A stretch of DNA of 64,000 nt from Pseudomonadota bacterium (GCA_019351955.1 JABBOE010000002.1:1-64000), one strand, 5' to 3'. Counted from the first letter of the stretch, positions 1 to 64,000 are shown. A program made the numbers and translations. Notes: a model not told the origin generated them from the letters alone.

Positions 1-14
1 ATCTCTGTGCTCCT

Positions 15-49
15 GTCTCAATCCCCGTAGGGAGGGAGGCATCCATCAC
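15..49. CRISPR. possible terminal CRISPR repeat at window edge
   Basis: The 35 bases begin with GTCTCAATCCCC and contain a short C-run/G-run stem, the layout common in repeats of type I and III arrays. Only one copy lies in the window, and no second copy follows at spacer distance on the right. If real, it is the last repeat of an array lying to the left. It could equally be chance similarity, since the flanking sequence is not available. Confidence 0.2.
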
Positions 50-124
50 ATCTCCATCTGAAAGAAATGCTGGTGGGTGGTGCGCGGGCGCGAGAGGGCG
101 ATAGGGGCGAACGCCGCGATCCGT

Positions 125-1993
125 TCAGGCCCCGAGCCAAGTTCGGCGCAGCCGTCGGGCGGCTGCGCTTGGTTTGTCGGCCAGGACGAGTTGCACCGCT
201 CCTGGCGCGGGTGCCGGGAGCGGTGCCTGGAGTTCGACCAGGCGTGCATCGCGCATGGCGTGCACCTTCCACACGCTGCCTTGCCTGGCGCGCGCGTACA
301 TGCGCTTGAGCGTCTCGGGGTTGGCCCGCTGGCCGTTGACTGCCAGCACGATGTCTTCGGGCGCAAGCCCCGCGTGCTGTGACCACGAATCGGTCAGCAC
401 TTGGCGCACCTTGGGCCATCCTTGCGCATCGTCCAACCGCAAGCCCAGGCTGGAGAGGGCGTCAGGCTCTGCGCGGGTCCAACGCACACCGGCAGCGGCC
501 AACAAGCGCTCCAGCGGCAGTTCGTGCAACCCCTCCACGTGGCGCGCGAAAAAGGCGCGCAAGTCCAGTCCGGTGGCTTCGTGCACCAGCGCGGGAAGCG
601 CATCTTCGGGAACGCCATGCTGGCTCAGCGGCGCTTGCGGGTGGCCATAGCGGCGCCACAAGAGTCGCATGACATCGTCCAAGGTGCGGCGGCTGCGGGT
701 GCGCAAGGTCAGGTCCAGAGCGAGAGCAAACAAGCTGCCAAGGACGTAGTAACTGACGCTGGAGTTGGGGGTGTTTTCGTCGGGCCGATAGAACTTGATC
801 CATGCGTCGAAGCTTGCCTCGGTCAGACTTTGCACGCGACGACCCGGCGTGCCCTGCACGGCATTGATCGCGCGACCGAGCAAGTCCAGGTATTGCTGTG
901 GCGTGATCAGATCGGCGCGGCGCAAGACGAGGTCGTCGTAGTAGGACGTAAAACCCTCGAAGAGCCAGAGCAGGCCCGTCGTGTTTTCGCGTTCCAGATC
1001 ATACGGGGTGAGGGCTTGCGGCCGGATCCGCTTGACATTCCAGGCGTGAAAATACTCATGGCTGCAAAGCCCCAGGAATTGCCGGTACCCTGCACTGCGC
1101 TGCGCTGACTCGGAAGGGTGGGGTAGATCGGACTCGCTGCAGATCAGGGCAGTGCTTGATGCATGCTCCAGGCCACCATAGCCGTTCGCACTGGGCGCCA
1201 CCAAAAATGAATAACGCGCAAACGGCGCGCGTGGCCGTTCTGGCTCGAACAGGGCGATCTCAGTCTCGCAGATGCGCCGCAAGTCCGCTGCCAGCCGGCG
1301 CGTGTCGATCTGGTCGTGCAGCCGATCGGCATGTGCAATGACCATTTCGTGCGGCGTGCCATGTGCGCGAAAACGCAGGCGTAGAAGCAGTCCAATCTCG
1401 AATGGGTGGTCGATCAGCTCGTTGTAGTTGCCCGCTTGGTAAAAGCCGAAACCACGCGCGTCCACGTCCACCGCAGCAAGCGCGGTGGCGACGCTCCAGT
1501 CGGGTTGCTGGGCCGGAGGCTCGACGCACAGCGTATGCGGCAAATGTTCATGTCCAGCCGCGGCCAGGAGCACGCTGGACGGATTGAAAAAGGCGCGCGA
1601 GGCGTCCAGAAATGCAGTGCGCACCGAAGCATCACGCGCATAGACCGTCCAGCGCAGAAGCAAGGCACCCTTGCAAGGCGCAGCGCGCCAGCGGTTCTTT
1701 GCCAGTTTGCGCAGCGCCACCGGCCTGCCCTTGCACATGGCCTCGACGCGCAGTACATGCCGGGCGAACTCGCGTACTAAGTAGCTCCCGGCAATCCACA
1801 CCGGGAGCCAGAGAAGTTGGCCATCAGGATCGGGATCGGCGAGTTCGAGGTCCACGGCGAACAGATGGGCATGCTGTGCATCCATGCGTATGGTGTAGGC
1901 GGGGCCAGCCCGCTGAGGCAGCGATGAGGACAGGGGTGGCCGGCTGGATCGCGCATCGCGGGCCTTTTTGTGCGCACGGGCGGGTATGGTCAT
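125..1993 (-). CDS. M61 family metallopeptidase with PDZ domain
   Basis: This is a glycyl-aminopeptidase-type zinc protease of family M61, about 622 residues. The N-terminal beta domain begins near LFAVDLELADPD. The zinc motif HEYFH lies at residues 312-316, within HEYFHAWNVKRIRP, which is characteristic of the family. A C-terminal PDZ domain is seen around VLAVNGQR. I chose the ATG at 1993. The frame stays open further upstream, but that extension is low-complexity and basic, and an ATG closer to the domain (MDAQHAH) is also possible. No signal peptide is evident, so it is probably cytoplasmic. It is divergent from the EAL gene. Family assignment is secure; the substrate is unknown. Confidence 0.9.
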   Translation of the reverse strand: MTIPARAHKKARDARSSRPPLSSSLPQRAGPAYTIRMDAQHAHLFAVDLELADPDPDGQLLWLPVWIAGSYLVREFARHVLRVEAMCKGRPVALRKLAKNRWRAAPCKGALLLRWTVYARDASVRTAFLDASRAFFNPSSVLLAAAGHEHLPHTLCVEPPAQQPDWSVATALAAVDVDARGFGFYQAGNYNELIDHPFEIGLLLRLRFRAHGTPHEMVIAHADRLHDQIDTRRLAADLRRICETEIALFEPERPRAPFARYSFLVAPSANGYGGLEHASSTALICSESDLPHPSESAQRSAGYRQFLGLCSHEYFHAWNVKRIRPQALTPYDLERENTTGLLWLFEGFTSYYDDLVLRRADLITPQQYLDLLGRAINAVQGTPGRRVQSLTEASFDAWIKFYRPDENTPNSSVSYYVLGSLFALALDLTLRTRSRRTLDDVMRLLWRRYGHPQAPLSQHGVPEDALPALVHEATGLDLRAFFARHVEGLHELPLERLLAAAGVRWTRAEPDALSSLGLRLDDAQGWPKVRQVLTDSWSQHAGLAPEDIVLAVNGQRANPETLKRMYARARQGSVWKVHAMRDARLVELQAPLPAPAPGAVQLVLADKPSAAARRLRRTWLGA

Positions 1994-2175
1994 ATTCAGA
2001 GGAGCGATGCTTCGGGGGCGGGATGGGGTGGCGCGACGCTGGGCTGATTGTGCTGGCTGCGCCGCGCCAATGCGCGACAAATTTGCCGAGGACTCATATG
2101 GGGCGCGCCCTGTCCTGGAAAGGGCACGCTCCATGCTAATCTGCCAGCACCTAATAAAATACGACGAGGGAAACT

Positions 2176-2967
2176 GTGGAACGCGACGTGTTCAGCGAAA
2201 TTGCCATCCATGCTGGCTCCGGTTCTCCTTCGCTCGTCTACCAGCCCCAGGTGCAATACCCTGGCGGCGAGATTGTCGGCCTCGAAGTGCTGTTTCGCTG
2301 GCGTGCCGACACGGCCCCCAAGCGCCATTCGCCGCTGACGTTCCTGCCGCGCCTGTCGCCGTCGCAGACCAGTGAATTGTTCTTCTGGGTGGTTGACGAG
2401 GCGGTGTCGGAGGCGAGGGTGCTGTCGAACTGGACGGGGTGGCGCGGCTACGTGTCCGTGAACATTGAAGCGGACCAGCTTGGCGACCCCGACCTGGTTC
2501 GCCGCATTGATCAGGTTCTGCAGCGCAACCAGTGGCCGGCGGGGCGCCTGATCATGGAAGTCACCGAACGCCGTCCGATACCGGTATTCCCGAGCGTGCT
2601 GCGCAACATCAACGCTCTGCACCAGGCGGGCATCCTGATTGCAATGGACGATTTTGGCGAAGGCTACGCCTCCTTCGAATACCTCAAACGCTTGAGCCCT
2701 GCGCACATCAAGATTCCCGCGGGATTCACGACAGAACTGAAGTCGGACCTGCGCAACCAGGAAATTGTGCGCTCGCTTGTCGCCCTGGCCCAGCGGCTGA
2801 ACATCAAGGTCGTGGCCGAAGGCGTCGAATCGGCCGACAATGCCGAGGCTTTGCACAATCTCGGCTTGAGCGTGATGCAGGGCTACCTGTTTGGAGAGCC
2901 CCGCGAACTGGAAGATTGGGCGCAGTTCCTCAAGCAAACCGGCAAGATCGCCACAACCCCAGCCTAG
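2176..2967 (+). CDS. stand-alone EAL-domain protein, possibly degenerate
   Basis: This is a 263-residue protein made only of an EAL domain, the fold that hydrolyses cyclic di-GMP. It has no GGDEF, PAS or membrane segment. The signature is EVL (E37) rather than EAL. N96, the MEVTE motif, DDFG (158-161), K179, EGVE (215-218) and Q235 are present. The usual KID motif reads KIP (P181), so an acidic residue tied to metal binding and catalysis is lost. Translation starts at GTG, with GAGG about six bases upstream. It may be a weak phosphodiesterase or a cyclic-di-GMP receptor. It is convergent with the DUF364-like gene. Confidence 0.88.
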   Translation: MERDVFSEIAIHAGSGSPSLVYQPQVQYPGGEIVGLEVLFRWRADTAPKRHSPLTFLPRLSPSQTSELFFWVVDEAVSEARVLSNWTGWRGYVSVNIEADQLGDPDLVRRIDQVLQRNQWPAGRLIMEVTERRPIPVFPSVLRNINALHQAGILIAMDDFGEGYASFEYLKRLSPAHIKIPAGFTTELKSDLRNQEIVRSLVALAQRLNIKVVAEGVESADNAEALHNLGLSVMQGYLFGEPRELEDWAQFLKQTGKIATTPA

Positions 2968-2986
2968 GCCCTGGTTGACATGGAAT

Positions 2987-3841
2987 TCAGCTCCGGCATG
3001 CGGCCTGCAGCAGCGCGTCGAAACCCGGATACGTGGCGGGCGTAATGGCGGTCTTGATCGTAGTCCCGCTGCGTGACCTACCCTCTCGAAGCGCCGCAGT
3101 GAAACCGGGCACGTCGCGTACCCAACTGCTGCCAAGCAGCGTCACACCTCGCGCGAACAACGCATCGGGAAGGCATGCGGCGGTGGGTCCGATGAGCGCC
3201 AGTCGCCGTGCATTGCCACAGACCTCGAGCATGGCGTCGAGCGTATTGTTGAGGAGGATTGTGCCGGTCGACACCACCTTGTTGCACGTTCGCAGCGCGT
3301 TGCGGTCGGTGGTTACGCTGTAGCCTGGGTGAGCACCCGCGAGTTCCGGCCTCAGTTCGACGACCGTAATCTTCGCGCCCCGATCCCGAATGGGCGACAG
3401 CAGCGATGTGAACAGGCCGATCATGCCGATGGCGTCGCCAGGCTGCGGATCGAGTTCGCCGATCGAGTCCGTGCTTGCAGGTGGGCAATATCCGGCGCGC
3501 TGGTAAAGGCTGCAAGTGAGGGCGTTGGCTGCCGCGAAACCGAGGGCACGGGCCATGGCGTCGCCGTGCGCGTAGCCTTGCGCCAAGGCAAGGGCATCGG
3601 CGCCGACCAGCCCCGGCGCGCGTGCCTGCGCATGCAGGCGCGCAAGAGCGCCATCGAACAGCGCATAGGACATGCCCAGTGCTCCATCCTCGAGTTCCAC
3701 AGCGCAGAACTCGCCACGGTTGTCCGGCCCCTGTGCAGGCAGGGGCTGTGGAGGCAGGTGCAACGCGCGCACACGCGGCACCTTCACGGCCTGTGCGAAG
3801 CGTCCAAGCTGCTGGAGATAGGCGTGGGCGAAGGTCGTCAT
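2987..3841 (-). CDS. DUF364-like (putative heavy-metal chelation) Rossmann protein
   Basis: This 284-residue cytoplasmic protein resembles the DUF4213/DUF364 family. Family-like features are the N-terminal half with an E-rich strand, the central ITVVELRPE segment, and the C-terminal block TGTILLNNTLD followed by LALIGPTA and DALFARGVTLLGSSWVRD. The family is annotated as a putative metal-chelating or Rossmann-like protein; no reaction is proven. I chose the ATG at 3841, 16 bases after the stop of the VWA gene, because upstream starts would overlap that gene. It is the last gene of the apparent RavA/ViaA operon, so a role with that chaperone pair is an inference from position. Confidence 0.7.
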   Translation of the reverse strand: MTTFAHAYLQQLGRFAQAVKVPRVRALHLPPQPLPAQGPDNRGEFCAVELEDGALGMSYALFDGALARLHAQARAPGLVGADALALAQGYAHGDAMARALGFAAANALTCSLYQRAGYCPPASTDSIGELDPQPGDAIGMIGLFTSLLSPIRDRGAKITVVELRPELAGAHPGYSVTTDRNALRTCNKVVSTGTILLNNTLDAMLEVCGNARRLALIGPTAACLPDALFARGVTLLGSSWVRDVPGFTAALREGRSRSGTTIKTAITPATYPGFDALLQAACRS

Positions 3842-3857
3842 GCGTGTCGTTGCGAGT

Positions 3858-5414
3858 TCAATGCTGACCTGGCGGCGCGCATACGGCGCGCGAGGCGGCA
3901 TCCCCGGGCAGTGTCGCGTTCGCATTTTCCGCACTGCGCAACGCGGCTGGAAAGTACATCGCGGTCAGGCGCTGCGAATGGACCGGAGCATCGGCATTGT
4001 GGCCGCCGAGCCGACGCCAGTCCCGTACCCAGTGGATGGCATCTGCGATTTCAAGAAAACCGATGGTCTCGCGGTCGCCCACGAGCACGCCTTGCACCCG
4101 AAGCCCCTGCTCGGCCTTGATGGCGCGTAACCGGTTGACCACAGGCGATGTGGCGCCGAATTCGCCGTCGCTTGCGATCAGCAAGTCGGCCTGCCGCCAT
4201 TGTTGCTGCGTGAGCCGATCCATTGCACGCTCCAGGGGGCCGCTGATCTCGGTGCCGCCATGGAAGGCTTGGCTGAGAATGCTCGTCAGCCGCGCGATGC
4301 CGTTGACGTCAAAGCCCAATTCGCATTCCTGGATCTCATCCAAGCCCCCGAAGGCAAACACATGGCAAGCGCGGCCCTGCGCATGCGCAGTGCGCATGGC
4401 CTCAAGCACCACGGCCTTCGCCACGGCCTCGGCTCCGCCTTGCATGGAGCCCGAGGTGTCCACGCAAACAAGGATGGGACCCATGGCCAAGCGCGGCGCG
4501 CGGGACGGTTGATGGCTGGGGCGTCGCGCGCGCCTGGCGTGGTCCGTCTCGACGGCGATGCGTCCGGCATCCTCGAAGGTCAGGAGTGTGCGTTCGGCGC
4601 GGCGGGCGTGCCAGACGAGGCGAAGCAGGGGGTGGTTGAGCAGCATGGCTTCGGCTGGCAACATGCGCGCGATGCGGTCCGAAGGCTGGACTCCGACGGT
4701 TTCGCCGGGCAAGTCGGGGACGGGTGCCTGGGGGCGGGCTGCGTCCGCCACATCCACCGTCTCCGCGTTGGCAACGGCTGTCTGTGCAAGCGCGTCGGGC
4801 TCGTCAGTCGGGCATGCGCGCCCGAGACGTCGGATCAAGGCGGCGAGTTCGGGCGCGCGATCCAGCAGACGGCGGATGCGCAGCACGTCCTGCCAGCCCG
4901 CACTGCGCAGCACACCGTGAAGCGCGTCCCACTGCATGGTCTTGTCGCCGTCGGGCCACAGACCCAGCACGTCAATCAACTCGTTGATCTCGCCGGAGCG
5001 CTGGCTCCAGTCCGCATGGAAAGCCGCGATGGCCATCGCCACTGCCGCTTCTTCGCTCGCGCCGCGGTCGCGGTAATCCACGATGAGATCGAGCTGAACG
5101 AGCGCGCTCATCAACACGGCTTGGGCCAGTTCAGGCTGATTCGCGCACAGGCGTGGGAGCTCCAGTGATTGCATCGCATCGAGCAGCGCGCGGGCAATGG
5201 TCGGAGCAGGCCAGGTCAAGGATGCGGCATCGGTCCCAACCCCGGCGATCAGCGCTTGCCGAAGCGTCGTCAGGCTACCCAGTCGTGGCTCCACGTCGCC
5301 CAGCGCGTTACTGAGTGCGCCGAGCCACATCGGACGTGGCAGCGCGTCTATTGCGGCAAGACGCTGCTCGGCGCTGGCGAACAGCATGGGGCAGGGGGCG
5401 ACCGGGCTGCTCAT
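3858..5414 (-). CDS. VWA-domain protein, ViaA-like
   Basis: This is a 518-residue soluble protein with a helical N-terminal half and a C-terminal von Willebrand factor A domain. The metal-ion-dependent adhesion site DTSGS lies at residues 319-323. Further VWA features follow: a TEISGPLE threonine motif and a SDGEFG strand. Length and layout fit the ViaA (YieM/CoxE-like) partner of MoxR-type ATPases. The gene sits 23 bases after a RavA-like ATPase gene, so the two are almost certainly cotranscribed. In E. coli the pair modulates respiratory complexes and membrane lipids. Here the target is unknown. Confidence 0.85.
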   Translation of the reverse strand: MSSPVAPCPMLFASAEQRLAAIDALPRPMWLGALSNALGDVEPRLGSLTTLRQALIAGVGTDAASLTWPAPTIARALLDAMQSLELPRLCANQPELAQAVLMSALVQLDLIVDYRDRGASEEAAVAMAIAAFHADWSQRSGEINELIDVLGLWPDGDKTMQWDALHGVLRSAGWQDVLRIRRLLDRAPELAALIRRLGRACPTDEPDALAQTAVANAETVDVADAARPQAPVPDLPGETVGVQPSDRIARMLPAEAMLLNHPLLRLVWHARRAERTLLTFEDAGRIAVETDHARRARRPSHQPSRAPRLAMGPILVCVDTSGSMQGGAEAVAKAVVLEAMRTAHAQGRACHVFAFGGLDEIQECELGFDVNGIARLTSILSQAFHGGTEISGPLERAMDRLTQQQWRQADLLIASDGEFGATSPVVNRLRAIKAEQGLRVQGVLVGDRETIGFLEIADAIHWVRDWRRLGGHNADAPVHSQRLTAMYFPAALRSAENANATLPGDAASRAVCAPPGQH

Positions 5415-5437
5415 AGGCCAGGCGTTCGCTGCAGCTT

Positions 5438-6883
5438 TCAGGCGTCCACGAGGGGCTCGTGTTGCACAGGCACAGGTTCCGCGTCTTCAGCCGCGCCGAG
5501 TGGGAGGCGGGGAAGGGCAGCAAAGCCGGCACGAGCCTGCAATGCGCGCGAGCGCAGCTGTGCAATGATCGCCTCGGTGGCTTGCAGGTTGCTCTGCGCA
5601 GCCTTCAGTTGTTTGGCATCCAGCCATAGTGCGGCCCTGGCGTAGGTCTCCAGGTCACGCTCCACGCAAACCAGCTCCTGGGCATAGCCGTCGATGCGCC
5701 AGATGAGTTCATCGATCTGACGGGTGCGAGCCGCGATATGCAGGGGCCCATAGCGGCGTCGGCGGCTGGCCGTCATGCGCGGGGCCGCAGCACCGCCCTT
5801 GGCATCACCGACTTCCGCCGCCAGTTCGGCAGACGAAAAGCGAAGCCGTCCGGTTTCGTCATAATCAAGATCATTTGCCTGTTGCTCGACTAGCAGTTGG
5901 GCTTCGAACGCCTGCACGATGCGCATGAGCCGCGGAGGCGACCAGGCGTCATGCACGCCAAGGCGTGTTTGCAGCCACTGCAGCACGCGGGACTGGCCAG
6001 CGGCGTCGGGTGCGGTGCACCAGGGCAAAAGAAGCAGGTCCCAGACAGCCACGGCGGACCGCCCTTCCGAGGCCGCCACAATGCGCAGCAGCCAGACGAT
6101 TTTGACCCAGCGGCGGTCCGACACCGTTACACCCTCTTGAGCCAGGTGTGCGTGCAAGGCGGCAAGGACTTGCGTGACGTCTTCGGGCAGCGCGACACTT
6201 GAGGCGGCGCGCTGCAGTGCAGTGATCTCGCGGGCGCTCACACGAAGCCCCAATGGGGGATCGTGCCAAGGCGTTGCCGGGTCGAGTTGCAGCAGACGCA
6301 CGAAGCCCTCGGCGCTGACAGGTTGGACCTGCAGGCGCATGAGAAAACGGTCGAAAAATGCCTCGGCCACTTCGTCTTCAGGCACGGAATTGGTGGCGCC
6401 AATGACGCTGATCAGCGGGCAGCGCTGGCGGCCCGCGCCATTGTCGAACTCACGCTCGTTGAGTAGTGTCAGCAGAGCGTTGAGGATGGCGCTGTTGGCC
6501 TTGAAGACTTCATCGATGAAGGCGATATGTGCTTCGGGAAGAAAGCCGGCGGTGTGGCGTTCGTAACGATCCTGCTCGAGCGCGCGGATGGACAGCGGGC
6601 CAAACAGTTCCTCCGGCACGGAAAAGCGGGTGAGCAGCCGCTCAAAGTACCGCGCACCACGGAAGAGCAAATGCAAGCGACGCGCCAACTCGCTTTTGGC
6701 GGTGCCGGGCGGACCGATGAGCAAAGCGTGCTCACCGGCAAGCGCGGCCAGCAAGCAAAGCCGGCCGACACGTCCGCGCTCCACCAGACCGGCATCGAGC
6801 GCAGGTAGAAGCACGGTCAGGGACTGCCGAAGATCGGCTACGCAATCTTCATGCTGGTACGGCGCTGAAGTGGATGGGTCCAC
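5438..6883 (-). CDS. MoxR/RavA-family AAA+ ATPase
   Basis: This 481-residue AAA+ ATPase has Walker A GPPGTAKS at 57-64, Walker B in HIAFIDEVFK (119-128) and the sensor segment IGATNSVPEDE. The early LLTRFSVPEELFGPLS block is characteristic of RavA-type MoxR proteins. The C-terminal region carries the long helical extension expected for RavA. Translation starts at a GTG at 6883; the ribosome binding site is weak. The VWA gene follows 23 bases downstream. The pair should act as an ATP-driven chaperone on metalloprotein or respiratory-complex assembly, by analogy with E. coli RavA-ViaA. The dienelactone hydrolase gene lies about 100 bases upstream on the same strand. Confidence 0.88.
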   Translation of the reverse strand: MDPSTSAPYQHEDCVADLRQSLTVLLPALDAGLVERGRVGRLCLLAALAGEHALLIGPPGTAKSELARRLHLLFRGARYFERLLTRFSVPEELFGPLSIRALEQDRYERHTAGFLPEAHIAFIDEVFKANSAILNALLTLLNEREFDNGAGRQRCPLISVIGATNSVPEDEVAEAFFDRFLMRLQVQPVSAEGFVRLLQLDPATPWHDPPLGLRVSAREITALQRAASSVALPEDVTQVLAALHAHLAQEGVTVSDRRWVKIVWLLRIVAASEGRSAVAVWDLLLLPWCTAPDAAGQSRVLQWLQTRLGVHDAWSPPRLMRIVQAFEAQLLVEQQANDLDYDETGRLRFSSAELAAEVGDAKGGAAAPRMTASRRRRYGPLHIAARTRQIDELIWRIDGYAQELVCVERDLETYARAALWLDAKQLKAAQSNLQATEAIIAQLRSRALQARAGFAALPRLPLGAAEDAEPVPVQHEPLVDA

Positions 6884-6982
6884 GGTAAATCCGCATGGCG
6901 GAATGTTTATGCGCCAATCGTATCAGCGCCCTGTGGTCCCTTCCGTCGCGCGATCCACGATGCTCATCGATGCCGTCTGCGC

Positions 6983-7645
6983 TCAACCCAAATGCTTGGC
7001 GAAAAAGGCGAGGCTGCGCTCCAGGGCGAGTTTGGCACTCGGCGCGTCAAAGCTGGCGCGGGCGTCGCAGTTGAAGCCATGGTCGGCGTCGTAGACGTAG
7101 AACTCGGCCTCGGGGTTGGCGCGGCGCACGGCTTCGCGGTCAGCTTCGCTGATATGAGCATCCTTCAAGCCATAATGAAACAGCAATGCAGCGCGCGCCT
7201 TCTCGCCGATGAGCTGCGCGTTGCGCCCACCGTAGTAGCTCACCGCCGGAAGGCCAAGGCGTGTGGCTGACAAGTAGGTCACGCTGCCCCCCCAGCAATA
7301 GCCGACCACGCCCACTTTGCCGGCGCTGGCGATGGCCTTCGCGGCCGCGTCCACGCTCGCCACCGCACGGTCGAAGCCAAGCGCGCCGACAAGCTCCAGG
7401 CCCTTTTGCATGCCGGCTTGGTCATAGCCCAGTTCCACGCCTTTTTCGATCGGATCAAACACTGCCGGGGCGATGGCGGTGTAGCCAGCCTGCGCGTATT
7501 TATCAGCGACGCTGCGAATGTGCGCGTTGACACCGAAGATTTCCTGCATCACAACGATACCGCCTTTGGGCTTTCCGGCCGGTTCGGCCAGATAGGCGCT
7601 CAAACGTTGTCCATCCGTGGTGTGAAGTTCAATGGTCTTGCCCAT
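6983..7645 (-). CDS. dienelactone hydrolase family protein
   Basis: This 220-residue alpha/beta hydrolase matches the dienelactone hydrolase family. The nucleophile elbow is GYCWGG with Cys117. The acid-helper segment MQEIFGVN contains E35, and the catalytic His189 lies in DADHGFN. Length equals the family norm. The start ATG at 7645 has GGAG about nine bases upstream. It is predicted to be cytoplasmic. No catechol or chloroaromatic genes lie nearby, so a generic carboxylesterase or lactonase role is more likely than aromatic degradation. The physiological substrate cannot be read from context. Confidence 0.9.
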   Translation of the reverse strand: MGKTIELHTTDGQRLSAYLAEPAGKPKGGIVVMQEIFGVNAHIRSVADKYAQAGYTAIAPAVFDPIEKGVELGYDQAGMQKGLELVGALGFDRAVASVDAAAKAIASAGKVGVVGYCWGGSVTYLSATRLGLPAVSYYGGRNAQLIGEKARAALLFHYGLKDAHISEADREAVRRANPEAEFYVYDADHGFNCDARASFDAPSAKLALERSLAFFAKHLG

Positions 7646-7737
7646 ATCGAGAGATCTCCGTCATGTTGACGCCCGCACGACGCGGGACCAGGTCGAGTAT
7701 TCTCGCGGCCTGCGCGAATGTGTGCAGATGTCACGCT

Positions 7738-8634
7738 TCAAGACCTCGTGTCCAGCACGTTTTGCGCACAGTCCAAAGCCTTGCGCGTGTAACCGTCACC
7801 GAACAGCAAAGCGTGGTTGAGCAGGTGGTAGAGCTGGTACAGCGACCGGCGCCGCGCGTATCCCGGGTGTAACGGGTAACGTGTGCGGTAGGCGGCCCAA
7901 AAGCGCGAAGGCGGATTGCCAAACAGCTCCACCATCGCGAGTTCAGCCTCGGCATCGGAGTGACTGACAGCCGGATCGAAGATGACGGGGGCGCCTGCAG
8001 CATCCATCGCCCAGTTACCGCTCCAGAGGTCGCCATGAATCAGACTGGGGCGTGGCATATGGCCATCCGCGAACAAAGCGGGCAAGGCGTCGCACACAGC
8101 ACCGACCGCCCTCACGAGAGCCGGGCACGCGGCGCGCGACATGAGCCGTTGGCGCATCGCATCAAGGCGCATGTCGCGCCAAAAGGCGATCCAGCAGCGG
8201 GCATGGTCGCTGTGCGTCCAGGCATTGACCTGTACGGTGGCGCCAAGAAAATTTGCTTCGCCCCAGCCGAAGCGGTCTTGCGGTTGCGCGTGCATGGTCG
8301 CCAGTTGCTCGCCAAATCGCGCACCGCAGCCGGCGTCGGCGGGCCTCAGATCGAGCCACTCCAGCGCCAGTAGCGAACCCCCGGAAGGCAGGTCTGCGAG
8401 CGCCGCAATCGTAGGCGTGCGGATGCTCCCATTGGCGGCAAGAGCGCGCAGGCCGACGGCCTCGGCGTGGAGCATCGCGGCGCGGTCTTCGGGTGCCGTT
8501 TTGAGAAACAGTCGAAGACCTTCCTGATCGCGCGCCAGCCAGGTTTCGCAAAAGCTGCCGGAGTGCAGCGGGCGTAGGGTCCAGGCCCCGCCGAATGCGG
8601 CGCGCAGCGCGTCGCAAATGGCCACAGTGGTCAT
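7738..8634 (-). CDS. fructosamine kinase family protein
   Basis: This 298-residue protein-kinase-fold enzyme belongs to the fructosamine/ketosamine-3-kinase family. Such enzymes phosphorylate sugar adducts on proteins to start deglycation. Seen features are the N-terminal FLKTAP lysine region, the catalytic loop HGDLWSGNW, and the metal-binding [16 protein letters not shown] block near residue 215. The start overlaps the uvrA stop by four bases (8631-8634), so translation is probably coupled to uvrA. This pairing suggests a damage-repair theme, but that is inference. Substrate specificity is unknown. Confidence 0.9.
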
Positions 8635-11564
8635 GCCGTGGCGTGTTGGTGCAGCAAACGTTCCAGGTAGCGGCCCGTGAGTGACGTCGGCTCCACCGCC
8701 AGCTGCTCGGGCGTTCCGGCGGCCACAATGCGGCCGCCGCCGGCGCCGCCTTCAGGACCGAGATCGATAACCCAGTCTGCGCAGGCGATCATGTCCAGGT
8801 TGTGTTCGATCACCACGATGGTGTTACCGGCATCGCGCAGCCGCAGCAGAACCTTGAGCAGCAAATCAATGTCAGCAAAATGCAGGCCCGTGGTGGGCTC
8901 GTCGAGGATGTACAGGGTGCGACCCGTATCGCGGCGCGAAAGCTCCAATGCAAGTTTGACGCGCTGAGCCTCCCCGCCAGACAGCGTCGTGGCGCTCTGC
9001 CCCAGACGGATATAGCCCAAGCCCACTTCCTGCAGGGTTTGCAGCTTGCGTGCGATGGCGGGCACCGCTCCGAACTGCTCCAAAGCCTGATCCACGGTGA
9101 GGTCGAGGACCTGCGCGATGTTCAGCCCGTGCCAGGTCACGTCCAACGTTTCGCGGTTGTAGCGCTTGCCTTGGCAGACGTCGCAAGGCACATAGAGGTC
9201 AGGCAAGAAGTGCATCTCCACCTTCACCAGCCCGTCGCCTTGGCACGCCTCGCAGCGCCCACCCTTGACGTTGAAGGAAAAGCGCCCTGCGTCATATCCG
9301 CGCTCGCGCGCCAGGTTCGTTTGGGAAAATAGCTCACGCAGTGGCGTGAACAGTCCTGTGTAGGTCGCGGGGTTGCTGCGCGGGGTGCGGCCCAAGGGCG
9401 ACTGGTCGACGGCGATAACCTTGTCGAGTCGCTCCAGGCCGCGCAGCGCTTCGAACGGCGCGGGCTCGGTATGGGCTCCGTTGAGTGCCGCCGCGCAAGC
9501 CGCATAAAGGGTGTCGTTCACGAGCGTGGATTTGCCTGAGCCTGACACCCCGGTCACGCAGGTGAACAGACCCAGGGGAATGCGCGCTGTGACGTCCTGC
9601 AGATTGTTCCCCCGTGCGCCCGCCAGCTCCAACCATCGTTCGTCGGGCCGTTGCCGCATGCCGCCGGGTTCGATGCGCTTGCGTCCCGATAGATACGCGC
9701 CCGTCAGCGAAGCAGCATCATTCGTGATGTGCGCAGGCGTGCCTTGTGACACCACGCGGCCGCCGAGCACACCGGCCCCAGGGCCCATATCGACGACGTG
9801 ATCAGCGGCGCGGATCATGTCCTCGTCGTGTTCCACCACCAGCACGCTGTTGCCCAGATCGCGAAGTCGCTTGAGCATGGCGATGAGGCGTTCATTGTCG
9901 CGCTGGTGCAAGCCGATACTGGGTTCATCAAGCACGTACATGACGCCGGTCAGGCCCGAGCCGATCTGCGAGGCCAGGCGAATGCGCTGCGCTTCCCCGC
10001 CAGACAGTGTGTCGGCACTGCGCTCCAATGTCAGGTAGCTCAGGCCGACGTCATTGAGAAAACGCAACCGGGTCGCGATTTCGCGCTTGAGGCGTGCAGC
10101 AATCTCAGCCTTGGCCCCTTCGAGTTGCAGCGCGTCGAACCAGCCTTGAGCCTGCGCGAGCGTCACACGGCCCAGCTCCGGCAGGGTCATGCCGCCGACC
10201 TGCACGAGCCGTGCCTCCCGCCTCAGCCGGCTACCGGCGCAGTCATGGCAGACATGCACACTGCGCAGGCGGGAGAGTTCCTCGCGCACGGCCGCGGTTT
10301 CCGTCTCGCGCCAGCGCCGCTCCAGATTGGGAAGCACGCCTTCGAAGGGATGTCGGCGGGTGATCGCCTTGCCTTTCGGATCCAGGCTGGTGAAAGGGAT
10401 CTGCGCCGCACCCGTTCCATACAGGAGGCGCTGGCGTGCCTCCTCCGGCAGCTTCTCGAAGGGAGTCGTCAAGTCGAAACCATCGTGTGCAGCGACTGCC
10501 TGCAGTTGCTCGAAATAAAAGCGGTTGCGCTTGTCCCATCCCCGGATGGCGCCACTGGCCACACTGAGCTCAGGATGCACGACCACAAGGTTCGGGTCGA
10601 ACACGTCCACATGGCCGAGGCCGTCACACGTTGGGCAGGCGCCCGCCGGGTTATTGAAGGAGAAAAGACGTGGCTCCAGATCCGGCAGTGCAGTGCTGCA
10701 GATGGGGCATGCGAAACGGCTGTTGAAGCTCTGCTCGGTGCCCGTATCCAGATCCAGGGCAAGGGCTCGACCGTCGCTCAGGCGCAGCGCTGCCTCCAGG
10801 CTTTCGGCCAGGCGCTGACGAATATCGCCGCCGATCTTCACGCGGTCGACCACCACCGCCACGTCATGGCGGCTGCCATCGTCGAGTGCGGGAAGGCTCT
10901 CGGCCTCGTAGAGCGCGCCGTCGACACGAAAGCGCACATACCCCTGCGCCCTCAACGCGCCAAGCAGCTCGGCGTGGCCGCCCTTGCGTGAGTCCACGAC
11001 CGGAGCGAGCAGCGCAAGCTTCTGCCCTGGCGGGCGCGACAGCAGTGCGTCCACCATCTGCGACACGGTCTGTGACAGCAATGCCTGATCCGGGTGGTTG
11101 GGGCAGTGCGGAATGCCCGCTCGCGCCCACAGAAGGCGCACGTAGTCGTAGACCTCGGTGACCGTGCCGACCGTGGATCGCGGATTGTGGCTGGCTGACT
11201 TCTGTTCGATGGAGATTGCCGGCGCCAAACCTTCGATCACGTCCACGTCAGGCTTCTCCATGCGCTGGAGGAACTGTCGTGCATAGGCTGAAAGGCTCTC
11301 CACGTAGCGTCGCTGGCCCTCGGCATAAAGAGTGTCGAACGCCAGCGACGATTTGCCCGAACCGGACAACCCGGTGATGACCACCAGCTGGTTTCGCGGG
11401 ATGTCCAGCGAAATGTTCTTCAGATTATGTGTGCGTGCGCCGCGCACACGGATCGTGCCGGTCTGGGTTGCGGTGCTCTCGAGCTCCGCGGTCTTCTCCG
11501 GGTTTGGCAGCGCTGGGCAGCCGGGTTCGGTGTCGATCATGGCGAAGCGGTTTTGGGCGTTCAT
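8631..11564 (-). CDS. uvrA: excinuclease ABC subunit A
   Basis: UvrA is the DNA-damage recognition ATPase of nucleotide excision repair. The 977-residue protein has two ABC modules, with Walker A motifs [12 protein letters not shown] near the N-terminus and [13 protein letters not shown] in the second half. Two ABC signatures (TLSGGEAQR) and zinc-finger cysteines (CPICS...CPTCDG and CEACQGDG...CDVCQG) are present. An N-terminal extension of about 35 residues precedes the usual start of homology ([14 protein letters not shown]), so the true start could be further in. A TATAGT element lies close upstream. The gene is coupled by overlap to the fructosamine-kinase gene. Confidence 0.97.
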
Positions 11565-12191
11565 GGCGGCGATTCAGTGCAACGCATAACTATAGGCGCG
11601 CAAGCACCGTCGCGCAGTCAGATGGACGCCTGCGCGACGACGAGCGGGCGGTCGAGCCGCAAAGATCGATCGCGCGCAAATGAACGATCTGCAAAGCCCG
11701 CGCGATACGCTTCGCGGTAACCTGCTGGACTTTTTGACCTCGATGCGCGACAGGTTCCGCCTCTGAGGGCGGGGAAAGAAAGCGCGGATGCCACAGGTAT
11801 TCTTCGGGGGTTTGCACTTCGTTTTTTGAAAAACTGTACATTTAACCACTATCGAAGGATGGTTGCAGGCCCGGACCGCACCGTGAAGTGCATGGCGCGG
11901 TCATGCAGCCATGGGCAGGAAATCCCAAAGCTGCTGCGCATGACGCCGGCCGTGCACGGCGCCGGAGGAACGCCCGCCCTTGTCGCGCAAGCCGTGGCCT
12001 CGGGCCAAGGGCGGGATAATGTCAAGGCCAGGGCTCTGCAGTCGGGAAAGACGCAGCGAAATTTCTGGTTGGCTCTTGGCACCGAAGTAACGGTACGGGG
12101 CACACAGTTGTCTGGCGCGGGCCCGGTTTGAATTTCGCTAACGAGGCGCCGCCGCTTCCGCAGGATTGTTCGCATCTTTCATCTTTATCCC
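11565..12191. other. intergenic region between divergent uvrA and MFS genes
   Basis: This is 627 bases between the divergent starts of uvrA and the MFS transporter. Short frames exist on both strands, but none shows a recognisable domain, a convincing ribosome binding site or a consistent coding signal. An AT-rich patch around 11818-11860 (TTTTTTGAAAAACTGTACATTTAACC) is the most promoter-like part. A half site CTGT is present there, but no full LexA box could be recognised. Confidence 0.5.
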
Positions 12192-13463
12192 ATGTCCGAT
12201 ACCACGAGCAGCAACGCAGCCCCACCCGAAGCGTCTTCCGGCATGACACGACTGGAGCGCCGCGCCAGCATGACTCTGGCGTCCATCTATGGCCTGCGCA
12301 TGCTCGGGCTGTTCCTGATCTTGCCGGTCTTTGCCGTGTATGCCGAGCACCTGCCGCTGGGACACAACAAGACCTTGGTAGGTTTGGCGCTGGGCATTTA
12401 CGGATTGGGTCAGGCGCTACTGCAAATTCCCCTCGGTGCTGCAAGCGACCACTACGGCCGCAAGCCCGTCATGATTTTCGGCCTGACCCTGTTTGCGCTG
12501 GGCTCTTTTCTGGCGGGGTCCAGCGATAACCTTTACCTCATCATCGCGGGTCGCGCGGTCCAGGGTACCGGGGCAATCTCCGCGGCGATCTCCGCCATGA
12601 TTGCCGATGCCACGCGCGAGGAGCACCGTACCAAGGCAATGGCCATGGTGGGCATGACCATTGGCCTGAGCTTCATCATCTCCCTCGTGGCCGGCCCGGC
12701 GCTGTACAACCTCATCAGCGTTCCCGGCATGTTCATCCTTACCGGCGTGATGGCGCTCGCGGCAATCGCAGTGATCATCTGGGTGGTGCCCAGTGTGCCC
12801 ATGGTCACGCATTCGGAGGAACTCCAGGGCCACTGGGCGCGTGCGGTGTTCACGAGGCCACTCATCAAGCTGGATTTTTCGATCTTTGTTGTCAACTTTC
12901 TCCAAATTAGCATGTTCGTGGTCGTGCCGCTGGCGCTGGTGAAATATGCCGGCATTCCGCTTTTGCACCACTGGATGGTTTACCTGCCGGTAGCCGTGCT
13001 GTCATTCGCGCTGGCCATACCCGGCATCATCTGGGCCGAAAAGCACGGCCATATGAAGGCGGTGTTCGTTGGTGCCGTGGCGCTGCTCGTGCTGACCATG
13101 CTTGGCTTCGCCGCTGGGTACACCAGCGCGTTGGGCTTGATCGCGGCGTTGTTTTTCTTCTTCGTCGGGTTCAATGTGATGGAGGCGCTCCTGCCGTCGA
13201 TTGTCTCGCGTACTGCGCCACCCAGCCGCAAGGGTTTGGCCTTGGGAATCTACAACACCGGTCAATCGCTCGGCTTGTTTGCGGGCGGTGCGGTCGGCGG
13301 ATTGCTGGCCCAGCACTTCAGCAAGGAGGCGGTGTTTCTTGCAGCGGCCACGTTGGCTGGGCTGTGGCTTCTGGTTGCGCTTACGATCAAGCCGCCGGCG
13401 AAGCGGCACCAGGCCCAGACGCACACAGCTCAAGCGCGGCAGCGCCACGCCCGCGTGGGTTGA
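12192..13463 (+). CDS. MFS transporter (YajR-like subgroup without extra domain)
   Basis: This 423-residue protein of the major facilitator superfamily has about twelve membrane helices. The MFS motif A is seen as [13 protein letters not shown] between helices 2 and 3, followed by GRAVQGTGA and the antiporter-type helix 5 segment. A long charged C-terminal tail follows the last helix. Sequence style matches the YajR-type drug or metabolite transporters that sit next to uvrA and ssb in Burkholderiales. It lacks the C-terminal ferredoxin-like YAM domain of YajR. Substrate is unknown. The start ATG at 12192 is the first in frame with the membrane domain. Confidence 0.9.
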
Positions 13464-13603
13464 GTTGTTTCGCGGTGGCGGATGGCGCCACCGCATTGGC
13501 GCGCTATCCTTGCTTCCGTTGCGGCGACGTGCTCACAGCGCGTAGCCACCATGCCCTGTCGCTCGGGCTTTTGATCGATTTTTATCTGCTTGCAGGAATT
13601 CCC

Positions 13604-14083
13604 ATGGCCTCCGTAAATAAAGTCATCCTTATCGGCAATCTCGGGCGCGACCCTGAAGTGCGTTACGCCCCCTCAGGGGCGGCAGTCTGCAACGTCTCCA
13701 TTGCCACGACCCGTCAGTGGAAAGACAAAGCGGGCGAGAAGAAGGAAGAAACAGAGTGGCATCGCGTCGTCTTCTACGACCGTCTGGCCGAGATCGCAGG
13801 TGAGTACCTGAAGAAGGGCCGCCCGGTGTACGTGGAAGGACGGCTCAAGTATGGTAAGTACACCGATAAGGATGGCGTCGAACGCTATACCACCGACATC
13901 GTTGCCACAGAGATGCAACTGCTCGGCGGTCGCGAAGGCGGTGGCGGCAGCGGTGATGAGGAGAGCTACACCCGCAGCCGTGAGGGCGCACCCACGCGCG
14001 CGCCATCTGCCGCCCGACCCGCATCTCCCGCACCCAAGGCCGCCGGCAATTTTGACGACATGGATGACGACATCCCCTTCTGA
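13604..14083 (+). CDS. ssb: single-stranded DNA-binding protein
   Basis: This 159-residue SSB coats single-stranded DNA in replication, repair and recombination. The OB-fold spans residues 1-110 ([20 protein letters not shown], then the [19 protein letters not shown] and [11 protein letters not shown] strands). A glycine/proline-rich linker leads to the conserved acidic tip DDDIPF that recruits partner proteins. I chose the ATG at 13604, which begins the canonical MASVNKV; the frame is open further upstream but has no homology. It lies 140 bases downstream of the MFS gene and is followed by a good terminator. Confidence 0.97.
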
Positions 14084-14126
14084 GTCAGATATGGGTATGA
14101 ACTGATCGTTTGATCTGTAAGTAATG

Positions 14127-14166
14127 GACGGCGCTAGGACTTTTGGTCGAGCGCCGTCTCTATTTT
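14127..14166 (+). terminator. Rho-independent terminator after ssb
   Basis: A nine-base stem GACGGCGCT (14127-14135) pairs with AGCGCCGTC (14150-14158) and can extend inward through GAC/GTC. It is followed by the U-rich TCTATTTT. It lies 44 bases after the ssb stop. Confidence 0.85.
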
Positions 14167-14544
14167 GGGCAAGAATGACACTGATAAACGTATAAGAGTC
14201 TCGTATCGACTTGCCTTGTTGATCGCGCGGTGACAACAGGACGCCTTGGGCGGGTTGAACAAACAGGCTGTCGGCATGACGGTCATCGAGGGGATGACTC
14301 GGGCCAAGAGTTCCCGGAACTTCGCGCACTATTTCACGATATTGGCGGTATGCGGCGCTGCAACGGGCGTGCGTCATGCGAACGGGGCACTTGCCACCAG
14401 GTGCCGGCCAGTCTGGCGAACGCGCCGAGACGGCCAGAACGGTCTTGCGTGTTTATCCCCAGTCGGCTCCATCGACACGCCGAACATCAGCGGTCCTGGG
14501 GTCTGGGCATCGTTGCCCCATGATTGTCGGTTCAGTTTTGGCCC
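14159..14544. other. gene-poor stretch downstream of ssb
   Basis: About 385 bases between the ssb terminator and the 3' end of the methyltransferase gene. An open frame on the plus strand from about 14246 runs into the antisense of the methyltransferase gene and has no recognisable domain. I see no supported gene, repeat or RNA here. Confidence 0.4.
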
Positions 14545-15183
14545 TCATGGCTTGCGCGCCACGGCATCGATCAGTGCCGAGCGTCCTGCGTGGGCATGGC
14601 CTTCGGCCAACTCCGCCTCGTGCTCGCGCAACAGCAGCCAATGGGCCTGGGGAAGCAGCTCACGCAACAGGGATTCGGTGTAGAGGTGCTCAAGCTTGCC
14701 GGGGCCTCCAGTGCGATAGTCGAGTTGCTTGGGGGTGTAGCCCTGGATCAGCAGAAGGCCGCCGGGTTTGAGGGTTTGCCAAATGCCGCCAAACAGCTGG
14801 CGGCGCAAGTCGGGGTCAGCGAACTGCACGAAGATCGCTGCGACGGCGTCGAATGCGGCTGGGGTCCACGTCCACGCGTCCGCGGCGGCGACGTGAAAAT
14901 CCACCTGCACGCCGCGCTGTGCCGCCCATTTGCGCGCTTTGTCGACCGCCACCGGCGAAATGTCGAATGCGGTGACCGCGTGGCCCTGCTCGGCAAGAAA
15001 GATCGCGTTGCGTCCTTCCCCATCGGCCACGCTTAGCACGCGGCTGCCTGGCGCAATGCGCTGTGCCTCGCGCTGAAGGAAGGCGTTGGGCTTATCCCCG
15101 AACAGCAGGCCCGGCTGGGCGAAGCGCGCGTCCCAGGTTGTGCGAGGGTCGTCGAAGGCGGGTGTCGATGCGGGAGTGTTCAT
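14545..15183 (-). CDS. class I SAM-dependent methyltransferase (TehB-like)
   Basis: This 212-residue enzyme has a Rossmann methyltransferase fold. Motif I is seen as VLSVADGEGRNAIFLA, the acidic strand end as AFDISPVAV, and the LKPGGLLLIQGYTPKQL block follows near residue 140. The GEGRN and short N-terminal FGDKPN features are typical of the TehB/thiol methyltransferase-like group, often annotated as tellurite-resistance or generic methyltransferases. I chose the ATG at 15183 (MNTPASTP); the longer frame upstream is low-quality sequence. It precedes no obvious partner, lying 32 bases downstream of the OsmC gene on the same strand. Substrate unknown. Confidence 0.88.
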   Translation of the reverse strand: MNTPASTPAFDDPRTTWDARFAQPGLLFGDKPNAFLQREAQRIAPGSRVLSVADGEGRNAIFLAEQGHAVTAFDISPVAVDKARKWAAQRGVQVDFHVAAADAWTWTPAAFDAVAAIFVQFADPDLRRQLFGGIWQTLKPGGLLLIQGYTPKQLDYRTGGPGKLEHLYTESLLRELLPQAHWLLLREHEAELAEGHAHAGRSALIDAVARKP

Positions 15184-15215
15184 TGCGTTTCGTGTGCGTT
15201 GCCCGGAAGGATGAA

Positions 15216-15665
15216 TTATTTGAGCTTTTGTCCGCTGCCGTCGTAGACCGACACGTCGATCGGGATGCCGTTGCGCACGCTCTGTCCTACCGTGCAAAAC
15301 TCCTCGAACTGGCCGAGGATGCGGTCAACGTGATTCAAAGTTTCGCCTTTCGCCCCCATGCGGATCGCCACGTCGATGTGCAGAACGCGCAGGCGGCCAG
15401 CCTCATTGCGGCCAATTTGCGCGCGTGCGGTGGTGGTCATGCCTTGCGGATCGTTTTTGAACTTGGACAGTGCGAAGTACAAACTTGAGCTCATGCAGTT
15501 GCCCACCGCAGCCAGTAGCAGGTGGGCAGGAGACGGCCCAGCCCCCAAGCCGAGAGGTGGTGGTTCGTCCGAGAGCACATGTGGCGCGGTGGGGGTGAAG
15601 CTGATGTCGAACTGGTACCCCTCCTGCTGGGTCAGGACAACGGTTGGTGCGGATTCTTCAGACAT
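15216..15665 (-). CDS. OsmC family peroxiredoxin-like protein
   Basis: This 149-residue protein is of the OsmC/Ohr superfamily, small thiol peroxidases that reduce organic hydroperoxides. Both conserved cysteines are present, in AVGNCMSSSL and EEFCTVGQSVRNGIP. The segment VLSDEPPPLGLGAGPSPAHLL matches the YhfA/OsmC-like subgroup. I chose the ATG at 15665 (MSEESAP) because upstream residues show no homology. It is followed 32 bases later by the methyltransferase gene and is probably cotranscribed with it. It is divergent from cfa. Cytoplasmic. Confidence 0.92.
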   Translation of the reverse strand: MSEESAPTVVLTQQEGYQFDISFTPTAPHVLSDEPPPLGLGAGPSPAHLLLAAVGNCMSSSLYFALSKFKNDPQGMTTTARAQIGRNEAGRLRVLHIDVAIRMGAKGETLNHVDRILGQFEEFCTVGQSVRNGIPIDVSVYDGSGQKLK

Positions 15666-16211
15666 GGCGCGCTCGGCAAGTATTGGCGAAGTGACAAAGC
15701 TTACGCAAATCCGTTGCAATGAGGATTGCGTTGGCGCAGGAAAGCAGTGCATCCCTTGCATGTCTTCGGGCCGGGTCGAGTGGTGTGCAAGAGTTTTGAG
15801 CGGAAATGCCCCTTGCCCAACAGTGGCGGTGTTCGCCCGGACGCACCGCCCGTAAAGCGCTAATCCAGGGGGCGCGCTTGGCGTGGCGGAGTTGGCGCGC
15901 GACGAGCGCCACCCTTGAGGGTGCCCAAGGTGGGCGACGTTGGCTGGCTAACACCTTGGGCCAGCTGACGGGGAATGGAAATGCCAGATGCTGCTGCCTG
16001 TATTGGCGAAGGTCGATCGCCATCGCCGCGGGTTCAAGTCTGGAACTGGCCTCGCCCTGGTGAGGGTTGCGTGGGAACGGGGTGCGCTTGGAGTATGCTC
16101 GACGAACGCTGCGCGCCGGTGCGAGATGACGCACAATCAAATTATCCTTTGCACCAATTTGGCTTTGGCCGTGCGGGGTTGCCGCACAATAGGCACAAGG
16201 AGGAATGCGTC
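15666..16211. other. intergenic region between OsmC gene and cfa
   Basis: These 546 bases hold no convincing gene. Several inverted repeats are present: CACCC/GGGTG around 15910-15924, CCCAAGGTG (15924-15932) with CACCTTGGG (15952-15960), and GTGCGG (16171-16176) with CCGCAC (16182-16187). The last lies just before the strong cfa ribosome binding site and could affect cfa expression. No function is shown for any of them. Confidence 0.4.
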
Positions 16212-17555
16212 ATGCCCCTGTCCAGCCGTCTCCTGCTGCAACCGGCCGAGCAGCGTTTGGCGAGCTTGCCATTGCCCTGCGCCCTTCAACTTCCCGGCGG
16301 GCAACGCATCGGCGCCTCTCAGCCTCGGTTGCGCCTCATCGTGCGCGACATGCGTGCGCTCATGCATCTGGCGCAAGGTGCGATTGGCCGAATGGCAGAA
16401 GACTATGTCGAAGGTCGGCTTGAGATCGAGGGGCGGCTGCGCGACCTGATGGCCGCCGCCCCTGCCCTGCTCGGCACCGACCCAACACGGGAGACCCAAA
16501 GCGTCCTGCTTCGCGTGCTGCAGGGCATACAGCGGGCGGTCTGGGAGCGCACCCACCATAGCCGGGAGAAGGACGCAGAGCAAATTCAGCACCACTACGA
16601 CGTCTCCGACGACTTCTATGCGCTATGGCTGGACCCCCGACGCGTGTACTCTTGTGCCTACTTTGCCGAGCCAGGAATGACACTTGCGCAAGCCCAAGAG
16701 GCCAAGCTCGACCTGATCTGCAAAAAGCTCATGCTCAAACCGGGTGAGCGCTTCATCGATATTGGCGCGGGCTGGGGTGGGTTGCTTCTGTGGGCGGCAG
16801 AGCACTATGGCGTGAACGCGACAGGCATCACACTGAGCAAGAACCAATGCGCATATGTCAATGGCCTGATTCAGGAGAAAAAGCTTCAAGGCCGCGTGCG
16901 CATGCTCCTGCAGGACTATCGCGACGTCGACGAGAGCAACCCGTTCGACAAGGTGGCTTCGGTGGGTATGTGCGAGCACGTCGGCCGGCCCAACCTGCCG
17001 AACTACTTCGGCAAGATCCTCCGGCTGCTCAACCCTGGGGGGCTGGTGATGAACCATGGCATCACCGCTGGCGGCACCGATAACCCGCAGCTCGCGGGCG
17101 GGATGGGCGACTTCATCGAAAGGTACATCTTTCCCGGTGGCCAGCTCGTGCATGCAAGTGCGATGCTGGAGTCGATGGCGCGTGGTGGCCTGGAGGCCCT
17201 GGACGCAGAGTGTTTGCGCCCGCACTATGCGCAGACGCTCTGGTGCTGGGCCGACGCCCTCGAAGCCCAGGTGGGCCAAGCGCGGAGGGTGCTTGGCGCT
17301 CGGGCCGACAAGATCATCCGCGCCTACCGTCTTTACCTGGCAGGGTCGGCCATGGGTTTCGAGCAGGGGTGGATGTCACTGTTCCAGATTCTCGGTGCCA
17401 GGCCTGACGGGCTGGTGGAGTCGCGCGACGGCGGGACCGGACTGCGCGGCCGCCAAAGCTTGTACCCGTTCAACCGGGCCTACATTTACACAAAGGGGAT
17501 GCCCGAACCCGAGGTTCGCATCCCCCCGGGTGCACAATGCCCCGCCACTGCTTGA
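16212..17555 (+). CDS. cfa: cyclopropane-fatty-acid-phospholipid synthase
   Basis: This 447-residue enzyme transfers a methylene group from S-adenosylmethionine to unsaturated phospholipid acyl chains. The N-terminal lipid-binding domain leads to the catalytic domain starting at IQHHYDVSDDFYALWLD. The SAM loop is FIDIGAGWGGLLLWAAEHYGV near residues 180-200, followed by the TLSKNQ, CEHVG and LHRIG-equivalent blocks typical of Cfa. I chose the ATG at 16212 because AAGGAGG lies eight bases upstream at 16197-16203. The DUF1840 gene follows 49 bases later. Membrane-associated, cytoplasmic side. Confidence 0.93.
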   Translation: MPLSSRLLLQPAEQRLASLPLPCALQLPGGQRIGASQPRLRLIVRDMRALMHLAQGAIGRMAEDYVEGRLEIEGRLRDLMAAAPALLGTDPTRETQSVLLRVLQGIQRAVWERTHHSREKDAEQIQHHYDVSDDFYALWLDPRRVYSCAYFAEPGMTLAQAQEAKLDLICKKLMLKPGERFIDIGAGWGGLLLWAAEHYGVNATGITLSKNQCAYVNGLIQEKKLQGRVRMLLQDYRDVDESNPFDKVASVGMCEHVGRPNLPNYFGKILRLLNPGGLVMNHGITAGGTDNPQLAGGMGDFIERYIFPGGQLVHASAMLESMARGGLEALDAECLRPHYAQTLWCWADALEAQVGQARRVLGARADKIIRAYRLYLAGSAMGFEQGWMSLFQILGARPDGLVESRDGGTGLRGRQSLYPFNRAYIYTKGMPEPEVRIPPGAQCPATA

Positions 17556-17604
17556 CGCCGGCCCCAACCGTTCCTCGAATTGCATTGCCACCATCGCACC
17601 TGCC

Positions 17605-17934
17605 ATGCTCTACAAATTCAAATCTCAAGCTGATTCTGACCTGTTCATGAACCAGGCGCCAGCCGAGCGCATCTTGGCCATCATCGGCAAGGACCCCGCT
17701 GCGCAAGGCATCATTGAGCCAGCCGACATGGCCGAGGCTATCGCCAAGCTGGAGAGAGCCGTTGCCGAGGACGACGCGGCGAGGACAGCGAGCACGGAGC
17801 CGACACCGGGTGCGACGGAGCCCGCAGGGCCCGCTGGCGGGCACGCCATCACCTTGCACCAGCGTGCCTGGCCGTTCATCCAGTTGCTCAAACGCAGTCT
17901 CGCGGCCGACAAGCCCATCGTTTGGGGTGTTTGA
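17605..17934 (+). CDS. DUF1840 domain-containing protein
   Basis: This 109-residue soluble protein matches DUF1840, a small family found mainly in betaproteobacteria. Seen features are the start MLYKFKSQA, the central GKDPAAQGIIEPADM block, a low-complexity A/T/P-rich linker, and the conserved C-terminal AWPFIQLLKRSLAADKPIVWGV region. Function is unknown. It lies 49 bases after cfa on the same strand and is probably in the same transcript. The start ATG at 17605 directly begins the conserved N-terminus. Confidence 0.88.
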   Translation: MLYKFKSQADSDLFMNQAPAERILAIIGKDPAAQGIIEPADMAEAIAKLERAVAEDDAARTASTEPTPGATEPAGPAGGHAITLHQRAWPFIQLLKRSLAADKPIVWGV

Positions 17935-18032
17935 CCGGGGCTTCGGACGCTGGGCCCTGGGGAAATCCCGGGGGTTTTCCGAGGGCTGGCGTCAGCAACC
18001 GGTCAGGCAGGCCCGCAACAATCCTCACGACT

Positions 18033-18058
18033 CGTAACAAATAAGTCTAAATGTTACG
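18033..18058. promoter_or_regulatory. inverted repeat, candidate operator of the MHS transporter
   Basis: CGTAACA (18033-18039) and TGTTACG (18052-18058) form perfect seven-base arms separated by twelve bases of AT-rich sequence. The element ends 82 bases before the start of the transporter gene in an otherwise GC-rich region. The layout suits a dimeric regulator, whose identity is unknown. Confidence 0.45.
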
Positions 18059-18140
18059 TGGAGCTGACCCACCGGGTCGGCACTGACACCTGCGATGTGC
18101 GCATCATGCGGCAACGCCATCAGAACGAGGAGACGGTTTC

Positions 18141-19802
18141 ATGGCATCAATCACCCTGGACGCCGCGCCGCGGCCGATGACTGCCGAAGAGCGGAAGGTA
18201 ATTTTCGCATCTTCGCTTGGCACGGTATTCGAGTGGTATGACTTTTATCTGTACGGCTCGCTGGCGGCCATCATTGCCAAAAAATTCTTCGCTGGCCTGG
18301 ACCCAGGATCCGCCTTTATTTTTGCCCTCCTGGCATTTGCTGCGGGTTTCATCGTGCGGCCATTCGGTGCCCTGCTGTTTGGACGCCTGGGCGACATGAT
18401 CGGGCGCAAATACACCTTTCTTGTCACCATCCTCATCATGGGGATGTCCACATTCATCGTGGGCCTTCTGCCGAGCTATGCCGCCATCGGTGTGGCCGCG
18501 CCCATCATCCTTATTGCGCTGCGCCTGCTTCAGGGGTTGGCTCTGGGCGGCGAATACGGAGGCGCCGCGACGTATGTGGCGGAGCATGCGCCCCGCAGGA
18601 AGCGCGGCGCGTATACGTCATGGATCCAGACCACTGCCACGCTGGGTCTGTTCATGTCCCTGCTCATCATCCTGGGCGTCCGCACGGGCCTGGGTGAAGA
18701 GACTTTCAACGAGTGGGGCTGGCGCGTGCCCTTTCTTGCATCAATCTTGTTGCTTGGCATCTCCGTGTGGATCCGCCTCAAACTCAACGAGTCCCCTGCT
18801 TTCATCCGTATGAAGCAGGAGGGCAAGACGTCAAAGGCGCCGCTTACCGAAGCCTTCGGAAAATGGGCCAACCTCAAGTACGTCATTCTTGCCCTGCTGG
18901 GTTTGGTCGCCGGTCAAGCGGTGGTGTGGTACGGCGGACAGTTCTACGCGCTTTTCTTTCTGACACAGACCTTGAAAGTCGACGGCGTCACGGCCAACGT
19001 CTTTATCGGATTGGCTTTGCTGATCGGTACGCCCTTCTTTTTGGTCTTCGGCTCGCTGTCGGACAGGATCGGTCGCAAGCCCGTCATTCTTGCGGGATGT
19101 CTGATCGCCGCCCTGACCTATATGCCGCTGTTCCAGGCACTGACCAAAGCGGCCAACCCCGACCTTGCTGCGGCTCTGGCGAAAACCCCAGTCACGCTCG
19201 TGGCTGACCCGGCGGAGTGCTCGTTTCAGTTCAATCCCACCGGTACCGCAAAATTCACAAGCTCCTGCGACATCGCCAAACAGATGCTCGCCGCGTCCTC
19301 AGTGAACTACAGCACGGTTGCCGGAAGCGGTGTGGCCCAGATTCAGGTGGGTAGCCAGGTGATTCCCACCTTCAACGGCAAGGGCCTGTCGCCCACCGCG
19401 TTCAAGGAGCAGGAAGCCGCTTTGAAAAAGGACATTGGCGCAGCGATCAAGGCCGCGGGTTACCCCGCCAAGAGCGACCCCTCAAAGATGAACAAACCGG
19501 CGGTCCTCGCCATTCTTGTGCTTCTCGTCATCTACGTCACGATGGTGTACGGTCCGATTGCTGCTGCGCTCGTCGAATTGTTTCCCACACGGATCCGGTA
19601 CACGTCGATGAGCCTGCCCTATCACATCGGCAACGGGTGGTTTGGCGGGCTGCTCCCGACGATTGCCTTTGCACTCGTGGCGCAGAATGGGAACATTTAC
19701 TACGGTTTGTGGTACCCGATCATTGTTGCGGCGGCGACCTTTGTCATCGGCCTTTTCTTCCTTCCCGAAACCAAGGACCGCGACATCTACGCGCACGACT
19801 GA
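18141..19802 (+). CDS. MFS transporter, metabolite:H+ symporter (MHS) family
   Basis: This 553-residue inner-membrane transporter resembles ProP/KgtP/ShiA-type symporters. The N-terminal GTVFEWYDFYLYG is the MHS family signature. Motif A is GRLGDMIGRKYTF, its second-half copy GSLSDRIGRKPVI, and RLLQGLALGGEYGGA lies in helix 4. Unusually, about 110 residues are inserted between helices 9 and 10, predicted to be periplasmic and carrying two cysteines. The family transports osmolytes or carboxylates; substrate here is unknown. An organic acid is plausible given the downstream formate genes. It is preceded by an inverted repeat and followed by a long gap. Confidence 0.9.
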   Translation: MASITLDAAPRPMTAEERKVIFASSLGTVFEWYDFYLYGSLAAIIAKKFFAGLDPGSAFIFALLAFAAGFIVRPFGALLFGRLGDMIGRKYTFLVTILIMGMSTFIVGLLPSYAAIGVAAPIILIALRLLQGLALGGEYGGAATYVAEHAPRRKRGAYTSWIQTTATLGLFMSLLIILGVRTGLGEETFNEWGWRVPFLASILLLGISVWIRLKLNESPAFIRMKQEGKTSKAPLTEAFGKWANLKYVILALLGLVAGQAVVWYGGQFYALFFLTQTLKVDGVTANVFIGLALLIGTPFFLVFGSLSDRIGRKPVILAGCLIAALTYMPLFQALTKAANPDLAAALAKTPVTLVADPAECSFQFNPTGTAKFTSSCDIAKQMLAASSVNYSTVAGSGVAQIQVGSQVIPTFNGKGLSPTAFKEQEAALKKDIGAAIKAAGYPAKSDPSKMNKPAVLAILVLLVIYVTMVYGPIAAALVELFPTRIRYTSMSLPYHIGNGWFGGLLPTIAFALVAQNGNIYYGLWYPIIVAAATFVIGLFFLPETKDRDIYAHD

Positions 19803-20409
19803 CCCCGCCGTCTCGAAGGCCAGGTGTCGACGGCGTGACGGCCGCGTGGTGCGGAGCCTGGGCGGACAGCCAAGCCCACCGCGCGTGACGGGTGCCACGC
19901 TCCATCGACCGCTGTGTCCGCGGCGTGCCTGCGGGTCGTGGCCTGCAGACGCGATCGAGCTCGGACGCCTGGCTCTTGGGTTGGCAGGGCGTGAAGCGTT
20001 TGCATAGAAGTGCATCAATCGGGCCCAAACACCGTGCACCTCTTGGGTCAGGGGTGGAAGACATTGCGCGTCGTGCAGTAAGCCTCGCGGCAATGCTAGG
20101 GGGCGGCGCGGAACGTTGCAGCTTGAGCCGCAACGCGCGCGAGCCGAAAGGGCGTTGCGGACAGCGTCGCAGTCTCGACCGGCCGGGGTGGTACACCACC
20201 TCAAGACGAGGCCAATCGCCACCCAGTTGGCCGGCCGCCCTCTCGCGTGTGCAGCGGATTCCGGCAACAGTTGGTTTCACGGCCGCTTGTGCTTGTGAAA
20301 ATCTGGCCTTGAAAGACGACGGATGCCGAACTAGAGTGAGTCCATTGGCGCTGTTCACACCCTACAAAAAACGCTTCGGTGGATCGCACGGTGCCGGAGG
20401 AGACAGGTG
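19803..20409. other. intergenic region before the formate dehydrogenase operon
   Basis: About 607 bases between the MHS transporter and the formate dehydrogenase operon. Open frames on both strands have basic, low-complexity translations with no domain. A short GC stem CGCCGTC/GACGGCG (19806-19835) follows the transporter stop but lacks a U-run. The promoter of the operon must lie in this region; no clear consensus could be recognised. Confidence 0.4.
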
Positions 20410-20661
20410 ATGAGCGTTCTCGACGCGCCCATAGCAACAGGTGCGGCTGGCGTCAGCAGGCGCGCGGTCTTGGTTGGTCTGGGTGGCGGGTCCGTCGTGG
20501 CGGGTGGAGCGGTGTTGGATGCCAAAGGCATCGCATGGGTCGCTCAGACCAGAGCCCATGGCATAGCGCGACCTGGCCAGCCCAAGCCCTTGCAAGCCGA
20601 GGTGACGGGCTACCACCTCACCGACCATATTCGTCGTTACTACCGTACCGCCAGACTCTGA
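20410..20661 (+). CDS. small Tat-signal protein of formate dehydrogenase operon (FdhX-like)
   Basis: This 83-residue protein has a twin-arginine signal (SRRAVLVGLGGGSVVAGGAVL) followed by a short tail ending TDHIRRYYRTARL. It matches the small 'formate dehydrogenase region Tat target' family found just before Tat-exported formate dehydrogenases. Its role is unproven; it may assist export or assembly of the catalytic subunit. The ATG at 20410 has GGAGGAG eight bases upstream; a GTG directly before it is also in frame. It lies 154 bases before the catalytic subunit gene. Confidence 0.8.
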   Translation: MSVLDAPIATGAAGVSRRAVLVGLGGGSVVAGGAVLDAKGIAWVAQTRAHGIARPGQPKPLQAEVTGYHLTDHIRRYYRTARL

Positions 20662-20815
20662 CGCGAAGGTTGTTTACCGGTGGGCCGCTCCCATGATGCG
20701 TGTCACCATGAACCAGCGATTGCGACGATGGTGCCGTGCCGCGCGCAGCCTGCAGGGCCTTGGCAAGGGTGCGGGCCCGGCGTGACCTGCGAGGTCAGTT
20801 CAAGGAGATCGTTCC

Positions 20816-23800
20816 ATGCTGCTCATGCGCAAATCACCGCCCGATGGTGCCCCAGTTGGATCTGCTGCAGACAATCCGTGGGTTGCCCAACTCAGGCAAG
20901 GTCTTGAGCATGCGCTGCCGACCGTGGACCGGCGGACGTTTCTGCGGCGCTCAGGCCTTGGCCTCGGGCTCGCCGCCGGCGCCGGGTTGATCGGTTCCCA
21001 ACTGCGTCTGGTGGAAAAGGCGGACGCCGCCGATGCGCCAGCCCCCGGATCTCCAGGAAGTGGGCGCATGGTGACGCGCCGGACCGTGTGCACGCACTGT
21101 TCGGTGGGCTGCGCAAGCGACGCGATGGTGGAGAACGGCGTGTGGGTGAGGCAAAACCCCGTCTTCGAATCACCCATCAACATGGGCGCGCATTGCGCCA
21201 AGGGCGCTGCACTGCGCGACCATGGCCGCGGTGACCACCGCTTGCGCTACCCGATGAAGCTCGTTGACGGCAAGTACCAGCGGATCTCCTGGGACAAGGC
21301 GCTGCAGGAAATCAGCGACAGGCTCCTGGAAATCCGCAAGGAAAGCGGCCCGGATGCGCTGTTCGTCGTCGGATCGTCCAAGCACAGCAACGAGCAGGCC
21401 TATCTGCTGCGCAAGTGGGTATCGTTTTGGGGCACCAACAACTGTGACCATCAGGCACGCATCTGCCATTCCACGACAGTAGCCGGAGTAGCCAACACGT
21501 GGGGCTACGGCGCGATGACCAACTCATACAACGACATGGCGAATTCGAAAGTGGCGCTGTACATCGGCTCGAATGCCGCTGAGGCCCACCCGGTATCCAT
21601 GCTGCACCTGCTTCACGCGAAGGAAAACGGCTGCAAGGTCATCGTGGTGGACCCGCGCTTCACGCGTACGGCGGCCAAGGCTGACAAGCACATTCGTATC
21701 CGCTCGGGGACCGACATTCCCTTCCTGTTTGGCGTGCTCTATCACATCTTCGATAACGGATGGGAGGACAAGGACTACATCGCCGCCCGCGTCTGGGGAA
21801 TGGACCAGGTCAAGCAGGACGTGATGGCAAAGTGGTCTCCCGACAAGGTGCAGGAGGTTTGTGGCGTGGACGGCAACACGACCCTGATGGTGGCGACGTG
21901 GCTGCACGAGAACCGCCCTGGTACCGTGGTGTGGTGCATGGGTCAGACGCAGCACACCATTGGCCACGCCATCGTGCGCGCATCGTGCATTCTCCAGTTG
22001 GCGCTTGGCAACGTTGGCAAATCCGGAGGTGGCACGAACATCTTCCGGGGTCACGACAATGTGCAGGGCGCGACCGATGTCGGTCCGAATCCCGACTCGC
22101 TTCCCGGCTACTACGGGGTGATCGATGGCGCGTGGAAGCATTTCGCCAGCGTGTGGGGTGTGGATTACGAATGGATCAAGGGGCGCTTTGCGCCGGGCAT
22201 GATGACGAAACCCGGCATGACGGTCTCACGCTGGATCGATGGCGTGCTGACCCCCAACGACATGATCGATCAGGGCCCGAATCTGCGCGCGCAGATTTTT
22301 TGGGGGCATGCCCCCAACTCGCAGACGCGTGGCCTGGATATGAAAAAGGCCATGGATAAACTGGATTTGCTCGTGGTGATCGACCCCTATCCGTCGGCCA
22401 CTGCAGCCATGGCGGCCATGCCAGGCGAGCCAAAGGACCTCAATCCCAAGCGCGCGGTCTATCTTCTGCCCGCGGCCACCCAGCTCGAGACATCGGGTTC
22501 AGTCACGGCCTCCAATCGCTCGCTGCAATGGCGTGAGCAAGTGGTCGAGCCCCTGTTTGAGTCGCGCACGGACCACATGATCATGGTGCAGCTGGCCGAC
22601 AAGCTCGGATTTGGCAAGGAATTGGTGAAGAACTACAAGATGGTGCCGGGAAAGGGTGGCATGCTGGAGCCCGAAACCGAATCAATCCTGCGGGAGATCA
22701 ATCGGGGCGTGTGGACCATTGGTTATACGGGTCAGAGCCCTGAGCGTCTAAAGGCGCATATGCGCAACATGCACGTGTTCGATGTCAAGACGCTGCGTGC
22801 GCGCGGCGGGATTGACGCTGAGACGGGATACAAGCTTGATGGCGAGTATTTCGGCCTGCCGTGGCCTTGCTACGGCACGCCGGAGTTGCGCCACCCAGGT
22901 ACTGGAAATCTGTACGACACCTCGCTCAACGTGATGCAGGGCGGGGGAAATTTCCGTGCCAATTTCGGCGTCGAGCGCGATGGACAGTCCCTGCTGGCGG
23001 CTGACGGATCGGCCTCTAAGGGCGCGGACATTCAAACCGGATATCCCGAGTTCGACGCCACCTTGCTGAAAAAGCTCGGTTGGTGGGACGAACTGACGGA
23101 TGCCGAGAAAAAGGCAGCAGATGGGAAGAACTGGAAAACCGACTCATCGGGCGGGATCATCCGCGTCGTCATGAAAAATCATGGCTGCTATCCATTCGGC
23201 AATGCCAGGGCTCGCGCGGTCGTGTGGAACTTCCCGGATCCCATCCCCCAGCACCGTGAGCCGCTGTATTCCGTGCGCCCAGACATGGTGGCGCAATATC
23301 CCACCTACGACGATAAGAAGGTGTTCTGGCGTTTGCCCACGCTGTTCAAGACAGTGCAGGAGCAGAACATCGACATTGTCAAGAAATTCCCCCTCATCCT
23401 CACCTCAGGACGGTTGGTCGAATACGAGGGTGGGGGCGATGAAACGCGGTCGAATCCCTGGCTCGCCGAGTTGCAGCAGTTTGCCTTCGTGCAGGTCAAT
23501 CCGGCCGTGGCCAACGACCGCAATATCCGGGAGGGCGATGACGTGTGGGTCAGCACGCCCACGGGAGCGCGCATCAAGGTGCGTGCGCGTATCACCGAAG
23601 CGGTGGATCGCAGCACAGTGTTCATTCCCTTTCACTTTGCCGGGCACTGGCAGGGAACGAACCTTCGCCAGTACTACCCCGAGGGCGCCGCGCCCATCGT
23701 GCTGGGCGAAGCGGTCAACACAGCCACGACCTATGGCTATGACGCGGTGACGATGATGCAGGAAAGCAAGACCACTGTGTGCCAACTCGAGCGCGCATAA
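20816..23800 (+). CDS. fdhA: formate dehydrogenase, major (catalytic) subunit, Tat-exported
   Basis: This 994-residue molybdopterin oxidoreductase oxidises formate to CO2 on the periplasmic side. A Tat motif RRTFLRR (39-45) and hydrophobic stretch end near residue 72. Cysteines 92, 95, 99 and 127 bind a [4Fe-4S] cluster. The metal ligand is Cys217 in QARICHST (TGC at 21464), where E. coli FdnG has selenocysteine. The His after it and the downstream GAMTN block are conserved. The C-terminal molybdopterin dinucleotide-binding domain is present. AAGGAG lies eight bases before the ATG. The iron-sulfur and cytochrome subunits follow. Mo versus W cannot be told from sequence. Confidence 0.96.
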   Translation: MLLMRKSPPDGAPVGSAADNPWVAQLRQGLEHALPTVDRRTFLRRSGLGLGLAAGAGLIGSQLRLVEKADAADAPAPGSPGSGRMVTRRTVCTHCSVGCASDAMVENGVWVRQNPVFESPINMGAHCAKGAALRDHGRGDHRLRYPMKLVDGKYQRISWDKALQEISDRLLEIRKESGPDALFVVGSSKHSNEQAYLLRKWVSFWGTNNCDHQARICHSTTVAGVANTWGYGAMTNSYNDMANSKVALYIGSNAAEAHPVSMLHLLHAKENGCKVIVVDPRFTRTAAKADKHIRIRSGTDIPFLFGVLYHIFDNGWEDKDYIAARVWGMDQVKQDVMAKWSPDKVQEVCGVDGNTTLMVATWLHENRPGTVVWCMGQTQHTIGHAIVRASCILQLALGNVGKSGGGTNIFRGHDNVQGATDVGPNPDSLPGYYGVIDGAWKHFASVWGVDYEWIKGRFAPGMMTKPGMTVSRWIDGVLTPNDMIDQGPNLRAQIFWGHAPNSQTRGLDMKKAMDKLDLLVVIDPYPSATAAMAAMPGEPKDLNPKRAVYLLPAATQLETSGSVTASNRSLQWREQVVEPLFESRTDHMIMVQLADKLGFGKELVKNYKMVPGKGGMLEPETESILREINRGVWTIGYTGQSPERLKAHMRNMHVFDVKTLRARGGIDAETGYKLDGEYFGLPWPCYGTPELRHPGTGNLYDTSLNVMQGGGNFRANFGVERDGQSLLAADGSASKGADIQTGYPEFDATLLKKLGWWDELTDAEKKAADGKNWKTDSSGGIIRVVMKNHGCYPFGNARARAVVWNFPDPIPQHREPLYSVRPDMVAQYPTYDDKKVFWRLPTLFKTVQEQNIDIVKKFPLILTSGRLVEYEGGGDETRSNPWLAELQQFAFVQVNPAVANDRNIREGDDVWVSTPTGARIKVRARITEAVDRSTVFIPFHFAGHWQGTNLRQYYPEGAAPIVLGEAVNTATTYGYDAVTMMQESKTTVCQLERA

Positions 23801-23819
23801 CCCAAGAGGGGCATTGACC

Positions 23820-24458
23820 ATGGCACGCATGAAATTCATCTGTGACGCGGAGCGCTGCATCAACTGCAATGGTTGCACCACGGCCTGCAAGAACGAGAAC
23901 GAGGTGCCTTGGGGCGTCAACCGACGGCGCGTCGTCACCATGAACGAGGGCGTGCCTGGCGAAAAGTCGATCTCGGTGGCCTGCATGCACTGCTCGGATG
24001 CACCATGCATGGCGGTTTGTCCGGTGAGCTGCTTTTACCGCACACCGGAGGGCGTCGTGCTCCACGACAAGGACATCTGCATCGGTTGCGGCTATTGCTC
24101 CTATGCGTGTCCGTTTGGCGCACCGCAATTCCCGGCCAACGGCGAATTCGGCCTGCGTGGCAAGATGGACAAATGCACCTTCTGTGCGGGTGGCCCTGCG
24201 CCGAACGGTTCGGAGGAGCAGTTCAGGGAATATGGGCGCGACCGCCTGGCCGAAGGCAAGCTGCCGATTTGTGCCGAAATGTGCTCGACCAAGGCATTGC
24301 TTGCGGGTGATGGCGAGGTGATCGCTGACATCATGCGCGAGCGTGTCTTGCATCGCGGCGGCGGAGCGGAACTGTGGGGTTGGGGCACGGCCTACGGGAC
24401 AGGCACGCAGGGTCAAGGCGGGGCAACGCCACAACCCCCTCAAGGGGCGCAATCGTGA
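23820..24458 (+). CDS. fdhB: formate dehydrogenase iron-sulfur (beta) subunit
   Basis: This 212-residue ferredoxin-like subunit relays electrons from the catalytic subunit to the cytochrome. Four cysteine groups are seen: CINCNGCTTAC near the start, CMHCSDAPCMAVC, CIGCGYCSYAC and a split CTFC...CAEMC set, as expected for four [4Fe-4S] clusters. It lacks the C-terminal membrane helix of E. coli FdnH and is closer in length to short FdhB proteins. The ATG at 23820 follows AAGAGGGG. It begins 19 bases after fdhA and its stop overlaps the next start (GTGA). Exported with the Tat-tagged partner, by analogy. Confidence 0.93.
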   Translation: MARMKFICDAERCINCNGCTTACKNENEVPWGVNRRRVVTMNEGVPGEKSISVACMHCSDAPCMAVCPVSCFYRTPEGVVLHDKDICIGCGYCSYACPFGAPQFPANGEFGLRGKMDKCTFCAGGPAPNGSEEQFREYGRDRLAEGKLPICAEMCSTKALLAGDGEVIADIMRERVLHRGGGAELWGWGTAYGTGTQGQGGATPQPPQGAQS

Positions 24459-24688
24459 AGATGATCCGGCCCTTGGTGGCTTGCGCTTTGCTTCTGGCCC
24501 TTCTCGATGCGTGCAGCCAGAAGCCGCAGACCTTGACGCAGACGGGCGCGCCGCAAGCTCAGGCGCCCTGGATGGGCGCCAAGCCCGCCTTCACCGAACA
24601 GGGTTGGAAGCCGGGCGACAAGGCCAGTTGGCAGCGCGAGATCGACCGCCGTGCGCAGGATCAGAATGAATACGTGCGCATGCGCTAA
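24455..24688 (+). CDS. small predicted lipoprotein in formate dehydrogenase operon
   Basis: This 77-residue protein is inserted between the iron-sulfur and cytochrome subunit genes. The N-terminus MKMIRPLVACALLLALLDAC is a signal peptide ending in a lipobox-like LDAC, so Cys20 may be lipidated. The mature part is short and charged at the end (WKPGDKASWQREIDRRAQDQ). The GTG start overlaps the stop of fdhB as GTGA, which implies translational coupling. An ATG two codons later is an alternative. I do not recognise a family. Position suggests a structural or assembly role at the membrane-bound enzyme. Confidence 0.7.
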   Translation: MKMIRPLVACALLLALLDACSQKPQTLTQTGAPQAQAPWMGAKPAFTEQGWKPGDKASWQREIDRRAQDQNEYVRMR

Positions 24689-24698
24689 ATGCGAGGGC

Positions 24699-25877
24699 AT
24701 GATGTCCCGATTACGGATGGCCTTGACGACGGGTTGCATGGCGCGGCCCTTGGTTTCGTTGCTGCTCGCCGCCGCTCTTGCACTGAGCGGGGGCCTCATT
24801 GCGAGCCCGGCCTGCGCCGCCGCAGCTTCATCAGCGGCGATGATGGAGCGCGCGGCGCCGCCCGGCGCGGCTCGCTTGCCGGGATACCTTCGGCAAAACA
24901 ACGCGGAGCGCGCGAAGGTGCAACCCGGCAACAATGCGCCCATGTGGCGCGACATCAAACAGCACACCGGCTTCAGCAGCCTGCCAGACCCAGAGGCCGG
25001 GGTGCTAATCCAGCCGCAGGCTGCCTATCCCGGTTCGGCGTTCACCTCGGCGGGCGAGGCCTGGCGGCAGACGCGCAACCGGCTACTCATCCCGGTAGGA
25101 GGTTGGCTGTTGATCATCGCCGCGGCGGGTATCGGTGTGTTCTACATGCTGCGCGGCAAGATACGGCTGGAGCACAAACCCACTGGGCGCAAGATCGAGC
25201 GTTTCACGCCGTTTGAGCGCTTCATGCACTGGGTGCTGGCGTTCTCGTTTATTGCGCTGGCCGTGTCGGGCATTGTCATCATGTTCGGCAAGTTTTTTCT
25301 GCTGCCCATCCTGGGTTCGGCATTCTTCGGCTGGCTGACTTACGCGCTCAAGACCATTCACAATTTTGTCGGGCCGTTATTCGGTTTGTCGTTGGTGATT
25401 GTGTTGCTGACGTTCGTGCGCGACAACCTGCCCAGCAAGAAAGATCTGGCCTGGCTCGCTAAGGGCGGCGGTTTGTTTGGCGGACGGGAAGCGCCGTCGG
25501 CGCGGTTCAACGCCGGAGAAAAAATCTGGTTCTGGGTCGGCGTGCTGTTCTTCGGTTTGCTGGCGGTGGCGTCAGGTCTGGTGCTCGACAAGCTGGTGCC
25601 CAATTTTTCCTACACCCGCGGCGCGATGCAGGTGGCGGAAATCGTCCATGTTTCGACCACCATTCTGCTGATGGCCATGGCGTTCGGGCACATCTACATC
25701 GGCAGCATCGGCATGGAGGGCGCACTCGACGGCATGCGCACCGGCTATGTGGATGAGAGCTGGGCGAAGCAGCACCATGCCTTGTGGCTGGATGACATCA
25801 ACGCCGGCAAGATTCCTGCGCAGCGAAGCGGCCAAAGCGTGCAAGCCCCGGTGCCGATGGTCAAGCCCAAAAGTTGA
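24699..25877 (+). CDS. fdhC: formate dehydrogenase cytochrome b (gamma) subunit
   Basis: This membrane subunit of about 392 residues passes electrons from the iron-sulfur subunit to quinone. An N-terminal signal-like helix (PLVSLLLAAALALSGGLIASPACA) is followed by about 100 periplasmic residues, a membrane helix (WLLIIAAAGIGVFYML) and a four-helix cytochrome b core. Candidate haem histidines lie in FMHWVLAFSF, TIHNFVGPLFG and AFGHIYIG. It is longer than E. coli FdnI because of the N-terminal extension, a layout common in this order. Starts at 24699 or 24702 follow GAGGG; an ATG at 24666 would overlap the lipoprotein gene. Confidence 0.92.
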   Translation: MMSRLRMALTTGCMARPLVSLLLAAALALSGGLIASPACAAAASSAAMMERAAPPGAARLPGYLRQNNAERAKVQPGNNAPMWRDIKQHTGFSSLPDPEAGVLIQPQAAYPGSAFTSAGEAWRQTRNRLLIPVGGWLLIIAAAGIGVFYMLRGKIRLEHKPTGRKIERFTPFERFMHWVLAFSFIALAVSGIVIMFGKFFLLPILGSAFFGWLTYALKTIHNFVGPLFGLSLVIVLLTFVRDNLPSKKDLAWLAKGGGLFGGREAPSARFNAGEKIWFWVGVLFFGLLAVASGLVLDKLVPNFSYTRGAMQVAEIVHVSTTILLMAMAFGHIYIGSIGMEGALDGMRTGYVDESWAKQHHALWLDDINAGKIPAQRSGQSVQAPVPMVKPKS

Positions 25878-25889
25878 GGAGTATTCTTG

Positions 25890-26225
25890 ATGAAGCGTGC
25901 CTATCGCATGGTGGCCGTCTGCCTGCTGGGACTGGGCAGGCCGGCTTGGTCTGAGCTGCCGCCGCCCAGCGCCGCGATGAAAGCCAAGGCGGATGAAGCG
26001 GCAGCCAAAGCGAAATGGAGCGACAACGTCGCGGCCTACCAACTCTGCGAGGCGCAGAACAAGGTGGCGAGCTTTTACTACGCGCAGGCCAAGGACCAGG
26101 ACAAGCCGACCTCGCCACCGGTGGACACCCCGCCATGCGTCGATCCCGGCCCGTTTACCGCGGTACCGCCAGACACCGCCGCGTCCGCCGATCGGTCTGC
26201 GGCATCCGCAAAAGAATCGAACTAA
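25890..26225 (+). CDS. small predicted secreted protein at end of formate dehydrogenase operon
   Basis: This 111-residue protein has an N-terminal hydrophobic stretch (MVAVCLLGLGRPAWS) that looks like a signal peptide. It is followed by an Ala/Lys-rich helix (AAMKAKADEAAAKAKWSDN), a segment with two cysteines (CEAQNK, PPCVDPG) and a proline-rich tail. GAGGAG lies eight bases before the ATG at 25890. It starts 12 bases after the cytochrome gene, so it is in the operon. I do not recognise a named domain. Similar small proteins accompany this enzyme in related bacteria from memory, but a function is not established. Confidence 0.72.
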   Translation: MKRAYRMVAVCLLGLGRPAWSELPPPSAAMKAKADEAAAKAKWSDNVAAYQLCEAQNKVASFYYAQAKDQDKPTSPPVDTPPCVDPGPFTAVPPDTAASADRSAASAKESN

Positions 26226-26421
26226 ACGGTTGAGCAGTGCCGGACGTCAGGACGTGGCGAAGACGGCCCCAAAGGTGGACAGCACATAGGGCTATGTCGC
26301 GCAGGGTCTGCGCCAGCACCGTCGTGCAGGCGTAGGCTCTGTCGCTTATAAAGAGAAAAGACGACGGCGCCATCATTCGCCGCCAAACCCCTGCCCGACC
26401 AACAAGTTCATTGCCTTGACC

Positions 26422-27315
26422 ATGCCCACGCCTTCGATCACCTCGCCTTCACCCGCTGTCGACCGGGCGAGGCTCTCCCAGGGTCCGCTGCTGAGTGACG
26501 CGCGCGTCGACCTCACGCGGGGAGTCGAAGTGCGCAACGAATACGGTGAATGCCAACAAGTGCATATCCCCGCTGAGCGCCCGCTGACGCTCTATTTGGA
26601 CAAAGTTGAGATCGTCACGCTCATGACAGTAGGAGCTGCCCCCGAGTTGTTGGCGCTCGGCTACCTGCGTAACCAGCGCCTCGTGCGATCCCTCGCCGAA
26701 ATTGCCTCTGTGCAAGTCGATTGGGACGTCGAGGCCTGCTCCATCACGAGCTGTGGTGGCATCGCCGGTCTGGAGCGGCGCAGTGCTGCCAAGCGGATTG
26801 TGACGACCGGCTGCGGCCAGGGCACCGTGTACGCCAGCCTGATGGACGAAGTGGACACTCTTGCGCTCGATCCGGACACACGCCTTCGGCAACGCGAGCT
26901 CTACAGCCTGCTGGAGGTCATGCGGATGCGCGACACTATCTACAAGACTGCTGGCTCCGTGCATGGCTGTGCCTTGTTTGCAGGTGGCGAGCTCTTGATG
27001 TTCACTGAGGACGTCGGCCGCCACAACGCGGTGGACGCCATCTCGGGCTGGATGTGGCTGCACGGTGTGGCGGGCGCCGGCAAGGTTTTTTACACCACCG
27101 GCCGCCTCACTTCGGAGATGGTCATCAAGTGCGCGCTCATGGGCGTGACGATCCTCGTGTCGCGTTCGGGTGTGACGCAAATGGGCTACGACATCGCCGC
27201 ACGTCTTGGACTCGCGTTGTTTGCGCGCTGCGCCAACCGGCACTTTCTGCAATACACCGCGCCGGATCGTTTCATCGCCGAGCCGATTCCAAGGCCGCAG
27301 CCTTTGCCCACATGA
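26422..27315 (+). CDS. fdhD: formate dehydrogenase accessory sulfurtransferase FdhD
   Basis: This 297-residue protein is of the FdhD family, which transfers sulfur from a cysteine desulfurase to the molybdenum cofactor before insertion into formate dehydrogenase. Seen features are SITSCGGIAG, the loop VTTGCGQGT, the GSVHGCALF strand, EDVGRHNAVDA and the C-terminal TTGRLTSEMVIK and SRSGVT blocks. In E. coli the loop is a CxxC; here Cys131 is kept but the second position is Gly134. I chose the ATG at 26422. Its stop overlaps the start of the DUF3305 gene by four bases. Cytoplasmic. Confidence 0.93.
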   Translation: MPTPSITSPSPAVDRARLSQGPLLSDARVDLTRGVEVRNEYGECQQVHIPAERPLTLYLDKVEIVTLMTVGAAPELLALGYLRNQRLVRSLAEIASVQVDWDVEACSITSCGGIAGLERRSAAKRIVTTGCGQGTVYASLMDEVDTLALDPDTRLRQRELYSLLEVMRMRDTIYKTAGSVHGCALFAGGELLMFTEDVGRHNAVDAISGWMWLHGVAGAGKVFYTTGRLTSEMVIKCALMGVTILVSRSGVTQMGYDIAARLGLALFARCANRHFLQYTAPDRFIAEPIPRPQPLPT

Positions 27316-27956
27316 ACGCCCCAACGCTCACCAGCACAACGGGTGAACTGCGTCTCGCAGTCATCCTGCAACGCGATCGCCTGCAAAGCGCATGGCAGCG
27401 CTGGAGCTGGAGCGTGCGTGATGTGTTGCAGGCCAATCACGGGGGCCCGATGCCTCGCTGCCTTGTGTGGAACACAGCCAGTTCACAATGGCTGTTTGGC
27501 AGCTACTGCCTTGAACTTCACCGTGACGAGGGTGAGGGCTACCACCTCAACCTTACCGCGCCCAGTCCATCGTGGTTCGTCTGGTGGACGGGGCCCGCCG
27601 ATCCCGATTGCGATGATCCACGCGTTCAATCCGGTGGATTGCCTGCGGTGCAGGCCATCACGCTGTCGTACAACGAGGCAGCCCGCTGGATGGACGCGGG
27701 CGAAACCGTGGAAGTCGTGCCGCTGCCTGGAGCGGTGGCGAACTGGCTGGCTGCGTTCGCCACCATGGCTTACAGGCCGGAGCCGCGAAGGCGTGTACGG
27801 CCGCAAAGCTTCCTTGCGCCACAGGAGCGCGACGCCACGATGGCGCGGGGAGCACCCGAGAATGGGCCTCAACCGGAGCCCAGGGCCGGCACTTCAGACG
27901 ATCGCGTAGGCGACATGGGCGGGATGGCTGCGGGGCGCAAAAGGATCCACATATGA
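27312..27956 (+). CDS. DUF3305 domain-containing protein
   Basis: This 214-residue soluble protein resembles DUF3305, a family of unknown function found beside formate dehydrogenase genes. The N-terminal part (LAVILQRDRLQSAWQRWSW, then a WLFGSYCLELHRDEGEGYHLNL strand pair) is compact. The C-terminal third is proline/arginine-rich and looks disordered apart from a PQSFLAP motif. The ATG overlaps the fdhD stop (ATGA), and its own stop overlaps the DUF3306 start, so all three are translationally coupled. No catalytic motif is evident. Confidence 0.78.
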   Translation: MNAPTLTSTTGELRLAVILQRDRLQSAWQRWSWSVRDVLQANHGGPMPRCLVWNTASSQWLFGSYCLELHRDEGEGYHLNLTAPSPSWFVWWTGPADPDCDDPRVQSGGLPAVQAITLSYNEAARWMDAGETVEVVPLPGAVANWLAAFATMAYRPEPRRRVRPQSFLAPQERDATMARGAPENGPQPEPRAGTSDDRVGDMGGMAAGRKRIHI

Positions 27957-28564
27957 AACTCCCAGACCGTGAGGGCGTTGGTCATGCAGCGGGCTTTCTC
28001 GCACGCTGGTCGCGCCGCAAACTGCAGGCGCAAACGCGGCGCATGGAGGATGGCGCGACTCGCGCAACCGGGGTCACGCCTGTTAATCCGTCGCCTCCGC
28101 GTGCGGTCCAAGCACAGGCTGTGGGCGAAGCCGCGGCGCGAGAAATGCCAACAATGGAAGAGCTGGAGTCGCTCGATCACAGTGCCGACCTGCGGCGTTT
28201 CATTGCGCGGGAGATTGACGAATCGGTGCGCTGCGCGGCCCTGCGCAAGATGTTTCAGGACCCGCGATTTAATGTGATGGATGGGCTCGACACCTATATT
28301 GGCGACTATAACGCCGCCAGCCCACTGCCTGCGAGCATGTTGGATCGTCTTCGCCACGCTGCATCCGAGGCCGTGGATCTCCATGCCGATGAGGAGCCGT
28401 CTGGGCAGGAAGCGTCGCACGCGGCTTGCGCGCATCATGGGAGTGTGACCACACAGGCGTCACCTGCGGACGATGGCGCCGCGCCTGGTGCAGGCCCTGC
28501 ACGCGCTGTGGAGCGGACGGTGTCGCAGCCACTGCTTGAGCATCCCGAGGTGCCGGACGCATGA
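27953..28564 (+). CDS. DUF3306 domain-containing protein
   Basis: This 203-residue protein resembles DUF3306. The N-terminal GFLARWSRRKLQAQ and the middle block MEELESLDHSADLRRFIAREIDESVRCAALRKMF, ending in DGLDTYIGDYN, are the family's typical features. The last 60 residues are acidic and His/Ala-rich and probably flexible. Function is unknown. It overlaps both neighbours by four bases and so is made together with the DUF3305 protein and the polyferredoxin. Cytoplasmic by lack of signal. Confidence 0.8.
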   Translation: MKLPDREGVGHAAGFLARWSRRKLQAQTRRMEDGATRATGVTPVNPSPPRAVQAQAVGEAAAREMPTMEELESLDHSADLRRFIAREIDESVRCAALRKMFQDPRFNVMDGLDTYIGDYNAASPLPASMLDRLRHAASEAVDLHADEEPSGQEASHAACAHHGSVTTQASPADDGAAPGAGPARAVERTVSQPLLEHPEVPDA

Positions 28565-30768
28565 AAACCCTGGTGTGTGATTGCAACCACAGCATGCCCC
28601 TGGACTTCGCTGCGCTGTCCAATGCCATCGGTGAACCCCTGACCCCGCACAGCCAGCTCTGTCGACGCGAAATCGCCCAGTTCCAGAGTGCTGCGCGTGG
28701 TGATGAGCCTCTACTTGTGGCCTGCACGCAGGAGGCACGGCTATTCACCGCAGTCGCCGCGCAGACCGACGGCGTTCCGCCGCCCGACGTGCGCCCCATG
28801 CGTTTCGTCAACATTCGCGAAACGGCCGGCTGGAGCCGACAGGCTCCAGCTGCCGGGCCGAAAATCGCGGCACTACTCGCTGCGGCCAGACTTGGCGAGC
28901 CCGAGCCAGTGCCCACGGTCAGTTACTCGAGCCAAGGCCACTGTCTCGTGATTGGCGACACCGAATCCCTCAGCCTTGCCGTGAGCTTGCTGTCCAACGC
29001 GTTTCGTCTCACGTTGCTGGAAACGGGACCTGCCAGCGGCAAGGGGCAATCGGGTGGCTTGCCGCTGGACCGCGAGCAGATTTTGCATGCAGGGCGCGTG
29101 CACGCTGTGCGGGGGTGGCTAGGCGCCTTCCAAGTCGAGTGGCAGAGTTCGAATCCCATTGATCTGGATATCTGCACGCGCTGCAGCGCGTGCGTCAAGG
29201 CCTGTCCGCAGGGGGCCATCGGGTGGGATTACCAGATTGATCTGACGCGTTGTACGGCTCAACGAGACTGCGTACGCGCCTGCGGCGCCATTGGCGCGAT
29301 CAATTTCGACCGACCGCCTCAGTCCCACATGGACACGTTCGACCTGGTGCTTGATCTTCAGCCCCAGCCTGCGATTGGTCTGCATCAAGTTCCACAAGGC
29401 TATTACGCGCCGGGTAGCGATCCACTGGAGCTGGCGCGCGCCGTGGGTGAGCTGCGCGACCGCGTCGGCACGTTCGAGAAGCCGCGCTTTGTCCACTATG
29501 ACCCCAAGCTCTGCGCCCACACGCGCAATGGGCTGCTGGGGTGTAATGCCTGCGTGGACGTCTGCTCAGCCGAGGCGATCTCCAGTCGCGCCCGCTTGCG
29601 CGCTGACCAGCCACAACGGCCGGTCAGCTCGGTCCAACCACCACGCGCGGAGACATCCCGCTTCCTCAACCAGATCGAGGTTGAGCCACATTTGTGCGTG
29701 GGCTGCGGGGCGTGCGCGACGGTGTGCCCGTCGGGCGCGCTCGCGTTTGCGTGGCCGCGCCCCGCCGACATGGGGGCGCGGCTCAAGGTTCTGCTCTCGA
29801 CGGGGCGGCGCGCCGGGTTCGAACGCCCGGCACTGCTGTTGCACAGTCAGGAGCTGGGTACGCAACTCCTGGGTGAGCTCGGTCGCCTGGCTGCAGGCAA
29901 TGGCGATGTGCGGGGCGTGCCTGCGCATGTCGTGCCCGTTGCGTTGTGGCATGTTGCCTCGGTTGGCCTGGATCTCTGGTTGGCGGCGATTGCCTGGGGG
30001 GCGGCTGAAATCCTCGTGCTTGCGAGCGGTGAGGAGGCGCCCGCCTATCTCGACACGCTGCGCAGCCAACTCGCCCTCGGCCAGACCCTTTTGCATGGCA
30101 TGGGCTACGCCGGAACGCGCCTAGCCTTGTTGCAGACACACGATCCCCTTGAGCTTGACGCGCAGTTAGGCGCCTCGCGCCCGCAAGGTCCGGTGCCCGA
30201 AGCCGTTGCCGGGTTTGCAGCCTTGGCGCAAAAGCGGGCGACACTGGAGCTGGCGCTCGACCACCTTTTGCGTCATGCCCCGCTGCAAGCCGTGGGGCGC
30301 GGTGAGCAACCGATTGTGCTGCCGCACGGAGCGTTTGCCCCGTTCGGGGCCGTTCGCGTCGATACCGCGCGCTGCACCCTTTGTTTGAGCTGCGTCGGTG
30401 CCTGCCCCGAAGGGGCCCTCCTTGATAATCCTCAGGCACCGCAGCTGCGTTTCGTCGAGAAGAATTGCGTGCAGTGCGGCCTGTGCGTCAAGACATGCCC
30501 CGAAGACGCCATCCGCCTTGAACCCCGCCTGCAGTGGGGGCCGCAGCGCAGCGAACCGCTCTCCTTGCATGCTGCCCAGCCCTGGCGGTGCATACGCTGT
30601 GGCGCTCCTTTCGGCACAGTGCCGGCAATCGAGCAGATGCTGGTCAAGCTCGCAGGCCATCCCGCGTTTTCCGGCGCGGCTGCCGAACGCCTGAAAATGT
30701 GCGGCGACTGCCGCGTGATCGACATGCACACCGCTGCCGACACCACCATCGACGACCATTCGCATTGA
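28561..30768 (+). CDS. polyferredoxin-type 4Fe-4S protein
   Basis: This 735-residue cytoplasmic protein carries many cysteine clusters. Seen groups are near residues 207-217 (CTRCSACVKAC), 231-244 (an irregular CTAQRDCVRAC), 318-336 (CAHT...CNACVDVC), 381-391 (CVGCGACATVC), 606-616 and 636-648 (CTLCLSCVGAC, CVQCGLCVKTC), and a final CIRC...CGDC pair. A Rossmann-like VIGDTESLSLAV lies near 125-140. Residues about 430-530 resemble the FlpD/MvhD-type subunit but lack its cysteines. It may transfer electrons or support enzyme maturation. It overlaps the DUF3306 gene and precedes the TorD-like gene. Confidence 0.85.
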   Translation: MKTLVCDCNHSMPLDFAALSNAIGEPLTPHSQLCRREIAQFQSAARGDEPLLVACTQEARLFTAVAAQTDGVPPPDVRPMRFVNIRETAGWSRQAPAAGPKIAALLAAARLGEPEPVPTVSYSSQGHCLVIGDTESLSLAVSLLSNAFRLTLLETGPASGKGQSGGLPLDREQILHAGRVHAVRGWLGAFQVEWQSSNPIDLDICTRCSACVKACPQGAIGWDYQIDLTRCTAQRDCVRACGAIGAINFDRPPQSHMDTFDLVLDLQPQPAIGLHQVPQGYYAPGSDPLELARAVGELRDRVGTFEKPRFVHYDPKLCAHTRNGLLGCNACVDVCSAEAISSRARLRADQPQRPVSSVQPPRAETSRFLNQIEVEPHLCVGCGACATVCPSGALAFAWPRPADMGARLKVLLSTGRRAGFERPALLLHSQELGTQLLGELGRLAAGNGDVRGVPAHVVPVALWHVASVGLDLWLAAIAWGAAEILVLASGEEAPAYLDTLRSQLALGQTLLHGMGYAGTRLALLQTHDPLELDAQLGASRPQGPVPEAVAGFAALAQKRATLELALDHLLRHAPLQAVGRGEQPIVLPHGAFAPFGAVRVDTARCTLCLSCVGACPEGALLDNPQAPQLRFVEKNCVQCGLCVKTCPEDAIRLEPRLQWGPQRSEPLSLHAAQPWRCIRCGAPFGTVPAIEQMLVKLAGHPAFSGAAAERLKMCGDCRVIDMHTAADTTIDDHSH

Positions 30769-30776
30769 GGTTGCCC

Positions 30777-31418
30777 ATGCCCTCCGCTCCCTCTGCGCTC
30801 ATGCCCGCGCCCGCTGATGCGGCTGGCGCCGAGGATGCGGATCGTGCCAGGGTGTGGAACGTGCTCGCACTCCTGTACATCGCGCCGCCCGATGACGTGC
30901 TGTTGCGCCATCTGGCCGGAGGGATGGACGTGCAGGGGCGCAGCGGCGAGCCCAGCGCGCTGCAGGCCGCTTGGGACGCGCTTGCCAACAAGGCGCGCCT
31001 TGTGAGTCAGGAGATGGCGCGTGAGGAATTTGAAACGCTTTTCGGTGGCATCGGCCGCCCGGCGGTTTACGTCTACGGTTCGTTTTACCTGGCTGGCGCC
31101 CTCCACGAAAAACCGCTTGCGCGCTTACGCAGCGACCTGCAGGCGCTCGGCCTCGCGCGGCGGCAGGACGTGGGTGAGAGCGAGGACCACTTCGCGATCC
31201 TCGCCGAGATCATGTGTTTTCTGAGCACGGCCAACATCCCGGGTCGTCAGGATCTCGCGCGCCAGCGTGAGCTGTTCAAAACGCACATCGAGCCCTGGGC
31301 CTTGCGCATGTGTGACGCCATCCTTGAGCACCCAGCGGCTGATTTTTACCGCAAGGTGGCCGAATTCACGCGTGCGTTCCTGGCCGTTGAGCAGGTTGGT
31401 TTCGATTTGCTGGACTGA
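30777..31418 (+). CDS. TorD/DmsD family molecular chaperone
   Basis: This 213-residue all-helical protein is of the TorD family, dedicated chaperones that bind signal peptides or folding intermediates of molybdoenzymes before Tat export. Seen features are NVLALLYIAPPDDVLLRHLAG near the start, EEFETLFGG, and PVYVYGSFYLAG-like and EDHFAILAEIMCFL segments, the latter a family hallmark. It begins eight bases after the polyferredoxin gene. The likely client is the Tat-tagged formate dehydrogenase upstream, an inference from position. I chose the ATG at 30777 because upstream sequence is the neighbouring gene. Confidence 0.88.
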   Translation: MPSAPSALMPAPADAAGAEDADRARVWNVLALLYIAPPDDVLLRHLAGGMDVQGRSGEPSALQAAWDALANKARLVSQEMAREEFETLFGGIGRPAVYVYGSFYLAGALHEKPLARLRSDLQALGLARRQDVGESEDHFAILAEIMCFLSTANIPGRQDLARQRELFKTHIEPWALRMCDAILEHPAADFYRKVAEFTRAFLAVEQVGFDLLD

Positions 31419-31752
31419 CGCGGTCGACAAGGCTCACGAAACTGGGACTGGCATGCGTCGATGCCGCGTGTCTCGGCAGGGCTTTGCGGTGCCTATCCTG
31501 ATCCTTTGCGGCTGTGCGCCGCCCGCGGGCCTCGTCACAAGCAAAGCCTCACAAACCGACCCGGCTCGGTCGCTGCTGTTGCCCCACGCAACGGTGCTGC
31601 GCCGCTCGTGGTGGGCACGAAGGTGCGTGCGCTCGAAGCAGCGCACGCACAGGCGGGATCGGGGGGGCTCAGCGCATCGCCTTTCGCGTGGTTTGCCGCG
31701 TGCACTGGCGCGAGCAGCCATGGTCACGCTGCGGAGCACATGGGCGGGCATC
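31419..31752. other. gap between convergent TorD-like and TDT genes
   Basis: These 334 bases separate the 3' ends of two convergent genes. A plus-strand frame from 31453 begins with a lipoprotein-like segment (VPILILCGCAPPAGL) but continues as arginine-rich sequence with no domain. Another frame looks more protein-like downstream. This might be the remains of a frameshifted small lipoprotein gene. I could not support a gene. Confidence 0.35.
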
Positions 31753-32886
31753 TCAGAGAGCGACTGCCGCGGACCGATCTGCCAGGCATGGAGCGTGGAC
31801 GAGGTGTCCATGCCACAGACCATGCAGGCTGCGTGCAGCGACCACCAGCCAGATGCCTAGAAGGGCTGAGGTGAGGGCTGCGGCGAACACTGTGAAGGCG
31901 CGCAAACCCGTGTGCACACCCAAGCCGTAGGTGGCCGCGATGAAGACGCCGACGGGGAAGGTGAACCCCCACCATCCCAGATTGAAGGGCAAGCCCCTCC
32001 GTGCCTGCACGGCCGTCAGTAACGCTGCGGTGAGCAGCCACCAAAGGCCGAACCCCCACAGGACCAGTGCGCCGACCACGCCCAGGGGCTCGGCAAGCGA
32101 TGCCAGAGGTGCGAGCGGCGTGCCGACGAGCGCGCGTTCGGCAGCGACGCCCAGCGTTTGCAACGCGAGCGCGCCGGTCCCAAGAGGGCCAAGAGTTAAC
32201 CAGGTCGACACGGCCATCTCCTGCGGTGGAAGCTTGTGCACCGCCAAGCGGAAGTAGAGCAAGGTGAGAATGCCCAGTGCGAGCGGCACGGACATCCCCC
32301 ACAGGGCATAGCCCGCGACAACCAGGTCCCGAGCCTGCGGCAGAGGTAGGTGATTGGCCAGCAGGCCGGCACTGGAGGCCGCAACTTCAGCAGGCACGAT
32401 TGGCAGGAGCCATACGCCCGTCATACGGTCCAAACCGTGTTCTTGTGCGCAGAACATCATCAACGGAACCAGCCAACCCACGGCCAGGCTCAGGGCGACG
32501 TCCAGCCACCAGAGCTGGACAGCCGCTTGCGGCGCCCAGGGCCATTGGGGAAACATGGTCGCGAGACCGTTGATCAGCGGAATCAGTGCCATGGGCAGGG
32601 CTCCGAGGAACATGGATTGCACCGGGTGGCGCAAAAGGGGCAGCGCATAGTGCCGGAAAAATATCCAGCGCGTGGTAAATAGCGTGAAGAAGAAGATGAA
32701 AATCGCGGCGTCGGCCCAGAAGAGAACGTGCACGAGCAGCATGCGCCCGGGAAAGTCCAGGGGAAACTGGGCCAGCAAGGTGAAGACGATGCCCGTACCC
32801 ATGTTCAACGTGAACCAATTGGGTGTGAACTGCCGGATGAGTTCTCGAGGATGGGCAAGTGCCTGCAAGGGAAGAAATCGGTGCAT
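31753..32886 (-). CDS. TDT family transporter
   Basis: This 377-residue inner-membrane protein with about ten helices is of the tellurite-resistance/dicarboxylate (TDT) family, which includes TehA, Mae1, sulfite exporters and SLAC1-type anion channels. The start FTPNWFTLNMGTGIVF is the family signature, and repeated MxxPLALGIL- and GWWGFTFPVG-type segments follow. I chose the ATG at 32886, which has GGAAAG seven bases upstream; a TTG five codons earlier is possible. It is divergent from a LysR gene within the formate region. The exported or imported anion is unknown. Confidence 0.88.
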   Translation of the reverse strand: MHRFLPLQALAHPRELIRQFTPNWFTLNMGTGIVFTLLAQFPLDFPGRMLLVHVLFWADAAIFIFFFTLFTTRWIFFRHYALPLLRHPVQSMFLGALPMALIPLINGLATMFPQWPWAPQAAVQLWWLDVALSLAVGWLVPLMMFCAQEHGLDRMTGVWLLPIVPAEVAASSAGLLANHLPLPQARDLVVAGYALWGMSVPLALGILTLLYFRLAVHKLPPQEMAVSTWLTLGPLGTGALALQTLGVAAERALVGTPLAPLASLAEPLGVVGALVLWGFGLWWLLTAALLTAVQARRGLPFNLGWWGFTFPVGVFIAATYGLGVHTGLRAFTVFAAALTSALLGIWLVVAARSLHGLWHGHLVHAPCLADRSAAVAL

Positions 32887-32904
32887 GGGACGGCTTTCCA
32901 AATT

Positions 32905-33000
32905 GAACTGATGATCAGGGATGCTAGACTAATTAAACAATAAAAACTAATGAAAAGAAGTGTGATGAACGATAAAAGAGATTGATTGATTGATCGTCGT
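32905..33000. promoter_or_regulatory. AT-rich divergent promoter region
   Basis: This segment between the TDT and LysR genes is strikingly AT-rich compared with its surroundings (TAATTAAACAATAAAAAC). It contains two direct ACTAAT copies about 21 bases apart, an ATTA-N12-TAAT inverted element that could suit a LysR-type dimer, and three and a half GATT units at 32980-32994. It probably holds the TDT promoter and regulator binding sites. Exact promoter elements were not identified. Confidence 0.5.
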
Positions 33001-33101
33001 CGGGAACGAAGCGCACTTGGCGGTGGGACCTACAGGTGTCGCCGCCAGCCGCGGGGTGACCCTGATGTCGACGTCTCGGGCCGCGCCGTTTCCCGCTATC
33101 C

Positions 33102-33989
33102 ATGCTTGCACGTAAATACCGCTACCTCCTGGCCTTGGCGCAAAGCCGTCACTTTGGACGCGCTGCCGCGAGTTGCCATGTCTCGCCGTCGACGCTTTCG
33201 GCGGCCGTTCGCGATCTGGAGAGCGAGTTGGGGGTAGCCATTGTTGAGCGTGGGCGCACGTTCTCGGGCTTCACGGCTGAAGGCCTGTCGGTGGTGGACT
33301 ATGCCCGTCGCATGAGCGCAGTGGAGGCGGATTTTCGGTTGCACCTGAGCAAGATGGGTGGCGGGCTGAGCGGGCGGCTTTCGCTTGGGGTGATTCCCAC
33401 CGCGCTGACCGTTGTTGCGGGGCTCTCGGTGGCCCTCGCGCGGCGGCATCCGCAGCTCCGCTTGGAGATCCTCTCGCTCAATACCGAGGAGATACTGCGT
33501 CGGGTACAGGCCTTTGAGCTGGACGGCGGGATTGTCTACAAGGAATCCAGCGACGTGGAGGGTCTGGATTTCATGCCCCTCTGGCAGGAGCGGCACGTGC
33601 TGATTGCAGGTCAGCGTATGGCAGCTTCGCTGCGCGAGACCATGAGCTGGAGCGAGGCTGGGCAGCTGCCGCTTTGTCTGCTGACGCCCGACATGCAAAA
33701 CCGCAAGACCATCGACCGTGTCTTCGACGGGCTGGGCGCGCGTCCGCAGCCCGGCCTGGAGACGAATTCCATCGTCAGCATGCTGGCGCACGTCGGAAGC
33801 GGGTCGTGGTGCGCCATCCTTCCGGGGAGTGTGCTGGACGTCGTGGGTACCCCCAAAGGTGTGAAAGTCGTGCGCCTGGTCGAGCCAACGGTGACGTGGG
33901 AGACCGGGTTGATCACCTTGGCGCGCGAACCTCGCCCAGTCGGCGTCGAGGCGCTGCTGTCCGCAGCCCGCAACGCTCGGGAACGCTGA
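33102..33989 (+). CDS. LysR family transcriptional regulator
   Basis: This 295-residue regulator has an N-terminal winged helix (YRYLLALAQSRHFGRAAASC, then HVSPSTLSAAVRDLESELG at 27-45). A periplasmic-binding-like effector domain from about residue 90 begins with GRLSLGVIPTAL. It sits between the divergent TDT gene and the oxalate/formate antiporter gene, so both are likely targets. The effector may be formate, oxalate or a related acid, by inference only. The ATG at 33102 starts the canonical domain. Tandem TTCCGA/TCGGAA elements begin about 20 bases after its stop. Confidence 0.92.
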   Translation: MLARKYRYLLALAQSRHFGRAAASCHVSPSTLSAAVRDLESELGVAIVERGRTFSGFTAEGLSVVDYARRMSAVEADFRLHLSKMGGGLSGRLSLGVIPTALTVVAGLSVALARRHPQLRLEILSLNTEEILRRVQAFELDGGIVYKESSDVEGLDFMPLWQERHVLIAGQRMAASLRETMSWSEAGQLPLCLLTPDMQNRKTIDRVFDGLGARPQPGLETNSIVSMLAHVGSGSWCAILPGSVLDVVGTPKGVKVVRLVEPTVTWETGLITLAREPRPVGVEALLSAARNARER

Positions 33990-34008
33990 TGGCAATCAGA
34001 ACCGCCCA

Positions 34009-34113
34009 CTTCCGAGGCGATCGCCCGCGCGCTTCCGAAGCGCACGTTTGCCATTTTTGGCCCATTGCGCGTCGTTTGTTCGGAAAAATCGCATAAGTCT
34101 TCGGAAAGAATCG
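34009..34113. promoter_or_regulatory. array of phased TTCCGA/TCGGAA motifs upstream of antiporter gene
   Basis: CTTCCGA occurs at 34009-34015 and 34032-34038. The inverse core occurs in a 13-14 base direct repeat, TTCGGAAAAATCG (34079-34091) and TTCGGAAAGAATCG (34100-34113). Spacings of 23, about 46 and 21 bases place the copies near the same face of the helix. A binding array for a multimeric regulator is likely; the neighbouring LysR protein is a candidate. Confidence 0.45.
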
Positions 34114-34169
34114 TGACCGTAGCAGGGATCCCCATATGGATTGTCTTCATCAAATTCCGGTATAAAGAC

Positions 34170-34195
34170 CTAGACCCCCGATATCGGGGGTCTAG
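34170..34195. promoter_or_regulatory. 26-base perfect palindrome, candidate operator
   Basis: CTAGACCCCCGAT at 34170-34182 is followed immediately by its exact complement to 34195. A TATAAA element lies just upstream at 34161-34166, so the palindrome would cover the transcription start, as operators of repressors do. It ends 28 bases before the antiporter start codon. It could also form a hairpin in the leader. Confidence 0.6.
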
Positions 34196-34223
34196 AAAAC
34201 ACTCGGACCCATGAGGAGACACG

Positions 34224-35867
34224 ATGTCTGAATCCCTAGCAAGGCCTATGCCGGCGAGCGGGTTACTTGACCGCGAACGCACCGTTGCCGGTGCACGATT
34301 CAACCGTTGGCTGGTGCCGCCAGCGGCTCTTGCCATCCATTTGTGCATCGGCATGGCGTATGGCTTCTCCGTGTTTTGGCTTCCGATGACCAAACTGTTG
34401 TCAAACACGGACGAGGCGACGTGCAAGGCGCAAGGGCTGATGGCCGAGATGTTCAGTACGACTTGTAACTGGACCGTGCCTTCAGTGACGCACACGTTCG
34501 AGATGTTCATCGCCGTCCTCGGCATTGCTGCGGCGCTGTGGGGTGGCTGGCTGGAGCACGCCGGTCCCCGCAAGGCCGGTTTCATCGCCGCATTGTGTTG
34601 GGGCGGTGGCCTCGTCATTGGCGGCATTGGCGTGTCCACGCACCAGCTTTGGCTGCTGTGGCTGGGCTGCGGGATCATTGGCGGGGTTGGGCAGGGACTG
34701 GGCTACATCAGCCCGGTGTCGACGCTGATCAAGTGGTTCCCTGACCGTCGGGGCATGGCCACGGGCTTTGCCATCATGGGGTACGGAGGTGGTGCAATGA
34801 TCGGAGCGCCGATTGCTGTGGCGCTGATGAAACATTTCGGCGGCGGCGACAGCTCGCAGGGAGTGGCCATGACCCTGATCGTCATGGGCATTTTGTATTT
34901 CATCGTGATGTCGGCTGGTGCATTCGGCATTCGCATCCCGCCCAGCGGCTGGAAGCCAGCGGGCTGGGATGAGGCGTCAAGCGGCTCCAGAAAGGCGATG
35001 ATTACCCCCCATCACGTGCATTTGGATGTGGCCTGGAAGACACCCCAGTTCTGGTTGATCTGGGGTGTGCTGTGCCTGAACGTGACAGCCGGGATCGGGG
35101 TGATTTCCATGGCCAGTCCCATGTTGCAGGATGTGTTCGGTGGGCACCTGATCGGGCTGGATTCGCTCACGGCGCTGACCACGGCGCAAAAGGCGGCTGT
35201 TGCGGCGTCCGCGGCCGGCCTGGTGGGCTTGATCAGCCTGTTCAACAGTCTGGGACGGTTGTTTTGGGCCAGCATTTCCGACCATATCGGTCGCAAGATG
35301 ACGTACTCCGTGTTCTTTATCCTGGGCATGGCGCTATACATCAGCCTTCCCACGCTGGGCCATTTGGGCATGGCAGGTCTCTTCGTCATTGGCGTGTGCC
35401 TGATTTTGACGATGTACGGTGGAGGCTTCTCAACGGTGCCGGCTTATCTTGCTGACATTTTTGGCACCCAGATGGTCGGGGCGATTCACGGGCGGCTGCT
35501 GACGGCGTGGTCCGTGGCGGGCATCGCGGGACCCTTCCTGATTGCCGCCATCCGGCAGACGCAGATCAACGCCGGGGTGGCGCACAACCTCGTGTATGAC
35601 CGAACCCTGTATATCCTGGCGGGTTTGCTCCTCGCAGGGCTTGTCCTCAACCTCCTGGTGCGCCCGGTTGACGCCAAGCACAACATGACGGCCGAGCAAC
35701 TCGCGCGCGAAAGGGCACTTCAGCACGAGGATCGCACCGCGGGTGACCCCGCGCATGCAGCGCGCGGCCCGTTTGGGCTCTCCGGGGTTTTGGCCTGGGC
35801 CGCAATCGGCATCCCCTTCCTCATCGGTGTCTATATCGCGCTGCAGAAGGCCGCCGTCCTTTTTTGA
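34224..35867 (+). CDS. OFA family MFS transporter (oxalate/formate antiporter type)
   Basis: This 547-residue, roughly twelve-helix inner-membrane protein is of the oxalate:formate antiporter family. Seen features are IHLCIGMAYGFSVFWLPM in helix 1, GCGIIGGVGQGLGYISPVSTLIKWFPDRRGMATG around helices 4-5, and the SDHIGRKMTY loop. Between helices 1 and 2 a periplasmic loop holds two cysteines (TCKAQG...TTCNW). Formate, oxalate or similar acids are likely substrates given the flanking formate dehydrogenase genes. GAGGAGA precedes the ATG at 34224. The upstream region carries a strong palindrome and repeat array. Confidence 0.9.
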   Translation: MSESLARPMPASGLLDRERTVAGARFNRWLVPPAALAIHLCIGMAYGFSVFWLPMTKLLSNTDEATCKAQGLMAEMFSTTCNWTVPSVTHTFEMFIAVLGIAAALWGGWLEHAGPRKAGFIAALCWGGGLVIGGIGVSTHQLWLLWLGCGIIGGVGQGLGYISPVSTLIKWFPDRRGMATGFAIMGYGGGAMIGAPIAVALMKHFGGGDSSQGVAMTLIVMGILYFIVMSAGAFGIRIPPSGWKPAGWDEASSGSRKAMITPHHVHLDVAWKTPQFWLIWGVLCLNVTAGIGVISMASPMLQDVFGGHLIGLDSLTALTTAQKAAVAASAAGLVGLISLFNSLGRLFWASISDHIGRKMTYSVFFILGMALYISLPTLGHLGMAGLFVIGVCLILTMYGGGFSTVPAYLADIFGTQMVGAIHGRLLTAWSVAGIAGPFLIAAIRQTQINAGVAHNLVYDRTLYILAGLLLAGLVLNLLVRPVDAKHNMTAEQLARERALQHEDRTAGDPAHAARGPFGLSGVLAWAAIGIPFLIGVYIALQKAAVLF

Positions 35868-35918
35868 AGTAAGGTCTGAGAGTCGGTCTCGCATTCCCGG
35901 CTCCTCGTTCCATGCACA

Positions 35919-35946
35919 ACGAGGCCGGCATCGACGCCGGCCTCGT
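35919..35946. terminator. GC-rich hairpin between antiporter and NAD-formate dehydrogenase genes
   Basis: ACGAGGCCGGC (35919-35929) pairs exactly with GCCGGCCTCGT (35936-35946) around a six-base loop. The stem is strong, but no U-run follows, so it may be a weak or Rho-assisted terminator, an attenuator or an RNA-stability element. It overlaps an upstream in-frame ATG of the next gene, which argues for the downstream start. Confidence 0.5.
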
Positions 35947-35965
35947 CACTTCACAAGACTCCCCC

Positions 35966-37819
35966 ATGCCCAGCCCAGCGCCCACAAACACTCCTCGAGC
36001 GGTCGAGCCCGAGCAAAGCGCCGCGCGCGCGCAGCCCGTGCGTTTCATGCGCGTGACTCCGCGCGGTGGTCTCGTCAGCCCCGAGGCTAGGCAAGCAGTC
36101 AAGGCGGCCAGCGGCGACTTGGCGTCGCGTCCTGACTTGCTGATCGAGCACCTGCACCGCCTAGTGGACGCCGAGGGTGGGTTGCGTCCGTCGCGTCTTG
36201 CAGCCTTGGCCGAGACGTTGCGCCTGTCCACCAGCGAGGTGTATGAGGTGGCAAGTTTCTACGACCACTTGCGCCTGTTGCGCGAGGATGAGCCCGCGCC
36301 GAGAGCGACCGTACGCGTGTGTACCAATCTGAGTTGCGCGCTCGCCGGCGCGGATGCCTTGCTCCACGCGCTGCAACACCGCTGCGGTGTCGATGTCGCA
36401 GTTGAAGGCGCGTCGTGCATGGGCCTGTGCACACAGGCGCCAGGTGTGCTTGTGGGGCGCCACGCGCTCGGCAACGCCACGCCCGAGGCGGTGATTGCCG
36501 CCCTGCCCGAGGCGTCTACTCCCGCCAGGCCGCCGGCAGCCGCCGTGTGCTACGCGGAGTATCGTGCCGGAGGCGGTTACCGCCTTCTCGAGGAGTGTCA
36601 TGCCGCAGTGCGCGCGCCGGAAGAAATCATGGCGCAACTCGAAGCCGCGGACTTGCGCGGGCTGGGCGGCGCCGGTTTTCCCTCCGTGCGCAAATGGCGC
36701 ACGCTCGCCCAGCAACCGAGCCCGCGTCTGATCGTGCTCAATGCAGACGAAGGCGAAGTCGGCACTTGCAAGGACGGCCACATTCTCCGCACAGACCCTC
36801 ACCGCGTGCTCGAAGGCATGCTCGTTGCAGCGTGGGCGGTGGCTGCCGGCAGGATTTGGATTTACCTGCGCGACGAATACGCTGCCGAGAACACTTTGCT
36901 GCACCGCGAACTGCAGGCCCTTCATGAAGCGGGTCTCGTGCGCTATGGCGGCGTGGACGTCGGTGGCCCTGAGGACGATGAACCGGGAGCGGACGCCGAG
37001 GTGCGTGCGCGACCGCCGCGTGTGGCCCTGCGCCGAGGTGCGGGCGCCTATATCTGCGGCGAGGAGTCCGCGTTGATTGAGTCCCTTGAAGGCAAACGTG
37101 GCATGCCACGCCTGAAGCCGCCCATCGTGGCCATCAGTGGGCTCTTTGGCAAGCCGACGTTGGAGCATAACGTGGAGACCCTCTGGTGGGTTCGCGATAT
37201 CGTGCAAGGTGGCGGTCAGGCGTGGGCCGCATTGGGCCGGCGCGGACGCAAAGGCGTGCGACGCTTCACCGTCTCCGGGCGCGTGACCAGACCTGGCGTC
37301 TACCTGGCGCCGGCCGGCATCACCGCGCGCGAACTGATCGAGGAGCATGCGGGGGGAATGGCTCCGGGCTGGTCGCTCTATGGCGTGTTGCCCGGTGGGG
37401 CGTCAGGGGGCATCCTCAACGCGAATCAGGCTGATCTGCCGCTGGACTTCGGCACCCTTGACGCCGAAGGTTGCTTCATCGGGTCGATGGCGGTCGTCGT
37501 TCTGGGCCAGCGGGAGGGCCATGTCGACATGGCGCGCGAGGCGGCTACCAACTTGATGCAGTTTTTTGCCCACGAGAGCTGTGGCCAGTGCACCCCGTGC
37601 CGCGAAGGCACCCACCAGATGCTTGCGGCGATGGCTTCACCAGCGTGGGATGCAACGCACATCGCTGGGTTGACCCGGATCATGCGCGATGCCTCGATAT
37701 GCGGACTCGGTCAAGCCGCGCCGAATCCAACCGACAGCGTATTGCGGCACTTTCCACAGGAGGTCGGTTTGCAAGGCACGCTTGCAGGAGGCGCGGACAA
37801 GAGCGAGCCGCGCGGATGA
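35966..37819 (+). CDS. NAD-dependent formate dehydrogenase, fused gamma-beta subunit
   Basis: This protein of about 617 residues fuses a NuoE-like and a NuoF-like module. The first has [2Fe-2S] cysteines near 118-156 (CTNLSC, SCMGLC). The second has the FMN/NADH loop GLGGAGFPSVRKW near 232, YICGEESALIESLEGKRG, and the [4Fe-4S] motif SCGQCTPCREGT with a distal CGLGQ. It carries electrons from the alpha subunit to NAD+. In the fds operons I know these are two genes (fdsG, fdsB). The start is uncertain; ATG 35966 avoids the hairpin, and ATG 35912 is in frame. Cytoplasmic. Confidence 0.9.
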   Translation: MPSPAPTNTPRAVEPEQSAARAQPVRFMRVTPRGGLVSPEARQAVKAASGDLASRPDLLIEHLHRLVDAEGGLRPSRLAALAETLRLSTSEVYEVASFYDHLRLLREDEPAPRATVRVCTNLSCALAGADALLHALQHRCGVDVAVEGASCMGLCTQAPGVLVGRHALGNATPEAVIAALPEASTPARPPAAAVCYAEYRAGGGYRLLEECHAAVRAPEEIMAQLEAADLRGLGGAGFPSVRKWRTLAQQPSPRLIVLNADEGEVGTCKDGHILRTDPHRVLEGMLVAAWAVAAGRIWIYLRDEYAAENTLLHRELQALHEAGLVRYGGVDVGGPEDDEPGADAEVRARPPRVALRRGAGAYICGEESALIESLEGKRGMPRLKPPIVAISGLFGKPTLEHNVETLWWVRDIVQGGGQAWAALGRRGRKGVRRFTVSGRVTRPGVYLAPAGITARELIEEHAGGMAPGWSLYGVLPGGASGGILNANQADLPLDFGTLDAEGCFIGSMAVVVLGQREGHVDMAREAATNLMQFFAHESCGQCTPCREGTHQMLAAMASPAWDATHIAGLTRIMRDASICGLGQAAPNPTDSVLRHFPQEVGLQGTLAGGADKSEPRG

Positions 37820-37929
37820 CGCCAATGGAAGGACGAGGGCAGCGAGGCATCGCATCGGTGTGCCTTGCTGCCTTTCGTGGACTGGCATCGTCATGCCGTG
37901 TTGCACAACCCCTACCCGATGAGGACTGA
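37816..37929 (+). CDS. possible 37-residue protein between NAD-formate dehydrogenase genes
   Basis: A 38-codon frame starts with an ATG overlapping the stop of the gamma-beta gene (ATGA) and ends three bases before the alpha-subunit ATG. It therefore fills the gap exactly. The translation (MTPMEGRGQRGIASVCLAAF..., ending PLPDED) has no known domain. The end includes the GAGGA used as the alpha-subunit ribosome binding site. It could be a real small subunit, a coupling leader, or chance. Evidence is purely positional. Confidence 0.3.
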   Translation: MTPMEGRGQRGIASVCLAAFRGLASSCRVAQPLPDED

Positions 37930-37932
37930 ACC

Positions 37933-40764
37933 ATGGACATGACACCTCCCGCTGTCGCCTTCACACTGGACGGCAAGACCCTGCTCGCACACGCCGGGGA
38001 GACCATCTGGGCAGCAGCCCAGCGTCACGGGGTCGAGATTCCCCACCTGTGTCACCACGACCCTTTGCGTCCGGTTGGCAACTGCCGCGCCTGCATGGTG
38101 GAGGTCAATGGCGAGCGCGTGCTCGCGGCCTCGTGCTGCCGCAGCGTTGAGCCGAATATGCAGGTGAGCGCGCGCAGTGAGCGGGCACTGGCTGCCCAGC
38201 GCGGCGTGCTGGAGTTGCTCGCTGCCCGCCAGCCCAAGCGGGTCGACCGCATTGATAATGAACTGGACCATTGGTGCCAGCGCCTGGGCGCCGACCGCAG
38301 CCGCTTTGCTTCAGCTTTTACCGGCGCCCACGCCGAGGCCGCCCATTGGCCCGTGTCCCCGCGTGCAGACGATTCCCACCCGGCCATCAGTGTCAACCTT
38401 GATGCATGTATCCAGTGCACGCGCTGTCTTCGCGCGTGTCGTGAGGAGCAGGGCAACGACGTCATCGGTTTGGCCGGCAGGGGAGCCTCGGCGCAAATCG
38501 TGTTCGACCAGGCCGCGGCGATGGGTGAAAGTACCTGCGTGGCATGCGGCGAGTGCGTGCAGGCTTGTCCCACTGGCGCACTCGCGCCAGCCAACGGATC
38601 CTGGGCCAGCCTCAGTACGCGGCAGGTGGATTCGGTCTGCCCGTATTGCGGCGTGGGGTGTGCGCTCACTTACCATATGCAGCCTGACGCCCAAGGCCAT
38701 GAACACATCGCTCGAGTCGATGGGCGCGATGGGCTCGCTAACCAAGGGCGCCTGTGCGTCAAAGGACGCTTTGGCTTCGACTATGTGGCCAATCCAGCCC
38801 GTCTGACCACCCCACTCATCCGCCGCGAGGGCGTGCCCAAGGACCCGGAACAGGTGAGGCTGGCCGACTGGCGTGCCGTGTTCCGCGAGGCCACTTGGGA
38901 CGAGGCGCTGGAGCACGCCGCCGGCGGGTTATTGCGGTTGCGTGCGCAACACGGGGGCAAGGCCTTGGCCGGGTTCGGGAGTGCCAAGGGCAGTAACGAG
39001 GAGGCGTATCTTTTTCAGAAATTGGTCCGCGCTGGCTTCGGCACCCACAATGTGGACCACTGCACCCGGTTGTGCCATGCATCCAGCGTCGCTGCCCTGC
39101 TTGAAGGCATTGGCTCGGGCGCGGTGAGCAACCCGGTCATGGACGTGCTGCACGCCGACGTGGTCCTGCTCATTGGCGCCAATCCAACCGTCAACCACCC
39201 GGTGGCCGCCACGTGGATGAAAAATGCCATGGCTCGCGGAACGCGCTTCATCCTGGCCGATCCACGACGCACCGAATTGGCCCGCAAGGCGTGGATGACC
39301 CTGCAGTTCCGCGCCGATACGGACCTGGCCCTGCTCAACGCCATGCTGCACGTGGTGTTCGCGGAAGATCTGGTCGATACCGCCAGCGTGCAGGAACGTT
39401 GTCATGCCGAGGATGTTGAGGCCATCCGTAGGCACGTGGCTCCGCTCAGCCCCGAGGCCATGGAGCCCATATGCGGCGTCGCCGCAGCGGACATTCGTGC
39501 CGCTGCTCGGGCATTTGCCACCAGCAAAGGATCGATGATTCTCTGGGGCATGGGCATATCCCAGCATGTGCACGGCACGGACAATGTGCGCGCACTCATT
39601 GCGCTATGCCAACTGACGGGGCAGATTGGTCGTCCCGGCACGGGGTTGCACCCGCTGCGTGGACAAAACAATGTTCAGGGCGCCAGCGATGCCGGGCTGA
39701 TTCCCATGATGTTTCCAGACTACGTGCGTACCCAGGACGCGGGAGTGCTGGATCGCGTGGAGCACTACTGGGCATTGCCGCAGGGGAGCCTAAGCCGCGA
39801 GCCGGGCCTGACCGTGGTCGAGATTGTCCACGCAGCGCTGGCCGGCACCATCCGCGGCATGTACATCGAGGGCGAAAACCCAGCGATGAGTGACCCTGAT
39901 GTGCACCACGCCCGCCAAGCGCTAAGCGGCCTGGAGCATCTGGTGGTGCAGGATATCTTTCTCACGGAGACGGCAGCGTTGGCCGATGTGGTGCTGCCCG
40001 CATCGGCATGGCCCGAGAAAACCGGCACGGTGACGAACACGGACCGCTTGGTCCAGCTTGGCCGCAAGGCGCTGGCCCTTCCGGGGCAGGCGCGTGCGGA
40101 CCTCTGGATCATCCAGGAAATGGGCCGGCGCCTCGGCGTGACGCCCATCGCGGAGGTCGATATGCTCGGTGGTGATGCGGGTGTGGGCGCCGTGTTCGAG
40201 GAAATGCGTGGCATGATGTCCTCCATCGCCGGCATCTCGTGGGCGCGCCTTCAGCGCGAAGGCGCCGTGACCTATCCTTGCCCGGCAGAAGATGAGCCGG
40301 GGCAGCGTGTGGTGTTTATTGACCGCTTTCCGACCTCCGACGGCCGTGCCAAGTTGCTGCCCGCGCCGCTTGCGTTTGCGGACGAGCGGCCCGATAACGC
40401 CTACCCGTACGTGTTGATTACCGGGCGCGAGTTGGAGCACTGGCACACGGGGGCGATGACCCGCCACGCCAGTGTCCTCGACGCACTGCAACCGGCGCCA
40501 ACCGTCAGCGTACATCCCATCCTGCTCACCAAGTTGGGGTTGAAGCCAGGAGATGCGCTGCATGTTCAGTCACGCCGTGGCGCCATCGAACTGGCCACCC
40601 GCGCGGACGATGCGATGCCGCTAGACGCCGTGTTCATCCCTTTCGCCTATGCTGAGGCCGCTGCAAATCTGCTCACCAACGCAGCTCTGGATCCATGGGG
40701 CAAGATTGCCGAGGTGAAGTACTGTGCGGTGCGCTTGGGCAAGGCGGCAGCGCCAACCCAGTGA
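37933..40764 (+). CDS. fdsA: NAD-dependent formate dehydrogenase alpha (catalytic) subunit
   Basis: This 943-residue cytoplasmic molybdoenzyme converts formate to CO2. An N-terminal [2Fe-2S] domain (HLCHHDPLRPVGNCRACMVEV, then SCC) leads to a NuoG-like region and two [4Fe-4S] motifs near 160 and 203 (CIQCTRCLRAC, CVACGECVQAC). The catalytic domain begins with CPYCGVGC near 236. The metal ligand is Cys381 in TRLCHASSVA, and the C-terminal molybdopterin domain follows. GAGGA lies seven bases before the ATG at 37933. It follows the fused gamma-beta gene. No separate delta subunit gene was found. The next gene overlaps by one base. Confidence 0.95.
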   Translation: MDMTPPAVAFTLDGKTLLAHAGETIWAAAQRHGVEIPHLCHHDPLRPVGNCRACMVEVNGERVLAASCCRSVEPNMQVSARSERALAAQRGVLELLAARQPKRVDRIDNELDHWCQRLGADRSRFASAFTGAHAEAAHWPVSPRADDSHPAISVNLDACIQCTRCLRACREEQGNDVIGLAGRGASAQIVFDQAAAMGESTCVACGECVQACPTGALAPANGSWASLSTRQVDSVCPYCGVGCALTYHMQPDAQGHEHIARVDGRDGLANQGRLCVKGRFGFDYVANPARLTTPLIRREGVPKDPEQVRLADWRAVFREATWDEALEHAAGGLLRLRAQHGGKALAGFGSAKGSNEEAYLFQKLVRAGFGTHNVDHCTRLCHASSVAALLEGIGSGAVSNPVMDVLHADVVLLIGANPTVNHPVAATWMKNAMARGTRFILADPRRTELARKAWMTLQFRADTDLALLNAMLHVVFAEDLVDTASVQERCHAEDVEAIRRHVAPLSPEAMEPICGVAAADIRAAARAFATSKGSMILWGMGISQHVHGTDNVRALIALCQLTGQIGRPGTGLHPLRGQNNVQGASDAGLIPMMFPDYVRTQDAGVLDRVEHYWALPQGSLSREPGLTVVEIVHAALAGTIRGMYIEGENPAMSDPDVHHARQALSGLEHLVVQDIFLTETAALADVVLPASAWPEKTGTVTNTDRLVQLGRKALALPGQARADLWIIQEMGRRLGVTPIAEVDMLGGDAGVGAVFEEMRGMMSSIAGISWARLQREGAVTYPCPAEDEPGQRVVFIDRFPTSDGRAKLLPAPLAFADERPDNAYPYVLITGRELEHWHTGAMTRHASVLDALQPAPTVSVHPILLTKLGLKPGDALHVQSRRGAIELATRADDAMPLDAVFIPFAYAEAAANLLTNAALDPWGKIAEVKYCAVRLGKAAAPTQ

Positions 40765-41804
40765 TGGTTCCGGCCGCGCTCGGGAGTGGCCGATCACGCG
40801 ATGGCACGCGCATCGGTTTGGCATTGGGCAGTGGCTCGGCCCGGGGCTTGGCCCATCTCGGCGTGATCAGGGCTATCGCCGATGCCGGGCTGCACATTGA
40901 CTGCATCGCGGGCACCAGCATGGGGGCGCTCATTGGAGCGATTGTCTGCGCTGGCAAACTTGACATGCTGGAGGCCACGTTCGCGCAGTTCGACCGGAAA
41001 AGGACCCTGTCGTTTTTCGACGTGGTGCTGCCGCGATCGGGTTTGATTGATGGCGCCAAGGTCAGTGAACTGGTACGCGCGCATGTTCATGCCGACGTCA
41101 TCGAGGCACTGCCCCTGGCATTCGCGGCGGTGGCGACCGATATCGCCAGCGGCGAGGAAGTCGTGATTCGCTCCGGCGACGTGATCGAGGCCGTGCGCGC
41201 CAGCATTTCGGTCCCAGGCATCTTCACCCCGGTGCGCACCGACGGGCGCATCCTGGTCGACGGCGGGCTGACCAACCCGGTACCGGTCAGCGTGGTCCGC
41301 TCCATGGGAGCCGACGTGGTGATCGCCGTGGACCTGAACGACCAAATCGTGCCAGGAAAAAATTTCAAACCCCTGCGACGCGAAGCGCCCGGGGGGCAAG
41401 GCATGGGCGACGCAGCGATGACGCGACTGGTTCGCAATTACCGGCAGACGATGGCGGATCTCAAGGCACGGTTGCTCGCCCGCGATGCTCCGGCGGCGGC
41501 GCAGATTTCGCGCTGGGCGGTCAAGGAGGACCCGTTGCCGAACATCTTTGACGTGTTGTTGGCATCAATCAACGTGATGGAGACACGGATCACCAAAACG
41601 CGCCTGGCGCTTGATCCGCCGGATGTGCTGATCCAACCCCCGCTCGGGCATATCCGGTTTCTCGAGTTTGGGCGCGCCGAAGAGATCATTGCCATTGGCT
41701 ACCAGAGCGCGGCGGACGCGCTGTCGCAATGGCTTGCGCAGCAGGGCACCGGCTCCAGCGAGGGCTCCCCTGCGCCTGCTGTGGGGGAGTCCTTGAGCCG
41801 GTGA
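40764..41804 (+). CDS. patatin-like phospholipase family protein (RssA-like)
   Basis: This 346-residue predicted serine lipid hydrolase carries the oxyanion-hole motif LALGSGSARGLAHLGV, the nucleophile motif GTSMG and the catalytic aspartate in VDGGLTNPVP. The layout fits bacterial patatin-like/RssA proteins. A C-terminal extension of about 100 residues ends in a low-complexity tail. Its start codon shares one base with the stop of the formate dehydrogenase alpha gene (TGATG), so it is translationally coupled. Why a lipase-like protein belongs with formate dehydrogenase is not clear. Cytoplasmic or peripheral membrane. Confidence 0.9.
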   Translation: MVPAALGSGRSRDGTRIGLALGSGSARGLAHLGVIRAIADAGLHIDCIAGTSMGALIGAIVCAGKLDMLEATFAQFDRKRTLSFFDVVLPRSGLIDGAKVSELVRAHVHADVIEALPLAFAAVATDIASGEEVVIRSGDVIEAVRASISVPGIFTPVRTDGRILVDGGLTNPVPVSVVRSMGADVVIAVDLNDQIVPGKNFKPLRREAPGGQGMGDAAMTRLVRNYRQTMADLKARLLARDAPAAAQISRWAVKEDPLPNIFDVLLASINVMETRITKTRLALDPPDVLIQPPLGHIRFLEFGRAEEIIAIGYQSAADALSQWLAQQGTGSSEGSPAPAVGESLSR

Positions 41805-42072
41805 GTGGAGGCACACTCCGGCGCGTCTCGACGCGGTTGACCAGATGCGCGGCAAGCCCGTCCGTGAGAATCGGCAAGGGTGAAAGACGGGGACACGCCC
41901 GCATCGCTGTGACGTGCCCGCTGTGGTCATGCCGCCAGCAGCAGGAAAACGCCAAAGCGACGCAGGCGCCGCCCAATGGTACGCCTGAGCGCTACAGGAA
42001 GCACCGCCCCAGCCTCGCAAGCTGCGGCCGCCGGCCAGGGGCAGGGATGTCAATGATCTGGGGGCGAAACCG
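41805..42072. other. gap before ModE-like gene
   Basis: About 270 bases following the patatin-like gene. I see no gene, clear terminator or repeat. The promoter of the ModE-like gene should lie at its right end, next to the candidate ModE box. Confidence 0.35.
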
Positions 42073-42096
42073 CGTTATGATTTGCCAAGCATATCG
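42073..42096. promoter_or_regulatory. candidate ModE box before the ModE-like gene
   Basis: CGTTAT (42073-42078) and ATATCG (42091-42096) are spaced by twelve bases. They match the CGNTAT-N12-ATANCG architecture of the E. coli ModE operator. The site lies 41 bases before the preferred start at 42138 and suggests autoregulation. Confidence 0.5.
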
Positions 42097-42137
42097 TGAT
42101 GATGCTGGACATTGCAGAACCAGGCAAAACGCGATCC

Positions 42138-42653
42138 ATGAGCGTCCCCAACGACACCACTCCCCGTCCGAAAGTCCGTCTCGAAATCAAACAGGGCACG
42201 GCGATCGGGCCAGGCAAGGCCCGGTTGCTCGAGGCCATGGCGCGCACCGGCTCGATTTCAGCTGCTGCCCGGGAGCTCGACATGAGTTACCGGCGTGCCT
42301 GGCTGCTTGCCAGCAGCCTGAACCAGGCATTCAAGTCGCCACTGATCGAAGCCAGCAAAGGGGGAAGCGGCGGTGGTGGAGCGCTGCTGACGCCGCTCGG
42401 ATACGAAGTCCTTCGGCGCTACCGGCGCATGGAATACAGGGCTTTGCGCGCCATCGAGTCTGACATGCGAGCCTTCAATGCCCTGCTGCGTGAGGGTGAC
42501 GATGACCCGTCCGCGCTCGATGTCGCCGCTGATGTGGCCGACGAGCTTGGCAGTGATGGCCTTGCGCGGGGTATGGACCAGCCGCTTGGCGCCGCAACCG
42601 TCAGCGCGAAGCGCGGCCGGCTGCGAAAGGGCGCTGCGCTTCCCAAGGGTTGA
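42138..42653 (+). CDS. ModE-like winged-helix regulator without molybdate-binding domain
   Basis: This 171-residue protein matches the DNA-binding half of ModE: LEIKQGTAIGPGKARLLEAMARTGSISAAARELDMSYRRAW, with the GGxGGGGALLT wing and a following helical dimerisation part. The molybdate-binding TOBE/Mop pair of E. coli ModE is absent; the last 40 residues are Asp/Gly/Arg-rich. It probably controls the adjacent ABC transporter. I chose the ATG at 42138, because starts at 42096-42102 would place the operator-like site inside the gene; they remain possible. It lies about 450 bases before the binding-protein gene. Confidence 0.88.
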   Translation: MSVPNDTTPRPKVRLEIKQGTAIGPGKARLLEAMARTGSISAAARELDMSYRRAWLLASSLNQAFKSPLIEASKGGSGGGGALLTPLGYEVLRRYRRMEYRALRAIESDMRAFNALLREGDDDPSALDVAADVADELGSDGLARGMDQPLGAATVSAKRGRLRKGAALPKG

Positions 42654-43009
42654 CGCGTTCGCGCGACAGCACATCGCCGCGAGCGCGCCGCTTGGCCGAT
42701 TGGCCCCCATCGGTCTCTCGATGCATAAATGTCGCGCGACGTCACCGGCGCGCCAAAGCTAGACCGTCTCCGGCACGAGCAGCGCCACGGCAGCCGCACG
42801 ATGAGCCCAACCGGAGCGGGCTGCGCCTGCGTTCCGGCAAGCGGCAATCCGAACCGGACGCGTCGCGGCCACCCCTTGGAGCATGACTGCTCTGCAATCG
42901 AACGCTATGGTCGGATATAGCGATTTCGAGACGAACATATGCATGTGCGAAAACGTCGACCACAACGTCGTTCGCAAAAAGGGTCGAGCGATAAGCGAGA
43001 TGTTCCTTC
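42654..43009. other. gene-free stretch before the molybdate/tungstate transporter
   Basis: About 356 bases with no gene. It includes a perfect inverted repeat CGCTAT (42903-42908) and ATAGCG (42917-42922). The arms resemble ModE half sites but are spaced by eight bases instead of twelve. AT content rises after 42900, as expected for a promoter region. Confidence 0.45.
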
Positions 43010-43033
43010 CGTTATAGTTAGCAAAATATAACC
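43010..43033. promoter_or_regulatory. ModE box before the molybdate/tungstate transporter
   Basis: CGTTATAG, eight bases, then ATATAACC gives the 8-8-8 layout of the E. coli modA operator (CGTTATAT-N8-ACATAACG). The site lies 72 bases before the binding-protein start, in an AT-rich promoter-like patch. Repression by the upstream ModE-like protein when metal is plentiful is the expected logic. Confidence 0.7.
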
Positions 43034-43105
43034 AATGATCGGGCCGCATGTTCACTGTGGCTGGATGTGCATCCTCGCTGGCCTTTCCAACCCATGGAGT
43101 ATTCG

Positions 43106-44038
43106 ATGCAACGATTCACGAAGGGATCCCGCTTCCTGGCCGCCGTTACCCTTGCAAGCGCCTGTGCGGTTCCCGCAGCGCAAGCGGCGAAGCCCGTGCT
43201 TTCGGTGGCTTATGCAGGTTCGATGGGCGCATTGATGGACAAGGGCTTGGGCCCAGCGATTACAAGGCAGACCGGTGTGCAGTACCAGGGCGAGGGCGCT
43301 GGCGCCTTTGGGCTCGCACACTTGATTGCGGCCAAACAGTTGAACCCTGACGTGTTCGTGTCGGTGACCCCGGGTCCGATCAGGGTGCTGCAAAAGGCGG
43401 GGTTGATTGGTGTGGCGGTACCGGTGGCCAGCACCCAGATGGTCATCGCATACAGCCCCAAGAGCCGCTTTGCCAAGGACTTCATGGCCGCCACGGCTGG
43501 TAAGGCAAAGTGGTATGAGGTGCTGGAGAAGCCGGGATTGAAATTTGGTCGCACCGATCCCACCGTGGACCCCCAAGGCCGAAACATCGTGTTGACCATG
43601 CTGCTGGCCGAGCAGTACTACAAGGAGCCGGGATTGGCCGACAAGGTTCTGGGTGGCGTGTTCAACACGAGACAGATCTTTACCGAGCCTTCGCTCTTGT
43701 CGCGGCTCGAATCGGGTCAACTTGACGCCACTTCTGGGTACCGCAGTGCCGTCATCTCGCATGGGTTGCCCTATGTCAGACTTCCGGCCCAGATCAATCT
43801 GAGTGATCCCGCCATGATCGACACCTGGTACAGCAAGGTGCATTTCAGTATTGCGCGGCCCAATGGCAACAGCGAGAACGTGTCTGCGCAACCGATGGTG
43901 TTCTATGCCGCCGTGCTGAAGAACGCCCCCAACCCCGAGGCAGGCGAGGCCTTCGTCAAGCTCATGACCAGTGCAAAGGGGCAGACGATGTTTAAGGCAT
44001 ACGGGTATGGCGAACCCAAGGGTGGCAATCTTCAGTAA
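43106..44038 (+). CDS. molybdate/tungstate ABC transporter, substrate-binding protein
   Basis: This 310-residue periplasmic protein has a signal peptide with likely cleavage after AQA near residue 29 (VTLASACAVPAAQA). The mature part begins VLSVAYAGSMGALMDKGLGPA, as in WtpA/ModA-type oxyanion-binding proteins with the early glycine-serine loop. Later features are GEGAGAFGLAHLI, DVFVSVTPGPIRVL and the RTDPTVDPQGRN strand. GGAG lies six bases before the ATG at 43106. Whether it prefers molybdate or tungstate cannot be decided. It supplies metal for the nearby formate dehydrogenases, an inference from location. Confidence 0.88.
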   Translation: MQRFTKGSRFLAAVTLASACAVPAAQAAKPVLSVAYAGSMGALMDKGLGPAITRQTGVQYQGEGAGAFGLAHLIAAKQLNPDVFVSVTPGPIRVLQKAGLIGVAVPVASTQMVIAYSPKSRFAKDFMAATAGKAKWYEVLEKPGLKFGRTDPTVDPQGRNIVLTMLLAEQYYKEPGLADKVLGGVFNTRQIFTEPSLLSRLESGQLDATSGYRSAVISHGLPYVRLPAQINLSDPAMIDTWYSKVHFSIARPNGNSENVSAQPMVFYAAVLKNAPNPEAGEAFVKLMTSAKGQTMFKAYGYGEPKGGNLQ

Positions 44039-44057
44039 ATCGATGGGGTGGGTGACA

Positions 44058-44930
44058 ATGGCGCCGCCGCCTTTTTTCTCTGCCCGACCTGTCCCCATGT
44101 CCATCCTTCCCCTGGATTCCGCCGCCGCCGCTGATTTCGGTGGATATCGCCCGAACGCGGGCGAGGCGCGGCGCGCCTGGGTGGTGGCTGCGCTCGGCTT
44201 CGCCGGCCTAGCTTTTCTTGCGGTTCCATTTTTCGGGTTGTTCATCAGCACGCCCTGGAGTCAGTTGCAACTGCAGCATGGTGATCTCTCGTCCTTGAGG
44301 GTGTCGGTGATCTACACCCTCGTGGCGGTGACGCTTGTGGTGATCTTTGGCACGCCTGTGGCATGGTGGCTGGCGAGGTATGAGTTTCGCGGCAAATGGG
44401 CGCTGGAACTCCTCGTGCTGCTGCCGCTGCTGACGCCGCCGCTGGCCATGGGCCTTCTCCTGTCCATGAGTTACGGGCCCTACAGCTGGGCGGGACAACC
44501 GCTCGCCCAGCTCGGGCTCAGTCTCACCAACACGACGAATGCATTCGTGCTTGCGCAAATTTACGGCAGCGCACCTTACTTCATCGTGGCCGCGCGCTCG
44601 GCCTTCGAAGGCGTGCCGCGCGAGCTCGAACAGATGTCGCTCACGCTTGGGCAATCGCCCTGGCGCACGTTCTGGCGCATTACCGTGCCACTGGCCAAGC
44701 TCGGGCTCGGCGCGGGGGTGGCACTGGCCTGGGTGCGGGCGCTCGGTGAGTTCGGCATCGTGCTTATCGTCGCGTACTACCCCCAGGGCATTCCAGTCAA
44801 GCTCTGGGTCAATCTGCAGGACACGGGGCTTTCGGCGGTTTATCCCCTGCTATGGTTGTTTTTCGTGATTGGCCTGCCTTTGCCGTTGTTGATGGGTGCG
44901 CTATCGCGGCGCAATTCCATGCGGCATTAA
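44058..44930 (+). CDS. molybdate/tungstate ABC transporter, permease
   Basis: This 290-residue integral membrane subunit has about six helices. It carries the ABC permease EAA-type motif, EQMSLTLGQSPWRTFWRITVPLAKLGLGAG, near residue 190, and the FGTPVAWWLARYEFRGKWALELLVLLPLLTPPLAMG region typical of ModB/WtpB. It lies between the binding-protein and ATPase genes. The start is unclear: ATG 44058 follows a GGGTGGGTG stretch, while ATG 44097 (MSILPL) has no evident ribosome binding site but is closer to the first helix. Inner membrane. Confidence 0.9.
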   Translation: MAPPPFFSARPVPMSILPLDSAAAADFGGYRPNAGEARRAWVVAALGFAGLAFLAVPFFGLFISTPWSQLQLQHGDLSSLRVSVIYTLVAVTLVVIFGTPVAWWLARYEFRGKWALELLVLLPLLTPPLAMGLLLSMSYGPYSWAGQPLAQLGLSLTNTTNAFVLAQIYGSAPYFIVAARSAFEGVPRELEQMSLTLGQSPWRTFWRITVPLAKLGLGAGVALAWVRALGEFGIVLIVAYYPQGIPVKLWVNLQDTGLSAVYPLLWLFFVIGLPLPLLMGALSRRNSMRH

Positions 44931-44937
44931 ATGCTCC

Positions 44938-46017
44938 ATGCGCGTTGATCTTTCCATCACACACCCCGTCGTACTTTCCGCGCAATTCGAGGTGCGTGGT
45001 TTCACCGTGTTGCTAGGGGCGAGCGGAGAGGGCAAGAGCACGCTGATCAAGGCGCTGGCCGGTCTGGTGCCGAGTACAGGCGAGCCCTTCAATGGGCTGC
45101 CCCCGCAGCGCCGGCCCATTGGCTATCTGCCCCAGGGCTATGCGCTGTTTCCGCACCTCAAGGCATGGGAAAACGTTGCCTTTGCGCTCGGTGGCACACT
45201 CAAGGAGCATCGCCGCGTTGCACTTGATCTTCTCGGCGCCATGAATCTTGCGCATCATGCGGAGAAGCGCCCGGCGCAACTCAGCGGCGGACAGCAGCAG
45301 CGCGTGGCGTTGGCCCGGGCATTGGCCCGCAAGCCCCACATCCTGCTTCTCGACGAACCCACATCGGCGCTGGACGCGAGCACGCGAGACGAAGTCATGG
45401 CCGAGCTCATCTCGCGCATGCACCAGCTCTCGGTTCCCGTGTTGGCCGCAACCCATGATGCAAGCCTGGCCGCAATGGCCGATTGGATGGCGTTGATGGC
45501 GGGGCATCGGGTGGTGCAGCAGGGTGTTCCGCGGGAGGTGTTCGCACACCCGGCCAGCATTCAGGCCGCCGCACTCCTGGGTTTTCGCAACCGTTTCGTG
45601 GGCACCGTGTTGCGGCAGGAGGAGCACAGCGGCTACACCCTTTTGCGATGGGATGCCGCAGGTTCCACGCTGCGTGTGCCGCTGCTTCCGCAGGCCGTCC
45701 CAGGCTGCCTCGTCGATTGGGTGGTGGCCGCGGATGACGTGCGCCTGCCGCCCCTCAAGCTCCAGGAGCAGCGCGCAAGCGAAAACCCGGTGCACGGTCG
45801 CATCGAGCATCTGGTGGTGCACGGCGCCAATACCACTGCGGCCTTGCGCTGCGGCGACGCGCTGTTATGGCTGACAGCCCCTTATCGATTGGCCGACCAC
45901 CATCATCTGGCTCTCGGGGACCCATTGAGCGTGGATTTGCGCACTTCGCATATCCGCGGTTGGTTGCGTGAGCCGGTCGCTTCGGGGGCGCACGCAGCGC
46001 AACGCGGTGCGCTCTAG
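44938..46017 (+). CDS. molybdate/tungstate ABC transporter, ATPase
   Basis: This 359-residue ATPase energises the transporter. Seen motifs are Walker [10 protein letters not shown] near residue 25, the Q-loop in [12 protein letters not shown], the signature LSGGQQQR, Walker [12 protein letters not shown] and the H-loop ATHD. The C-terminal third (from about residue 230) has the TOBE-like oligosaccharide/molybdate-binding repeats of ModC. The start ATG lies seven bases after the permease stop. The 3' end overlaps the convergent bioF gene by four bases. Cytoplasmic, membrane-associated. Confidence 0.9.
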
Positions 46018-47186
46018 CCTGGAGTTTGGGGCGCCAGGGAAGCCAGTGCCTTGATGAGTTGGTCGACGTCGCTCAGCGTATGGGCCGCTGAAAGGCTCAG
46101 GCGCAGACGGGCCGTTCCCTCGGGCACGGTGGGCGGGCGGATCGCGGGCGCCCAAAACCCCTTTTGCCACAGGGCCGACATCGCTGCGAGCGCGGACGCG
46201 TTGTCGCCAATGATGATGGGCTGAATCGGCGTCTTGGAGGCGGTGAGTTGCCAGCCTGAAGGAAGCACCGCGGCACAACCGGCGCGCAAGCGTCGATTCA
46301 GGTCCTGCAGCGTTTGCCGCCGCCACTCTTCTGCGGCGATCAACTTGAGACTGATGCGCAAGGTTTCAGCAATGAGGGCGGGCGCCGCAGTCGCAAAGAT
46401 GTAGCTGCGCGCGCGCTGCATGATCCATTCCACCAGGTCATCCTCGCCGGCGACAAAGGCGCCAGCCACGCCTGCAGCCTTGCCGAGCGTCGCCATGACG
46501 ATCAGGCGCGGGCTGCGCAGTCCGAACATTGCCGCCGTACCGCGGCCTCCTTCGCCGAGTACGCCAAACCCGTGCGCGTCGTCGATGAGGAGTAGCGCAT
46601 CAAACCGGTTGGCCAATTCAAGCAGCGCGGGGAGCGGCGCAATATCGCCGTCCATGCTGAACACGGCGTCAGTCGCAATGAGCTTGCGCCGCGCCGAGCT
46701 TGCTGCCAGCAGTCTGCCGAGCGCGTCCACATCCGCGTGCGGGTACACCTGCACGTCAGCGCGCGACAGCCGCGCACCGTCGATCAGGCAGGCATGGTTG
46801 AGGGCGTCTGAAAACACCGCATCACCGCGCCCGACGAGCGCCGGCACAATGCCCACATTTGCTGCGAAGCCGGCATAGAAATACAGCGCCCGCGGCAAAC
46901 CCACAAAGGCGGCAAGTTCGGCCTCCAGCGCCTCATGCGCACTGCTGTGGCCGCACACGAGCGGGGACGCGGTCGCGCCCACGCCGAAGCGTGCGGCCGC
47001 TTCGCATGCTGCTTCAATCAAGGCCGGGTGTTGGGCGAGCCCCAGGTAATCGTTGCTGCAAAACGCCAGCATTTCGCGACCGTCAACCGTTAGGCGCGCG
47101 CCGTCGTAGCGCTGCACGACCCGGCGCCGTCGACGCAGGTGCGCGGCGTCGAGCGCATCAAGATCGGCTGTGAAGTCAGGAGTCAT
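46014..47186 (-). CDS. bioF: 8-amino-7-oxononanoate synthase
   Basis: BioF is a PLP enzyme that condenses pimeloyl-ACP/CoA with alanine in biotin synthesis. The 390-residue protein has [13 protein letters not shown] near residue 45, the FxAN-equivalent [26 protein letters not shown], and the PLP lysine in [12 protein letters not shown]. Length equals the family norm. The ATG at 47186 starts the family N-terminus. It lies 110 bases after bioD on the same strand, with bioA further upstream. Its 3' end overlaps the ABC ATPase gene on the opposite strand. Cytoplasmic. Confidence 0.95.
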
Positions 47187-47296
47187 GAAACATTCGAAAG
47201 GGCAAAGTCTTCAAGGATGAACCGGGCAGCCGGCCGGCATCGCTGGATGGTTCGGATGCGCACGCCTAGGCGCCGTGCTCAGGCGTCGAGTGTCGA

Positions 47297-47968
47297 TCAT
47301 GTCGGCAATTGGAGGAAAACCGCCGCCCGCGCGCTGTCCGGCGGGGCCATGTGCGGAATGACACCCAGGCAAGGCGCGCGCAGGCGTGCGCGCAGCGTGG
47401 TGATGTTGTCCTCGGCGCGCAGCATGTCGGAGTCGATGCGATTGGCGATCCACCCCGTGAACGGAAGGCCGCGCGCAAAGATGGCCTCTTGGGTAAGCAG
47501 CGCGTGGCTCAAGCAGCCCAGCTTGATGCCGACCACCAGAACGACCGGCAGACGCAGTTCGCGCGCGAGATCGCCCCCGTCTTCGATGCTCGACAGCGGC
47601 ACCAAAAATCCTCCGACCCCCTCGACCACCACCGCGTCGGCGCTTCGGCGCAAGTCTGCCACTGATTGAGCAATGTGCGCCAAATCGATCCGCACCCCTG
47701 CGCGCTGCGCAGCCAGGTGTGGGGATACGGGCTCGGCGAGGTGGTAGGGATTGTCGAGCGCGCCTGGCACTTGCACCGTGCTTGCTGCGCGAAGGTGTGC
47801 CACATCGTCGTTGACGCCTCCCGCCGGATGGCCGGCGGCCACTGGCTTGGCGCCCACCACGCGCGGGAACCTAGCGTGCAACGCATGCAGCAGCGCGCAC
47901 GCGGCGAGGGTTTTGCCAATTTCGGTATCCGTGCCGGTGACAAACCAGGCGGGGGCCAAGGTGTCCAT
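47297..47968 (-). CDS. bioD: dethiobiotin synthetase
   Basis: BioD closes the ureido ring of biotin using ATP and CO2. The 223-residue protein begins WFVTGTDTEIGKT, the P-loop characteristic of the enzyme. KPVAAG near residue 40, the EGVGGFLVPL strand near 110 and the GWIANRID segment follow. The ATG at 47968 shares a base with the bioA stop (TGATG on the minus strand), so the two are translationally coupled. The gene order bioA-bioD-bioF is retained; bioB is not in the window. Cytoplasmic. Confidence 0.95.
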   Translation of the reverse strand: MDTLAPAWFVTGTDTEIGKTLAACALLHALHARFPRVVGAKPVAAGHPAGGVNDDVAHLRAASTVQVPGALDNPYHLAEPVSPHLAAQRAGVRIDLAHIAQSVADLRRSADAVVVEGVGGFLVPLSSIEDGGDLARELRLPVVLVVGIKLGCLSHALLTQEAIFARGLPFTGWIANRIDSDMLRAEDNITTLRARLRAPCLGVIPHMAPPDSARAAVFLQLPT

Positions 47969-49338
47969 CAAGGTAAGAGCGGGCTAGGGGCTTGCGGATG
48001 CGTAGGGGTCCTGAGGACCGTGGCGAGCGCGGCAAGCGCGGCATCGCGCAGGTGCGTGGCAGCGTCGTCATCGATGACATACGGTGGCATGAAATAGATG
48101 GTGTTGCCGATAGGCCGCAGTAGGGCGCCATGCTTCAAGGCGGCTGCGGCGTAGTGCCTTGCGAAATCTGGAGGCGCGCGGTCGACATCCCAGGCCCAGA
48201 TCATGCCCAGACGGCGGGCATGGGTCAGTCGTGGATGCGCGGTGAGCGGGGCAAACAACGCATCGAGCGTCGTGGCGCGTTCGCGGTTGGCAATCAACTG
48301 CGCATCGTCCAGCAGCTCCAGCGTGGCAAGCGCGGCACTGCACGCAAGCGGGTTCCCCGTGTAGGAGTGCGAATGCAGAAAGCCAAGCGCCACGTCATCA
48401 CCGTAAAAGGCGTGGTAGATGCTATCGGTGGTCAACACCACCGATAGCGGCAGATAGCCGCCCGTGAGTCCCTTGCTCAGGCAGACGAAATCCGGCCTCA
48501 CGCCCGCCTGTTCGCATGCGAGAAAGGTGCCGGTACGGCCCATGCCCACGGCGATTTCATCGGCAACCAGATGGACGTCAAAGTGCGTGCACAATTCGCG
48601 GGCGCGCGTCAGATATTCCGGGGCAATCATGACAAAGCCCGCGGCGCATTGCAGGAGCGGCTCGACAATGAGTGCGGCCGTCTCGTGAGCGTGGACCTCA
48701 AGGTGGGCCTCAAGCGCACGCACGCAGTGCACAACCCATTGCGATTGCTCCATGCCCGTTGGTCGCGCGCGCGCATCCGGTACAGGCACCGTGGCCGACA
48801 CGCGCAGCAGCGGGCCGTAGTTCGCGCGAAAGAGTGGGATGTCGGTGACCGACAGTGCCCCTACAGTCTCGCCGTGGTATCCGCCGGCCAGGCCGATAAA
48901 GCGATTTTTTTCGGGCCGGCCAACGTTGCGCCAATAGTGCGCGCTCAATTTGAGCGCGATTTCCGTGGCTGACGCGCCATCGCTGCCATAGTGGGCGTGT
49001 GACAGGCCCGTGCGCGCGGCCAAGGCTTCGGAGAGTTCGACCACAGGCGCATGGGTGAGACCCGCGAGCATCACGTGTTCGATCCGATCCATCTGCGCGC
49101 GAATGGCCGTCTTGATATGCAGCTGGTTGTGGCCAAACAGATTCACCCACCAGGAGCTGATCGCATCGACGACGCGCCGACCCTTTGCGTCAGTCAGCCA
49201 CACGCCTTCGCCGCTGACGATTTCCAGCGGTGGCGCCTGCTCATGACGCTTCATCTGCGTGCAAGGGTGCCATACTGCGCGCAGGCTGCGCGCGGGAATG
49301 TCCAAAGTGGCGGGCAAGGGTTTATTCATCAGCTGCAT
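47968..49338 (-). CDS. bioA: adenosylmethionine-8-amino-7-oxononanoate aminotransferase
   Basis: BioA transfers an amino group from S-adenosylmethionine to 8-amino-7-oxononanoate. The 456-residue PLP aminotransferase has the BioA hallmarks WHPCTQMKRHE near residue 30, ISSWWVNLFGHN, GGYHGETVGALSVTD, VADEIAVGMGRTG and the PLP lysine in LSKGLTGGYLPLS. Starts at 49338 or 49329 are equally likely; the frame upstream has no homology. First gene of the leftward bio operon, overlapping bioD. A 500-base spacer with a strong hairpin lies upstream. Cytoplasmic. Confidence 0.95.
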   Translation of the reverse strand: MQLMNKPLPATLDIPARSLRAVWHPCTQMKRHEQAPPLEIVSGEGVWLTDAKGRRVVDAISSWWVNLFGHNQLHIKTAIRAQMDRIEHVMLAGLTHAPVVELSEALAARTGLSHAHYGSDGASATEIALKLSAHYWRNVGRPEKNRFIGLAGGYHGETVGALSVTDIPLFRANYGPLLRVSATVPVPDARARPTGMEQSQWVVHCVRALEAHLEVHAHETAALIVEPLLQCAAGFVMIAPEYLTRARELCTHFDVHLVADEIAVGMGRTGTFLACEQAGVRPDFVCLSKGLTGGYLPLSVVLTTDSIYHAFYGDDVALGFLHSHSYTGNPLACSAALATLELLDDAQLIANRERATTLDALFAPLTAHPRLTHARRLGMIWAWDVDRAPPDFARHYAAAALKHGALLRPIGNTIYFMPPYVIDDDAATHLRDAALAALATVLRTPTHPQAPSPLLP

Positions 49339-49418
49339 GATGCAAAGTGGTGATGATAGGAACACCGCGAGGTCTTGTCCGGGAAGCCATCGCGGGGGAG
49401 CGATTGGGAGGGGGCCAC

Positions 49419-49464
49419 CGGCACCAGCTGCCGGGCGTGCCATTGCGCCCGGCAGCTGGTGCCG
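49419..49464. repeat. 19-base perfect inverted repeat in bioA upstream region
   Basis: CGGCACCAGCTGCCGGGCG (49419-49437) is matched exactly by its complement at 49446-49464 around an eight-base loop. No U-run follows on either side. It lies about 80 bases upstream of bioA and 375 bases before the M20 gene. A related word, ATTGCGCCCGGCA, recurs near 49670. It could be a regulatory hairpin, a Rho-assisted terminator or a remnant mobile repeat. Confidence 0.6.
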
Positions 49465-49838
49465 AGGGATATGGATCGCCGCGCTGCGCGCCCGGTGCCC
49501 GCTTCGACGGCGCCAAGCATGCGGGGCGTAGCGACCCCTCCAGGGCGCACGTTCGGCACACTGGGTGCTTTTTGCCACATGGATCAAAGGCCGCGAGCGT
49601 GCGGGCTGCTCCATGCCTTGGCTTGCCAAGGGGATCTGGGCGCGACTGCGCCGAAGCAGCACCCATCATTGCGCCCGGCACCAAGCTCAGAGCAACGCAT
49701 GGAAGTTCGCACTCTTTGTTGTTGTCGAGCTCGACTTGCCTGCTCCGGTTACGAGGGCATCGCAACGGTCGTTTGCAGCCATGGGTGTGCAGTGCTTCAA
49801 TGGAGGCGCCGGCGCCATGCCGGGTTTTTGCCCAAACC
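49465..49838. other. gene-free stretch before M20 peptidase gene
   Basis: About 370 bases with no supported gene. The M20 frame stays open through it, but the translation is low-complexity and unlike the family. The M20 promoter is expected here; no clear elements were recognised. Confidence 0.4.
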
Positions 49839-51089
49839 ATGTGGAAGCTCACCGGTCCCATCCAGCACATCAGCAGCTATCACGCCGAACTGACCCGCAT
49901 TCGCCGTGATTTGCATGCGCATCCCGAACTCGGGTTTGAGGAGACGCGAACGGCCAGTGTTGTCGCCGCAGAGCTGTCCAGCTATGGCGTGGACGAGGTC
50001 CACGCCGGCATTGGCCGCACGGGCGTAGTCGGGGTCGTGCGCGGGAGGCTCAACGTCGAGGCCAGCCTCGACGGGCCATTGAACGGGGCAGCCGATTCCT
50101 GCGTGCGCGCGGTGGCGCTGCGCGCCGACATGGATGCGCTGCCCATCAAGGAGGACAGCGATTTCCCCTGGCGTTCCGGTCGCAGTGGTGTAATGCACGC
50201 TTGCGGCCATGATGGTCACACCACGATGTTGCTTGGTGCCGCGCGCTACCTGGCGGCCACACGGAATTTTGCCGGCAGCGTGTATTGCATCTTCCAGCCC
50301 GGTGAAGAGGGACTGGGAGGCGCCAAGGCCATGATGGACGACGGTTTGTTCGAGCGCTTTCCGGCAGACTGGATCTTCGGCATGCATAACTGGCCGCAGT
50401 TGCCTTCTGGAAAGATCGGCCTCGCGCCGGGCGCGATGATGGCGGCGGCGGACCGCATCACCATCAAGGTCACCGGTGACGGTGGCCACGGCGCCCATCC
50501 TGACATGACCATCGACCCCGTTCTTGTGTCAGCTCACATCATCACGGCGGTGCAGAGCATTGTCGCGCGCAACGTCAACCCGCTGGACGATGCTGTCGTC
50601 AGTATTTGCGCACTGCAGGGCGGCGATCTGTCGGCCATGAGTGTGATTCCGCGCCAAGTCACCCTGGTGGGAACGGTGCGCACTTTCCGCGCCGAGGTCC
50701 AGGCTTTGATCGAAAAGCGCCTGGGCCACATCGTGCAATCCGTGGCACAAGCCTTCGGGGCCAGCGCAGAGATGCACTACGAGCGCATCTACCCAGCCAC
50801 CATCAATACCCCGCAGGCGGCGCATTATGCCGCCGAGGTTGCCGCCGAGCTTGTGGGCGACGCCGCCGTGGTGCGTGATCTGCCGCCCAGCATGGGGGCC
50901 GAAGACTTTGCGTTCATGTTGCAGGCCAAGCCGGGCGCGTACCTGCGCTTGGGGCAGGGATCCGGGGCCGGGGGCTTTCTTCACACGCCGCGCTTCGACT
51001 TCAACGACGCCGTCCTGCCCTTGGGGGCGGCGCTTTACGCGCGCCTGGCGGAAAAGGTGCTGAGCCAGCCAATAGGCGCGATGCTCTAA
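49839..51089 (+). CDS. M20 family metallopeptidase (amidohydrolase)
   Basis: This 416-residue metal-dependent amidohydrolase resembles hippurate hydrolase and N-acyl-amino-acid amidohydrolases. Metal-site features are HACGHDGH, PGEEGLGGAKAM, GGHGAHPDMTIDP and the C-terminal MGAEDFAFMLQ. The family N-terminus is IRRDLHAHPELGFEETRT. Between GVVGVVRG and VRAVALRADMDALP there are about 20 extra residues not usual in the family. I chose the ATG at 49839, just before the domain; no strong ribosome binding site is seen. Substrate unknown. Cytoplasmic. Confidence 0.92.
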   Translation: MWKLTGPIQHISSYHAELTRIRRDLHAHPELGFEETRTASVVAAELSSYGVDEVHAGIGRTGVVGVVRGRLNVEASLDGPLNGAADSCVRAVALRADMDALPIKEDSDFPWRSGRSGVMHACGHDGHTTMLLGAARYLAATRNFAGSVYCIFQPGEEGLGGAKAMMDDGLFERFPADWIFGMHNWPQLPSGKIGLAPGAMMAAADRITIKVTGDGGHGAHPDMTIDPVLVSAHIITAVQSIVARNVNPLDDAVVSICALQGGDLSAMSVIPRQVTLVGTVRTFRAEVQALIEKRLGHIVQSVAQAFGASAEMHYERIYPATINTPQAAHYAAEVAAELVGDAAVVRDLPPSMGAEDFAFMLQAKPGAYLRLGQGSGAGGFLHTPRFDFNDAVLPLGAALYARLAEKVLSQPIGAML

Positions 51090-51189
51090 TCGGATTTGCC
51101 TTGCACCATCGCGCAATTGCCTCTAGTCTTGGCGAGCCGGACCAGTGCGTTGCGTCGGCGGTGATGTGCGCGTCATTAAAAGGATTGCC

Positions 51190-51435
51190 ATGCACCTGCT
51201 TGCGTTTCTTATCATCGGCGCCATTGCCGGCTGGCTTGCCGGGCTCATGACCAAGGGTGGTGGATTCGGATTGCTCGGTGATATCGTGGTTGGTGTCGTC
51301 GGAGCCTTCCTCGGCGGATTTTTGTTCCGCATGCTGGGGCTTTTTCCAGGTGGGGGCCTCATCCCCAGCCTGATTGTGGCAACCGTTGGCGCTGTCGTGC
51401 TGTTGTTCTTGATCCGGCTGATCAAGCGGGCCTGA
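51190..51435 (+). CDS. GlsB/YeaQ/YmgE family membrane protein
   Basis: This 81-residue inner-membrane protein has three hydrophobic segments: AFLIIGAIAGWLAGLMTKG, DIVVGVVGAFLGGFLF and LIVATVGAVVLLFLIRL. The glycine-zipper pattern and the GWLAG...GDIVVGVVGAFLGG motif define the GlsB/YeaQ/YmgE family, linked to envelope and general stress responses. AAGGA lies about six bases before the ATG at 51190. It follows the M20 gene by 100 bases and is convergent with tyrS. Confidence 0.9.
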   Translation: MHLLAFLIIGAIAGWLAGLMTKGGGFGLLGDIVVGVVGAFLGGFLFRMLGLFPGGGLIPSLIVATVGAVVLLFLIRLIKRA

Positions 51436-51517
51436 CGATTTGTGCGCGTCCTCGACGCAGATCGTCGGGCGATGCCACAATTCGACAGGCCATCACGTCT
51501 CAGCACCAAGAGGGGGT

Positions 51518-52792
51518 TCAGGCGAGAAACACCCGGGCGAACTTGCGCTTGCCAACCTGAAGCACGATGGTTCCGGCGGGAAGCTTCAATGTGCGGTCTT
51601 CCACGAGCGTGCCGTCCACCCGCACCCCATGCTGGGCGATCATGCGCAGCGCTTCGGCGGTGGAGGGCACCAGCCCCGCCTGTTTGAGCGCGGCGGGAAG
51701 CGACAACCCGCCTTCAGGCAGGGCCAGCCGTATGTCGGGGATATCGTCGGGCACACCACCGCGGGCACGCAGTTCGAAATCCGCCTGAGCTGCGGCAGCG
51801 GCTTGCGCTGAGTGAAAGCGAGTGACGATCTCCTGTGCGAGCAGGACCTTCGCGTCCTTGGGGTTGCGTCCCGCGTCGACTTCGGCCTTCAGTGCCGCAA
51901 TTTCGTCCAACGGGCGGAATGACAGCAGTTCGTAGTACCGCCACATTAACGTGTCACTGATCGACAGCAGCTTGGCGTACATGCTGGCAGGCGCCTCTTG
52001 GATGCCGATGTAGTTGCCCTTGCTCTTGGACATTTTCTCGACACCGTCCAGTCCCTCAAGGAGCGGCATGGTCAGGATGCACTGCGGCTCCTGCCCATAC
52101 TCCTTCTGCAACTCGCGACCCACGAGAAGGTTGAACTTCTGGTCAGTTCCGCCGAGTTCCAGGTCACTATGCAGTGCAACCGAGTCGTAGCCCTGCATCA
52201 GCGGATAAAGGAGTTCGTGCATCGCGATCGGCACGCCGGCCTTGAAGCGCTGGGTGAAATCATCACGCTCGAGAAGCCGAGCCAGGGTGTACTTCGCCGC
52301 AAGGCGAATCATGCCGTCGGCCCCCAACAACTCGCTCCATTCGGAGTTGTAACGAATCTCCGTTCGCTCAGGGTCGAGCACCAGGCTGGCCTGAGCGTAA
52401 TAGGTCTGCGCATTGGATTTGATCTGCTCGATCGTCAGTGGCGGACGGGTGGTGTTGCGCCCAGAGGGATCGCCGATTCGCGACGTGAAGTCGCCAATGA
52501 GGAAAATCACCGTGTGGCCCAGATCTTGCAACTGTCGAAGCTTGTTGAGCACGACTGTATGACCGAGGTGGATGTCTGGAGCCGTTGGATCCAGCCCAAG
52601 CTTGATGCGCAGCGGCTTGCCCGTGGCGGCGCTGCGTGCAAGCTTGGCCTCCCATTCGGATTGCACCAGGAGCTCTGAGCATCCGCGCTTGGTGATGGCC
52701 AGGGCTTGTTGCACCGCCTTGGCGAGTGGCCCCACGGACTGCGTAGGGCTTGCAAGCGAAGCGTCAGGATTGTGAAAAGAGGAATCAGTCAT
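51518..52792 (-). CDS. tyrS: tyrosine--tRNA ligase
   Basis: TyrS charges tRNA-Tyr. The 424-residue class I synthetase of the TyrRS II type has the HIGH-equivalent HLGHT near residue 70, [30 protein letters not shown] and the KMSKSKGN loop. A C-terminal S4 RNA-binding domain is seen ([17 protein letters not shown]). I chose the ATG at 52792 (MTDSSFHN) because upstream residues are not conserved. Divergent from the M23 peptidase genes, with about 294 bases between. Cytoplasmic. Confidence 0.96.
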
Positions 52793-53086
52793 GGCTTTTG
52801 GGGGATTTTTGCTAGAGACGGCTGTTAAACTTGGGCTCGCCCTGCATCCTGAATCGGGTCGCGGATCGCGCATCGCCAAGTTTTTCCATGCGCGTTCGCA
52901 CCTCAGTCATGCAGTGTATTGGAGGCGTTCGCACGCGCCGTCGCCCATGCTTGATCGCGGAGACGGCGCGTTGGCCCAGATGTCGCGCTTGCGCGGCGGG
53001 CTGCTTAAGGAATGCGTTCCACCCCATCCGCCCTGGCCGGCTCATGCCGGCTGGTTGTTCCGCCACTCGACGAACAAGGAGTGTGC

Positions 53087-54547
53087 ATGACTTTTTTTGC
53101 CCAAACCCCCAGCCGGCTTCGCGGCCGTATCGCTGCGCTTCGCGAAGCGGTCGAGCGCTACCCGGGCCGCGTTGCGGCTGCCGTTGGCTCGACGTTGCTA
53201 CTGTCCAGCGCGACAGCTTTCGGCCTTGCCGAATATGGTCCACAGCCCCAGCTTCCCCCAGCCACGACGCTGAGCATTCCCTTGGCCATCGACGTCGCGC
53301 CACAAGTGCAGGCCCTGGATGACCAGCCGCAGCCGGTCTATACGACCGCCCATGTGCGCGCGTCCGACACGGTGGAGTCGTTGCTGCGCCGTTTGCAGGT
53401 GACCGATCCGGCGCAATTAAGGGGCCTTGTTGCCAGTGCCGATCTGCGCGCCCTGCTCGACGCGTCAGGCCGGGTGGTGACGGCGAAGGTCAATTCGGTG
53501 GGCCAACTAGTGCAGCTGCAGGCGAGATTGCCGCAAACTGCGCAGACTCGACCCGAGAAGTCCTCGCAAAGCGCTGGAGTGGGTCACGCCCAGGTGCCGC
53601 GCCGTGAGACCTGGCGTCTGCTCACCCTCACCAGCCAGCCCGGCGGGGGCTTTGCCAGCACGGTGACGCAGGAGAGTGCGCAGGCACAGCTGCGCATGGC
53701 AACCGGCGTGGTGCAGTCCACGCTGTTCGCTGCGGCCGACGAGGCGCACATGCCCGATGCCGTAGCCACGCAATTGGTGAACCTTTTTGCTGGAGAGGTG
53801 AATTTCCGCCGCAGCTTGCGTCCAGGCGACCGTTTTACCGTCGTGTGGCGGCAATATGACGCTGGTGGCCAGACTTTGCGTGTGGGGCGCATCCTCTCGG
53901 CCCAGATCACCAATGGTGGTGTCACGCACGCTGCTGTATGGTTTGATCCGCGGGACGACAAAAAGGCCGCGGGTTACTACAAGCCCGACGGCCGCAGTCT
54001 GACGCGCGCGTTTCTGCTCTCGCCCTTGCCCTATGACAGGCTTACCTCGGGCTACGGCTGGCGCATCAGCCCCATCTTCCACAAACCCGAGTTTCACGAA
54101 GGCATCGACCTGGCGATCCCCGTGGGCACGCCCGTGCGCACGATTGCGGACGGGCGTGTGGTCTACGCGGGCTGGGGCACAGGCTACGGAAAGTACGTCA
54201 AGGTGGTGCACCCCGACGGTTTCGCCACGATCTACTCCCATTTGAGTCAGTTCGAAGTGCACGTGGGCGAGCGCGTCAAACAGGGCGAGGTGGTGGCACG
54301 ATCCGGCAACACGGGCTGGTCAACCGGGCCGCACTTGTACTTCCAGTTTTTCGTTGACGGCAGACCGGTGAACCCGTTGACGATCGCGCACTATTCGCCA
54401 AAGGGAAGTGCTGTTCCAGCCGATTTGCGCAGCGCCTTTTTCGCGCAGACATCCGACCCTGCGAAGATGTTGGCCCTCGTTCCTGGGCCCGAGGTCGCCA
54501 GCGGTGCCAACCAGGCGCCTGCCCAAGTCGCGCTGCGCAACGGGTGA
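53087..54547 (+). CDS. M23/LytM-domain protein with degenerate zinc site
   Basis: This 486-residue envelope protein has an N-terminal membrane anchor (VAAAVGSTLLLSSATAFGLA), a long stalk with a SWIFT/Csd3-like region and a C-terminal LytM domain. The zinc residues His337 and Asp341 (HEGID) and catalytic His385 (YSHLS) are present. The HxH motif reads HLY: His416 is kept, but the second His, normally a zinc ligand, is Tyr418 (TAC at 54338). It may be an inactive activator, as with EnvC or NlpD. AAGGAG precedes the ATG. A paralogue with an intact site follows three bases later. Confidence 0.92.
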   Translation: MTFFAQTPSRLRGRIAALREAVERYPGRVAAAVGSTLLLSSATAFGLAEYGPQPQLPPATTLSIPLAIDVAPQVQALDDQPQPVYTTAHVRASDTVESLLRRLQVTDPAQLRGLVASADLRALLDASGRVVTAKVNSVGQLVQLQARLPQTAQTRPEKSSQSAGVGHAQVPRRETWRLLTLTSQPGGGFASTVTQESAQAQLRMATGVVQSTLFAAADEAHMPDAVATQLVNLFAGEVNFRRSLRPGDRFTVVWRQYDAGGQTLRVGRILSAQITNGGVTHAAVWFDPRDDKKAAGYYKPDGRSLTRAFLLSPLPYDRLTSGYGWRISPIFHKPEFHEGIDLAIPVGTPVRTIADGRVVYAGWGTGYGKYVKVVHPDGFATIYSHLSQFEVHVGERVKQGEVVARSGNTGWSTGPHLYFQFFVDGRPVNPLTIAHYSPKGSAVPADLRSAFFAQTSDPAKMLALVPGPEVASGANQAPAQVALRNG

Positions 54548-54550
54548 GGC

Positions 54551-56035
54551 ATGGGGCCCCCCAAGCGCTCACGCAGGTATCGCACAACCCTGCGAGCAGC
54601 GCAAAATGGAGCGAGTGCCGCGGTTTGTCTTTTGCGCGCCGTGTTTCGTGCACACCCAGGGCGCACCGCGTTCGCAGCTGGTGTCGTGCTGATGGGGGCA
54701 GGCGTTACTGCCTATGCCATTGCTCCTGATTCGCATGACCCGGCCCTCCGCCCCGCAACGCTCCTAACCATCCCTCTGCAAACGGACGCCGCGGCGCAAG
54801 CCGAGGTCCTGGATGAACAGCCGGTGGTGTTGCACGACAGCACCCAGGTCGATCGAGACGACACAGTGCAGACCCTTCTGCGGCGCTTGGGCGTGACCGA
54901 CCCTACAACGCTGCATATCCTCAGCAGGGACGCCCACATGCGCGCTCTCGTCGCGGGGGGCAACACCGGTTCTGAAGTGGTGGCCGAGGTTGACAGCACC
55001 GGGCAGCTACGCAAGCTTGAAGCCAGCTTGGTGCCCAGCGTTGGGGGATCCACTGCCCCCATCGGTCATGCGGCGCAAGGCCAGGTGCTGCGTCTTGCCG
55101 AGTTCGCGTCGCAGGGCAAGCGGCTCGCACTTGCACCATCTGCGGCAGGCTGGACCACGCGCCTCGCACCGCTTGACCTGCGCACGCAGACAGCCATTGC
55201 CGCAGGGGAGATCGGGAGGACCGTCGCCGAAACCGCGCAAAGGGCTGGCTTGGCGCAGCATGTGATGACTCAACTTCGCCAGATCTTCGCCGACCGCCTC
55301 AATGCCGATCACGATTTGTCTGCCGGCGAGCACTTCGCCGTAGTCTATGAGGTGTTCACGGCGAATGGCCGCACGGTAGGTACGGGGCGCGTGCTTGCCG
55401 CTGAGCTCACCAGCCATGGCAAGCGGTTGCAGGCGCTGTGGTTTGCTCCACGCGATAACCCAGGGCAAGGTGGCTACTACACCCCGCAAGGCCACGGCCT
55501 GCAGCGCGGTTGGCTTACGTCGCCACTGGCAGTCAGCAAGGTCACGTCGCCGTTCGGCATGCGCTTTGACCCTGTGGTCAAGCGCACGCAGTTACACGAG
55601 GGCGTGGACTTCCACGCGACGGTGGGCACGCCGGTGCGCACCGTCGCAAGCGGCCGCGTCGTCAAGGCCGGTAAGGAATCCGGCTATGGCAATGTCGTGA
55701 AAATCGATCATCCCGGCGGGTTCGAGACGGTGTACGCGCACCTGAGTCGGATTGACGTGCACGCGGGCCAACACGTCACAGGCGGCCAGGTCATCGCCAA
55801 GTCGGGCGATTCCGGCTGGTCAACGGCTCCGCACCTGCACTTTGAACTCCATGTCAGGGGCCGACTTGTGGATCCGCTGAAGATTGCCGCCTATATGCCG
55901 CCAAGCCCATCCCTGCCCGCCGGTGAGCGAGCCGGGTTTTTCGCCGCGACCGCCGTATTGAGCACCCAGTTGGCTGCGGCAATGGGAGGCGCATCGCGCC
56001 TGGCCAGCGCGGCCCCAGTTGCTGAATTCGACTAG
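54551..56035 (+). CDS. M23/LytM-family murein endopeptidase
   Basis: This 494-residue paralogue of the preceding gene product has the same plan: a short basic cytoplasmic start, a membrane helix (AFAAGVVLMGAGVTAYAI), a stalk with DDTVQTLLRRLGV and a C-terminal LytM domain. All expected residues are present: His349 and Asp353 (HEGVD), His397 (YAHLS), His428 and His430 (PHLHFEL). It should cleave peptidoglycan peptide cross-links in the periplasm. Its ATG lies three bases after the upstream stop, with GAGG overlapping that stop, so translation is coupled. anmK follows by 23 bases. Confidence 0.94.
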   Translation: MGPPKRSRRYRTTLRAAQNGASAAVCLLRAVFRAHPGRTAFAAGVVLMGAGVTAYAIAPDSHDPALRPATLLTIPLQTDAAAQAEVLDEQPVVLHDSTQVDRDDTVQTLLRRLGVTDPTTLHILSRDAHMRALVAGGNTGSEVVAEVDSTGQLRKLEASLVPSVGGSTAPIGHAAQGQVLRLAEFASQGKRLALAPSAAGWTTRLAPLDLRTQTAIAAGEIGRTVAETAQRAGLAQHVMTQLRQIFADRLNADHDLSAGEHFAVVYEVFTANGRTVGTGRVLAAELTSHGKRLQALWFAPRDNPGQGGYYTPQGHGLQRGWLTSPLAVSKVTSPFGMRFDPVVKRTQLHEGVDFHATVGTPVRTVASGRVVKAGKESGYGNVVKIDHPGGFETVYAHLSRIDVHAGQHVTGGQVIAKSGDSGWSTAPHLHFELHVRGRLVDPLKIAAYMPPSPSLPAGERAGFFAATAVLSTQLAAAMGGASRLASAAPVAEFD

Positions 56036-56058
56036 GAGCCGAAGGAGCTCGCCAGCGC

Positions 56059-57225
56059 ATGACCACGTTGCGCAACGCGCCGCCGAGGGCGGTTGATTTG
56101 TACATCGGCTTGATGTCTGGCACCTCGCTTGACGGGGTGGACGGCGTTTTGCTGGAACTTGCACGAAGCCCAGAAGCGACGCAGGAATTGCGGTACCCCT
56201 CGGCGAGCGATTTGCGCGTGCGCGCGCATGCCCACCAGGTTTTTCCAGGCCAATTGCGCGCCGATCTGTTGGTGCTGACCCAGTCGTCCCCCGACGAGAT
56301 TCATCGAGCGCAACGCGCTGCCATTGAGCTTGTGGATGTCTATGCGCAGGTGGTCACCAAATTGCTGAGTCAGGAAGCGCTCGTGGCCACCGCTGTGCGT
56401 GCGATTGGCGCACACGGGCAGACGGTGCGGCACCGACCGGACCGTGGCTATAGCGTCCAGATCAATGCTCCGGCGCTACTGGTCGAGCGCACCGGAATCG
56501 CTGTGGTTGCCGACTTTCGCAGCCGCGATATTGCTGCTGGTGGACAAGGGGCACCGTTGGTGCCGGCCTTTCACCATGCTGCGTTTTGGCAGCCCGGTGA
56601 GGCGTTGGCCGTGCTCAACCTTGGTGGCATCGCGAACCTGACCTTGATTGACCAGGCTGGCCGCACGGTCGGCTTCGACTGTGGTCCGGCCAACACCTTG
56701 CTTGACGGGTGGGTCCAGAAACATCTCGGCGGCGAATTCGATGCAGGTGGAACCTGGGCCGCCGGTGGGGGCGTCTCGGCTGCCCTGCTGCATGACCTGC
56801 TTGCCGAGCCGTATTTCGCCGCTTTGCCGCCCAAGAGCACGGGACAGGAACTCTTTAACCTGGCGTGGTTGCAGCGCGCACTTGCTTCGCATGCCGCACT
56901 GGAACCGCAGGACGTGCAGGCCACCTTGGCGGCACTCACGGCCACGACCGTGGCGCAGGATTTGCGGCGTCACCTGCCCCAGGCGCGCACCCTGCTCGTG
57001 TGTGGCGGCGGATCGGAAAACGCGGATTTGATGCAGCGCTTGCGCCGACTTCTGCCGGGCGTGGACGTGGTGAGCTCGGCCGCACGCGGCATGCCACCTC
57101 AGCAGGTCGAGGCGGCAGCATTCGCGTGGCTCGCGGCTCAAACGCTAGCCGGTCTGCCGGGCAATATCCCCGCGGTCACCGGTGCTGCGGGTCCGCGTGT
57201 CCTTGGTGCCGTTTACGCGGCTTGA
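56059..57225 (+). CDS. anmK: anhydro-N-acetylmuramic acid kinase
   Basis: AnmK recycles cell-wall anhydro-MurNAc by opening and phosphorylating it. The 388-residue sugar-kinase-fold protein has YIGLMSGTSLDGVDGVLLEL near the start, AIGAHGQTVRHRP near residue 115, GGIANLT, GFDCGPANTLLDGW and CGGGSENADLMQRL. Length equals the family norm. It follows two murein peptidase genes on the same strand with short gaps, consistent with a murein-turnover operon. AAGGAG lies upstream of the ATG at 56059. Convergent with erpA. Cytoplasmic. Confidence 0.96.
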   Translation: MTTLRNAPPRAVDLYIGLMSGTSLDGVDGVLLELARSPEATQELRYPSASDLRVRAHAHQVFPGQLRADLLVLTQSSPDEIHRAQRAAIELVDVYAQVVTKLLSQEALVATAVRAIGAHGQTVRHRPDRGYSVQINAPALLVERTGIAVVADFRSRDIAAGGQGAPLVPAFHHAAFWQPGEALAVLNLGGIANLTLIDQAGRTVGFDCGPANTLLDGWVQKHLGGEFDAGGTWAAGGGVSAALLHDLLAEPYFAALPPKSTGQELFNLAWLQRALASHAALEPQDVQATLAALTATTVAQDLRRHLPQARTLLVCGGGSENADLMQRLRRLLPGVDVVSSAARGMPPQQVEAAAFAWLAAQTLAGLPGNIPAVTGAAGPRVLGAVYAA

Positions 57226-57242
57226 CTACGCAGCGGTGAAGC

Positions 57243-57623
57243 TCACGCGGAAAAGGACGAGCCGCACCCGCAGGTCGTGGTGGCATTCGGGTTCTTGATC
57301 ACGAACTGCGCGCCTTCCAGCCCTTCCTTGTAGTCGATCTCGGCGCCGGTGAGATACTGCAGGCTCATGGCGTCGATCAGCAGGGTGACGCCATGCTTCA
57401 CCATCTGCATATCGTCCTCATTGACCGCTTCATCGAACGTGAAGCCGTATTGGAAACCCGAACAGCCGCCACCCTGCACGAACACGCGCAACTTGAGATC
57501 GGCATTGCCTTCTTCGTCAATCAGCTCCTTCACCTTGGCTGCAGCACTGTCCGTGAACAGCAACGGGCCAGGCATTTCCGTGGTCGTGGCAAGGGCGTTC
57601 GTGTCTTGCATGAGTGCGCTCAT
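57243..57623 (-). CDS. erpA: iron-sulfur cluster insertion protein ErpA
   Basis: ErpA is an A-type carrier that delivers [4Fe-4S] clusters to client enzymes. The 126-residue protein has all three cluster cysteines, in [13 protein letters not shown] and [10 protein letters not shown], within the family fold ([16 protein letters not shown]). AGGAG lies seven bases before the ATG at 57623. It sits 79 bases downstream of argC on the same strand, as is usual in Burkholderiales. The abundant iron-sulfur enzymes of the formate region would be natural clients. Cytoplasmic. Confidence 0.96.
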
Positions 57624-57702
57624 GGCAATCTCCTAATCAATGTGCTCATTCTAGGCCGCAGACCAATCCGTGCGGCGCCTTGGCTCAAAACACCCACAAG
57701 GT

Positions 57703-58761
57703 TCAGGGAAGCAGTGCCGGTCCCTCCAAGCCAGCCGTCTCGGGCAGGCCGAACATCAGATTCATATTTTGCACTGCCTGGCCCGAGGCGCCCTTGGTGA
57801 GATTGTCCTGCACGACCAGGATCATCGCCGTGTCGGGCATGGGCCTGTGTACCGCCAGACGCAGGACGTTGGCGCCCCGCACGCTGCGCGTCTCCGGGGC
57901 ACTTCCCGAAGGCAGGACGTCAACGAATGGTTCGTCGGCGTAAAAACTCGCATACAGCCCCTGAAGGTCGGATTTGGCACCTTGCGACGTCAGTCGAGCA
58001 TACAGCGTGGCGTGCATGCCCCGGATCATGGGCACCAGATGCGGCATGAACAGGCAGTGCACGCGCTCGTCATCGTCGGCCAGCCCTGCAATCTGGCGCA
58101 GTTCCTGGTTGATTTCCGGGCCATGGCGGTGGCCGCTCACGCCGTAAGCCTTGAAGTTGTCAGCAGCCTCTGCAAAAAGGAATCCCACTTCGGCCTTGCG
58201 ACCAGCACCGGAGACGCCTGAGGCGCAGTTGGCGATGAGATGTCCGGCGTCGATCAGGCCGGGCGTACGCAGCAGCGGCGCCAGACCCAACTGCACGGTG
58301 GTCGGGTAGCAGCCGGGGTTGGCGACAATGCGCGCCTGGCGGATGGTTGGCCTGTTGAGTTCGGGCAATCCGTACGCAGCTTCCTGGAGCAGATCCGGGC
58401 AGGCGTGCGGCATGCCATACCAGCGCTCGAACGCTCCTACGTCCCGCAGGCGGAAATCGGCTGCCAGGTCGATCATGCGCACGCCAGCCTCGAGAAGGCC
58501 GCGTGCCTGGCTCATGGCAACCCCATGCGGAGTTGCGAAGAACACCACGTCGCACTGCGCCAGGGGCGCGGCGTCGGGGCTCGAAAAGTGGAGGTTCGTA
58601 TGCCCACGCAGGCTGGGAAACATCTCCGCCACGGCCAAGCCCGACTCTTTGCGTGATGTGATTGCCACAAGCTCGGCATGGGGATGGCGCACGAGCAAGC
58701 GCAACAGTTCAACGCCCGTGTAGCCCGTGCCCCCAACAATTCCGATCCGCACCCTTTCCAT
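57703..58761 (-). CDS. argC: N-acetyl-gamma-glutamyl-phosphate reductase
   Basis: ArgC carries out the NADPH-dependent third step of arginine synthesis. The 352-residue protein has the nucleotide loop [18 protein letters not shown], the active-site cysteine in [15 protein letters not shown] near residue 150, and [11 protein letters not shown] and HLVPMIRGM downstream. It is of the long ArgC type. GGAGG lies eight bases before the ATG at 58761; a TTG directly before it is less likely. It lies downstream of rpsI beyond a terminator, so it likely has its own promoter. Cytoplasmic. Confidence 0.96.
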
Positions 58762-58907
58762 CAATTTGCCTCCGCATTGCAGGCTTCGATGTTAATGCGC
58801 GCAGGCGCCTCACGCAGGACGGGCCAGGGGCATTCATCCTGTCGGGCTGGCCGGTCAGCGCCCAATTCGAATGACCGCGGGGAGCGATTCTTGAAGAAAG
58901 GCTCGCG

Positions 58908-58948
58908 TCCGACCAATAAACAAAGGCCCATCTTTTGGACGGGCCTTT
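58908..58948 (-). terminator. Rho-independent terminator after rpsI
   Basis: Read on the minus strand, AAAGGCCC (58948-58941) pairs with GGGCCTTT (58929-58922), followed by the U-rich GTTTATT. It lies 46 bases past the rpsI stop and should end the rplM-rpsI transcript before argC. Confidence 0.85.
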
Positions 58949-58993
58949 GCGGATTGCGCCAGCTCGGGCTGGCGCAACGCTCCATTGCGAAAC

Positions 58994-59386
58994 TCAGCGC
59001 TTGGAGAACTGCTTGCGGCGACGCGCGCCGTGCAAGCCGACTTTCTTGCGCTCCACTTCGCGGGCGTCACGTGTCACGAAGCCGGCATTGGACAGTGCCG
59101 ACTTGAGTGCTGCGTCGTAGTCGATCAGCGCACGGGTGATGCCGTGGCGTACCGCTCCGGCTTGGCCGGATTCGCCGCCACCGCGCACATTCACCTTGAT
59201 GTCGAACAGCGCTTCGTTTTGCGTCAAGACCAACGGTTGCTTGACCACCATGATCGACGTCTGGCGACCGAAATATTCCTGAAGCGCCAAGCCATTGACA
59301 GTGATATTGCCGTTGCCTTTTTTGATAAACACGCGGGCCACAGAACTCTTGCGGCGGCCGGTGCCGTAATTCCAATCTCCGATCAT
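58994..59386 (-). CDS. rpsI: 30S ribosomal protein S9
   Basis: This is a 130-residue S9. The N-terminus [19 protein letters not shown] and the C-terminal tail ending RRKQFSKR, which reaches toward the P-site tRNA, are conserved. [21 protein letters not shown] lies in the middle. It starts nine bases after rplM and forms the universal rplM-rpsI operon. A terminator follows. The length is standard. Confidence 0.98.
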
Positions 59387-59395
59387 GGCCGCTCC

Positions 59396-59824
59396 TTAAA
59401 GGTCCAGGCTCTGCGGTTGCTGCGCGCTGTGCGGATGTTCCGCGCCGGCGTAGACCTTGAGTTTCTTAATCATGGCGTAGCCCAGTGGGCCCTTGGGCAG
59501 CATGCCCTTGACCGCCAGTTGCAAGGCGCGCCCGGGATGCTTGGCCTGCATGTCCTTGAAGCGGGTGGCGTAGATGCCGCCAGGATAGCCCGTGTGACGG
59601 TAATAAATCTTGTCTTCCGCCTTGTTGCCGGTGACGCGCAGTTTGGAGGAGTTGACAACGATGATGAAGTCGCCGGTGTCTACGTGAGGCGTGTAAATGG
59701 GTTTGTGTTTGCCGCGAAGGCGACGTGCCACTTCGCTGGCGACACGGCCGAGGACCTTGTCCGTCGCGTCAATCACAAACCATTCATGCTTCACTTCGGC
59801 CGGTTTGGCGCTGAAGGTTTTCAT
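59396..59824 (-). CDS. rplM: 50S ribosomal protein L13
   Basis: This is a 142-residue L13. Seen features are [20 protein letters not shown] at the start, [37 protein letters not shown], and the [21 protein letters not shown] block near the end. I chose the ATG at 59824, which begins the canonical N-terminus; the longer frame upstream is leader sequence. It is the first gene of the rplM-rpsI operon, with a leader of about 180 bases from the predicted promoter. Confidence 0.98.
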
Positions 59825-60011
59825 GGATGTTGGTGCTGCTTGAAGCTTGTGGCCTTTTTGTCCCGCTCTTGGTGACGCTGGCGGGCGCTCCCGTATCTGC
59901 TCGCGGCTGTCTGAAGTGCCGGCCTGAAAGATCCCGGGGAGGGCGTGACCTTCCATTCATGCGGCAAACCACGAACTACTGTTCCGGCGGCCCAAAAAAC
60001 CGGAGCCTTTG

Positions 60012-60041
60012 ATTCTAGCCAGAATACGTCGTGCCTGCCAA
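60012..60041 (-). promoter_or_regulatory. sigma-70-type promoter of rplM-rpsI
   Basis: On the minus strand TTGGCA (60041-60036) and TAGAAT (60017-60012) are separated by 18 bases, close to the consensus. Transcription would start near 60005, leaving a leader of about 180 bases before rplM. The leader contains short GC stems that might allow feedback control, but no known L13-type leader was recognised. Confidence 0.6.
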
Positions 60042-60179
60042 GCTTTTGGCGCAGCATGGGAGCGGAGACCGCTCCATGGGGAAAACCCCTTTGCTTGCTT
60101 TGTGGGCTATTACGCCTATATTTGTTGCGTTGCAGCAAATGAGCGATCACTCCGTCCCCGGACTTTGCTCTCCAATCCA

Positions 60180-60836
60180 ATGATGACATCCCGAGACTTC
60201 CCATCGTTCGAGGGCGCGGTGCAGCCACGCCACGAACTCGATGTATTGCCGTATTTCAACCGGCGCAGTCAGCCGGTGGTTCCCATTCGTTCCATCGGCG
60301 TCGAGCACAAGCCGGAGTTGTTTGCCCATTTTCTTGCGCTTGGCGAGGAGGACCGGTATCTGCGGTTTGGGTCTGTGGCCAGTGACGCGCAGATTTGCGC
60401 CTACGTCAATCGTATCGATTTCGAGCGTGACGAAGTCTTTGGCGTCTTCAACCGCAAGCTCGAACTGGTTGCTGTGGCGCACATTGCCGTGTCGTGCGCG
60501 CCCGAAAAAAGCTGCCAGGCCGAGTTTGGCGTTTCCGTGCTTCCGGCGGGTCGGGGCAAGGGCATTGGCACACGGCTATTTCAGCGCGCAGCCATGTTTG
60601 CACGCAACCGTGGCATCCAGGCCATGACGATGCAGTGCCTGACGCAAAACACGGCAATGATGGGCATTGCGCGCCGCGCAGGCATGGAAGTGCACGTGGC
60701 GGGCAGCGAGACCGAAGCGTATCTCGAGGTGCCGCATCAAAGCCTATTGAGTCATCTGGACGAATGGGTCGAAAACGCCACGGGCCAGCTTGATTTTGTG
60801 ATCAAGCTTGGATTGCACCGCCCACACCCGGCGTAG
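60180..60836 (+). CDS. GNAT family N-acetyltransferase
   Basis: This 218-residue protein has the GNAT fold. The acetyl-CoA loop region is VSVLPAGRGKGIGTRLFQRAAMFARN near residue 120, followed by QCLTQNTAMMGIARRAGM, the usual motif B. About 60 extra N-terminal residues precede the domain. Substrate is unknown. The ATG at 60180 (a second ATG follows directly) has no strong ribosome binding site. It is divergent from rplM with about 355 bases between, which hold the rplM promoter and leader. Cytoplasmic. Confidence 0.88.
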   Translation: MMTSRDFPSFEGAVQPRHELDVLPYFNRRSQPVVPIRSIGVEHKPELFAHFLALGEEDRYLRFGSVASDAQICAYVNRIDFERDEVFGVFNRKLELVAVAHIAVSCAPEKSCQAEFGVSVLPAGRGKGIGTRLFQRAAMFARNRGIQAMTMQCLTQNTAMMGIARRAGMEVHVAGSETEAYLEVPHQSLLSHLDEWVENATGQLDFVIKLGLHRPHPA

Positions 60837-60967
60837 GGTCGAGCGCTTTTCTGAGGCGGTTGTGCCGCAGGTCCGGTGCTTGGGCCGCCATCCACCGGCA
60901 CCCGGCCGCTGGGCGCCGCCCGCGCGGTGGCGCGCCCGGCATCGGCGACAAAGGCCCTGGGGGCGAT

Positions 60968-61888
60968 TCAGGGGTGCGTACGGCCACTGGCGAGCCGTAA
61001 TGCTGCTCCCAGGGCAGCCCAGGTCGCCGGGTCGAAAGCCAGGCCCAAATGTCCCGCCTTCGCGACATGCACGGGCACGGCGCCTGGAAGCAAGGCGGCC
61101 TGCTCAGGGTAGACGAGTTGGTCGCAGGCACTTGAGACGCACCATATCGGCGGCTGCCTCATGTGGCTTTCCCGGGACTGCAGACTCTGTAGCCAGGGGC
61201 TGGCCGGTCGCATCTGCAAAGCGTTGAACGTGGCGCCCCAGCGCGCGATCCAGGCTCCCCCATGTGGGGAGCCGACCGTAACCATGCCAGCCACGCGCTG
61301 CGCATGGGTTGCATCTTCGGCCAGCCATGCGCGCACCGCGAGCCCGCCCATGCTGTGCGCAAGGATGACCGGCGCACGGCCAGTGGACGTCGCAAGCTGC
61401 GTGACGGCCGCGTCGATGATCCGGGCGTAGGAGGCGATATCGCCAAACATGGGCTCCAAGTTGACCGCCACCCAAGGCGTACGTTGGGCTTCCAGCCGCG
61501 CCAGCAGAGGATTCCAGAAGCCGCGGTTGCACAAATACCCGTGCACCAAGACCACACCGGGGCCGTTCTGTGGAGTGCCTGGGGAGTCAGGCCGGGTTCG
61601 GGCGCGCCATGGCTGCAGCCAGATGAAGGCGCGCATCTGGAGCCACGACTCGGTAATCCACACCCGTGCCCGAGCCGTGCCCCGACAACAGGGTGTGGCG
61701 TGGCGGGCGCACCAGAGCGACAGTAGTGCCACGTGCAAGCTCGTGAGCGCCAAGTACGCGAGGGGCAGGCCGAACAACGCAAGCAGAACACCTTCAGCTC
61801 CATGCCCGAACGCAGCAAGAACAGCACCCGCGAACCCGAGCAACACAAGTTGGGCGAGAAGCAGGCGGCGTAGCCAGATGGCTGTCAT
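60968..61888 (-). CDS. alpha/beta-fold hydrolase, lipase-like
   Basis: This 306-residue protein has two N-terminal membrane helices (LLLAQLVLLGFAGAVLAAFG and VLLALFGLPLAYLALTSLHVALL) and an alpha/beta hydrolase domain. The oxyanion region is VVLVHGYLCNRGFW, the nucleophile elbow AHSMGG, and the catalytic histidine is likely in KAGHLGLAF near the end. Membrane-anchored lipase or esterase; substrate unknown. It lies 13 bases downstream of an aldehyde dehydrogenase gene on the same strand and is probably cotranscribed. Confidence 0.88.
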   Translation of the reverse strand: MTAIWLRRLLLAQLVLLGFAGAVLAAFGHGAEGVLLALFGLPLAYLALTSLHVALLSLWCARHATPCCRGTARARVWITESWLQMRAFIWLQPWRARTRPDSPGTPQNGPGVVLVHGYLCNRGFWNPLLARLEAQRTPWVAVNLEPMFGDIASYARIIDAAVTQLATSTGRAPVILAHSMGGLAVRAWLAEDATHAQRVAGMVTVGSPHGGAWIARWGATFNALQMRPASPWLQSLQSRESHMRQPPIWCVSSACDQLVYPEQAALLPGAVPVHVAKAGHLGLAFDPATWAALGAALRLASGRTHP

Positions 61889-61901
61889 GAGCGCCGGGTC
61901 A

Positions 61902-63320
61902 TCAGCGCTTCATCAGGGCCATCAGGCGCGCGAAGGTCTGACCATAGGGCGGGCGCACGAGCGCCGTCCCGGCCACGCGTGGCTGATACAACACAGGCTT
62001 GAGTTTGGTGAACGTCTCAAAACCCAAGCGCCCGTGGTAATGGCCCATGCCCGAGGGGCCGATTCCGCCGAAGGGCAGATCGTCTTGCGCCACATGGAAC
62101 AGTGTGTCGTTCACAGTCACGCCGCCAGCGTGGGTCGCGCGCAGTGCCTGTCCTATGCGGCGTTTGTCGCGGTCGAACCAGTACAAGGCCAGCGGGCGTG
62201 GGCGGGTGTTGATGTACGTGATGGCCTGCTCGATGTCGTCGTAGGGGATCAGCGGAAGCCAGGGGCCGAAGATCTCGTCCTGCATCAACGCAATATCGTC
62301 CGGGGGGTCAATGAAGAGGGCTGGCGCCAGTCGGTGCTGCAGATCCATGTGCTGCGCGCCTGCGAACAACGGATGCAGCTTGACGCCAGCCGCACGCGCA
62401 TGCGCCTGCAGAGTCGTGAGACGGTTGTAATGGCGCATGTCGATGATGCTGCAATAGTCAGGGCTGCGCAGGCCTTGCGGGTAGAGGCGGCGCGCTGCGC
62501 GTTCGCATGCTTGGGCGAAAGACTCGAGCGCGTTGCGCGGCAGCAGCACGTAGTCCGGCGCAACGCAAGTTTGCCCGGCGTTGACGAGTTTGCCGTAGAC
62601 AATTCGGTCCGCGGCAAGCTGCACATCGAACGCAGGGGTCAGCACGGCAGGCGACTTGCCACCGAGTTCCAGGGTGACCGGGACGAGGTTGACACTTGCA
62701 GCCGCCATCACGCGCTTGCCTACGGCCGTGGAGCCGGTGAACAGCAAATGATCGAAGGGCAGGCTGGAGAACGCCGCAGCTTCGTCGGCTCCGCCGGTAA
62801 AGATGACCAGTTCGGCCGGGTCGAATGCCGCACGCACAAGGCGCGAAAACTGAGCGCCGAACGCAGGGCTGAACTCGGAAAGCTTGATCATCGCCCGGTT
62901 ACCAGCGGCGAAGGCGCTGGCTAGCGGGCCGATCGCCAGGTAAAGCGGGTAATTCCACGGCGCGATGATGCCCACGAGCCCAAGCGGCTGCGGCAGCAGT
63001 TGTGCGTGCGCCGGCCAGAACCAGATGGAGGTGGATGCGCGGTGCGGGCGCATCCACCTTGCGCCATGACGCAGCGCGTGGCGGATGGCACCCAGCGACG
63101 GCACGATGTCGAGCACTTGCGTTTCAGCAGCCGAGCGGTGGCCAAAGTCATCGGAGATCGCTTCGCACAGCAATGTTTCGTTGTCCCGGATGAGCGCGGC
63201 CAAGCGGCGCAGACGGTCGCGGCGTATTGACCATGGGGGATAGGGCTCGGCGCGGCTGGCCGCGTGCAGGTGCTCGTAGGCAGCTTGTAAATCCGAGGAA
63301 AACAGGGGAGGTCTGTCCAT
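61902..63320 (-). CDS. coniferyl-aldehyde-dehydrogenase-like aldehyde dehydrogenase
   Basis: This 472-residue NAD(P)-dependent aldehyde dehydrogenase has IIAPWNYPLYLAIGPLASAFAAGN, the LLFTGSTAVGKRVM loop, the general base in TLELGGKSPAV and the catalytic cysteine in NAGQTCVAPDYV near residue 250. The short class and HxPGGIGxSGMGxYHG end (DDLPFGGIGPSGMGHYHG) fit the CalB-type group. C-terminal residues PPYGQTFARLM are typical of it. A detoxification or fatty/aromatic aldehyde role is likely. Followed by the membrane lipase-like gene. Cytoplasmic. Confidence 0.9.
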   Translation of the reverse strand: MDRPPLFSSDLQAAYEHLHAASRAEPYPPWSIRRDRLRRLAALIRDNETLLCEAISDDFGHRSAAETQVLDIVPSLGAIRHALRHGARWMRPHRASTSIWFWPAHAQLLPQPLGLVGIIAPWNYPLYLAIGPLASAFAAGNRAMIKLSEFSPAFGAQFSRLVRAAFDPAELVIFTGGADEAAAFSSLPFDHLLFTGSTAVGKRVMAAASVNLVPVTLELGGKSPAVLTPAFDVQLAADRIVYGKLVNAGQTCVAPDYVLLPRNALESFAQACERAARRLYPQGLRSPDYCSIIDMRHYNRLTTLQAHARAAGVKLHPLFAGAQHMDLQHRLAPALFIDPPDDIALMQDEIFGPWLPLIPYDDIEQAITYINTRPRPLALYWFDRDKRRIGQALRATHAGGVTVNDTLFHVAQDDLPFGGIGPSGMGHYHGRLGFETFTKLKPVLYQPRVAGTALVRPPYGQTFARLMALMKR

Positions 63321-63455
63321 TCCGATTCCTCATTTGGTGATTCGCCTTATCCTAAACGGCAGTGTGAACCCCCGCTTCGCAGATGGCTACGCGCCGGGGC
63401 GATAAGGCATGGCCCACGCGCTACGCCCACACATGTCCATGACTGAGTTCAGCCG

Positions 63456-64000
63456 ATGCCCATTCCTTTTCTGCCCCTGTCCGTTCACGTGCTCGAACGC
63501 GGATGGCTTTCTGCTAACAGCATATTGTTTTTCGACGACGACGACACGGCAAGCGTGGTGGACACGGGCTACGTGCTGCATGCGGCGCAGACCGTGGCGC
63601 TCGTACGGCTTGCGATGGGCAGCCGCAAGCTTACGCGGATCGTCAATACGCACCTGCACTCCGACCACTGCGGCGGCAACGCTGCTTTGCAGGCCGCAGC
63701 GGGCGGGGCGGCCTGCTGCACCATCACGGTGCCAGTCGGCGAACTTCAAGCGGTCAACGCCTGGGATGAGGACGCGTTGAGCTTCCGGGCGACCGGCCAA
63801 CACGCAGCCGGCTTCTCCGCAGCAGACAGTATTGCTGCAGGTGACACTTTATGCTTGGGTGGGCTGCGCTGGCGTGTGTATGCCGCCCCCGGCCACGATC
63901 CGCACGCACTGATACTCTTCCAGCCCGAGGCCCGGGTTCTCATCAGTGGTGACGCCCTGTGGGAGCACGGATTTGGGGTCATCTTTCCCGAGATGGTTGG
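63456..64000 (+). CDS. MBL-fold metallohydrolase (partial, runs off window)
   Basis: This gene begins at the ATG at 63456 and continues past the window edge; 181 residues are visible. The metal-binding motif THLHSDHCGGN lies near residue 68, typical of the metallo-beta-lactamase fold with two zinc ions. The second metal histidine is in APGHDPHALILF and the bridging aspartate in LISGDALWEHGFGV. Such proteins include glyoxalase-II-like hydrolases and similar thioesterases. The exact reaction is not clear. Divergent from the aldehyde dehydrogenase gene with 135 bases between. Confidence 0.88.
   Translation, partial: MPIPFLPLSVHVLERGWLSANSILFFDDDDTASVVDTGYVLHAAQTVALVRLAMGSRKLTRIVNTHLHSDHCGGNAALQAAAGGAACCTITVPVGELQAVNAWDEDALSFRATGQHAAGFSAADSIAAGDTLCLGGLRWRVYAAPGHDPHALILFQPEARVLISGDALWEHGFGVIFPEMV

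Follow-up and report, generated by a model that had tools for sequence, protein, structure and literature searches.

For periplasmic nitrate reductase, the Tat-signal chaperone NapD and the cytoplasmic, multi-[4Fe-4S] protein NapF act on the molybdoenzyme before export, and NapF binds NapA and reconstitutes its cluster at that stage (PMC10609526). Among formate dehydrogenases (FDH), the FdhABC enzyme of Campylobacter jejuni requires the TorD homologue FdhM (PMC10609526). In Shewanella the TorD-like member was named FdhT (PMC5826389), and the polyferredoxin, FdhT and fdhAB are among the co-regulated genes (PMC5826389, PMC2535785). The ferredoxin-like E. coli proteins HydN and YsaA are needed for full FDH activity and lie outside the purified complex (PMC6004506). 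A 2015 study of the NarJ subfamily reported DUF3305 and DUF3306 in the neighbourhood of chaperone-FDH operons and called both putative membrane proteins (PMC4464133); in the open-access literature searched it was the sole relevant paper to mention either family.

The window analysed here, the whole stretch of 64,000 nucleotides from a Pseudomonadota bacterium, carries an fdhX-fdhABC operon, followed by fdhD and a four-gene cassette:

20407..20661, + strand: fdhX-like small Tat protein (TIGR02811 E 1.3e-9, 38 bits, below the cut-off of 48; motif SRRAVLVGLGGG)
20816..23800, + strand: fdhA, FDH3-type catalytic subunit (Pfam Molybdopterin family; Tat signal DRRTFL; active-site Cys in RICHSTT)
23814..24458, + strand: fdhB, FDH3 beta iron-sulfur subunit (NF038355 329.6 bits, cut-off 240)
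24651..25877, + strand: fdhC, cytochrome b gamma subunit (TIGR01583 174 bits, cut-off 116)
26416..27315, + strand: fdhD, single-Cys subfamily (PF02634 2e-69; TTGCGQGT motif)
27312..27956, + strand: DUF3305 protein (PF11749 6.4e-40; ATGA overlap with fdhD)
27953..28564, + strand: DUF3306 protein (PF11748 6.6e-29; ATGA overlap with the DUF3305 gene)
28561..30768, + strand: polyferredoxin (ATGA overlap with the DUF3306 gene; Fer4 Pfam models)
30777..31418, + strand: TorD/NarJ-family chaperone, FdhT/FdhM-like (PF02613 Nitrate_red_del 1.1e-21; 8-base gap after the polyferredoxin gene)

The four-gene order after fdhD given in an earlier note was recovered on the + strand, three of its junctions being ATGA overlaps and one a gap of 8 bases, and the fourth gene, read there as a molybdoenzyme chaperone, reached 77.8 bits against a PF02613 gathering score of 22.2. 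Pfam gathering scores were exceeded by the DUF3305, DUF3306, FdhD and TorD-like proteins and by the Fer4 models in the polyferredoxin. The gene arrangement is not a product of chance, since it is conserved across the phylum. The upstream enzyme belongs to the FDH3 class, with FdhB above the NF038355 cut-off, FdhC above that of TIGR01583, and a Tat motif in FdhA that was found in 48 of 48 full-length homologues. The real start of fdhC possibly lies further inside the called frame. As in C. jejuni (FdhM, FdhD) and Shewanella oneidensis (FdhT), a TorD-family chaperone is encoded with fdhABC and fdhD, whereas DUF3305, DUF3306 and the polyferredoxin are not named in the C. jejuni account. The Shewanella genes SO_4502-4510 include coordinately expressed members, of which SO_4504-SO_4506 would correspond to the cassette by gene order only. 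Calling the module undescribed, as the same note did, was therefore too strong, because the DUF neighbourhood (PMC4464133), FdhT (PMC5826389) and FdhM (PMC10609526) had already been reported.

To evaluate the distribution of the cassette, matches over the cut-off to DUF3305, DUF3306 and FDH3_beta were sought in a single sample of 378 Pseudomonadota genomes. The three families occupied identical sets of 56 genomes with no exception, spanning 33 genera and 14 families, and each of the 56 FDH3 genomes was found to contain the polyferredoxin. The co-occurrence with Tat-type formate dehydrogenase that had been suggested as a check on the cassette was thus complete (56/56), with 0 cassettes lacking FDH3 among the 378 genomes. 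A simple probability of this co-occurrence is inflated by relatedness, and the within-genus contrasts weigh more: six genera (g12, g16, g63, g101, g105 and g150) each mix genomes having all three families with genomes having none. Neither DUF3305 nor DUF3306 was found in 14 control genomes, E. coli included. Since E. coli possesses three formate dehydrogenases of other kinds (PMC10609526), the cassette is tied to the FDH3 type and not to FDH generally. The link between the cassette and Tat-type formate dehydrogenase is strongly supported; co-occurrence by itself does not distinguish maturation from some other role that depends on FDH3. The accounts of C. jejuni FDH, which name FdhD and the TorD homologue FdhM only (PMC10609526), would suit a system in which FDH3 is matured by FdhD and the TorD-like chaperone alone and the other three genes hitch-hike in the operon with a separate minor function. 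We regard this as highly improbable, as DUF3305 and DUF3306 never occurred without FDH3 in the 378 genomes, the six within-genus contrasts included, and the polyferredoxin cysteines are invariant in 47 homologues.

In 20-kb neighbourhoods of the positive genomes, fdhABC adjoined the cassette in nearly every case. An FdhB search of genome contigs, which gave loci from Pseudomonadota only, added 80 further FDH3 loci, nearly all from Burkholderiales, and the cassette was present in nearly all of those with a long enough flank. The polyferredoxin gene had a divergent orientation in most alphaproteobacteria and lay 32 kb distant in one genome (G016). The source genome contains a single DUF3305 copy, and four genomes (G330, G290, G315 and G240) carry two FDH3 beta genes each and one DUF3305/DUF3306 pair; DUF3305 and DUF3306 therefore appear to be trans-acting accessory proteins and not subunits. 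In a comparison confined to plasmids, the FDH3 operon of Azospirillum had TorD alone linked, and those of Loktanella and Variovorax RA8 had no linked cassette. These operons count against a maturation role of the cassette, and they also fit action in trans.

The annotated alphaproteobacterial clusters also carry DUF6352, DUF6505, DUF6494, a biotin/lipoate-ligase-like protein, Mrp/NBP35, ABC transporters and molybdopterin genes, and MoeA and a molybdopterin biosynthesis gene come after a Variovorax cluster. A regulator or sensor of iron-sulfur or molybdenum/tungsten supply, gating FDH3 production without touching the enzyme, could account for an Fe-S-rich protein adjoining metal transporters in alphaproteobacteria and for the control of the Shewanella cluster by the iron-responsive RNA RyhB (PMC5826389). 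Such a role is barely plausible, since no cassette member has a DNA-binding or signalling domain in Pfam or NCBIfam, and a TorD-family chaperone and FdhD share the translational unit.

The polyferredoxin is a protein of about 735 residues with 32 cysteines, 31 of which are invariant in the 47 homologues. Its AlphaFold2 model (pLDDT 87, pTM 0.86) was built from an alignment of 47 sequences, nearly all from Burkholderiales. The following segments were delimited:

28561..28920, + strand: HdrA-like N-terminal domain, residues 1-120 (CxC, LC, AC, NIRE..W; alignment to HdrA 8rvu)
28921..29469, + strand: HdrA/thioredoxin-reductase-like half-domain, residues 121-303 (VIA Z 12.9 to 8rwn_A; motif table)
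29512..29727, + strand: two-cluster ferredoxin as in the HdrA C-terminus, residues 318-389 (Pfam, Cys conservation)
29815..30216, + strand: FlpD/MvhD-like domain without Cys, residues 419-552 (VIA Z 12.0, rmsd 3.1, 128 aligned to 7bkb_F)
30373..30711, + strand: HycF/NapF-like two-cluster ferredoxin plus a CxxC...CxxC site, residues 605-717 (TIGR00402 napF 2.4e-15, below cut-off; 7z0s_F HycF Z 10.1)

In a profile search of the PDB, residues 51-208 matched residues 75-266 of HdrA (8rvu_a) colinearly with an E-value of 9.5e-19, and the F-x-NIRE..W motif was common to both proteins. The N-terminal cysteines form a CxC...C...C pattern, which resembles that of HdrA. The model agreed with this assignment (residues 1-413 against HdrA, VIA Z 12.7, Foldseek 4e-15) and with the Rossmann-like segment recognised earlier from the sequence. 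The half-domain at residues 121-303 contains an inserted Fer4 and a degraded GxGxxG; this FAD glycine motif was degenerate in 55 of 55 aligned homologues (e.g., VIGDTESLSLA), and the second half of the HdrA FAD domain is missing. Judged from the loss of the motif, the polyferredoxin would bind no flavin. The FlpD-like region without cysteines, likewise predicted earlier, was borne out by the model and structure comparison (128 of 137 residues covered) and by the lack of any Cys between residues 390 and 604, so that the FlpD [2Fe-2S] ligands are missing. HdrA-FlpD fusion proteins of other genomes have the same domain order, with a colinear match of 316-456 to about 427-560. Against real FlpD, hhalign returned a probability of 1% for the segment, and PF02662 (FlpD/MvhD family) was absent from the Pfam report; the FlpD assignment comes mainly from the predicted fold and the colinearity with the fusions, the sequence support being weak. 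The C-terminal ferredoxin has eight cysteines, and NapF was the best NCBIfam match of the C-terminus, at 56.7 bits against a TIGR00402 cut-off of 102.2. About seven clusters are predicted overall. The 16 gammaproteobacterial homologues have no N-terminal HdrA domain and one ferredoxin fewer.

From the alignments and the model, the polyferredoxin is a reduced HdrA-FlpD scaffold that has kept its predicted clusters. It shares with methanogen HdrA/FlpD (7bkb, 8rvu, 5odc) a colinear N-terminal half, a fold similarity of Z about 12 to both proteins, and the CxC/C/C and NIRE..W motifs. It differs from them in having no GxGxxG, second FAD half or FlpD cysteines, in its extra C-terminal ferredoxin, in the periplasmic location of the partner enzyme, and in the lack of HdrB or HdrC annotated alongside, as seen in four plasmid loci. 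The order HdrA then FlpD, both FDH partners in the heterodisulfide reductase complex 7bkb, together with up to seven predicted clusters, is what would be expected if the polyferredoxin were a cytoplasmic electron carrier left over from methanogen FdhAB-FlpD-HdrA, linking formate oxidation with a partner in the cytoplasm and having the DUF proteins as its structural partners. We consider this improbable: FdhA is exported, neither the FAD glycine motif nor any FlpD cysteine is left, the N-terminal domain and a ferredoxin are missing too from the gammaproteobacterial proteins, and two enzymes accompany one DUF3305/DUF3306 pair in four genomes. E. coli HydN and YsaA are also unlike the polyferredoxin, being small HycB-like proteins for the cytoplasmic FDH-H with no HdrA/FlpD ancestry.

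DUF3305 has a predicted globular core at residues 12-153 (AlphaFold2 pLDDT mostly >90). Its fold comparisons with the PDB gave no Foldseek E <0.88 and no VIA-align Z >2.7, so the fold suggests no function; for a predicted structure, the missing match does not amount to a new fold. No sequence relatives of DUF3305 or DUF3306 were found in the PDB. The conserved columns of DUF3306 include an N-terminal FLxRWSRRK and a DGLDxYxxDY motif. Residues 216-360 of the 382-residue curated NCBIfam model NF011058, a MobA and DUF3305 fusion, were matched by the source-genome DUF3305 protein, in which Pfam gave DUF3305 alone and no MobA nucleotidyltransferase domain. The model ties DUF3305 to bis-MGD, and together with the neighbouring genes it points to cofactor assembly. 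The description of both DUFs as membrane proteins was unsupported, as the median maximal hydropathy was 1.05 for DUF3305 and 0.53 for DUF3306 (55-57 homologues). Six long DUF3305 frames in the sampled clusters were inspected as candidate fusions, and 0 had a MobA domain.

The FdhD/FdhE pathway provides a further comparison. FdhD of E. coli carries a CxxC sulfur-transfer motif (C121/C124), and FdhE is the usual factor for periplasmic FDH. Like that pathway, the cassette has a linked FdhD, but the motif of this protein is CGQG, with the first Cys retained (codon 26812-26814) and a Gly at the position of the second (26821-26823). The FdhD proteins of FDH3 systems form a separate single-Cys subfamily with [ST]GCxxG[ST] instead of CxxC, which was found in 26 of 26 FDH3 genomes examined versus 1 of 26 FDH3-negative genomes with a readable FdhD motif. 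FdhDs with one or no Cys are already known (PMC10609526); a tie between one-Cys FdhDs and FDH3 was not stated in the open-access literature searched. The source genome has one FdhD only; if the soluble FDH at 35912-40764 depends on FdhD, this same protein has to supply that enzyme as well. The cassette also differs from the FdhD/FdhE pathway in its added TorD-like protein, DUF3305, DUF3306 and polyferredoxin, and in the near absence of FdhE. No FdhE_N match was found in the source genome (G000), and only 2 of the 51 genomes with FdhE among the 378 had FDH3 (2/56 versus 7.6 expected, P 0.009), a depletion that may be partly due to separate lineages bearing each enzyme type. The near absence of FdhE from FDH3 genomes is consistent with its replacement by the cassette.

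No export signals were found on the cassette proteins of the source genome, and FdhA is exported; the encounter of these proteins with FdhAB therefore most likely precedes export. Of the two functions proposed in the earlier note, maturation or electron transfer, maturation is favoured. Topology speaks against the finished enzyme passing electrons to the cassette, since a Tat signal is present on FdhA and absent from the cassette proteins. The cassette is probably a dedicated cytoplasmic maturation system for the Tat-exported, cytochrome-b-linked FDH3. The general role in maturation is well supported, and we infer the step of each separate protein as follows. While FdhAB is still cytoplasmic, the TorD-like protein would hold apo-FdhA and the Tat signal. 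The polyferredoxin may dock on the FdhA precursor and supply [4Fe-4S] clusters or keep them reduced, along with assembly electrons, as NapF does for NapA; NapF is small, with four clusters, unlike the HdrA-derived polyferredoxin encoded with FdhD, DUF3305 and DUF3306. The single-Cys FdhD would deliver sulfurated bis-MGD, DUF3305 could be the adaptor linking FdhD or the cofactor to FdhA in the place of FdhE, and DUF3306 might form a flexible linker beside DUF3305. A bolder and rather unlikely version of this maturation role makes the flavin-less HdrA-FlpD relic an electron and cluster relay driving reductive insertion or sulfuration of bis-MGD on the single-Cys FdhD and DUF3305, replacing the route through CxxC-FdhD and FdhE.

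The open-access literature yielded no genetic or biochemical work on DUF3305, DUF3306 or the polyferredoxin, and the text of a Shewanella fitness paper covering 121 conditions leaves formate unmentioned. Cupriavidus fitness data are uninformative on the cassette, because growth on formate was unaffected in every fdh, fdo and fdw knockout. Our search, which covered the open-access literature, found no mention of the 56/56 rule, of an HdrA-FlpD origin for the polyferredoxin, of the tie to a single-Cys FdhD or of the near exclusion of FdhE. New here are the polyferredoxin as a degenerate HdrA plus an FlpD-like domain and an 8-Cys ferredoxin, the single-Cys FdhD partner and the near absence of FdhE.

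The HdrA-FlpD scaffold is known for flavin-based electron bifurcation, and here it is reused without a flavin motif or FlpD cysteines, beside a molybdoenzyme chaperone. Two families of unknown function can now be put to direct test as part of a maturation system for a respiratory formate dehydrogenase that is widespread. The cassette also suggests which genes to co-express when FDH3 enzymes are produced heterologously for CO2/formate conversion. The results define a class of formate dehydrogenase whose maturation apparently involves a one-cysteine FdhD and no FdhE.

A second, soluble formate dehydrogenase is encoded in the window, about 4.5 kb downstream of the DUF3305/DUF3306/polyferredoxin/TorD-like cassette. 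The sole FdhD of this genome is the single-Cys form. The surrounding features were as follows:

25887-26225, 112-aa protein between fdhC and fdhD
33102-33989, CynR-like LysR regulator, preceding the MFS transporter
34224-35867, MFS transporter from the group of oxalate/formate antiporters and lactate transporters, located between the Tat-type and the soluble formate dehydrogenase genes
35912-40764, soluble formate dehydrogenase (fused NuoE/NuoF-like protein, 635 aa, and Fds-type alpha, 943 aa)

The 112-aa protein carries a possible signal peptide, and the Pfam and NCBIfam family searches returned no match for it.

Another genome (G205, locus L222) encodes a single-Cys FdhD, yet lacks both the Tat-exported formate dehydrogenase FDH3 and the cassette; this FdhD may be a remnant of a lost system. 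Several Pseudomonadota genomes (loci L248-L263) contain reading frames, about 740-790 aa long, in which HdrA and FlpD are fused, and such fusions could be the origin of the cassette polyferredoxin.

The alphaproteobacterial FDH3 clusters (L168, L169, L170) also encode the unknown families DUF6352, DUF6505 and DUF6494 and a biotin/lipoate-ligase-like protein, sometimes accompanied by Mrp/NBP35. These proteins are probably additional members of the FDH3 cassette system.
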